In this document: one piece after another, positions 1-33,223 of the stretch
Position numbering within the stretch: the stretch's first letter is position 1
How the letters are laid out: every line of letters starts with the position of its first letter
NCBI GenBank assembly: GCA_963205275.1
Contig: CAUJIH010000026.1
Span: forward strand, 1-33,223
Direction of reading: 5' to 3'
DNA: 33,223 nt
DNA from: Verrucomicrobiota bacterium
GTDB taxonomy: Bacteria; Verrucomicrobiota; Verrucomicrobiia; Verrucomicrobiales; DEV007
Notes under the pieces: generated by a model
What the model was told of the DNA's origin: nothing
The model's input: the letters and a program-made list of their open reading frames with translations, nothing else
Database searches by the model: none
Position numbers and translations under genes: made by a program

Positions 1-111
1 TTCGCAAACGGCATCAATTCCGCCAGCGTCAAACGCAGCTTGAACAACAGGGCGAAGGGCTGTGGCACGATCAGTCAAGGCTTGGCCAGTCTCGTTGATT
101 TTTGAAAATAT
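1..111 (-). other. Possible end of an unidentified leftward reading frame
   Basis: A minus-strand frame is open from a TGA at 112-114 to the window edge and reads like normal protein (…TGQALTDRATALRPVV…). It has no ATG, GTG or usable upstream start, so it is either a fragment or a chance frame. I do not recognise the product. The plus-strand frames here close quickly. Very uncertain. Confidence 0.15.
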
Positions 112-579
112 TCAACTAATCTTAGATACCTGAATAGTTACCCAATTTCAACAATTTCTGGGACGCTTCCCGTTGGCGGACCCAGGCTGGGCTAGTGGAA
201 GCCATCTAAACCCATCTCTGCGCCTCCGCGCCTCAGCGGGAGACCTCTCTTCGCTGGATCATAAGGGACAGGACTTTTTAAAGTATGAATTATGAATGCA
301 GGATGCAGAAGTGCTGGGCTTGGGGAGGAAGAAAGGAGCGCGGACATTCTTGTCGGCGGTTTTTAATGGAACTGGCATCCGCCAGGAAGATATTTCGAAT
401 AGTCTCGGACGGTGACAACACGAAAGGAGGGAGGAGCTAGCGCCTATCGCCGTAATGGTGCAAAGGCCAACGAGGACGTTGGCGGACCCAGGCAGTGCTA
501 GGAGTGCGCTACACTGAACCCCGTTCGTGTCCATTCGTGCAGTTCGTGGTTAGAAATTCCTCCTAGCCCAGCAATCGGT
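112..579. other. Non-coding stretch with short intergenic repeats
   Basis: No convincing gene lies here. It holds a 17-bp perfect direct repeat, CGTTGGCGGACCCAGGC, at 171-187 and 477-493. A 9-bp inverted pair sits at 187-195 (CTGGGCTAG) and 563-571 (CTAGCCCAG). Two stretches are built from near-repeated words: about 213-240 (ctgcgcctccgcgcct) and 523-552 (ttcgtgtccattcgtgcagt). The 91-codon frame at 259-534 on the minus strand starts inside one of these repeats and is not a credible gene. The region looks like mobile-element debris next to the IS30 fragment. Confidence 0.5.
523..552. repeat. Word-repeat intergenic motif (ttcgtg units)
   Basis: The word 'ttcgtg' occurs three times at about 10-bp spacing (cgTTCGTGtcca, TTCGTGcag, TTCGTGgtt). 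From memory, motifs of this style occur in intergenic DNA of many environmental bacteria and are not coding. A related style, with 'ctgcgcctccgcgcct', occurs at about 213-240. The function is unknown. Confidence 0.4.
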
Positions 580-837
580 CTAGGTTGGGCTTTCAACGAG
601 GTGTATCACTGTCTCTGAAATTGGATTTCCAGGGCGATGTGATCCAACCTTGGCGTGCTTCTGGACCTTTGAATTCGAGTAAGATGTAGCCGACATGCCA
701 CTTCTTCGAAGTTCTCTGGATATTGTTGTGGGAGAGATCATTATGACCTCTGCAATCTCTTTTTGAGAACTCTTGTTGCGGATCATTACTTCGATGGTGT
801 AGCGTTGCTCTGGGGTCAGACGGTTGTATGTAGGCAT
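580..837 (-). pseudogene. IS30-family transposase, N-terminal fragment
   Basis: The 85-codon frame starts MPTYNRLTPEQRYTIE and continues with a helix-turn-helix of the kind that begins IS30 transposases (QKEIAEVI, then SPTTISRELRRSG, residues about 25-47). Full IS30 transposases are roughly 300-380 residues and carry a DDE catalytic core. Here the protein stops after about 82 recognisable residues and the core is absent. The frame ends near 590 and is replaced by repeat-rich intergenic DNA. The upstream 100 bp of the element is present and is duplicated at 2640-2739. This is a dead remnant that would encode only the DNA-binding domain. Confidence 0.8.
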
Positions 838-929
838 CTCGGATTCGATTTGGTTGTTGAGCCAGAAACTTCATACAGCCTCTGGCCTTTTTCCAGTCTA
901 CCCGATTGTGTTACCCGCTTGAATCCGCG
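830..929. repeat. IS30-upstream direct repeat, copy A
   Basis: This covers the first codons of the transposase fragment and its upstream sequence. It aligns without gaps to 2640-2739 at an offset of 1810 bp, with about 16 mismatches in 100 positions. The best part is a 35-bp perfect match at 869-903. The two copies have the same orientation and bracket the gene at 1003-2613. Confidence 0.75.
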
Positions 930-1002
930 CAATAAAATACTTCCACTAGGAGCCGCTAGTTGATAAGATTTCTTACATTTTTGTCGTGCAGTGTAGAACA
1001 GT

Positions 1003-2613
1003 ATGAAAAACAGAATAGACACTTGGAAAGCCCGGATGGCGGGAGCCTTGCTTCTCGTGATCGGTGTCGCTACGGCCAAGGACGGTCCTCTACTGCGCTT
1101 CGCCCCTGACGGTGCCTCCTTTGATGGGAGAGGGAACGGGCCTGCCGAGACGGACTTCGGCATTTCTCCCACCGAGCTTCTTGGGCAGGGCGACTTCACC
1201 CTATCCCTTTGGCTGAATGCACCGGATGGGAACGACGTGCCCGGCGACTTGCTTTCGTGGAGAGACGAGGCGAGCCAGAAAGGCGTGCTTCTCAGCCTGA
1301 AGACCAACCCCGGCGTCACCGCTAGCGAGTCGAATCGGCGGCATCTGCAATTCAGCATCGACGACGGTAGAAAGTCGCCGTGGATCGACCGGGGGCGTCC
1401 CGGAGGGGAGCATTCGCTCATGGCCTTCGCCCTCGCTGTGCACGAGGGGCAGCTCTACGCAGGCACTTGCGAACCCTACAGTGGCCGTACCGGGCATGTC
1501 TATCGACTCGAGGCCGACGACCATTGGGTCTCCTGCGGCTCGCCCGACCGCTCGAACAGCGTCATTGCCCTACGCGTGCACGAAGGGCAGATGTACGCGG
1601 GTCCCGGCAAAGCCCGCGTGGCCGGGTCGTCCCTAACCGAGTCGGAGAGCACGGAGCGCGGCGGTCGCATCTTCCGCTATCTCGGTGGAGACCAGTGGGA
1701 GTTGGTCGGCGATCTGCCGGAAACCGAGGCCGTGGGTGGGTTCGCTGTCTATGGTAGGCGGCTCCATGCCTCCTCCTTCTACCGGCCCGCTGGTTTCTTC
1801 CGCTACGAGGGCGGTAAGGAATGGACATCGCTGCCTGTGCCCGAAGGCACGCCCCGCGATGGTGGTACGGAGAACGAGCCGAAGCGCACCCTAGCCCTCG
1901 CCGCGCACGATGGCTCCCTCTACGCGAGCAGCTACGACGGAGGCCGCGTCTATCGCTGGGACGGAACCTCATGGACAGATCTCGGACAGATCGGCGACAA
2001 CACTCAGACCTATTCCTTCACCCCGTACGAGGGTCGTATCCTCGTCAGCACATGGCCCAGCGGCAAGGTCTATCGTCTGGAGAAAGATGACGCCTGGACC
2101 GATCTCGGCCAGCTTGGGAATGAGATGGAGGTAATGGGCATGACGGTTCATCACGGTCGCCTCCTCGGCGGCACCCTACCACTCGCCGAGATCTACGAAT
2201 ACCGGGGCGGCTCGAAATGGGAGCGCCATACCCAGCTTGACCTGACGCCCGATGTGAAATACCACCGGGCATGGACGATGGCCGAGCACGACGGTGAGGT
2301 CTATTGCAGCACGCTGCCGTCTGGCCATGTCTATTCGTGGCGAGCGGGTGCGGGGATCGCTTGGGGTCATTCCCTACCCGAGGGCTGGCATCACGTCGTC
2401 GCGATTCGTTCCGCCGAGAAAATCGCGCTGCATCTCGACGGCGAACTTGTCGCCGAGCGCTCGTTGGAAGGCGAGCCTTTCGACCTCCGCCACGGTGGCA
2501 AGCTCCGAATCGGCAGCGGTCCCAACGATCATTTCTTAGGTCAGATCCGCGATCTCCGTATATACAATCGCGTCCTTGACGCTAAGGAAATCCAAGAGCT
2601 AGCGAAGCCGTGA
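1003..2613 (+). CDS. Secreted LamG-type protein with an inserted seven-bladed propeller
   Basis: This 536-residue protein has an N-terminal hydrophobic signal segment (about 11-25, ending near ATAKDG). Residues about 30-121 look like the first half of a LamG/concanavalin-A fold (GDFTLSLWLN, GDLLSW, GVLLSL, HLQFSIDDG). Residues 458-536 look like its second half (GWHHVVAI, LHLDGELV, LRIGSG, FLGQIRDLRIYNRVLDAKEI). Between them are seven repeats of about 40 residues of the type 'hxGxLYAGT...G.VYRxxxxxxWxxLG', as expected for a beta-propeller. The protein is likely exported and binds or processes a surface or polysaccharide ligand, but no catalytic residues are apparent. There is no clear ribosome binding site before the ATG at 1003. 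The gene is isolated between two IS30-type repeats, which suggests acquisition. Specific function unknown. Confidence 0.8.
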   Translation: MKNRIDTWKARMAGALLLVIGVATAKDGPLLRFAPDGASFDGRGNGPAETDFGISPTELLGQGDFTLSLWLNAPDGNDVPGDLLSWRDEASQKGVLLSLKTNPGVTASESNRRHLQFSIDDGRKSPWIDRGRPGGEHSLMAFALAVHEGQLYAGTCEPYSGRTGHVYRLEADDHWVSCGSPDRSNSVIALRVHEGQMYAGPGKARVAGSSLTESESTERGGRIFRYLGGDQWELVGDLPETEAVGGFAVYGRRLHASSFYRPAGFFRYEGGKEWTSLPVPEGTPRDGGTENEPKRTLALAAHDGSLYASSYDGGRVYRWDGTSWTDLGQIGDNTQTYSFTPYEGRILVSTWPSGKVYRLEKDDAWTDLGQLGNEMEVMGMTVHHGRLLGGTLPLAEIYEYRGGSKWERHTQLDLTPDVKYHRAWTMAEHDGEVYCSTLPSGHVYSWRAGAGIAWGHSLPEGWHHVVAIRSAEKIALHLDGELVAERSLEGEPFDLRHGGKLRIGSGPNDHFLGQIRDLRIYNRVLDAKEIQELAKP

Positions 2614-2820
2614 GGAGAGAAAGGAGGCTAAACAATGACGTAGGCATTTCGGAGTCGATTTGCTTGCTGAGCTAGGAGCTTCATACAGCCTCTGGCCTTT
2701 TTCCAGTCTACCCCATTGCGCTAGACTAGCGAGTCCGCGTTCTGGCGAGCTGGCAACGATGGTGGCCGCCGAAGTTCCGGCTTCGCCCCATCCACCGATC
2801 TTCTCCGCTCCTCGCTCCGT
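2614..2820. other. Intergenic spacer carrying the second IS30-type repeat
   Basis: A spacer between the LamG-type gene and the convergent SHD1 gene. Apart from the repeat at 2640-2739 I see no gene or structured RNA. The small frame across 2660-2842 overlaps the repeat and looks spurious. Confidence 0.5.
2640..2739. repeat. IS30-upstream direct repeat, copy B
   Basis: This is the partner of 830-929. It starts at the third codon of a would-be transposase (MPT on the minus strand) and extends about 92 bp upstream of it. No other transposase sequence follows: leftward of 2640 the DNA is the end of the LamG-type gene. The perfect 35-bp core is at 2679-2713. Confidence 0.75.
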
Positions 2821-3756
2821 TTACTTCTGCGCTCCAAACTGAGAGCGAAAATTATTCTTCAGGCGGATCTCTGTGCGGTTCTCATTGTCCCACGAAGTTC
2901 GAGCCAACGAAGCTGGGCTACTTTGATACTCGGCGATCACCTCACCGTTCTTAATTACACGCACCCAGATTCCGCGAAGTGAATCGCGGGAGAACTCACG
3001 GGGTGCTCCTCGTGTCGTCGGGATATATTCGTAGTTATCGATTTTCACCGGCAGGGTCTCGAACTCAACCTGATCATTAAACACCATGTCCGGAAGATCG
3101 ACGATCTGCCCTTCCTGCTGATCGATTCCCTTCCCTGGCAGGGCACTACCTCGGGACACATCGACCGCATCATCATAGATCACTCGATACTCGACCTGCG
3201 CACCAGAAAGAACATTGCGAGTGAGATTGGTAATGGAAACACGATATGTCCATTCCGATGTTTTGAACTCACGTCCGATATTCATAAAGCTCGACGCGTT
3301 CGAGAGGCTTTTCGAGGACTCGATCGAAAGCGAGAAATTTACGGCTTTAGGACTGGTTTCCATCCATTGACGAATGCGATCCGCTGTGAAGTCGTCTAAG
3401 GTGGAAATCGGAATCTCGAATCGGCGAGTATCCTCCACTCGCTCAATTGTTATAAATTCACCGGCGGCTGAAAGTAGGCGAGCTTCGATCTCCTGTCCGG
3501 TCGTGTTGCGGAGAGTCATCGTCTCACCGAGCACGACGGAGGATGGTGCCTGCATCAGCTTCGGATCGACGGAAGCCACTTTTACCGCTGGTTTAGCTGC
3601 TGGTTTAGCTGCGGGTCTAGCGGGCGCAGGTTTGGCTCGCTCTTTCGGCTTTTCCTGCCCAATCAGCCCTCCACTTCCCAGCGAAAAAAGCAATATCGAG
3701 ACAAGAAGTATCCTGCTCGATATTGAAGAAGCCTTAGAAGCTAATTTCTTTTTCAT
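2821..3756 (-). CDS. Secreted protein with an SHD1-like domain, function unknown
   Basis: This 311-residue protein has a basic N-terminus followed by a hydrophobic stretch (about 16-33), a probable signal peptide. A low-complexity Lys/Pro/Ala linker follows (36-60). Residues about 80-131 (LRNTTGQEIEARLL, FITIERVEDTRRFEIPISTL, ADRIRQW) match the pattern of the SHD1 (SLA1 homology 1) module often found in secreted proteins of Verrucomicrobiota and Planctomycetota. The remaining 180 residues look like a beta-rich domain (VSITNLTRNVLSGAQVEYRVIY, IWVRVIKNGEVIAEY) that I cannot name. The start is ATG 3756. It is divergent from prfC, with about 170 bp between them. Probably periplasmic or surface-located. 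The SHD1 assignment is by pattern only. Confidence 0.75.
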   Translation of the reverse strand: MKKKLASKASSISSRILLVSILLFSLGSGGLIGQEKPKERAKPAPARPAAKPAAKPAVKVASVDPKLMQAPSSVVLGETMTLRNTTGQEIEARLLSAAGEFITIERVEDTRRFEIPISTLDDFTADRIRQWMETSPKAVNFSLSIESSKSLSNASSFMNIGREFKTSEWTYRVSITNLTRNVLSGAQVEYRVIYDDAVDVSRGSALPGKGIDQQEGQIVDLPDMVFNDQVEFETLPVKIDNYEYIPTTRGAPREFSRDSLRGIWVRVIKNGEVIAEYQSSPASLARTSWDNENRTEIRLKNNFRSQFGAQK

Positions 3757-3926
3757 CTTCGTAAAGGTCCGTCAGAAATGGCAGCTTCTCAATAACGTCA
3801 TTCCGCCTCACACGTTCGCGGCACTTTTCAGTGAAAGAACTCTGTGCTTTTCGCGTAAAACAGCAACTTAGGAGTGGCAAAATCGCTTTGAGACGGGAAA
3901 TTCCCCTTCCCTTGCCCGTTTCATCC

Positions 3927-5570
3927 GTGTCCTCAGCCATCCAACTCGTCCCCCAGGAAGCCGCTCGTCAGATCCGGCGACGTCGCACCTTCGCCATTAT
4001 CTCGCATCCGGATGCGGGAAAAACCACGCTCACGGAGAAGCTGCTGCTCTACGGAGGTGCGATTCATCTCGCCGGCAGCGTCACCGCCCGTCGCAATCAA
4101 AATGCGACCACCAGCGACTGGATGGCGATGGAGAAGTCCCGTGGTATATCGGTGTCCTCCACCGTGCTGCAGTTTGATTACGCAGATTGCTGCGTCAATC
4201 TCCTCGATACGCCCGGGCACCACGATTTCTCCGAAGATACCTACCGCGTGCTGTCCGCCGTTGATGCCGCCGTGATGGTGATCGACGCAGGAAAAGGAAT
4301 CGAGGCTCAAACGCTGAAGCTCTTCGAGGTTTGTCGAAAACGTGGAGTCCCGATTTTCGTCTTTATCAACAAGCTCGACCGCCCGGCTCGACCACCGCTA
4401 GAGCTGCTGGACGAACTAGAGCGAGTTCTCGGACTGCCGCCCGTGCCGCTGAACTGGCCACTCGGTGACGGACCACGTTTTCGCGGGATATTCAATCGCG
4501 AGACGAATGAGGTGAACCTCTTCGAGCGAACTGCTCACGGTGCTTTTAAAGCTCCACTGTCGGTGGGGGGAATCGACGATCCTCACATTCGCGATCTCAT
4601 CGATGGTGAAGTGCATGAGACGGCGAAGCAGGAACTCGATCTGCTCGACGGTCTCACCGAAGAACTCGATCTGGATAAAACGCTCGCTGGCGAGCAGATG
4701 CCTGTTTTCTTCGGCAGCGCCATGAATAACTTCGGGGTGAAGTTGATGCTCGATCGTTTCCTCGCTCTGGCCCCTGGTCCCGCTCCTCGCGAATCGACCA
4801 AAGGCCCAGTCGATCCCCTGCGCGACAGTTTTTCGGGTTTCGTGTTCAAGATCCAAGCCAACATGAATCCTCGCCATCGGGATAAGGCCATCTTCATCCG
4901 TATCGTGTCAGGCATTTTCACCCGTGACATGCAGGTCACCGATGCGAAAACCGGACGAAAGATACGCCTCGGAAATGCACAGAAGCTCTTCGGACAGGAT
5001 CGAGAGACACTCGACACGGCCTACGCGGGCGATATTCTGGCCCTGATCGGGAACTATGACTTCGTGATCGGCGACACGCTTTCTAGCGACAATTCGATTC
5101 AATACGATGAGATGCCGCGCTTTCGTCCTGAGTGTTTCTCCTATCTGCACAATAATGACACGGCCAACGTGAAGCGCTACCGGTCCGGAATGGAACAACT
5201 GCTGAAGGAAGGTGTAACACAGGCCTACGAGGTCTACGGCAGCGCCCGGAAGATCCCGCTCCTGGGGGCCGTAGGACCTCTCCAGTTCGAAGTAATGAAA
5301 GCTCGTCTGGAGGGGGAATACAATGTCGATTGTCGCATTGAGTCTTCGCCCTGGAGCGTCGCTCAATGGGTGAGAGCCAAAAATCCTTCGCCAGACACCA
5401 ATCGACTCGACCCTCCCCCCCTCTCTCTGCCTTCCGGTTCCAGTCTGGCCGCTGATCAGGATGGAGACTGGCTGGTGCTACTTCCCGCCGCCTATCTGAC
5501 AGGAATCCTCCGGGATCGAAACGAGGCGTATGAATTCTCACCCAGTCCCTTTGATCGCGGAAAAGAATGA
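3927..5570 (+). CDS. prfC: Peptide chain release factor 3 (RF3, GTPase)
   Basis: RF3 is the ribosomal GTPase that ejects RF1 or RF2 after peptide release. With the GTG at 3927 the protein has 547 residues and begins MSSAIQLVPQEAA, like known RF3 proteins. GTPase motifs are intact: HPDAGKTT (27-34), RGIS in switch I, DTPGH, and NKLD. The RF3-specific stretches FSGFVFKIQANMNPRHRD and GAVGPLQFEVMKARL are present. A GTG at 3831 would add 32 unrelated residues and seems less likely. Neither start has a clear Shine-Dalgarno sequence. The stop codon overlaps the next gene by 4 bp (ATGA), so the two are probably cotranscribed. Confidence 0.96.
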   Translation: MSSAIQLVPQEAARQIRRRRTFAIISHPDAGKTTLTEKLLLYGGAIHLAGSVTARRNQNATTSDWMAMEKSRGISVSSTVLQFDYADCCVNLLDTPGHHDFSEDTYRVLSAVDAAVMVIDAGKGIEAQTLKLFEVCRKRGVPIFVFINKLDRPARPPLELLDELERVLGLPPVPLNWPLGDGPRFRGIFNRETNEVNLFERTAHGAFKAPLSVGGIDDPHIRDLIDGEVHETAKQELDLLDGLTEELDLDKTLAGEQMPVFFGSAMNNFGVKLMLDRFLALAPGPAPRESTKGPVDPLRDSFSGFVFKIQANMNPRHRDKAIFIRIVSGIFTRDMQVTDAKTGRKIRLGNAQKLFGQDRETLDTAYAGDILALIGNYDFVIGDTLSSDNSIQYDEMPRFRPECFSYLHNNDTANVKRYRSGMEQLLKEGVTQAYEVYGSARKIPLLGAVGPLQFEVMKARLEGEYNVDCRIESSPWSVAQWVRAKNPSPDTNRLDPPPLSLPSGSSLAADQDGDWLVLLPAAYLTGILRDRNEAYEFSPSPFDRGKE

Positions 5571-6433
5571 GCGAGTTCGCTGCTCAGAACTGGCCATTTT
5601 TCCTCGTCATTCTGCTCGGAAAAATCGTGGCCCTGTTCTTGATTCTGCGATCAAGGAAGAGAAAACGCGCTAGGCAGCGACGATTAACACAGCCCTTTCG
5701 CGAAGAGGAAATCACTCTTCTCGACCACAATTTTCCCACGTGGCGAAAGATCCCCCCCGATCTGAGACAAAAACACGCCGGATTCACTCGCATTCTGGCG
5801 GAGGAAAAATCCTATGAAGCCTGCGGTGGATTGACAGAAGTGACGAGGGACATGCGCCTGACCATCGCAGCACAGGCCGCACTCACACTGATCGGTCGCG
5901 ACGATCACGATTTTCTTCCTCGGCTACGCTCCATCCTAGTCTATCCTCGGGGCTTTCGGGATCCTGGACGACGGGCTTTCGGCGTGAATGAAGAGGAACG
6001 TGGACTTCTCTCGGGGGAATCCTGGGAGACTGGCTCTGTCGTTCTCTCTTGGGAAAGCGTTCTCCTGGGAGGACGCGACAACGACGGCGGCATGAACGTC
6101 GTGATCCACGAATTCGCACACCAACTCGACCAATACAACGGTGTCGCAGACGGCATTCCACGACTGGCAGAACGCAATGACTACACGCGGTGGGTCGAAA
6201 TCATGAGACGAGAATATGATGCTCTGGTGGCAGCCACGCGTACTCGTGATTCCGAACCCTGGCTCGATCCCTATGGCGCGACCCATCCTGCCGAGTTCTT
6301 CGCCGTCATCTCCGAAGCCTTCTTTGTCGATCCGCACGGTCTGAAACACGAGCATCAGGATCTGTATGTGGAACTCCGCGAATTTTACGGACTCGATCCG
6401 GTCCGATGGGAATGGGAGGATTTGGGAAAATAA
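5567..6433 (+). CDS. mtfA: MtfA-type zinc-dependent peptidase (M90)
   Basis: This 288-residue protein has one membrane segment (about 10-27) followed by a strongly basic stop-transfer stretch (RSRKRKRARQRR). It then carries an MtfA/peptidase M90 domain. The zinc site is HEFAH at 181-185, with a probable third ligand in PAEFFAVISEAFF (Glu243). In Enterobacteria MtfA is a cytosolic aminopeptidase that titrates the Mlc repressor. Here the N-terminal anchor suggests a membrane-attached form, and no Mlc link can be seen. Its ATG overlaps the prfC stop (ATGA), implying translational coupling. It converges with frr, with 33 bp between the stops. The family assignment is firm; the substrate is unknown. 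Confidence 0.9.
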   Translation: MSEFAAQNWPFFLVILLGKIVALFLILRSRKRKRARQRRLTQPFREEEITLLDHNFPTWRKIPPDLRQKHAGFTRILAEEKSYEACGGLTEVTRDMRLTIAAQAALTLIGRDDHDFLPRLRSILVYPRGFRDPGRRAFGVNEEERGLLSGESWETGSVVLSWESVLLGGRDNDGGMNVVIHEFAHQLDQYNGVADGIPRLAERNDYTRWVEIMRREYDALVAATRTRDSEPWLDPYGATHPAEFFAVISEAFFVDPHGLKHEHQDLYVELREFYGLDPVRWEWEDLGK

Positions 6434-6466
6434 GCTCTCCCCATTCCCCATGAGGAGCTCGACTCC

Positions 6467-7033
6467 TTACACCGTCATCACGTCTTGCTCCTTCGCTGCC
6501 AAATGAGCATCGATGGCCTTGACGTGCTTATCGGTTAAAGTCTGCACCTCATTTTCCTGATCGTGAAACTGGTCTTCTGAAATCAAATTGGCCTTCACAG
6601 CGACTTTTAGCTTGTCCATGGCTTCCTTGCGGGCACCACGGACTCGGACGCGCCCCTGCTCAGCCATGTCGCGCACGATTTTCACCAGATCGCGCCGCCG
6701 CTCTTCAGATAGCTCCGGAATCGGCAAACGAATGATGCGTCCATCATTGGACGGATTAATCCCTAGCCTCGACTCGCGCAGCGCTCGATCAATGTCGTGC
6801 AGAGTGCTCGGATCGTGCGGCTGTACCGTCAGTAGCCGAGGCTCGGGAGCTGTGATCAGAGCGATCTGCTTGAGCTGCATCGTCGTCCCGTAGGACTGGA
6901 CGTGAACGTGGATATTGTCGAGCAGAGCAGGAGTAGCCTTCCCGGTTCGAATCCCGGTCATCTCCGTCGCGACAAAATCGGCCGCTTTTTCCATTGCTTC
7001 GTCTGTCTCAAGTTGAAATGTTTCTAGGTCCAT
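6467..7033 (-). CDS. frr: Ribosome recycling factor
   Basis: This 188-residue protein matches RRF along its length: an N-terminal MDLETFQLETDEAMEKA helix, IRTGKATPALLD, RLLTVQPHDPSTLHDIDRA, SNDGRIIRLPIPELSEERRRDLVK and a closing three-helix bundle. RRF works with EF-G to split post-termination ribosomes. I chose the ATG at 7033 because it gives the usual length. The frame stays open upstream but overlaps the end of pyrH and lacks family similarity. It lies 52 bp downstream of pyrH, the common pyrH-frr arrangement. No Shine-Dalgarno sequence is evident. Confidence 0.97.
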   Translation of the reverse strand: MDLETFQLETDEAMEKAADFVATEMTGIRTGKATPALLDNIHVHVQSYGTTMQLKQIALITAPEPRLLTVQPHDPSTLHDIDRALRESRLGINPSNDGRIIRLPIPELSEERRRDLVKIVRDMAEQGRVRVRGARKEAMDKLKVAVKANLISEDQFHDQENEVQTLTDKHVKAIDAHLAAKEQDVMTV

Positions 7034-7085
7034 AGAATTCAGGATAATTGATCTAAAATAGAGCGAGAACCTCTCACCGCAAGCT

Positions 7086-7805
7086 TCACCTGTGAACGAC
7101 CGTGCCGATCTCCTCACCCATCAGAGCTCTCTGAATATTCCCCTTCTTCGTCATATCAAACACGATGATGGGAATGCTGTTGTCCTGACAAAGGGTAAAG
7201 GCAGTGCCATCCATGACCTTCAGACCTTGGGTGATCGCTTCCTTGTAAGTAACTGACTCGTATCGGATAGCGTCCTCGTGCTTCCTAGGATCCTTATTGT
7301 ACACTCCATCGACGTTCGTCGCCTTGAGGATCGCATCCGCGCAAATTTCACTGGCTCGGAGTGCCGCTGTCGTGTCAGTCGTAAAGAAAGGATTCCCTGT
7401 TCCGGCTCCGAAAATGACGACGCGGCCTTTTTCCAAATGTCGGATCGCAACGCGACGGACGAAATTTTCAGCCACATTCTTCATCTCGATCGCACTCTGC
7501 ACGCGCGATGGTACCCCGACCGCCTCCAGCATACTATGCAGAGCGAGAGCATTCATCACTGTGGCGAGCATCCCCACGTAGTCGGCAGTCGCCCGATCCA
7601 TCCCCCGTCCCGCCGCAGAGGCACCTCGCCAGAAATTGCCGCCTCCCACTACAATGGCGATCTCCAGCCCCGTCTGGTGCGCCGCCTTGATCTGCTCCGC
7701 GATCCTTTCGACAATCTCCGGGGAAATATTGTCCTCACTGCCGGATTCCCTCAAGGCTTCACCGCTCAGCTTCAGGACGACGCGTTTATATGGTCTGGAG
7801 TTCAT
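7086..7805 (-). CDS. pyrH: UMP kinase
   Basis: Uridylate kinase (amino-acid-kinase family) phosphorylates UMP to UDP in pyrimidine synthesis. From the ATG at 7805 the protein has 239 residues and starts [18 protein letters not shown], with the N-terminal KLSGEAL phosphate-binding motif. Further signatures are [49 protein letters not shown] and [13 protein letters not shown]. The first 17 codons of the longer open frame are not family-like. The gene sits between fmt (66 bp upstream) and frr (52 bp downstream) on the same strand, probably one transcript. Confidence 0.97.
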
Positions 7806-7871
7806 GGAATCGTTCAAAAATCTCGGGCACAGTCCATCATGCTGAGCAGTTTTCAAACTCCAATCTTAGCT

Positions 7872-8858
7872 TTACTCAGTCGAAGTAGTGGGCCTGCCAA
7901 GAACTAGGCCCTCCGGCAAGTGGGTTCCGCGAAGAAATTCCGCCACAGTCATACGTCGCCGTCCTTCGATCTGCACATCGCCGCACAATTCCAACGCATC
8001 CCCCCCACACTGAATCACCAGTCGAGGACCGCTTTCCAGGATCGCACCAGGAGCATTCCCGAACGCACCTTCGACGATACGGGAAGATGGATGAATCTTA
8101 AGTCGGAGAAGTTTTCCGTTGAGTTGTAGACTCGTCATCGTCCCAGGCCAGGGATCATAGGCGCGGACTAGCCTTTCGATTAGACTGGCTGACAGACTCC
8201 AATCGATCTCTCCATCTTCGCGAGTCAGCTTGCCTGTGTGTGTCGCCATCGCCTCATTTTGCTCTTCACCTTCCGGCACCCCAGAAGAAAAATGCTGCAT
8301 TCCCGCCTCCATCACCTCCGGGCCCAGATCGGCGAGGCGATCATGAAGCGTCCCTCCGGTCTCATCTTCACGAATCGACAGAGCACGGCGCAGGATCATC
8401 GGCCCTGCATCTAGACGTGGGACGACGTGCATCAGAGTGATTCCCGTTTCTGCGTCCCCCTCGCGGACAGATGCCTGGATCGGTGAAGCACCTCGATGAC
8501 GAGGGAGCAAGGAAGCATGAAGATTCACGCAGCACAGAGTTGGGAGCGCGATTACGGCTCGTGGGAGGATTTGCCCGTATGCCATCACCACGATCAGATC
8601 GGGAGACAAAGCCGAGAGTTCCTCCAGCGCTCTGCCATCCCCACGCAAGCGCTCGGGCTGGTACACAGGCACTCCACTCGCTTGAGCCACGACCTTGATC
8701 TCCGGCGGCGTCAGCACCTGATGACGTCCCACCGGCTTGTCGGGCTGAACATAGACCGCCACTAGCTTCCCGCCTGCCTCTGGCGCATGGTCGAGTAACC
8801 AACGCAGCGTTGGCAACGCGATCTCTCCCGTGCCCATGAAAACGATTCGCATCATCAT
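7872..8858 (-). CDS. fmt: Methionyl-tRNA formyltransferase
   Basis: Fmt formylates initiator Met-tRNA with 10-formyl-THF. The 328-residue protein from ATG 8858 starts MMMRIVFMGTGEIALP, and the three tandem ATG codons (8858, 8855, 8852) leave the exact start open. The formyltransferase core has YGQILP (94-99), the catalytic Asn112 and His114 in NLHASLLPRHRGASPIQ, and Asp150 in HVVPRLDAGPM. A C-terminal OB-fold domain follows from about residue 210 (KLTREDGEIDW onward). The longer frame to 9116 adds about 86 residues with no similarity and crosses the divergent promoter region. First gene of the fmt-pyrH-frr run. Confidence 0.96.
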   Translation of the reverse strand: MMMRIVFMGTGEIALPTLRWLLDHAPEAGGKLVAVYVQPDKPVGRHQVLTPPEIKVVAQASGVPVYQPERLRGDGRALEELSALSPDLIVVMAYGQILPRAVIALPTLCCVNLHASLLPRHRGASPIQASVREGDAETGITLMHVVPRLDAGPMILRRALSIREDETGGTLHDRLADLGPEVMEAGMQHFSSGVPEGEEQNEAMATHTGKLTREDGEIDWSLSASLIERLVRAYDPWPGTMTSLQLNGKLLRLKIHPSSRIVEGAFGNAPGAILESGPRLVIQCGGDALELCGDVQIEGRRRMTVAEFLRGTHLPEGLVLGRPTTSTE

Positions 8859-9054
8859 CGCGCAATCAATGTCGCCAGACGGATAGGTCAAAAGAAATCT
8901 GAGATCCGTGTATTCTAACGTCGAACCGTGATCACGGCTCACTTGCAAAATCGAGATTGACAGTGAACAAGTGAGAGATTCCGCAGTCGAACGACTTCGG
9001 GCACATCGAGCCTCAGTTTCTCCTCTTCCTGTCTGTCTCTCCCTGTCTGTAACT
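8859..9054. promoter_or_regulatory. Divergent intergenic region, fmt and the 9055 gene
   Basis: A 196-bp gap between two outward-facing genes, so it should hold promoters for both. A perfect TTGACA at 8957-8962 has no convincing -10 box at normal spacing. I see no structured RNA. The presence of promoters follows from gene layout, not from motifs. Confidence 0.3.
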
Positions 9055-10026
9055 ATGAAAGGATTCTTCACCTTCTTATTTGTGATCGCAGTTCTGGCCG
9101 TGATCGGCTGGTACACCTATGATCCGTACCTGAAATCCGCCATTGATACGGTTTTCGGAGAAGCACCTCTCGTAGATAACAGTCGGAGAGTCCCTGCGAC
9201 TCCCGCAGTAGTCACGACACCGACCACCGCTCCGCAGAAAGCCGAGCCTCCTACGACGACACCCTCCGCTCCCACATCGACAACTCCCGCTCTCCCTGCG
9301 AAATCTGATCTGGATCTCGCGCTGGAAAAGGCCTATCCCATGCCACAATTTCAGCCACTGCTAGAAATCGTCGATCACTGGCGCAGCGTTCCTCAAATCG
9401 CCTTTCCAAAGGAGATCGTCGCCAGCGAGGACATCTCCTATCAGCTGATCGCGAATGGACGAGCGATTGGCACAGGCACCATGCCCGCCGGAGCACCGCT
9501 AACCCCTGTCCGACTATCGGGGGACCAACTCACCGTCGGTTCTCCCACGGTCCCGGAAATGAACGCCCAGATCGCAGTCGGTAAGACGGATTTCAGAGCG
9601 CGTATCGAATCTCGCTATCAGGAACTGGTGGGAGCAAAGCGAGCAGAGGTGGAAAAAAAGCGGGAGCGTGCTAGACAGATCGCGGCCTCCGATCCGACCA
9701 AGCTGGCGGCCCTGACGGGGGGAGCAGCCGCCAGTCCATCTGCCGCCCCACTCAACCCTGCCGAAGGCGAAGCAAAAATCGCCCTAGTCAAGGAAAGCCT
9801 GAAGCGCGGAGAAGTCGCCAGTGCCCGCATCGAAGAGGCTCAGTCCTTTCATTGGAACGGCCGCGAGACCGTCGGCGGCGAATACGCAGGCACCTATGAC
9901 ACTGTGACAGTCCACTTTCTGATCGACACGGTCATTTTCGGTAAATCCGAAATCGATTACAAGGCACTGCTCGACGGAAACAAGGTCCATGCCTGGATCG
10001 ATCCATTTACTGAAGATCGCCTCTGA
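9055..10026 (+). CDS. Membrane-anchored protein of unknown function
   Basis: The 323-residue protein from ATG 9055 begins with an N-terminal membrane segment (about 4-22, FFTFLFVIAVLAVIGW) and has no obvious cleavage site. A Thr/Pro/Ala-rich spacer follows (about 45-80), then a globular region of beta-rich sequence. A charged helix (about 181-198, RYQELVGAKRAEVEKKRERA) is followed by a second Ala/Pro linker and a C-terminal domain ending VHFLIDTVIFGKSEIDYKAL. I do not recognise the family. It should face the periplasm. The upstream in-frame codons (8971-9054) look non-coding. Its stop overlaps the next start by one base (TGATG), so it is coupled to the secreted hydrolase downstream. Confidence 0.8.
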   Translation: MKGFFTFLFVIAVLAVIGWYTYDPYLKSAIDTVFGEAPLVDNSRRVPATPAVVTTPTTAPQKAEPPTTTPSAPTSTTPALPAKSDLDLALEKAYPMPQFQPLLEIVDHWRSVPQIAFPKEIVASEDISYQLIANGRAIGTGTMPAGAPLTPVRLSGDQLTVGSPTVPEMNAQIAVGKTDFRARIESRYQELVGAKRAEVEKKRERARQIAASDPTKLAALTGGAAASPSAAPLNPAEGEAKIALVKESLKRGEVASARIEEAQSFHWNGRETVGGEYAGTYDTVTVHFLIDTVIFGKSEIDYKALLDGNKVHAWIDPFTEDRL

Positions 10027-11993
10027 TGAAAACTCACTCCCTTCTACTCGCCGTCGGATTTTTCGCCGTCGGCATCGCTCATGCTCTCGATCCCATCCCG
10101 CCGATTGCGAGAGTCCTCCCTCCTCTGGATGGGGTCACCCTGCCCGATGATCTGCGCACCAGTCTGACAGATCGAATCCGTGCGCTGGATGAACAGATCG
10201 CTAAGCTCTCCGACCGTGACCACATCGCGGATGCCGGGGCACTGGTGAAGGCCGTCCGCTATGCAGTCGAACTCGGTGAATTCTACTCCGACAAAGAGTT
10301 TCCTCGTGCCAGTTCCCTCCTTGATCTCGCCGAGGAGCGGATGCGAACGCTGGAAAAACCTGGCAAAAACACCAAACTCTCTTGGTTGACGGATCGCGGT
10401 CTCATCGTTCGCGGCTATCGTTCTCGCATCGACGATTCCTTCCAGCCTTTCGGTCTGGAAATCCCAGAGAACCTCGACCTTTCCAAACCTGTTCCCGTGC
10501 TCGTTTGGCTTCACGGGCGTGGTGATAAATCTACTGACATTCACTTCCTCGACCGATGTCGGGTGAAAAGTCAGGCGCTCGGCGGTTTCTTTGCCGATCA
10601 GCAGCAGGCCATCGTCCTGCACCCCTTCGGTCGCCAGTGCGTCGGCTGGAAGCATGCGGGTGAAATCGACGTTTTCGAAGCCATCGACGCTCTCGCCGCT
10701 GACTATCCTATCGACCGTGATCGCATCGTGCTCGCTGGATTCTCCATGGGCGGTGCCGGTGCATGGCACATCGGGGCCCACTATCGGGATCAGTTCTGCG
10801 GAGTCCACACCGGAGCCGGATTCATCGATACCAAGGTATATAACAATCTGACACCCGCCCAATACCCGCCGGAGTATGAGCAAACACTCTGGCAACTCTA
10901 CGACGTGCCGCCTTACGCTCCCAATTTCCTGAACGGCCCCCTGCTCGCCTATTCCGGAGAAAAGGATCGTCAGAAACTCGCTGCTGACTCCATGGCCCAA
11001 GCCTTGGCTGACATCGGCTACACCATGCAGCACGTCATCGCTCCAGACACAGAACACCGTTATACGAAAGAGGGGGTCGAGGAGATTCGCAAATGGCTGG
11101 ACGAAGTCTGGCTGCGCGGTCGGCAACGCCCCGCATCGACGATTCACTGGTCAACTCCCACCCTCCGCTATGGAAAATACGACTGGCTTCAGTTCACGCG
11201 ACTCGAAAAGCACTGGGTGAATACCTCCAGCGAAGTAACTTGGGATCCCCAAGCGCGAAAGATTCAGGCGCGACTGAAAGGGATCACCGCCTTCGAAATC
11301 CATCCCGATTCCGGACAGAGCCTCGCTGGAACCACTCTAGAGATCGGCGGAAGAACTCTGCCACTCAATCCATCTGCTGGAGTGAAGACCTCCTTCATCC
11401 TCCGCGATGGGACTTGGGCATCTGGCGAGCCTGCTCCCGGCGGTAAACGTCCCAGCCTGCAGGGTCCCATCGACGATGCCTTCATGGGTCGCTTCATCGT
11501 CGTGCCACCTGATCAGGCTCCCGCTGATCCGCTGGCCGCTCGCTGGACGGAGTTCGAACTCGAGCACCTCCGCACCCGCTGGCAGGCCCTCATGCGCGGT
11601 GATTTGCCCGAAAAAGCGGCGAAGGACATCACCATAGGTGATCTGCGTGATGCTAACCTCATCCTCTGGGGCGATCCGGAGAGCAATCGCGTGCTCGCTC
11701 GTATCGCGGACAAGCTGCCCGTCTCCTGGACAAAGGATACCTTTACCATGAACGGAAAAACATATGATAGGCATGCTCATGTCCCCGTTCTCATCTTCCC
11801 GAATCCATTGGCTCCAGATCGCTACATCGTCATCAACAGTGGCCTCACCTTCCGCGAGGGCCACGACCGTACGAACTCGCTCCAGAATCCTAAGCTACCC
11901 GACTGGGCGGTCATCGGACTCGACGTTCTGCCTGACGCTCTTTCGCCCGGTCGTATCGTCGAAGCAGGATTCTTCGATGAAGACTGGAAGTAG
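10026..11993 (+). CDS. Secreted alpha/beta serine hydrolase (predicted esterase/peptidase)
   Basis: This 655-residue protein has a signal peptide (about 1-20, ending IAHALD) and a helical N-terminal region. The alpha/beta-hydrolase domain runs from about 135 to 365: oxyanion segment PVLVWLHGRGD, nucleophile elbow GFSMGG with Ser240, probable Asp314 (SGEKD) and His344 (DTEHRY). The C-terminal 290 residues (LILWGDPESNRVLARIADKLP, HVPVLIFPNPLAPDRYIVINSGLTFRE) match the accessory domain of prolyl-oligopeptidase or PHB-depolymerase-like proteins of this kind. Location is probably periplasmic or extracellular. The substrate is unknown. It is coupled to the preceding membrane protein by TGATG and followed 12 bp later by the M14-like gene. 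Confidence 0.85.
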   Translation: MKTHSLLLAVGFFAVGIAHALDPIPPIARVLPPLDGVTLPDDLRTSLTDRIRALDEQIAKLSDRDHIADAGALVKAVRYAVELGEFYSDKEFPRASSLLDLAEERMRTLEKPGKNTKLSWLTDRGLIVRGYRSRIDDSFQPFGLEIPENLDLSKPVPVLVWLHGRGDKSTDIHFLDRCRVKSQALGGFFADQQQAIVLHPFGRQCVGWKHAGEIDVFEAIDALAADYPIDRDRIVLAGFSMGGAGAWHIGAHYRDQFCGVHTGAGFIDTKVYNNLTPAQYPPEYEQTLWQLYDVPPYAPNFLNGPLLAYSGEKDRQKLAADSMAQALADIGYTMQHVIAPDTEHRYTKEGVEEIRKWLDEVWLRGRQRPASTIHWSTPTLRYGKYDWLQFTRLEKHWVNTSSEVTWDPQARKIQARLKGITAFEIHPDSGQSLAGTTLEIGGRTLPLNPSAGVKTSFILRDGTWASGEPAPGGKRPSLQGPIDDAFMGRFIVVPPDQAPADPLAARWTEFELEHLRTRWQALMRGDLPEKAAKDITIGDLRDANLILWGDPESNRVLARIADKLPVSWTKDTFTMNGKTYDRHAHVPVLIFPNPLAPDRYIVINSGLTFREGHDRTNSLQNPKLPDWAVIGLDVLPDALSPGRIVEAGFFDEDWK

Positions 11994-12005
11994 AATCGGG
12001 TGAAA

Positions 12006-12782
12006 ATGTCTGTTCTGAACCACTCCGGTCACGACTACGCCCTTCTTGTCGAGCGCTGGCAGAGCCTGGCAGTGGAGCACTCCCTCCACTCACAGGTGCT
12101 CTGCACCACGGAAAATCATCCCGTATTCGTTTTCGAAAACGAGGCATCGAAAGCAGGGCAAAGCGGTGGACTATACATCAGCACCGGCATCCACGGTGAC
12201 GAGTGCGCTCCTGTCTGGGCGCTCCTCGACTGGGTAGCAGAGAATCCCTCATTCCTCAGCACCCACCCTGTCGTAATTCTCCCCTGCCTGAACCCCGTCG
12301 GTCTGATCGCCAATCATCGTGAAGCGGCACATGGGATCGATCTGAATCGCCAATTCAACGATCCCTCCCATCCGCTGATCGCTGCCCTCCACCACTTCCT
12401 CCAGGGGCGCCGATTCGACTGCACCGTGACCCTGCACGAAGACTACGATTCCACTGGCATCTACCTCTACGAACTCTCCCTACGGGGCAGCCACGGCGAC
12501 GCTCTCCTCACCGCCTGCGAATCCACGATTCCTCGTGAAACCGCCACCGAAGTCGACGGGAACCCCTTCACCCGTGCCCTCCTCTTTCGTGATTATGGCG
12601 TGGATCGATTCATCGAAGAACAGCTCGGGGGAGGCTGGCCAGAGTCGATTTACCTCTTCCAGCATCATTCAGATCACTGCTACACATTCGAGACACCCAG
12701 CGAATTCGATCTCACGCGTCGCATCATCACCCATCGCCTCTTTCTCGATGCACTCGCTTGTCAGATCAGAACGGGAAACTGA
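12006..12782 (+). CDS. M14-like zinc hydrolase (succinylglutamate desuccinylase/aspartoacylase type)
   Basis: The 258-residue protein has the zinc site of the M14/AstE-AspA superfamily: HGDE (His63, Glu66), DLNRQFND, and a third ligand His144 in TLHEDYDS. The probable catalytic Glu229 is in FETPS. Such enzymes remove an acyl group or a C-terminal residue from small substrates. There is no signal peptide, so it is probably cytoplasmic. I chose ATG 12006 over GTG 12000 on codon grounds; neither has a strong ribosome site. Only 12 bp separate it from the hydrolase gene, so the three genes from 9055 to 12782 probably form one operon, perhaps handling a shared peptide or ester substrate (inference). 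Confidence 0.85.
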   Translation: MSVLNHSGHDYALLVERWQSLAVEHSLHSQVLCTTENHPVFVFENEASKAGQSGGLYISTGIHGDECAPVWALLDWVAENPSFLSTHPVVILPCLNPVGLIANHREAAHGIDLNRQFNDPSHPLIAALHHFLQGRRFDCTVTLHEDYDSTGIYLYELSLRGSHGDALLTACESTIPRETATEVDGNPFTRALLFRDYGVDRFIEEQLGGGWPESIYLFQHHSDHCYTFETPSEFDLTRRIITHRLFLDALACQIRTGN

Positions 12783-12870
12783 GCGCTAAAACGACCGATA
12801 CTGCGCATCATACCCTGTTGCTCGCATGATCAGACCGTGTTAAGCGTGACTTTTCAGAAAACGGCAGGAC

Positions 12871-13179
12871 ATGACAGCCATTCAAGACATTCAGATCATC
12901 GGAGACAATATCGCCATCAAATGGGAAGATGGGCACGAGACCTTCCACCAGATGGGACGGCTCCGCTCCCTCTCCCCCAGCGCCGAAACTTCGGGCGAAC
13001 GCGATCTACTGGGGAAGGAAATCGGCTACATTCCCAAAGGGCGCGATTATTCCGCCGTCACCGTCCGGAGCTGGAACTTTGTTGGAAACTACGCCGTACA
13101 ATTCCGCTTTTCCGATGGACACAGCTCAGGCATCTATTCCTACGACTATCTTCGCAGCATCGCCGATCCCGACGAGTAA
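12871..13179 (+). CDS. DUF971 (GBBH-like N-terminal) domain protein
   Basis: This 102-residue single-domain protein has a core of IKWEDGHETF, LRSLSPSAE and SWNFVGNYAVQFRFSDGHSSGIYSYDYL. That matches the DUF971 family, related to the N-terminal domain of gamma-butyrobetaine hydroxylases. In that larger enzyme the domain binds zinc; stand-alone copies are often linked to Fe-S or Mrp/ApbC proteins, but none is adjacent here. The start is ATG 12871, preceded by AGGAC, a weak Shine-Dalgarno sequence and one of the few in this window. It lies between the M14-like gene (88 bp) and purB (79 bp) on the same strand. Confidence 0.9.
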   Translation: MTAIQDIQIIGDNIAIKWEDGHETFHQMGRLRSLSPSAETSGERDLLGKEIGYIPKGRDYSAVTVRSWNFVGNYAVQFRFSDGHSSGIYSYDYLRSIADPDE

Positions 13180-13258
13180 TCGTTCTTTTCGATATTAGAT
13201 TTCCACGGCATTCTGCTGATCAGACTTTCCCCTTTTTCACAAAGTTTCTTTTTCTCTT

Positions 13259-14677
13259 ATGATTCCCAACATCCTCGCCGAACGATACGCCAGCTCCGCC
13301 ATGAAGGCCATCTGGTCTCCCGAAGGCAAAGTGCGGCTCGAGCGCGAACTCTGGATCGCCGTAATGAAAGCCCAGCGCGATCTGGGGCTTGACATTCCCG
13401 CCGAGGCCATCACCGCCTATCAGAGCGTCGTCGATCAGATCGATCTCGCCTCCATCGACGCTCGTGAGCGCATCACCCGACACGACGTGAAAGCGCGCAT
13501 CGAAGAATTCTGCGAGCTCGCCGGACACGAGCATATTCACAAAGGCATGACTAGCCGAGATCTGACGGAGAACGTGGAACAGCTCCAAGTCCACCGCTCT
13601 CTCGGGGTCGTGCGCACTCTCGTCGCTTCGGCCCTCCATCGACTGGCAGGACGAGCCAAAGAATTTCGTAGCCTGCCCATCACGGCCCGCACGCATAATG
13701 TCGCAGCGCAGATCACTACACTGGGAAAGCGCGTCGCCATGTTCGGCGAAGAACTCCTTCATGCCGCCCAGGGACTGGAGGCTCTGATCACCCGCTATCC
13801 CGTGCGAGGCCTGAAAGGCGCTGTCGGCACCCAGCTTGACCAGTTGAGTCTATTCCACGGAGATACGATAAAAGTGCTGGAACTCGAACGTCGACTCGCG
13901 ACCCACCTGGGGGTCGGCAATCTATTCACCAACGTCGGTCAGGTCTATCCCCGCAGTCTCGATTACGAAGTCATCGCTGCACTCAACCTGCTCGCCTCTG
14001 CTCCGTCCAGCTTCGCAAAAACCCTGCGACTCATGGCCGGACATGAACTCGCAGGTGAAGGCTTCGCCAAAGGCCAAGTCGGATCCTCCGCTATGCCGCA
14101 CAAGATGAACAGCCGCAGTTGCGAACGGATCAACGGCTTCAAAGTCATCCTCGGCGGACACCTCGCGATGGCTTCATCTCTCGCCGGGGATCAGTGGAAC
14201 GAAGGGGACGTCTCCTGTTCTGTCGTGCGTCGCGTCATGCTTCCCGACGCCTTCTTCGCCATCGATGGACTCTTCGAGACCTTCCTCACCGTGCTCGATC
14301 AAATGGAAGCCAATCCCGCTGTAATCAAACGAGAGAATCAGCACTACCTCCCCTTCCTGCTGAGCACCACCTTCCTCATGACAGCCATCGAGCGAGGAAT
14401 CGGACGCGAAACTGCGCACGAAGTCATCAAGGAGCACGCCGTCGCCGCCGCCCACGCCTACCGCGCAGGCGAGTCCGAGCGCAACGATCTCGTCTCTCGT
14501 CTCGCCGCTGATTCCCGGCTCGGTATGAGCGAAGCCGAACTCCTCACCTGCCTCGCAGAAGGCAAAACCAACGCCGGGGCCGCTGAAGCTCAGACAGACC
14601 AGTTCATTGACGAGGCCGAAGTCTACGCCGCCTCCGTTCCCGATGCCCTCGACTACCAGCCCGGTAAAATTCTGTAA
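13259..14677 (+). CDS. purB: Adenylosuccinate lyase
   Basis: This 472-residue enzyme cleaves SAICAR and adenylosuccinate in purine synthesis. Signatures of the fumarase/aspartase superfamily are present: RITRHDVKARIEEF, GMTSRDLTEN, TARTHNVAAQ, and the loop GSSAMPHKMNS. It begins MIPNILAERYASSAMKAIWS, a typical PurB N-terminus, at the ATG at 13259. The length is normal. It acts with purA at 16867-18138, which makes its adenylosuccinate substrate, although that gene is on the opposite strand. Confidence 0.96.
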   Translation: MIPNILAERYASSAMKAIWSPEGKVRLERELWIAVMKAQRDLGLDIPAEAITAYQSVVDQIDLASIDARERITRHDVKARIEEFCELAGHEHIHKGMTSRDLTENVEQLQVHRSLGVVRTLVASALHRLAGRAKEFRSLPITARTHNVAAQITTLGKRVAMFGEELLHAAQGLEALITRYPVRGLKGAVGTQLDQLSLFHGDTIKVLELERRLATHLGVGNLFTNVGQVYPRSLDYEVIAALNLLASAPSSFAKTLRLMAGHELAGEGFAKGQVGSSAMPHKMNSRSCERINGFKVILGGHLAMASSLAGDQWNEGDVSCSVVRRVMLPDAFFAIDGLFETFLTVLDQMEANPAVIKRENQHYLPFLLSTTFLMTAIERGIGRETAHEVIKEHAVAAAHAYRAGESERNDLVSRLAADSRLGMSEAELLTCLAEGKTNAGAAEAQTDQFIDEAEVYAASVPDALDYQPGKIL

Positions 14678-14750
14678 AGAAGCCCTCTCGAAAGGATGAA
14701 GGCACAAGTCCCAAGGGCCTTTCTAACTCATAACTCATAATTTCACCCCC

Positions 14751-16082
14751 ATGTCCCCGCAGCTTTCTGAGCTCTTCGAGTTCCTCCGTTTCCCCAGCAT
14801 CTCCACCGACAGAAGCCATCGGGAGGACATGCACCGTTGCGTCGGTTTTTTACAAAAGAAACTCAGCTCGATGGGACTTGACGCCAAGGTCCACCAGACC
14901 GCAGGCCATCCCATCCTAGTCGCGAAGAATCCACCTCGCCCGGATCGACCGACTGTGATGATCTACGGTCACTACGATGTCCAACCCGTCGATCCGCTTC
15001 ACGAGTGGAAAACTCCCCCCTTCGAGCCAACTCTGGTCGGTGATAAAATCTACGCTCGCGGAGCGACTGATAATAAGGGACAGCACTTCGCCCACATCCT
15101 CGGAGTCGAGGAGACCTTGAAGGAATACGGCGAACTCCCCGTCAATGTGATCTTCCTGCTCGAAGGCGAGGAGGAAATCGGGTCCGTTAACCTCGGCTCT
15201 TTTCTCACTCAGCATCGGGACTATCTGCGATGCGATGTCTGTGCGGTGTCTGATACCGGCATGATCGCTCCCGGCATTCCCACCTTCACCTACGGTCTGC
15301 GTGGAATCGCCTGTCTGGAATTCACCGTGCGCGGTCCTGCGCTCGATCTACACTCTGGGGTCTACGGTGGTGCGATCCGCAATCCTTGCTCAGCTGTAGC
15401 ACAGATGGTCGCCTCTCTGCACGACTCTGAGGGCAGAATCCTCATCTCCGGATTTTACGACAGCGTACAGCCCCTGGAGAGATGGGAGCGTGAAATGTGG
15501 GCTAGCCTGCCTGACGGCGATGCCGCCACACTCGCCGAAACCGGAGTCCCCGCGCTCTGGGGAGAGGACGGCTACACGGCGCTCGAACAGCGATGGGGAC
15601 GCCCGACTGCTGAAGTCAACGGCATCGGCGGCGGCTACCAGGGAGAGGGTTCCAAGACCGTAATCGCCCGTGAAGCATTCGCCAAGCTCAGTTTCCGGCT
15701 CGTGCCTGACCAGCAGCCGGACGAGATTCTACGCCTGGCTGCCGATCATCTTCGGGCCATCTGTCCGACAGGCTGCACTGTCGAAGTTACGCTGGGCCAT
15801 GCTGGGCCTGCCTACGTCATGGATCCCCATTCATCCCACGGTCAGGCCGCTCAGCGAGCGCTCAGTCGCGCCTTCGACGGAAAAGAGCCGCGCCTGATTC
15901 GTGAAGGCGGCAGCATTCCTATCATCCAGTCCGTGAAGGACATTCTCGGAGTCGATAGCCTCCTTCTCGGACTCGCCCTCCCCGACTGCCAAATCCATGC
16001 TCCCAACGAGAACTTCACCGTCACCAACTTCGAAGCGGGGATTCGACTGAATCGTGCCTTGTTAGAAGAACTGGCAAAGTGA
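14751..16082 (+). CDS. M20-family dipeptidase/metallopeptidase
   Basis: This 443-residue cytosolic-type peptidase belongs to the M20 dipeptidase group. It has the di-zinc site: His74 and Asp76 in GHYDVQPV, Asp107 in RGATDNKG, the catalytic/metal pair Glu141-Glu142 in EGEEEIGS, an Asp in SDTGM, and a later His in the HAPNENF segment. The lid domain lies between (about 190-310). It should hydrolyse dipeptides or N-acylated amino acids. There is no signal peptide. It starts with ATG 14751, after a short 'aactcataactcataattt' intergenic motif, and ends 32 bp from the convergent uppS. Confidence 0.92.
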   Translation: MSPQLSELFEFLRFPSISTDRSHREDMHRCVGFLQKKLSSMGLDAKVHQTAGHPILVAKNPPRPDRPTVMIYGHYDVQPVDPLHEWKTPPFEPTLVGDKIYARGATDNKGQHFAHILGVEETLKEYGELPVNVIFLLEGEEEIGSVNLGSFLTQHRDYLRCDVCAVSDTGMIAPGIPTFTYGLRGIACLEFTVRGPALDLHSGVYGGAIRNPCSAVAQMVASLHDSEGRILISGFYDSVQPLERWEREMWASLPDGDAATLAETGVPALWGEDGYTALEQRWGRPTAEVNGIGGGYQGEGSKTVIAREAFAKLSFRLVPDQQPDEILRLAADHLRAICPTGCTVEVTLGHAGPAYVMDPHSSHGQAAQRALSRAFDGKEPRLIREGGSIPIIQSVKDILGVDSLLLGLALPDCQIHAPNENFTVTNFEAGIRLNRALLEELAK

Positions 16083-16114
16083 AGAGCGAAAGAATTTGGG
16101 GAGCCTTGATCTCC

Positions 16115-16843
16115 TCACAATCCACCATAACGACGGTGGCGGTGTTGATATTCGACGATGGCAGCTTCCAGATGCTCTCTTCGAAAATCAGGCCAGAGCA
16201 CTTCGGAGATTACGATTTCTGTATAACTTATCTGCCAAAGGAGAAAGTTAGAGATTCTGCATTCTCCGCTAGTCCGGATGAGCAAGTCGGGGTCGGGAAT
16301 CCCGACGGTGAACAAGTGGCGTGCAAAAGTCTCTTGGTCCAGATCTGCGGGAGCGAGCTCTCCCATCCGAGCCTTCTCCATCAGATTTCGTGTGGCTTCG
16401 ACGATTTCCTCCCGTGCTCCATAGCCGAGGGCGACGATCAGAGTCAGGCGCGTGTTTCCCGCCGTGAGCGAAATCGTATCCTCTAACAGCTCTCGTGTTT
16501 CCGGAGGAATGCGTTCCAGATTCCCGATCACTCGCAATCGGATATTGTCTCGAATCAAGGTCTCAGCCTTTTCTGCGAGAAAATGCGCGAGGAGGGCCAT
16601 GATGGCATCTACCTCGACCGCAGGACGCTTCCAGTTTTCTGAACTGAAGGCGTAGAGCGTCAGGTATTCGATGCCGAGGTCGCCACAACTCTGAATCACG
16701 TCTTCCACCGAATCCGCTCCAGCGATGTGGCCGTCGTGTCGGGGGAGTCCCCGCGCACTCGCCCAGCGACCATTGCCATCCATGATGACAGCGATGTGTC
16801 GGGGAAGTGCCGTGAGATCGAGTGCCGAATCAAGGACTGTCAT
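16115..16843 (-). CDS. uppS: Isoprenyl transferase (undecaprenyl diphosphate synthase)
   Basis: This cis-prenyltransferase makes the polyprenyl carrier for cell-wall polymers. Its 242 residues carry the standard motifs: IAVIMDGNGRWA (catalytic Asp22), GHIAGADSVEDVI, LYAFSSENWKRP, and PDLLIRTSGECRISNFLLWQISYTEI near the C-terminus. The length is normal. The start is ATG 16843, 23 bp downstream of the purA stop on the same strand, so it is probably cotranscribed with purA. Confidence 0.96.
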   Translation of the reverse strand: MTVLDSALDLTALPRHIAVIMDGNGRWASARGLPRHDGHIAGADSVEDVIQSCGDLGIEYLTLYAFSSENWKRPAVEVDAIMALLAHFLAEKAETLIRDNIRLRVIGNLERIPPETRELLEDTISLTAGNTRLTLIVALGYGAREEIVEATRNLMEKARMGELAPADLDQETFARHLFTVGIPDPDLLIRTSGECRISNFLLWQISYTEIVISEVLWPDFRREHLEAAIVEYQHRHRRYGGL

Positions 16844-16866
16844 GGAGGATTCGGCGGGAAGGGTGG

Positions 16867-18138
16867 TCAGCGCACGATCGTTTGTTCTCGGGACGGGCCT
16901 ACGCCGACCATGGCTACGGGCGTCTCAGTTTCCGTCTCGATCCTCGCGAGATAGGCGTGAGCCTGTGGCGGCAGATCTTCCCAGCGCTTCACCTGCGAGA
17001 GATCGCACTGCCATCCAGGCAGACTTTCGTACACAGGGACCACTCGCTGAAGATCATGGATGGAGGCAGGAGGAAGAGTAAGCTTCTTCCCGTCCAGCTC
17101 GTAATGCGAGCAAATGGGAATCTCGGCACAGTCGTCCAAGCCATCGAGGATGGTGATGGCTAGCTCGGTAAAGCCGTTGACCATCGCCGCGTAGCGGACG
17201 AGAACGAGATCGAGCCAGCCGCAGCGGCGCTTGCGTCCGGTCGTGGCTCCGAATTCTCGCCCCATGCCGTGAAAGCGGTCGGCCAGCGCATCGTCCTGAG
17301 TCGGGAAAGGGCCTTCTCCAACGCGGGTGGTGTAAGCCTTGGTCACTCCGACGACGCGATCAATGCGATGAGGAGGCACGCCCGAGCCGGTGCAGGCTCC
17401 ACCGGAGGTAGTGTTCGATGAGGTCACGTAAGGATAGGTACCCTGATCGACATCTAGGAAAGTGCCCTGAGCACCCTCGAACAGAAGCATGCGTCCGGCC
17501 TTCATTTCCCGATGAAGAATCGCTACCGTGTCGGCACAGTAGGGAGCCAATCGTCGCCCGGCGGCCAGCAGCTCTTCTTCTGCCGCAGTCGCATCGATTG
17601 GGGCCATCCCCACAGTCTCAAACAGGCGATTGCATTCCTCAATTCGGGAGTGAAGACGCTCGACGAAACTGGCCGAGCCACTCACGAGTTCGTGCAGTCG
17701 GAAACCGATGCGATCAATCTTGTCTCCGTAGGCGGGACCGATTCCTCGTTTGGTCGTTCCGATTTTCACCGCCCGATTTGCCTCCTTGAAAGCGTCCATT
17801 TCCCGGTGAAAGGGCATCACTAGGTGAGCGCGATCTGAGATCGAGAGATTCTTAGGTGAGATCTCTATCCCATCTTCGACGAGTCCATCGATTTCCTTTA
17901 GAATCGCGACGGGGTCCATCACGACACCGTTCCCGATCACGCAGAGCTTCTCCGGCCAGAGAATGCCCGAGGGGATGAGGTGGAGGATGTACTGATGCCC
18001 GTCATTAATGACAGTGTGACCAGCATTATTCCCTCCCTGGGCACGTACGACTACGTCGGCCCGATCAGTCAGCAGATCGACGATTTTGCCTTTTCCTTCG
18101 TCACCCCATTGGGCACCGATCACGATGGTATTGGACAT
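16867..18138 (-). CDS. purA: Adenylosuccinate synthetase
   Basis: PurA joins IMP and aspartate with GTP. From ATG 18138 the protein has 423 residues and begins MSNTIVIGAQWGDEGKGKIV, the GTP-binding loop of the family. Other signatures are GGNNAGHTV, TTKRGIGPAYGDK, FEGAQGTFLDVDQGTYPYVTSSN and GEGPFPTQ. The 14 extra codons upstream are not part of the family. It is followed by uppS. The FHA gene lies 112 bp upstream on the same strand. Confidence 0.97.
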   Translation of the reverse strand: MSNTIVIGAQWGDEGKGKIVDLLTDRADVVVRAQGGNNAGHTVINDGHQYILHLIPSGILWPEKLCVIGNGVVMDPVAILKEIDGLVEDGIEISPKNLSISDRAHLVMPFHREMDAFKEANRAVKIGTTKRGIGPAYGDKIDRIGFRLHELVSGSASFVERLHSRIEECNRLFETVGMAPIDATAAEEELLAAGRRLAPYCADTVAILHREMKAGRMLLFEGAQGTFLDVDQGTYPYVTSSNTTSGGACTGSGVPPHRIDRVVGVTKAYTTRVGEGPFPTQDDALADRFHGMGREFGATTGRKRRCGWLDLVLVRYAAMVNGFTELAITILDGLDDCAEIPICSHYELDGKKLTLPPASIHDLQRVVPVYESLPGWQCDLSQVKRWEDLPPQAHAYLARIETETETPVAMVGVGPSREQTIVR

Positions 18139-18250
18139 GAAAAATTCTGGATAAGAGAAAAGTGAGCCATATTCCCTCACGCGGAAGGAATCAATCGAAT
18201 ATTGCGTCAGAAATATCTACGTCGAGCCAATTCAGGCCAAATCAGACCCA

Positions 18251-18787
18251 TTAGGCTGACATGATTTGCGTGGCGAAGAAGAACAGTACCCCGACCGCCA
18301 AGAGTCCGATCACGCCAAAAATGGAAGCGAACAGAACCAGCGTATTTGTCGGCTTCACCTTCTCGATGGGCGAAAGATTCTGGAATCCGGCGGGCTTTCT
18401 TGAAGATTGGGCGACCTCGACGAAGGACTCATGAGCGAATCCATGTCCATGACCAGAGTACGACGCAGATGGCGCTGAATCACTGTGTGCAGTTGCGTTC
18501 TGAGCAGAGAACACGGCCTGGATCGCACCGAAAACGACCGTACTACCATCTCCCATCGCTGTGTCCGTGACAGCCTCGCCGTCGAGATAGGTGCCATTCG
18601 TCGAATCGGTATCCTGAATCCTGAACGTGCCACCTGAATTGTAAATCAACGCATGAGAACCGGAGAGCGATGAGTGATCGATTCTGATGTCATTGTCGGG
18701 ATTACGACCAATGTAAAATTGCTCGCGACCATCTAGAGAATAGCTGATCGGATCCTGGTCGGGAAGATAAACGGTAAGTGAAGCCAT
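18251..18787 (-). CDS. FHA-domain protein with a C-terminal membrane anchor
   Basis: The 178-residue protein carries an FHA phosphothreonine-binding domain (about 20-95) with the conserved GRNPDND, SSLSGSH and DTDSTNGTYLDG segments. A His/Ser/Gly/Ala-rich linker follows, then one transmembrane helix (about 150-172, LVLFASIFGVIGLLAVGVLFFF) with a very short tail. This is a tail-anchored layout with the FHA domain in the cytoplasm. The partner, presumably a Thr-phosphorylated protein, is not in the window. It lies 26 bp downstream of carA, so it is probably cotranscribed. Function beyond phosphopeptide binding is unknown. Confidence 0.85.
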   Translation of the reverse strand: MASLTVYLPDQDPISYSLDGREQFYIGRNPDNDIRIDHSSLSGSHALIYNSGGTFRIQDTDSTNGTYLDGEAVTDTAMGDGSTVVFGAIQAVFSAQNATAHSDSAPSASYSGHGHGFAHESFVEVAQSSRKPAGFQNLSPIEKVKPTNTLVLFASIFGVIGLLAVGVLFFFATQIMSA

Positions 18788-18813
18788 GAGAATGGGAGAT
18801 GTATTACCACAAA

Positions 18814-19998
18814 TTACTTGGATTGATCAATCATTTTGGCAAATTCTTCGAAAATGTCGAACACATCGTTCGTTCGAGGAGCCGCAGAAGGGATACACTG
18901 AAGGGAGATCGCAGGAAGTTCGCGATGGCGCGTGCCCTCGATCGTACCGTCGTTTAGATTTCGATGCGTCACTTCCAGGACGGAGGGAACAGAGCTTTCG
19001 TCAACGGCGAAGCCCTGATTCTGATGCGTGATCGCTACGCCTCCGGAACGGAGATCCTGGACCGGCTGTCCGTTGTGATGACCGCTATGCAGAGCGCGAG
19101 TACGTCCACCGAGAGCATGGGCCAGAATGAGATGCCCTAATCCGATCGCTAGAATTGGCTTACGCCCGAGAAGCTGGCGTACAGTCTCGTGAATTTTCTC
19201 CAGCGCGGCGGGATCGCCAGGACCGTTCGAAAGAACGATGCCGTCGGGATTCGTCGCCAGAATTTCATCAGCGGAGGCGAAGGCATTCACTACCTCGACG
19301 CGAAACCCCTTCTGTCGCAGACTGGAAAGAAATCCGCGTCCGATTCCGAGATCGAGCGCGACGAGTCTGTGACGCGTGGGAGGAAGCGATACGAAGCAGT
19401 CCTTCCCCTCCATCGTGTAAGGCACCGGCGAAGTCGGATTTCTGACGACCCACTCGCGACTAAGACGATCCTCGGGATCCCAGAGATAATTTTGCTTCGT
19501 CGTGACTTCGCTAACGAGCTTGCTGCCTTTCAGCGAATCCGAACGACGTGCCAAGTCCACGGCTGCTGCTTCATCGAGACTGCCATCGGTACAGAGGACA
19601 GCTCGCATCGTCCCGGATTCCCGCAGTCGGCGCGTGAGCGCCCGCGTATCGATGCCCTGAATTCCGGGGACTCCAGCAGCAGCTAGATTCTCGTGCAACG
19701 ACTGCTGACTCCGCCAACTGCTCGGGTGCTCGCATAATTCCTCGACCACGAGTCCGCTGACCTGAGGACGGTCGCTCTCAGCATCGAGTTCATTCATACC
19801 GGTGCTCCCGATGTGGGAATAGGACATCGCCAGCATCAGTCCACGGCTGGCGGGATCGGTGAGAATTTCCTGATAGCCGGACATGGCGGTGGAGAAGCGC
19901 GCTTCCCCTGTGCGTGTCGTCGAGGCACCGAATCCCGTTCCCCGAAAGACCGTTCCGTCCTCTAGGGCGAGGATGGCCTGATTGTGTTGCTTTGGCAT
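18814..19998 (-). CDS. carA: Carbamoyl-phosphate synthase small subunit homologue, glutaminase triad missing
   Basis: This 394-residue protein aligns over its full length with CarA. The N-terminal domain is typical (FSTAMSGYQEILTDPASRG, SYSHIGSTGMNE, GIQGIDTRALTRRLRESG). The GATase-1 domain keeps LSNGPGDPA, but its active site is lost. The nucleophile Cys of 'ICLGHQ' is Gly286 (AIGLGHLILA). The His and Glu of 'HPEA' are Ile369 and Ser371 (LQCIPSAAP). NHG is NQG. The frame is intact with normal length. It probably cannot release ammonia from glutamine: it may be a structural or ammonia-dependent partner of CarB, or a paralogue of a functional CarA elsewhere. No carB is in the window. Confidence 0.9.
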   Translation of the reverse strand: MPKQHNQAILALEDGTVFRGTGFGASTTRTGEARFSTAMSGYQEILTDPASRGLMLAMSYSHIGSTGMNELDAESDRPQVSGLVVEELCEHPSSWRSQQSLHENLAAAGVPGIQGIDTRALTRRLRESGTMRAVLCTDGSLDEAAAVDLARRSDSLKGSKLVSEVTTKQNYLWDPEDRLSREWVVRNPTSPVPYTMEGKDCFVSLPPTRHRLVALDLGIGRGFLSSLRQKGFRVEVVNAFASADEILATNPDGIVLSNGPGDPAALEKIHETVRQLLGRKPILAIGLGHLILAHALGGRTRALHSGHHNGQPVQDLRSGGVAITHQNQGFAVDESSVPSVLEVTHRNLNDGTIEGTRHRELPAISLQCIPSAAPRTNDVFDIFEEFAKMIDQSK

Positions 19999-20061
19999 TT
20001 GAGTGATGGCCGAAAATGGGCCTTGAGAGGATGGCAGAATCGGCGGGGTGTTTCAAATGGT

Positions 20062-21294
20062 TTATCTATCGTCGTTCAGTTGAGTATCGATTTCGACGGT
20101 TCCGCTCGTCAGCGTGCGATGGACGGGGCAACGATTAGCGATCTCCAGCAGACGCTGAAGCTGATCCTGATCGAGATTCCCTGTGATGCTGACGGTGCGG
20201 GTAAAGTGATCAGTGAAGACTGCGGGAGTCCCATCGGGGACCGCTCCCTGACGCTTTTCGTGCTGTAGGTTCACGCTCACCTCTTCCAGTGGCCACTGCT
20301 TGCGCGAAGCATACATTTTCAGCGTCATGACCGTGCAGGCACCGAGAGCAGCACAGAGCAAGTCGTAGGGCGAAGGCCCCAAATCATCGCCGCCCACATC
20401 CTTCGGCTCGTCTGCGATCAGGCGGTGAGAACCAACGGTGATCTCCGATGTGTAGCGCGGCCCTTGGAGGGAAACCGTGACTCCGTCCGCGCTCAGATTC
20501 TGCGAGCCAGATTCAGAATCGCTCTCAGCAGCAGCCGTCAGATAACGACCGGCCCAAGCGGCGATCACGTTCGCCGCATAGGCGGAATCTCGAGAATCAG
20601 TCAGCAGATGATTGGCTCCGTCGAGAGAGACGAAGCTCTTCGGATGGCGGGCGGCCTGATAAATTTGGGCCGCATTATCGATTCCGACGATCTGATCCTG
20701 GGGAGAGTGCATGACTAGCAGAGACTTCCCAAAGTTGCGAATAATTTCCGCTGTGGAGTGAGCTTCCAGATCGAGGATAAACTCGGCTCCGATTTTCATG
20801 GGACGGCCTCCGATGGAGACGACAGCGACTCCTTTGGCGAGGATTTCATCACGACTTTCTCGCAAAAGCGCCAGAACATGCACTGCCTCCATCGGAGCGC
20901 CGATGGTGCAGACGGCTCGGACCTCCGGCAGCAGTCGCGCTGCGTGTAGGACCGCTGTTCCGCCGAGAGAGTGACCGATCAGCAACTCAGGACTCTGGTA
21001 ATGCTCGCTCAGATAATTCGCCGCAGCGACTAGGTCAGAGAGATTGGTAGTGAAGGATGTCTCCGAGAAGCAGCCTTCGCTATCACCGAGCCCCGTAAAG
21101 TCGAAGCGAAGAACTCCGAATCCGCACTCGGTGAGGCCGCGAGAAATATGAACGGCAGCGAGAGAATTCTGTCCGCAGGTGAAGCAATGAGCGAAAATCG
21201 CGAAGTGCGTGGGCTGTCTCGTGGACGGCAGTTCGAGTTTTGCACTCAAAGTGATTCCCTGTTCATTAGGAAAGCTGAGAGAGACTGTTTTCAT
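20062..21294 (-). CDS. Alpha/beta hydrolase-OsmC fusion
   Basis: This is a 410-residue two-domain protein. Residues 1-250 form an alpha/beta hydrolase with [11 protein letters not shown], a nucleophile in GHSLGG (Ser109), Asp200 (SPQDQ) and His229 (GANHLL). Residues about 265-410 form an OsmC/Ohr-type thiol peroxidase domain with the two reactive cysteines, Cys320 (LGACT) and Cys389 (NRCPVHRTL). OsmC proteins reduce organic hydroperoxides; the fused hydrolase may act on related lipid or ester substrates. This fusion is known in other bacteria. It starts at ATG 21294, 60 bp after the last Mrp gene and 63 bp before carA. Confidence 0.92.
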
Positions 21295-21303
21295 CTACAT
21301 TTA

Positions 21304-21326
21304 AGGGGGTGCCAGAGCCTGCCCCT
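21304..21326. repeat. REP-like intergenic palindrome
   Basis: A G-rich and a C-rich arm face each other (AGGGG at 21304-21308, CCCCT at 21322-21326) around a centre that contains CAG/CTG. It sits between the last Mrp gene and the hydrolase-OsmC gene. It resembles the 'ggggcaggctctggcaccc' type of dispersed palindrome. No T-run follows on either strand, so it is probably not a simple terminator. Confidence 0.4.
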
Positions 21327-21354
21327 GTCAAAACGATAAGACCGGATCCGACGT

Positions 21355-23154
21355 TTATCCTCGACGAAATGCGGTATAATAGACCAACGAGAGCAGACCG
21401 AGCAGGATCACGGCACCGAAGACGGTCACTCCCACAGGGAAGGCATCAGATCGCATCCGCGCCGCCAGAGACACGCGACCTTGTGCGATCTGTTCCTCAT
21501 CACGCCCCGAAAGCCTCCATAGTGGCACCATTACGAGACAGGCGATGCGAGCGGAACCAGATTCGAAAAACCGCGTGAGTCCACCGATCACGCTTCCCTG
21601 CACGATCCGGGCTACTGCAGAATTCAGCGAGTTCAGAATGCGATCTGCCAAGCGATACACCACGGCCCCGCCACGCCGATAGAACCATTCCGCATCCAGA
21701 TTTACTGCGCGAACTTCCGCCGGATAGAGCCCCGCCAACATCAGCAGGGTGAAGGCCAGCGCACTGAAGAGCAGCAGCGAATACTGATCGAGAACATGAC
21801 CGAACGTATAAGGCACATATCCTGAAGCCAGATTCGGCAGCATGGGATAAAGGAAGGAATCCGGGAACGTGCCAATGAAAAGGCAGAAAAAGGCAGCAAT
21901 TCCCATCGCCAGAAGTTGATTGATCGGAGCTTCCTTGCAACGAATCCCCGAATCGTGAGAAAAAAAGGCGAAGAAGGGGATTTTGATTCCCGCGTGATGA
22001 AAAACGCCAGCCGATGCAAACAGCAGAGCCAGCCAGACCAAGACGTGTCCTCCATCCGCTGCCGCACTCATAATCATCGACTTGCTCACGAATCCGCTGA
22101 AGAATGGGAAAGCGGAAATGCTCGCCGCGCCGATGCAGCAAAACAGGCAGGTCAGAGGCATCGAGCGCACCAGCCCTCCCAGTTCCGTGGCCTTCGACTT
22201 GCCGGTACGGTAGATCACCGATCCGATGGACATGAAGAGCAGGGCTTTGTACAAAATATGGCAATAGGCATGAGCTGCCGTTCCATCCAGTGAAAGAGTC
22301 GTACCGAGCCCGACGCCCACCACCATGAAGCCGACCTGGTTGATCAACGAATAGGCTAGCACACGTCGCAGATCGTTCTCGATCACAGCGTAGAAGATAG
22401 GCACGACTGCCATGATAACGCCGATCCAGATCAGCGTCGGCTCTCCAGAAAAGGTTCGGGCCAGCACATAAACAGCCGTTTTCGTCGTGAAGGTGGCCAT
22501 GAACACGACCCCGCCGATCGAGGCCTCAGGATAGGTATCCGTCAGCCAGGCCCCCAGAACCGGCCAAGCGCAATTGATCCCGAATCCGATGAACATCAGC
22601 CACGAGCCAACTCCTTCTAGCCCGATCTGATCGAAGGCAGTGCTTCCTCCCTCGGCAATATGGACCACGATCCCCGCCATCAGAACTCCTCCGCCGAAGA
22701 GGTGAACCAGCAAGTAACGCACTGCAGCCTTCCCCGACTCGACCGTTTTTCTCGCCAGCAGGCAGAGAACAGCTCCGACGGTCAGCATCTCCCAGAAGAC
22801 AAACATCGTCAGAATATCTCCCGCCATCACCACCCCCATCGCACTACCGGCATAGAGGAGGCCACCAACGAGATCGAGCGGATTATTGTCACGGATCACG
22901 TAGAGGATGCCGATAAAGGACAGCAAGGTAAAAACGTGGAGGAAAATCAAGCTCCACGAGTCAACACGTCCGAGAATCAACTCGAAGTCTAGCAATTCAA
23001 AGCGCCAGTGAACACCCCGGCTGAGCAGGTAGTAGTTAAAAAAAGCCACCACCGGAACCGCGAGGGCGAAAACCTGGCGCAATCGTCCCCGCAGAAACGG
23101 AATGAGTGCCGCTCCGACGAGGAAAATGAGGGAAGGTGGGAGTGCCTCAGGCAT
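21355..23154 (-). CDS. Mrp-type antiporter, third ND-like subunit
   Basis: This 599-residue multi-pass membrane protein belongs to the proton-pumping NADH dehydrogenase/Mrp family (NuoL/M/N, MrpA/D). Conserved sites are the TM5 Glu (VFWEMLTVG) and a Lys in FTTKTAVYVLAR. The TM7 segment reads GFGINCAWPVLGAWLTDTYPEAS, with Asn where the usual Lys would be. As far as I recall, this fits a subgroup of Mrp D-type proteins with 'NAA.P.L..WL.DAYPEAS'. A long C-terminal part (about 430-599, NLDAEWFYRRGG onward) ends in a final TM helix. It overlaps the small gene before it by 8 bp. It is the last gene of the antiporter operon. Confidence 0.9.
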   Translation of the reverse strand: MPEALPPSLIFLVGAALIPFLRGRLRQVFALAVPVVAFFNYYLLSRGVHWRFELLDFELILGRVDSWSLIFLHVFTLLSFIGILYVIRDNNPLDLVGGLLYAGSAMGVVMAGDILTMFVFWEMLTVGAVLCLLARKTVESGKAAVRYLLVHLFGGGVLMAGIVVHIAEGGSTAFDQIGLEGVGSWLMFIGFGINCAWPVLGAWLTDTYPEASIGGVVFMATFTTKTAVYVLARTFSGEPTLIWIGVIMAVVPIFYAVIENDLRRVLAYSLINQVGFMVVGVGLGTTLSLDGTAAHAYCHILYKALLFMSIGSVIYRTGKSKATELGGLVRSMPLTCLFCCIGAASISAFPFFSGFVSKSMIMSAAADGGHVLVWLALLFASAGVFHHAGIKIPFFAFFSHDSGIRCKEAPINQLLAMGIAAFFCLFIGTFPDSFLYPMLPNLASGYVPYTFGHVLDQYSLLLFSALAFTLLMLAGLYPAEVRAVNLDAEWFYRRGGAVVYRLADRILNSLNSAVARIVQGSVIGGLTRFFESGSARIACLVMVPLWRLSGRDEEQIAQGRVSLAARMRSDAFPVGVTVFGAVILLGLLSLVYYTAFRRG

Positions 23155-23485
23155 CGGTCTGATTTTCGGACTTGAAATCGCTGACTTCGTCGCGCTGATA
23201 GTAGTTCTCCCCTCGCATCACCAGCGGACGCACGATGAAACGAGACACGAGCACCAGCAAGGAACACATGACAAAGCCGAACACGGCATAAAACCCCGGC
23301 CAGCGCTCCCAGCCAAAATGAGGATGCAGATCGACTCCGCTCAGCAGGACAACTAGATCGACCAGCACCAGCAGTCCGCAGGCGATGGCCAGACCGGCGA
23401 TCACGCGCCGGACATTCTGCGGGCGAAGAAACCAAGTCGGCATCTCGGCAGGATCGGGAGAGGATGAGGAATCGGAGGGATTCAT
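23147..23485 (-). CDS. Small membrane protein of the Mrp cluster
   Basis: This 112-residue protein has two predicted membrane helices (about 28-48 and 65-86) separated by a motif HPHFGWERWPGFYAVFGF. An acidic C-terminal tail follows (MRGENYYQRDEVSDF). It overlaps the third large subunit by 8 bp, so it is almost certainly coexpressed. I recall similar small proteins next to multi-D-subunit Mrp clusters of other bacteria, but they have no assigned role. It is probably an accessory subunit. Confidence 0.8.
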   Translation of the reverse strand: MNPSDSSSSPDPAEMPTWFLRPQNVRRVIAGLAIACGLLVLVDLVVLLSGVDLHPHFGWERWPGFYAVFGFVMCSLLVLVSRFIVRPLVMRGENYYQRDEVSDFKSENQTDA

Positions 23486-23502
23486 TGAAGCAAAACTCAG
23501 AG

Positions 23503-23697
23503 TTACGCAGGAGACTCCGGAGTAGCCGCGGTGGGGGAGCCTGGGGAATTAGGCACCGAATCCTTCTTCAGCAATCCGGAGCCAACGATGAAAATGATCG
23601 CTAGGTAGAAACACATCGTCGCGAAGACGACTTCGAAAATGTGGAGAAAGCCAGGTTTTGCCTCGTGTCTGAGTTCCTGAAGTGGTGCTGAGCTCAT
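23503..23697 (-). CDS. Very small membrane protein of the Mrp cluster
   Basis: This is a 64-residue protein with one hydrophobic helix (about 21-42, VFATMCFYLAIIFIVGSGLL). A charged N-terminal part (LQELRHEAKPGF) precedes it and a Pro/Ser/Ala tail follows. It lies between the second large ND-like subunit and the two-helix protein, all on the minus strand with short gaps. Position and membrane character suggest a small antiporter subunit. There is no recognised family. Confidence 0.7.
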   Translation of the reverse strand: MSSAPLQELRHEAKPGFLHIFEVVFATMCFYLAIIFIVGSGLLKKDSVPNSPGSPTAATPESPA

Positions 23698-23733
23698 CGC
23701 GTTCGAATGTTGAGAGATCGGATATTGAAAAAA

Positions 23734-25254
23734 TTACGGGTTGGCGACACCACCGTGCAGAACGATGGAGGCAAGATCGTAGAAGGTGCTAGGGAAGAAA
23801 AAGAGCAGGATAGAACTGATCGCAGTGAAGGCTAGAGGAAGCACACAGAGCAAGGGCGCTTCCCGCCAGCCATGCACACAGCAGGCACCGTCTGCATGAA
23901 TCGCATCCATTTCCGGCTCGGGTAGGAAGAAAGCTCGATACACCACAGGAAAGAAATACGCTCCATTCAGCACAGAACTGATCAAAAACGCACAGAGAAG
24001 AGCGATCTGATGCGCCTCTGCCGCCCCCCAGACCAGATAGAGCTTGCTCAGGAATCCCCCCATCGGAGGCAGTCCCGTCACACTGGCCGCACCGATGGCG
24101 AAAGCAGCAAACGTGATCGGCATCCGCCGCCCCAGTCCATTCAGCTCACTGATCTGCTTTTTCCCCGTCGCTACGAAAATCGCTCCGGCACAGAAAAAGA
24201 GAGTAATCTTCCCGAAGGCATGCATCGCGATGTGAAGAATGCTGCCGAGCGCTGCGTGCTCCGTCAGCAGCGCGATCCCGAGAATGATGTAGGAAAGCTG
24301 CCCGATCGTGGAAAATGCGAGCATCCGCTTCAGATTATCCTGAGTCAAAGCGATCAGCGAAGCCGCGACCAAGGTGATCGCCGCGATCCAGCAAAGGACG
24401 AGATGAATCCCCAAGCCCCCAAGAAGATCCATCCCGAACACATTCAGCACCGTGCGGATAATACAGAAAACGCCGACTTTCACCACAGCCACCGCGTGCA
24501 GCAAAGCAGAGACAGGAGTCGGGGCGACCATCGCGCCCGGCAGCCATGAGTGCAGCGGCATCAGTGCCCCCTTGGAAAAGCCGAAGGCAAACGCAAGTAG
24601 CAGCGCCAGCCCCTGAACGTAGCTCAGATCAGTATTCGCTAAGATCGCCTGCACCCCGAAATCCAGCGTCCCTGATTTCACCCAGACATATATCATGGCC
24701 GGGATCACGAAGGCAATCGACGTCCCCAGCAGATGCACCAGATACGAGCGCCCTCCACGGCGCGCCTCTGCATCCTGGTGATGCGTCACCAGCGGCCAGG
24801 TCGAGAGTGAAAGAACCTCATAGAAAACGTATAGCGTGAGCAGATTTCCCGCGAAGGCGACGCCCAGCGTGGCGAACAGCGAGACCGCAAAAAAGACGTA
24901 AAATCTCGTCTGCGAATGCTCCTTCAGTCCGCGCATATAACCGATCGAGTAGATCGATGTGGGAATCCAGAGAATCGATGCCACCAGAGCGAAGACCATC
25001 CCCAGCCCGTCCACTCGGAAGGCAATCGGCACCAGCCCATCCGACCCACCACCGAACAGGGTTAGCTCGATCATACTACCCTGTAGAATGATGGGGAGCA
25101 TCGCCAGCACGAAGCACAGTTTCGCAATTCCAGCCAGAATTGTAACCGCCTCACGAAGAAAAGTTTCACGCCGGAAGAGCAGAATCAAAGGCACCGCAGC
25201 CAGCGATGAAAGGCAGGCCCAGAGCGGCAGATAACTTTGAATACTGTTCTCCAT
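23734..25254 (-). CDS. Mrp antiporter core subunit, MrpA/NuoL-like
   Basis: This 506-residue multi-pass protein of the ND/Mrp superfamily resembles the N-terminal core of MrpA. The conserved sites are YVFYEVLSLS (TM5 Glu), GFSKGALMPLHSWLPGAMVAPTPVSALLH (TM7 Lys and the MrpA/NuoL loop), VVKVGVFCIIR (Lys), DNLKRMLAFSTIGQLSYI and GLPPMGGFLSK. It lacks the long C-terminal extension of full MrpA. The equivalent pieces appear to be the DUF4040 gene at 28057 and the N-terminal part of the gene at 27239. It starts right at the stop of the preceding MrpD-like gene (stop and ATG adjacent). Likely forms part of the cation/proton path. Confidence 0.9.
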   Translation of the reverse strand: MENSIQSYLPLWACLSSLAAVPLILLFRRETFLREAVTILAGIAKLCFVLAMLPIILQGSMIELTLFGGGSDGLVPIAFRVDGLGMVFALVASILWIPTSIYSIGYMRGLKEHSQTRFYVFFAVSLFATLGVAFAGNLLTLYVFYEVLSLSTWPLVTHHQDAEARRGGRSYLVHLLGTSIAFVIPAMIYVWVKSGTLDFGVQAILANTDLSYVQGLALLLAFAFGFSKGALMPLHSWLPGAMVAPTPVSALLHAVAVVKVGVFCIIRTVLNVFGMDLLGGLGIHLVLCWIAAITLVAASLIALTQDNLKRMLAFSTIGQLSYIILGIALLTEHAALGSILHIAMHAFGKITLFFCAGAIFVATGKKQISELNGLGRRMPITFAAFAIGAASVTGLPPMGGFLSKLYLVWGAAEAHQIALLCAFLISSVLNGAYFFPVVYRAFFLPEPEMDAIHADGACCVHGWREAPLLCVLPLAFTAISSILLFFFPSTFYDLASIVLHGGVANP

Positions 25255-26787
25255 CTATTCTTGCATCGACACGATGTCAATATTCTCCACAACTGTTCCC
25301 CGGATCAGATCGATGACCGGACGATTGAAGATGCCGAGCAGGAGGGTCAGCGCGGCTGCGACCAGTAGCGGTGCCGTCCTCCAAGCAGCATGCCTCCCGC
25401 GAGTGGGGCATCCTCCCTCCGATGACTCTGATGACTCAGGCACCTCCCCAAAATAGGCGATTTCGAAAATACGGAAAAACAAGATGGCGTTCACTAGACT
25501 CGATCCCAACAAAGCAACAATGTAAAGCCAGTGGCCTGAATCGATGGCTCCTCGGATCAGATAAAATTTGCTAAAAAAGCCGCACATCGGAGGTACGCCG
25601 ATCATCGCCAGCCCCCCGAGGGTAAAGGCACCTGCCGCCCAGGGAGAACGGCGAAAGAGTCCCGAAAGATGCTCCAGTCTCGTCGCCCCGAACTGCTTCG
25701 CAAAGACACCCGCCGCTAGGAAGAGGCAAGAAGTCATCATGGCATCCGCCAAGATGTGATACATCGATCCCGTCAGCCCCCAGCGTCCGGCATCGCCCAG
25801 CCAAGTGCCGCCGACCATGTAACCGACCTCCGCTACGATCAGACAGCAGAGCATTTTCTTAATTTCTCGCTGTGTCAGTGCCATCACCGATCCCGCCACG
25901 ATGGAGCCAACCGCGATCAAGACCACCAGATCACTCCAGCCCGGATTCTCCGTAATCACACCCAGTCCGAAAACACCGAACAGGATGCGTATCATTACAT
26001 AGACGGAAACCTTCGTCACCAGCGGAGCCATTAGATTAGCACTGCCGGATGGGCAGTAGCTATAGGCATTCGGCAACCAACCATGCAGGGGGAAAAGGCC
26101 CATTTTCGTCCAAACACCCAGTAAGATAAAAACCAGTGCAGTGCCGATGATTCGAGAGTTCGCAATCTCAGGATTAGCCGCTAGGATCGTTCGAATATCG
26201 GCCATGTTTAGCGAGCCGACAGCCAGATAGAGGTAGCCTACGCCGATCAGATAAAAGGACGCCCCTACCGTGCCGATCACCAGATACTGGAAGGCAGCGA
26301 CTCTCGAGCGACGAGAGCTTCCTATCGCTACCAAGCCGTAGCTAGTCAGTGCCGTGATTTCGATCAACACGTAAACATTGAAGGCGTCTCCTGTAATCGT
26401 GATCCCGAATAGCCCGACGCAAAGCAGCAAAAAGAGCACGTAGAAAAATGGCGACTTCTCCGCATCCTTTTCTCCGTCCTGACGGATCGAATACACCAGA
26501 GCGAGCAATGCGACTACCGCGATGGCGAGTAGCAGTAGACTGTTCACTCCATCCGCTCGCAACTGGATACCAACTCCATGAGGACTTTCCCATCCTCCTA
26601 CGAAATAATCCCAAGCGCCCACTGTGGCGACGTGATGAACGACTCCAATCGAGCAGACGAACGACAGTGCAAGAGCCGTCAGCGCGATGGGGAAGCATAG
26701 GTGACGATCTCGTGTGCCAAAAAATCCGACAATGACAGCCCCGAAAAGAGGCGCAAGGACGACTATGACGGGTAAGTGCTCAGACAT
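25255..26787 (-). CDS. mrpD: Mrp antiporter subunit D-like
   Basis: A 510-residue multi-pass ND/Mrp family protein from ATG 26787. The conserved residues are in place: Glu in VYVLIEITALTSYG, Lys in GVWTKMGLFPLHGWLPNAYSY, Lys in APLVTKVSVYVMIR, REIKKMLCC, and IGVPPMCGFFSKFYLI. This makes it the best candidate for the MrpD proton-translocating subunit. The start was chosen because the longer frame to 26841 only adds non-family residues. It overlaps the C-type subunit gene by 8 bp (26780-26787). A histidine-poor cytoplasmic loop near the C-terminus (EVPESSESSEGGCPTRGRHA) is unusual but not diagnostic. Confidence 0.93.
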   Translation of the reverse strand: MSEHLPVIVVLAPLFGAVIVGFFGTRDRHLCFPIALTALALSFVCSIGVVHHVATVGAWDYFVGGWESPHGVGIQLRADGVNSLLLLAIAVVALLALVYSIRQDGEKDAEKSPFFYVLFLLLCVGLFGITITGDAFNVYVLIEITALTSYGLVAIGSSRRSRVAAFQYLVIGTVGASFYLIGVGYLYLAVGSLNMADIRTILAANPEIANSRIIGTALVFILLGVWTKMGLFPLHGWLPNAYSYCPSGSANLMAPLVTKVSVYVMIRILFGVFGLGVITENPGWSDLVVLIAVGSIVAGSVMALTQREIKKMLCCLIVAEVGYMVGGTWLGDAGRWGLTGSMYHILADAMMTSCLFLAAGVFAKQFGATRLEHLSGLFRRSPWAAGAFTLGGLAMIGVPPMCGFFSKFYLIRGAIDSGHWLYIVALLGSSLVNAILFFRIFEIAYFGEVPESSESSEGGCPTRGRHAAWRTAPLLVAAALTLLLGIFNRPVIDLIRGTVVENIDIVSMQE

Positions 26788-27235
26788 CGTCTTGAATCGT
26801 CTGGATCTGATTGAGGATTTCTGGTTCTTCCAGAGTGCCAAAATCCCGGAAAATCACCTGACACAGAGCGAGGGCTACCCCGAGAGTCGCCACCCCCACT
26901 ACGATAGCCGTCAGCATGAGAACGTGAGGCAGAGGATTGGCAAAAAGATCCGGATTGATGGGAAAAGCCGTCGCCCCAGCAGCTCCCCCTCCCTGTGCCA
27001 TAAAGTCGACCGCAGCCTCGCCCATCGTTTCATCCACGATGGGAATCGATGCTCCCTCTTTTACCCCCATCGAGACGTAGAGCAAGAGGATCGCCGTCTG
27101 AAAGATCGAAAGCCCGATCAATTTCTTGATCAGATTATTTTTCCCAATCGCCGCCCAAAGGCCCAGCATCATGATCACCACATAGATCCAGAAATTAAAA
27201 TGCGGAACTATCGTCGTTTTAATCCACTCCATCAT
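26780..27235 (-). CDS. mrpC: Mrp antiporter subunit C (NuoK-like)
   Basis: This 151-residue membrane protein has three hydrophobic helices. The NuoK/MrpC hallmark appears as GKNNLIKKLIGLSIFQTAILLLYVSMG, followed by NPLPHVLMLTAIVVGVATLGVALAL. An Ala/Gly-rich insert of about 30 residues (AVDFMAQGGGAAGATAF) separates the second and third helices and makes it longer than a typical 110-residue MrpC. It overlaps the D-like gene by 8 bp and starts 3 bp after the MrpB gene. MrpC contributes one of the ion channels at the interface with the large subunits. Confidence 0.93.
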   Translation of the reverse strand: MMEWIKTTIVPHFNFWIYVVIMMLGLWAAIGKNNLIKKLIGLSIFQTAILLLYVSMGVKEGASIPIVDETMGEAAVDFMAQGGGAAGATAFPINPDLFANPLPHVLMLTAIVVGVATLGVALALCQVIFRDFGTLEEPEILNQIQTIQDDV

Positions 27236-27238
27236 CGC

Positions 27239-28057
27239 TCACAGCCCTCCTTTCAATTCACCCCGAGTGGAGAGATTCGCGAACAGCGCGAACATGACGG
27301 ACGTCACCGTCATCGCCACTCCCAATTCCACACCGAAAATTCCATGCGAGCGTGCCATTTCTTCACCCCCCGTCTGTAACAGGCCGCTCAGAGCTCCGTA
27401 ATCGAGGAAGTTCCGACGAAAGAACAGGCTCAAGAGACCTATTCCCGCGTAGATGAAAACCCCTAGGCAGGCGAGGCGCAGATACATATCCTCCCGCAGT
27501 CGCCCCAATGCACTCCCCAGCCCTCCCGCCAGAGCGAGCAGAATGAAGCTAGTGCCGAGCACCACCCCTCCTTGGAAGCCACCTCCAGGACTCGGATGTC
27601 CGTGGGCGATGATGTAAAAACCAAATAATTGAGCCAGCGGCACAACCACCCGACAAGCCGTACCTACCACGACGCGGTGGCGGCCCTCCCCGTCAGAATC
27701 ACTCGTCGAAAATTCTCCCGAGCACGCCTTTTCCTCACTACCAGTGCTTTCTTCCTCATCCTTGCGACGCACCACTCGTAGAATCGCGAAGACCGCTATC
27801 CCCGCTGTGAGAATTACAGCCGTCTCGAAAAGTGTATCGTAGCCCCGGTAGTCTGCTAGGACGGCGGTGACCACATTCGGCACCCGCGTGTCCAGATAGG
27901 TGTTCTGCAGATAATGGACTGAGGAAGAAACTGATCCGCCGCTGACTCCTGAGTTCGGAGGAGAGTGTGGATCGCCAAATCGCGGAAAATCCTCCACTGC
28001 ATTGAGAAGGATCGCACCCGTGATGATCACGGCGATGGTGGCGAAAAGTTTCTGCAT
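27239..28057 (-). CDS. mrpB: Fused MbhE-like domain and MrpB
   Basis: This 272-residue protein appears to be a fusion. Residues 1-100 (LFATIAVIITGAILLNAV, NTYLDTRVPNVVTAVLADYRGYDTLFETAVILTAGIAVFAIL) match the MbhE-type C-terminal part of MrpA. Residues about 135-265 (AQLFGFYIIAHGHPSPGGGFQGGVV, AGIGLLSLFF, ELGVAMTVTSVMFALFANL) are MrpB. A charged Glu/Ser/Asp linker of about 35 residues joins them. MrpB is an integral part of the antiporter membrane complex. Its start overlaps the DUF4040 stop by one base (TGATG). Confidence 0.92.
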   Translation of the reverse strand: MQKLFATIAVIITGAILLNAVEDFPRFGDPHSPPNSGVSGGSVSSSVHYLQNTYLDTRVPNVVTAVLADYRGYDTLFETAVILTAGIAVFAILRVVRRKDEEESTGSEEKACSGEFSTSDSDGEGRHRVVVGTACRVVVPLAQLFGFYIIAHGHPSPGGGFQGGVVLGTSFILLALAGGLGSALGRLREDMYLRLACLGVFIYAGIGLLSLFFRRNFLDYGALSGLLQTGGEEMARSHGIFGVELGVAMTVTSVMFALFANLSTRGELKGGL

Positions 28058-28302
28058 CAGTCACTCGATTTTCGGGCTGTTTTAAAAATAGTCGCGATCA
28101 TCAAAGCTCCACTAATTCCTGCCCCCACCGTCGCTTCCGTGAAGGCCACATCCACAGCCCCCATCTCCGCCCAAATCAGACAAATGAGGAAGCCGTATGT
28201 ACTAAAGACCATCGCGGCACCCAATAGGTCACGCAGCTTCAGCGCAACCACCGCCGCGATTACGAGAAAAATGAGCAGGATGATGTCGAGAGGCAAAATC
28301 AC
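28057..28302 (-). CDS. DUF4040/MbhD-like antiporter subunit
   Basis: This small protein of 81 residues has three hydrophobic helices. The conserved centre, LRDLLGAAMVFSTYGFLICL… and WAEMGAVDVAFTEATVGAGI, is the MbhD/DUF4040 domain that normally lies in the C-terminal region of MrpA. It starts with GTG 28302 and overlaps mrpG by 4 bp (GTGA). Together with the N-terminal part of the next gene and the large core subunit at 23734 it covers the parts of a full MrpA. It carries the conserved acidic residues of the domain (WAEMGAVD, TEAT). Confidence 0.9.
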   Translation of the reverse strand: MILPLDIILLIFLVIAAVVALKLRDLLGAAMVFSTYGFLICLIWAEMGAVDVAFTEATVGAGISGALMIATIFKTARKSSD

Positions 28303-28718
28303 GGCTGTGAATCGTGGGTAGAATTTCTATTGAGATCTGCAGCTGCAGTTCTGCTCTCAGGGGGGCCAGCGAGTCGGTTTTCATGCTTCGGCGCGATCAC
28401 CGGATCGTTGCCATCCTCCCAACCCGCCTCGGCCAGAGCACTGGTACTAGTCGCACTGGCGATGTAGAGAAAAGCGATGATCACGAGCATTTTCAGTGCC
28501 ACCAACACAGCGGAAACGCTTGCCTCAGAATCCCCCAAGTCTCTCATCTGATACAGGGCAAAGCCAGCGATGATGAGCAAAGTCGAGAGCGTGTCCCCCT
28601 TTCCTGCCGCGTGCATCCGCGAAAAGAAATCCGGGAAGCGCAAAATCCCTACCCCCGCCCCGAGAAAAAAGACGAGACCGGCCAGAATAAGAAGGGCGCT
28701 GAGGAAGGAAATCACCAT
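28299..28718 (-). CDS. mrpG: Mrp antiporter subunit G
   Basis: This 139-residue membrane protein of the MnhG/PhaG family has an N-terminal helix and the signature GVGILRFPDFFSRMHAAGKGDTLSTLLIIAG. Two more helices follow, then a hydrophilic C-terminal tail of about 40 residues that is longer than usual. The start is ATG 28718; a TTG at 28730 gives four extra residues. It lies 14 bp after mrpF. Role: membrane subunit of the cation/proton antiporter. Confidence 0.92.
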   Translation of the reverse strand: MVISFLSALLILAGLVFFLGAGVGILRFPDFFSRMHAAGKGDTLSTLLIIAGFALYQMRDLGDSEASVSAVLVALKMLVIIAFLYIASATSTSALAEAGWEDGNDPVIAPKHENRLAGPPESRTAAADLNRNSTHDSQP

Positions 28719-28732
28719 AACAAAAACCAATC

Positions 28733-29053
28733 TTACGCTCTCTCACACACACTTTCTTCTGAGGTACTGGCAAGAACAATTCCGCGTCGTCCCTTGTGAC
28801 GGAGATACCGCGCAGCAGCGATGGCTCCGGTGAAATTCAACAGCGCATAGGTCAGCGCGAAGTCGATGAACATATCCACCTTCCCGAAGATCACCCCGAT
28901 GATGACCAACAGCACCGTCGTCTTCGTCCCTACCATGTTCGCACCCACGATGCGATCCATCGTCGTCGGCCCCATCACGATCCGACACATCGCCGGGATC
29001 ATCAGGAGCAGCAGAGCTACCCCCACACCGATAGAAAAATGTTCGAAAGTCAT
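28733..29053 (-). CDS. mrpF: Mrp antiporter subunit F
   Basis: The 106-residue protein from ATG 29053 has three predicted helices and the MrpF/PhaF pattern: VMGPTTMDRIVGANMVGTKTTVLL, then KVDMFIDFALTYALLNFTGAIAAARYL. A short basic tail follows. The upstream continuation of the frame (to 29266) runs antiparallel through mrpE in another frame and is not protein-like. The start is 8 bp after the mrpE stop. Confidence 0.92.
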   Translation of the reverse strand: MTFEHFSIGVGVALLLLMIPAMCRIVMGPTTMDRIVGANMVGTKTTVLLVIIGVIFGKVDMFIDFALTYALLNFTGAIAAARYLRHKGRRGIVLASTSEESVCERA

Positions 29054-29061
29054 GCAGGAAA

Positions 29062-29562
29062 TTATTCGAAAATATGGGCGATCCGTCGATCCATCTCTCC
29101 ATTGATTCCCGCAGCCGAGACATCGTCGATCGCGTGGATGCAGAGCATGTCGCCGAAAATGCGCACTGTCACCGTTCCCGGAGTCAGCGTGATCGAATTG
29201 GCCAAGAGAAATTTTTCTAAGTCCGTCGTCAACGCCGTTCTGTGCCAAACGATATGCGGCTGCCACGCTGTCCGCGGAGCGAAAGCCAGTTTAAAGACGG
29301 CAATATTCGCCAGCACGATCTGCCAAGTCAGCCAGAGCAGATAATTCAGAAAGCGAAAGAGGCGAACCATTCGCCGTGCCAGTCCCAAGCTCGAACCCGC
29401 CCCGATCAGCAGATCGCCGGACATCCAAGTCACCGCAGCGCAGGAGATCAATCCGAGAGACAGGTGGAAGGCATCCAGTTTTCCCGACAGAATCACCCAC
29501 AACAGCATCAATGCCCCAAAAACCAAGGCATAATCGAGAGAACTGGAAGGCTTTTTCTCCAT
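29062..29562 (-). CDS. mrpE: Mrp antiporter subunit E
   Basis: This 166-residue protein is the first gene of the antiporter operon. It has two to three membrane helices (about 12-29, 36-55 and 70-88), then the conserved soluble part with NSITLTPGTVTVRIFGDMLCIHAID, diagnostic of MnhE/PhaE. The start is ATG 29562, with no evident Shine-Dalgarno sequence. The order E-F-G-DUF4040-B-C-D-A-like-small-small-D-like, with overlaps or gaps mostly under 40 bp, indicates one transcript of about 8 kb. Confidence 0.93.
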   Translation of the reverse strand: MEKKPSSSLDYALVFGALMLLWVILSGKLDAFHLSLGLISCAAVTWMSGDLLIGAGSSLGLARRMVRLFRFLNYLLWLTWQIVLANIAVFKLAFAPRTAWQPHIVWHRTALTTDLEKFLLANSITLTPGTVTVRIFGDMLCIHAIDDVSAAGINGEMDRRIAHIFE

Positions 29563-29686
29563 CGAATCGTCGCTAAAAATCGATAATCAATCCTACGAGA
29601 GCAAGGAAGAGGGCGCTTGTCAATTTCTCCTGTAGAAATAACGAGATCGTGGTAACTTTTCGCCGCTTTCCTCTATTCGCTCGGTT
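29563..29686. promoter_or_regulatory. Divergent promoter region for the Mrp operon and the 29687 gene
   Basis: A 124-bp gap between outward-facing genes, so promoters for the antiporter operon (leftward) and the thioredoxin-fold protein (rightward) should lie here. I see no confident -35/-10 pair and no operator palindrome. The assignment rests on position. Confidence 0.35.
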
Positions 29687-30721
29687 ATGCCTCGTTCCTT
29701 CCCATCCCTCGCTATCGCGCCCGTAGTGCTCGTGGCAATGGCATGGAATCTCGGCAGTAGCGGGGGCACTCGTCTGCTGGCGCAGGATGCTCCGCCAATT
29801 CCCTCTCCGATTGCTGCTCCGATTGCTGCTCCGATCACTGCACCGATTGCTGCTCCGGTTCCGCCATCATCCGAATTCGCGAATGTTCCAGAACCTTCGG
29901 ACGGCTCAGGAGGAGAGATGGTGGTCGAGGAGACTCCCGTGGGATCGACGATGATCGCCACACCTGCTGATTTCGCTCCCGTACCACCGACGCTAACTCC
30001 CGGCGAAACGAAGCCGCCCGGAGTCACTGTTTCCGAAACTCAATCAAATGCACGCATGATCGAAGATGAGGCCCCTGAGCGCGTGCCCGTCTATCCTGAT
30101 GATCCCAATAGCGCTTGGTGGGAAATCGATCCTCACTACGCCTTCGAGCGTGCCCAGCGCGAGCAAAAGCCCCTAATGCTGCTTTTCACCGGAATCTGGA
30201 ATGCACAGGCGATGGCACTTTCGCAGGAAGTCTTCTCCACCAAGAGTTTCAACGATTACGTGAAGGAAAATCTGGTGATATGCTATCTCAATTATCCTCG
30301 CAATCCTACCGATGCACCGGATATGCTGCGGCACATTAAGGAGAAATTCAAAGTTCGAGGCTATCCGAACGTACTTTTCTTTCATCCCAACGGAGAAGTG
30401 CGCCGTGGAATTCGGGGGTATCGAAGTGGTCGTCCCGTCGATTACTTTAATCAGCTCGTCGCCGCCTGCTACCCAGTTCTTCAGTCGATTAGCGAACAGA
30501 AAAAGGAAATGGAAGCCAAAGGCTTTCGCGATTGGTCAAACTACTTAGGCCAGCCCCTCTTCGCCCGCTTCGTTGCAAGGGACCAAACTCGCGTCATGTT
30601 GCAGGATGGAGCGGGTAAACGATGGACGGTGGCCATGAATGAGCTAGCCCCAGACGATCAAAAACTGGCAGAGTCTTTTCCAGCGGTAAAGAAGAGTCCC
30701 CCAGAACACGCACAAGAATAG
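29687..30721 (+). CDS. Secreted thioredoxin-fold protein lacking CXXC, with an SHD1-like tail
   Basis: This 344-residue protein has a hydrophobic N-terminal signal (about 8-24). A Pro/Ala repeat linker follows (35-60), then a thioredoxin-like domain at about 150-265: KPLMLLFTG, EVFSTKSFNDYV, and RGYPNVLFFHPNG with the cis-Pro at 227. The usual W-C-x-x-C is W171-N172-A173-Q174-A175, so both cysteines are missing and it cannot be a disulfide oxidoreductase. The C-terminal 60 residues (FRDWSNYLGQPLFARFV, GKRWTVAMNELAPDDQ) have the SHD1 pattern seen also in the 2821-3756 protein. Probably a periplasmic binding or scaffold protein. Start ATG 29687. Confidence 0.82.
   Translation: MPRSFPSLAIAPVVLVAMAWNLGSSGGTRLLAQDAPPIPSPIAAPIAAPITAPIAAPVPPSSEFANVPEPSDGSGGEMVVEETPVGSTMIATPADFAPVPPTLTPGETKPPGVTVSETQSNARMIEDEAPERVPVYPDDPNSAWWEIDPHYAFERAQREQKPLMLLFTGIWNAQAMALSQEVFSTKSFNDYVKENLVICYLNYPRNPTDAPDMLRHIKEKFKVRGYPNVLFFHPNGEVRRGIRGYRSGRPVDYFNQLVAACYPVLQSISEQKKEMEAKGFRDWSNYLGQPLFARFVARDQTRVMLQDGAGKRWTVAMNELAPDDQKLAESFPAVKKSPPEHAQE
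29807..29854 (+). repeat. 12-bp tandem repeat in the linker of the thioredoxin-fold gene
   Basis: The unit CCGATTGCTGCT occurs at 29807-29818, 29819-29830 and 29843-29854, with a diverged copy (CCGATCACTGCA) at 29831-29842. It encodes Pro-Ile-Ala-Ala units in the proline-rich linker. The near-identical copies suggest recent slippage, so linker length may vary between strains. Confidence 0.8.
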
Positions 30722-30756
30722 TGCCTTAGTTCCGAGTCTTGCAGAATTACCCACTT

Positions 30757-30825
30757 CATCAATGGAGGGACCATCAATGAAGGGACAGTTACTTTTCTAT
30801 TCGAATCAATACAGATAATACAGAT
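30757..30825 (+). promoter_or_regulatory. Tandem repeats upstream of the RHH/PIN pair
   Basis: Two tandem pairs lie here. A 15-bp unit (CATCAATGGAGGGAC at 30757-30771, CATCAATGAAGGGAC at 30772-30786) differs at one base. A 9-bp unit (AATACAGAT at 30808-30816 and 30817-30825) is perfect, and the join of its copies contains GATAAT, a possible -10 box. RHH antitoxins normally bind repeated operators just upstream of their own gene, so these are plausible operator sites. No binding evidence is visible. Confidence 0.35.
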
Positions 30826-30859
30826 TTGACATCCAAAACGCATCCATTACGCTTCCATC

Positions 30860-31111
30860 ATGATCAGAACCACCATCACCCTAAAAAACGTCCCACCGGA
30901 ACTTCACCGCTCACTCAAGGAAAGCGCGAAACGCCATAAGCGCTCGCTCAATCAGGAAGCCATCCACATGCTAGAAAGCTCCCTGTTCGGTGATCAGAGC
31001 CAACACTCCAGTCTTCGTCAGCCGCCGCCAGTGCGTAGTTTGGGCGCGATTCTCGTCTCGTCCGAAGAATTGAACACTCGCGCCAATGACCTCCTGAATC
31101 GCGAGGAATGA
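30860..31111 (+). CDS. Ribbon-helix-helix antitoxin (VapB/FitA-like)
   Basis: This 83-residue protein has the Arc-type RHH pattern at its N-terminus: MIRTTITLKNVPPELHRSLKESAKRHKRSLNQEAIHMLES (strand, helix, helix). The C-terminal half (LRQPPPVRSLGAIL…) would be the part that binds the toxin. It sits immediately before the PIN-domain gene with a 4-bp overlap (ATGA), the classic VapBC/FitAB layout. The RHH domain would bind DNA and repress its own operon. Start ATG 30860, with no clear Shine-Dalgarno sequence. Confidence 0.9.
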   Translation: MIRTTITLKNVPPELHRSLKESAKRHKRSLNQEAIHMLESSLFGDQSQHSSLRQPPPVRSLGAILVSSEELNTRANDLLNREE

Positions 31112-31545
31112 TCGGACTCGACACCAACATTCTCGTCTCCCGAGTCGTGCCAGATCATCCAAGTCATGGACAAGTCTGCGAACGCATCGACAGCTTGCTT
31201 GCCGAGGAAAAAAAGCTGGCGCTCACCTCAGGCATCCTTTCCGAGTTCATCCACATCGTCACCGACGCCAAGCGCTTCCAGAATCCCCTGACCATGACCG
31301 AAGCACTGGAATGGGCGGAATTTTGGAGTCAAGCGGAAGAAACCGTGATGATTCATCCTGACTACAAAGCTCACGTCCAATGGCTCCACTGGTTACGAGA
31401 ACATCGCCTTGGCAGAAAACGCCTACTCGACACCCTGATCGCTGCAACCTGGCACAGCGCGAGCATCACCGAAATTTACACGCTCAATCCAAGTGACTTC
31501 AAAATTTTCGCTGTGTTCGACTTTGTAAACTCGCCAAGCCAGTGA
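31108..31545 (+). CDS. PIN-domain toxin (VapC-like ribonuclease)
   Basis: The 145-residue PIN-domain protein has the metal-binding acidic residues in place: Asp5 (GLDTNIL), Glu46 (LSEFIHI), Asp108 (LLDTLIAAT) and a later Asn127/Asp130 (TLNPSDF). VapC toxins cleave tRNA or rRNA in the absence of their antitoxin; the target here cannot be told from sequence. The ATG overlaps the antitoxin stop by 4 bp (ATGA), and GAGG lies just before it. The stop at 31545 is 48 bp from the repeat array at 31593. Confidence 0.92.
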   Translation: MIGLDTNILVSRVVPDHPSHGQVCERIDSLLAEEKKLALTSGILSEFIHIVTDAKRFQNPLTMTEALEWAEFWSQAEETVMIHPDYKAHVQWLHWLREHRLGRKRLLDTLIAATWHSASITEIYTLNPSDFKIFAVFDFVNSPSQ

Positions 31546-31592
31546 AACCTGAATCCACGACTTCTCCACCACTGCCATCCCCATCACCGAAA

Positions 31593-31727
31593 AAAATTAC
31601 GGGGTCAAAATTACGGGGTCATGCAACATTTCTTGACAAAACTTTCACTCGCTTCTCGTCCACGTTCGTGTACCGTAAAAAATGTTGCCTCTCCAACTAC
31701 AACTGTCACGAAATGTTGCATGACCCC
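31593..31727. repeat. REP-like palindrome with a 14-bp tandem repeat
   Basis: Two perfect tandem copies of AAAATTACGGGGTC lie at 31593-31606 and 31607-31620. A perfect 18-bp inverted repeat follows: GGGGTCATGCAACATTTC at 31615-31632 and its complement at 31710-31727. Allowing one mismatch it extends to 24 bp (31615-31638 with 31704-31727). The spacer has a further half-copy, AAATGTTGC, at about 31680-31688. The style resembles palindromes associated with Y1-type (RAYT) transposases, but no such gene is in the window. Its position after the toxin gene could also let it end transcription. Confidence 0.7.
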
Positions 31728-32997
31728 AACTACACCTTCCGACATCCACCGCCTCATTCACCTCGTCCACTTCGGCATCTTCGGTTAAAATGTCGAGGTA
31801 CTGTTGTTTAACCCCCTTCAGCCCACTTCTTCCACGACTCTCACCATCGAGGAATCGAATTCCGAGTATTCCGGCGTCTCGCAAAAATGCGGATGCCAAT
31901 TTCGCCTCCCCCTTCGTAGGTTGCCTCCCATGTGTTTCCTTCTTCCCTAACTGTTCAGATACCGCTTTTGCGACGGAGGCATAGAACGAGGCTCCCGATG
32001 CCGCTCCCCCTTGCCAATAAGCGCCGTGAGGATAATCGAACCGGTCGCGGAACAGCTTATTCGCCGCCTTCATTATTGGGTCCAATTCCGCTATCCGTTC
32101 ATCCCAATTGAGCAACTCGTTATCTTCTACATCTAGCTCTATAGTGTATAGATTTCCCCTCTCCGGGACTCGTCCTACACGGGATTCATCAAAGGCACGT
32201 AGGTCTTTGATTAAGTTCTCTATCTTCTCGATTTCTTCCTTAGCTTCCCTGACGTTTCCTTCCTCCGTCTCTCCATCTCTTCTGATGTCTGGAAATTTCT
32301 CTCGCAACTTCCGCAACCTTTCGTGGTGTTCCCGAGTCGCTTCCAGTTGTTTTTCTGCGTATAAAACAGCTGTGTCCTTTCCTCCCGCTGCCCCGATGCG
32401 TCTTACTATATCGGCTGTCGTCGATAGATTCGATGGGTACCCTGTAATATTGGTATCGATAGGGTTCCCATCCAGTGTGTATTCTGGAAGGTCGCGAGAC
32501 AACGTATCTCTATACCATTCGCCCGTGGACTTCCTTTCCCCAAAATACAGTCCCCATCCGAAGGCGATGTTTCCTTCTCCCGTCCCTATCTTATCGAGCG
32601 ACATACGCCCCTTGACCTCGTGTGGCGTGCCGTGATAGGCACGCTTCCCCATGGGGAGAAACTCTATCGCACCAGGTCCCGTCAATATCTGTCCATCGCC
32701 GACAGGCACCCATGGAGTATCTTCACTTACCTGCGTGCGTCCGCCTATTGATTCAGGGACACGCTTACCCATGGAGAGGTTTTGTCCTTCAGTATCAGAA
32801 TCGAATAGGTCACGATTTGCCCTTTTCGCCTCCTCTCTCTCCTTGCGCTTGGCGAGTATCTTGGCCTTCCTCGCTTGCTTGGCCTCCTCCGTCTCCTCGG
32901 CTTTCAGTCTCTCGTCTCCTGCAACACCCGCCAGCCACATATAGACCTCATCTTTCGTCAATTGTGCCACATGCTCACGAGGGGTCAATCGGATCAC
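31645..32997 (-). CDS. ADP-ribosyltransferase-like (ART-PolyVal type) protein, chimeric C-terminus
   Basis: This 450-residue protein starts at GTG 32997, the first start codon in a frame open to a stop at 33103-33105. Residues about 30-60 are charged and helical. From about 115 it has the pattern of the ART domain of phage and plasmid polyvalent proteins: AYHGTPHEVKGRMSLDKIGTGEG (120-142), FGWGLYF (146-152), NLYTIELDVEDNELLNWDE and AGILGIRFLDGESRG. A lysine- and glutamate-rich coiled segment lies between. The last 25 or so residues, after VNEAVDVG, are translated from the REP-like palindrome, so the native end has probably been replaced. The protein may be an inactive remnant or a domain of a larger polyvalent protein. 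The MGKR motif occurs twice (76-79, 116-119). Confidence 0.65.
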   Translation of the reverse strand: MIRLTPREHVAQLTKDEVYMWLAGVAGDERLKAEETEEAKQARKAKILAKRKEREEAKRANRDLFDSDTEGQNLSMGKRVPESIGGRTQVSEDTPWVPVGDGQILTGPGAIEFLPMGKRAYHGTPHEVKGRMSLDKIGTGEGNIAFGWGLYFGERKSTGEWYRDTLSRDLPEYTLDGNPIDTNITGYPSNLSTTADIVRRIGAAGGKDTAVLYAEKQLEATREHHERLRKLREKFPDIRRDGETEEGNVREAKEEIEKIENLIKDLRAFDESRVGRVPERGNLYTIELDVEDNELLNWDERIAELDPIMKAANKLFRDRFDYPHGAYWQGGAASGASFYASVAKAVSEQLGKKETHGRQPTKGEAKLASAFLRDAGILGIRFLDGESRGRSGLKGVKQQYLDILTEDAEVDEVNEAVDVGRCSWGHATFRDSCSWRGNIFYGTRTWTRSE

Positions 32998-33175
32998 GTC
33001 AAAACGGCGAGAGCTTTTTCTCCCACTTGTTGGAATTCCTACAAAGTTTGATCCCGGAACACGTAGAACGGTTACCCCTTCTACTGAGCGGCTCCCAATA
33101 AATCAGGCCAGTGACTAAACTACGATGGTCAGAAACGCGAGAAGAGTGTAACCTAAAACCCTAATACACACATCA
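32998..33175. other. Spacer between the ART-like gene and the IS3-type element
   Basis: A short non-coding stretch. The minus-strand frame of the ART-like gene stays open to 33102 without a start codon, so the gene could have lost its 5' end here. The left inverted repeat of the IS should lie within the last 30 bp or so (perhaps from TGTAACC at 33147), but with only one end visible it cannot be fixed. Confidence 0.35.
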
Positions 33176-33223
33176 ATGAAGAAAAGACGCAGAAGACATG
33201 ATCCCGAATTCAAGGCTCGCGTG
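33176..33223 (+). mobile_element. IS3-family transposase OrfA, first 16 codons
   Basis: ATG 33176 opens MKKRRRRHDPEFKARV, which matches the start of IS3-family OrfA proteins (basic N-terminus followed by the first helix of the HTH, '..F K A k v a l e a'). The frame runs off the window. This is too short for a subgroup. It marks the right boundary as another mobile element, close to the ART-like gene and the toxin-antitoxin pair. Confidence 0.7.

Follow-up and report, generated by a model that had tools for sequence, protein, structure and literature searches.

In the textbook account, carbamoyl-phosphate synthase (CPSase) couples the hydrolysis of glutamine to synthesis by way of a tunnel, and vertebrate CPS1 provides a known example of a switch to ammonia. 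A gene in the window, by which we mean the whole stretch of 33,223 nucleotides analysed here, encodes a homolog of the small subunit, CarA, in which all three residues of the glutaminase triad have been replaced. This raises the question of what a glutaminase subunit without a glutaminase site might contribute to the cell, and whether the loss is confined to one genome or recurs among its relatives.

A CarA homolog without its catalytic triad

The gene, its domains and the altered codons are located as follows:

18814..19998, minus strand: triad-less carA (pseudoglutaminase CarA), 394 aa, ATG to TAA; CPSase_sm_chain 153 bits, GATase 105.7 bits
19549..19998, minus strand: N-terminal CPSase small-chain domain, residues 1-150; the better-kept part (67% identity to the sister genome)
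18817..19383, minus strand: class I glutamine amidotransferase domain, residues 206-394; the most accelerated part
19141..19143, minus strand: Gly286 (GGA) for the nucleophile Cys269
18892..18894, minus strand: Ile369 (ATC) for His353
18886..18888, minus strand: Ser371 (TCT) for Glu355
19129..19131, minus strand: Leu290 (CTC) for Gln273, glutamine-binding
19849..19851, minus strand: Ala50 (GCC) for Ser47, glutamine-binding
19339..19341, minus strand: Gly220 (GGA) for Lys202
19015..19017, minus strand: Gln328 (CAG) for His312
18874..18876, minus strand: Arg375 (CGA) for Gly359, ammonia-tunnel wall

The plus strand of 18814-19998 is broken by stops, and the coding frame lies on the minus strand. 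The initial annotation described this frame as full length with a well-kept N-terminal domain, and both descriptions stand: there is no insertion and a single 1-residue deletion relative to ten relatives, and the identity of the N-terminal domain to the sister genome exceeds that of the GATase domain (67% vs 59%). Stops, frameshifts and large deletions, the usual marks of a pseudogene, are absent.

Residue equivalences were set by aligning the window protein to the E. coli CarA chains of the PDB. The alignment places Gly286, Ile369 and Ser371 at E. coli Cys269, His353 and Glu355, as had been annotated, and the same is true of the Leu at the Gln of GLGHQ (Leu290 for Gln273) and of the change from NHG to NQG (Gln328 for His312). 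Three further replacements had been overlooked, namely S47A (A50), K202G (G220) and the tunnel-wall change G359R (R375), and Thr376 follows R375 directly, at E. coli Pro360. Asn311, the GPGDP loop, Gly313 and Phe314 are kept, and the protein retains 89 of 117 near-universal residues. Of eight active-site side chains listed from the E. coli literature, seven are changed, compared with 21 of the 109 other near-universal positions (Fisher p=1.6e-4), a distribution that indicates that the loss of the active site is not due to chance. Gly359 is known from E. coli mutants to line the ammonia tunnel; in the work of Huang and Raushel in 2000, bulky residues at position 359 reportedly block glutamine-derived ammonia while external ammonia can still be used. 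PDB entry 1m6v is the E. coli CarA G359F mutant.

The AlphaFold2 model of the window CarA has a mean pLDDT of 89.8, with its lowest values, below 50, at residues 373-377. Structure comparison gives Z 53 over 372 residues against E. coli CarA (39% identity) and Z 45 against CPS1, and on this model the CarA fold is predicted to be intact. In the profile search the protein scores 356.2 bits against TIGR01368 (cut-off 307.35) despite the missing catalytic triad; domain content and score thus place it inside the family, and the Cys-His-Glu that the family also calls for is Gly, Ile and Ser. Because the triad is gone, we file the protein as a CarA-family pseudoglutaminase and not as a glutamine-hydrolysing subunit, with glutamine hydrolysis predicted to be absent, even though NCBIfam would still assign the glutamine-hydrolysing name.

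The native gene and a foreign carAB pair

The other carA and carB genes that the initial annotation proposed to look for are present in the genome: contig C75 bears a second carA, with its triad intact, next to its own carB, and another carB stands by itself on contig C68. The latter, the native carB, is a separate, unfused gene on a different contig from the window carA. Two neighbors in the window are informative about the history of carA:

18251..18787, minus strand: FHA-domain protein directly downstream of carA; a neighbor common to the genus
16867..18180, minus strand: purA, the conserved carA neighbor in the genus and in Akkermansia, used here as a rate control

The gene order carA-FHA-purA is the order found in relatives of the same genus, and each relative examined has a single CarA. 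In the maximum likelihood tree the window CarA falls inside the genus, as sister to G039 (bootstrap 89), and the C75 CarA is placed far outside it, among other lineages of the phylum. Taken together, synteny and tree indicate that the window carA is the original, native and vertically inherited gene of this Verrucomicrobiales species, and that the intact C75 pair was acquired from outside. They rule out that the window gene is a duplicate copy, and they reverse the earlier suggestion of a "second CarA", for it is the window gene that occupies the ancestral position and the intact copy that arrived later. The triad is kept in all 44 other CarAs of the genus and order relatives whose triad is readable, and in 29 further CarAs of the phylum.

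Contig C75 carries the only canonical dnaJ of the genome, 65-76% identical to dnaJ of the genus, and its G+C also matches; it therefore belongs to the window genome (109 contigs, contamination 0.22%). From their translations, the genes that follow the foreign carAB read as amtB, glnK, gdhA, hisH, hisF and glnA (C75 32000-50000, local 6833-18001), a group that reads as an ammonium-assimilation cluster.

Elsewhere in the window, a gene whose 410-aa product joins an alpha/beta hydrolase to an OsmC domain (20062-21294, minus strand) lies upstream of carA and was not found beside carA in the flanks of the relatives. A run of genes at 21355-29562 (minus strand) reads as a multisubunit Na+/H+ antiporter of the Mrp type, a small ribbon-helix-helix-like gene overlapping a PIN-domain-like gene at 30860-31545 (plus strand) looks like a VapBC-type toxin-antitoxin pair, and a fragment at 580-837 (minus strand) resembles the N-terminus of an IS30-type transposase.

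Triad-less CarA in Akkermansia

When 388 genomes of the phylum were searched with PF00988, only the window genome and three Akkermansia genomes (G179, G227 and G237) turned out to have two complete CarAs, and in each of these four genomes one copy is triad-less, which rules out an oddity of a single genome; a fifth candidate, G346, has a split gene and was left out of the four. CarA without Cys269 occurs in 37 of 76 Akkermansia genomes, with Gly as the replacement, or Ser in three. Eleven of the 37 also hold an intact CarA (ten were read, and the intact copy of G439 was located only), and by profile count no intact CarA was found in the remaining 26. Fifteen of these 26 dead-only genomes are at least 90% complete, and every one of the 15 has exactly one CarB.

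The 36 dead Akkermansia CarAs that were long enough for placement form one clade (local support 0.98). A common origin of the window and Akkermansia dead CarAs is rejected by the AU test (p=0.007, with a program warning that 5000 replicates are few). Because the Akkermansia clade is separate from the window CarA, the triad was lost at least twice. The idea that triad loss might define a clade is thus borne out within Akkermansia and does not extend to the window lineage, which lies outside and represents an independent loss. The dead CarA adjoins purA in all five Akkermansia loci inspected, as does the intact CarA in their relatives.

Among 12 close pairs of dead Akkermansia CarAs (dS 0.06-1.24), dN/dS ranges from 0.05 to 0.23, with ten of the 12 at or below 0.105, and over the whole gene a value of 1 is rejected for every pair (likelihood ratio statistics 15-264). 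The GATase domain alone, for which the initial annotation had proposed this measure, gives 0.03-0.12, and 0.28 in one very close pair; it is likewise far below 1 and, that pair apart, as constrained as the gene overall. Pairs of intact CarAs give 0.002-0.08. The dead CarAs are therefore constrained, somewhat less than the intact ones, and the low ratios indicate that they are functional proteins and not relics.

The A. muciniphila group (G155, G031, G035 and relatives) exhibits a third state of the CarA/CarB system, with an intact but divergent CarA adjacent to carB, a second CarB elsewhere in the genome, and no dead CarA copy found beside purA. In the single-contig Akkermansia genome G260 (C1 811900-813300), an intact-type CarA is read in two overlapping frames, as a frameshift or a broken gene.

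Rate of evolution on the window branch

To describe the window lineage itself, we compared protein branch lengths on a fixed topology. Divided by the length of the remaining tree, the window branch comes to 1.19 for CarA, 0.25 for the native CarB and 0.27 for PurA, and within CarA to 0.73 for the N-terminal domain and 1.65 for the GATase domain. Only CarA is accelerated, most of all in its glutaminase domain, with the native CarB evolving at a normal rate; the window CarA branch is about nine times as long as that of its sister. Under neutrality, 160 missense changes would be accompanied by about 6.6 stops, with a probability of 0.002 that none occurs (0.05 for 80 changes). In codon models the synonymous sites of the window branch are saturated and GC3 is shifted from about 0.9 to 0.6; because of this saturation a codon-model dN/dS is unobtainable for the branch, and protein branch lengths together with close Akkermansia pairs serve as substitutes. 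The genes of the window species have a GC3 of about 0.60, compared with 0.80-0.94 in the nearest relatives within the genus, reflecting a shift in base composition along the branch.

Parallel changes in CarA and CarB

Intact CarAs have 121 universal positions, and at 14 of these the window protein and the majority of the dead Akkermansia CarAs have both lost the usual residue (Fisher p=3e-5); the shared sites include S50, Y51, K220, N222, C286, H328, H369, E371 and P376. The replacement residues differ among the subclades of dead CarA, as would be expected if the fold alone is kept.

The CarBs of dead-only genomes are well conserved, being changed at three to eight of 364 universal positions (one locus with a damaged N-terminal reading was excluded). 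These changes cluster at E. coli residues 250-300 (10 of 25, p=1e-6), a stretch that in E. coli contains the tunnel gate Ala251 and the tunnel-wall residue Arg265. They also coincide with changes in the native CarB of the window genome, including E278K and I296V (p=1.6e-6), although some of the parallels are conservative I/V swaps that recur easily, and Lys278 is also present in the foreign CarB of G227. CarA and CarB seem to have changed together, with the parallel CarB changes gathered about the point where ammonia enters.

Proposed role and alternative explanations

To account for these patterns, we propose that the triad-less CarA is probably a non-catalytic partner serving an ammonia-using CPSase; binding to CarB and the use of ammonia are the inferred parts of this proposal, which the initial annotation had already raised as one possibility, with CPS1 as the comparison. 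The native CarA would keep its fold and be unable to bind or hydrolyse glutamine, with the wall of the ammonia tunnel altered, and its part beside the native CarB may be that of a scaffold or an allosteric subunit. CarB would take up free ammonia, as vertebrate CPS1 does with its dead glutaminase-like domain. The foreign pair next to amtB-glnK-gdhA-glnA may supply the glutamine-dependent reaction in the window genome. CPSase would have to rely on ammonia in the 26 Akkermansia genomes in which no CarA other than the triad-less one was found. Two observations count against the proposal: the replacement residues vary from one subclade to another, and the foreign carAB could render the native CarA of the window genome dispensable.

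Among the alternatives, the one that survives best, though we consider it unlikely, is that the native carA became dispensable after the arrival of the foreign carAB and is decaying in the window genome. The presence of that pair and the ninefold branch are in keeping with such a history, but the gene has neither stops nor frameshifts and retains most of its near-universal residues, the native CarB evolves at a normal rate, the lost sites match those of the selected Akkermansia clade, and the dead CarA of Akkermansia is usually the sole CarA and under purifying selection.

Somewhat less likely again is a regulatory function, in which the dead CarA competes with an intact CarA for CarB, or relays effector signals, and so sets the use of glutamine by CPSase. 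Dead and intact CarAs coexist in 12 genomes (that of the window and 11 Akkermansia), the N-terminal domain and scaffold are retained, and CarB shows co-changes, all of which would suit such a role; the 26 Akkermansia genomes with no intact competitor found show that regulatory competition cannot be the general one. Because of the foreign carAB, regulation or gradual decay is less easily set aside for the window genome than for Akkermansia.

We regard as quite improbable a new role outside carbamoyl phosphate synthesis, for example in binding a ligand or in signalling, with CarB acting without a partner. The gene does lie apart from carB and beside purA in all these genomes, and the pocket residues vary among subclades, but this location is ancestral and is also found with an intact triad, and the parallel changes in CarB imply a link to CarB. 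An artefact of sequencing, assembly or binning, which the 109-contig assembly and our finding no second assembly of the window species might invite one to suspect, is hardly credible given some 160 coordinated substitutions without loss of frame, the native synteny, the same loss in 37 Akkermansia genomes, and a C75 contig that has the only canonical dnaJ and matching G+C in an assembly with 0.22% contamination.

Returning to the ammonia-using CPSase, we put at about even the chances of the broader reading that Verrucomicrobiales have evolved a two-subunit, ammonia-only CPSase at least twice, with a conserved pseudoglutaminase subunit and a CarB refitted at the ammonia entry, and that in Akkermansia this enzyme characterizes a whole clade, about half of the genomes examined, most of which have the dead CarA as their only CarA. 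If this is true, the synthesis of pyrimidines and of arginine is tied to free ammonia in many gut Akkermansia, whose CarA is then misnamed by the automatic annotation "glutamine-hydrolyzing carbamoyl-phosphate synthase small subunit". A dead glutaminase that is a separate gene and was lost at least twice offers a probe for roles of CarA beyond ammonia (stability of CarB, allostery, sealing of the tunnel), and the intact sister species serve as controls for the dead-CarA lineages.

Comparison with known systems

A dead glutaminase domain as such is known from CPS1; for a bacterial CarA without the triad, here a stand-alone pseudoglutaminase, our literature search, with subscription journals mostly outside its coverage, found no earlier report. 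Human CPS1 retains a dead glutaminase-like domain; with its old tunnel closed off, it uses external ammonia, which comes in by a different route (PMC4655335). Like the window protein, it has a CarA-like moiety (S1-S2) with the catalytic Cys replaced (Ser294 in human) and the fold retained, and an altered ammonia tunnel, with Gln318 at E. coli Gly293 (PMC4655335). The window CarA is a separate subunit, whereas CPS1 is a single fused polypeptide that N-acetylglutamate activates; CPS1 has lost only the Cys of the triad, whereas the window CarA has lost Cys, His and Glu and is changed at G359/P360, with the 1-residue deletion next to G293. The window protein thus shares with CPS1 the kept glutaminase-like domain without its catalytic Cys, and not the CarA-CarB fusion. 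CPS1 and the bacterial triad-less CarA are of independent origin.

With E. coli CarA, the window protein has in common its two-domain architecture, its fold and an orthologous family, but it lacks the triad and the side chains of Ser47, Lys202 and Gln273, and the tunnel-wall Gly359 is Arg. In Alcolapia CPS III the loss of a glutamine-binding residue has likewise been read as a convergent adaptation to ammonia (PMC7657897), although that fish enzyme retains its catalytic triad. Some bacteria and yeast have one CPSase specific to arginine and another specific to pyrimidines (PMC6245113), and they resemble the window genome and 11 Akkermansia genomes in having two CPSases per cell; in those pairs, however, both small subunits are taken to hydrolyse glutamine, whereas in the present case one of them is dead and the other pair is of foreign origin.
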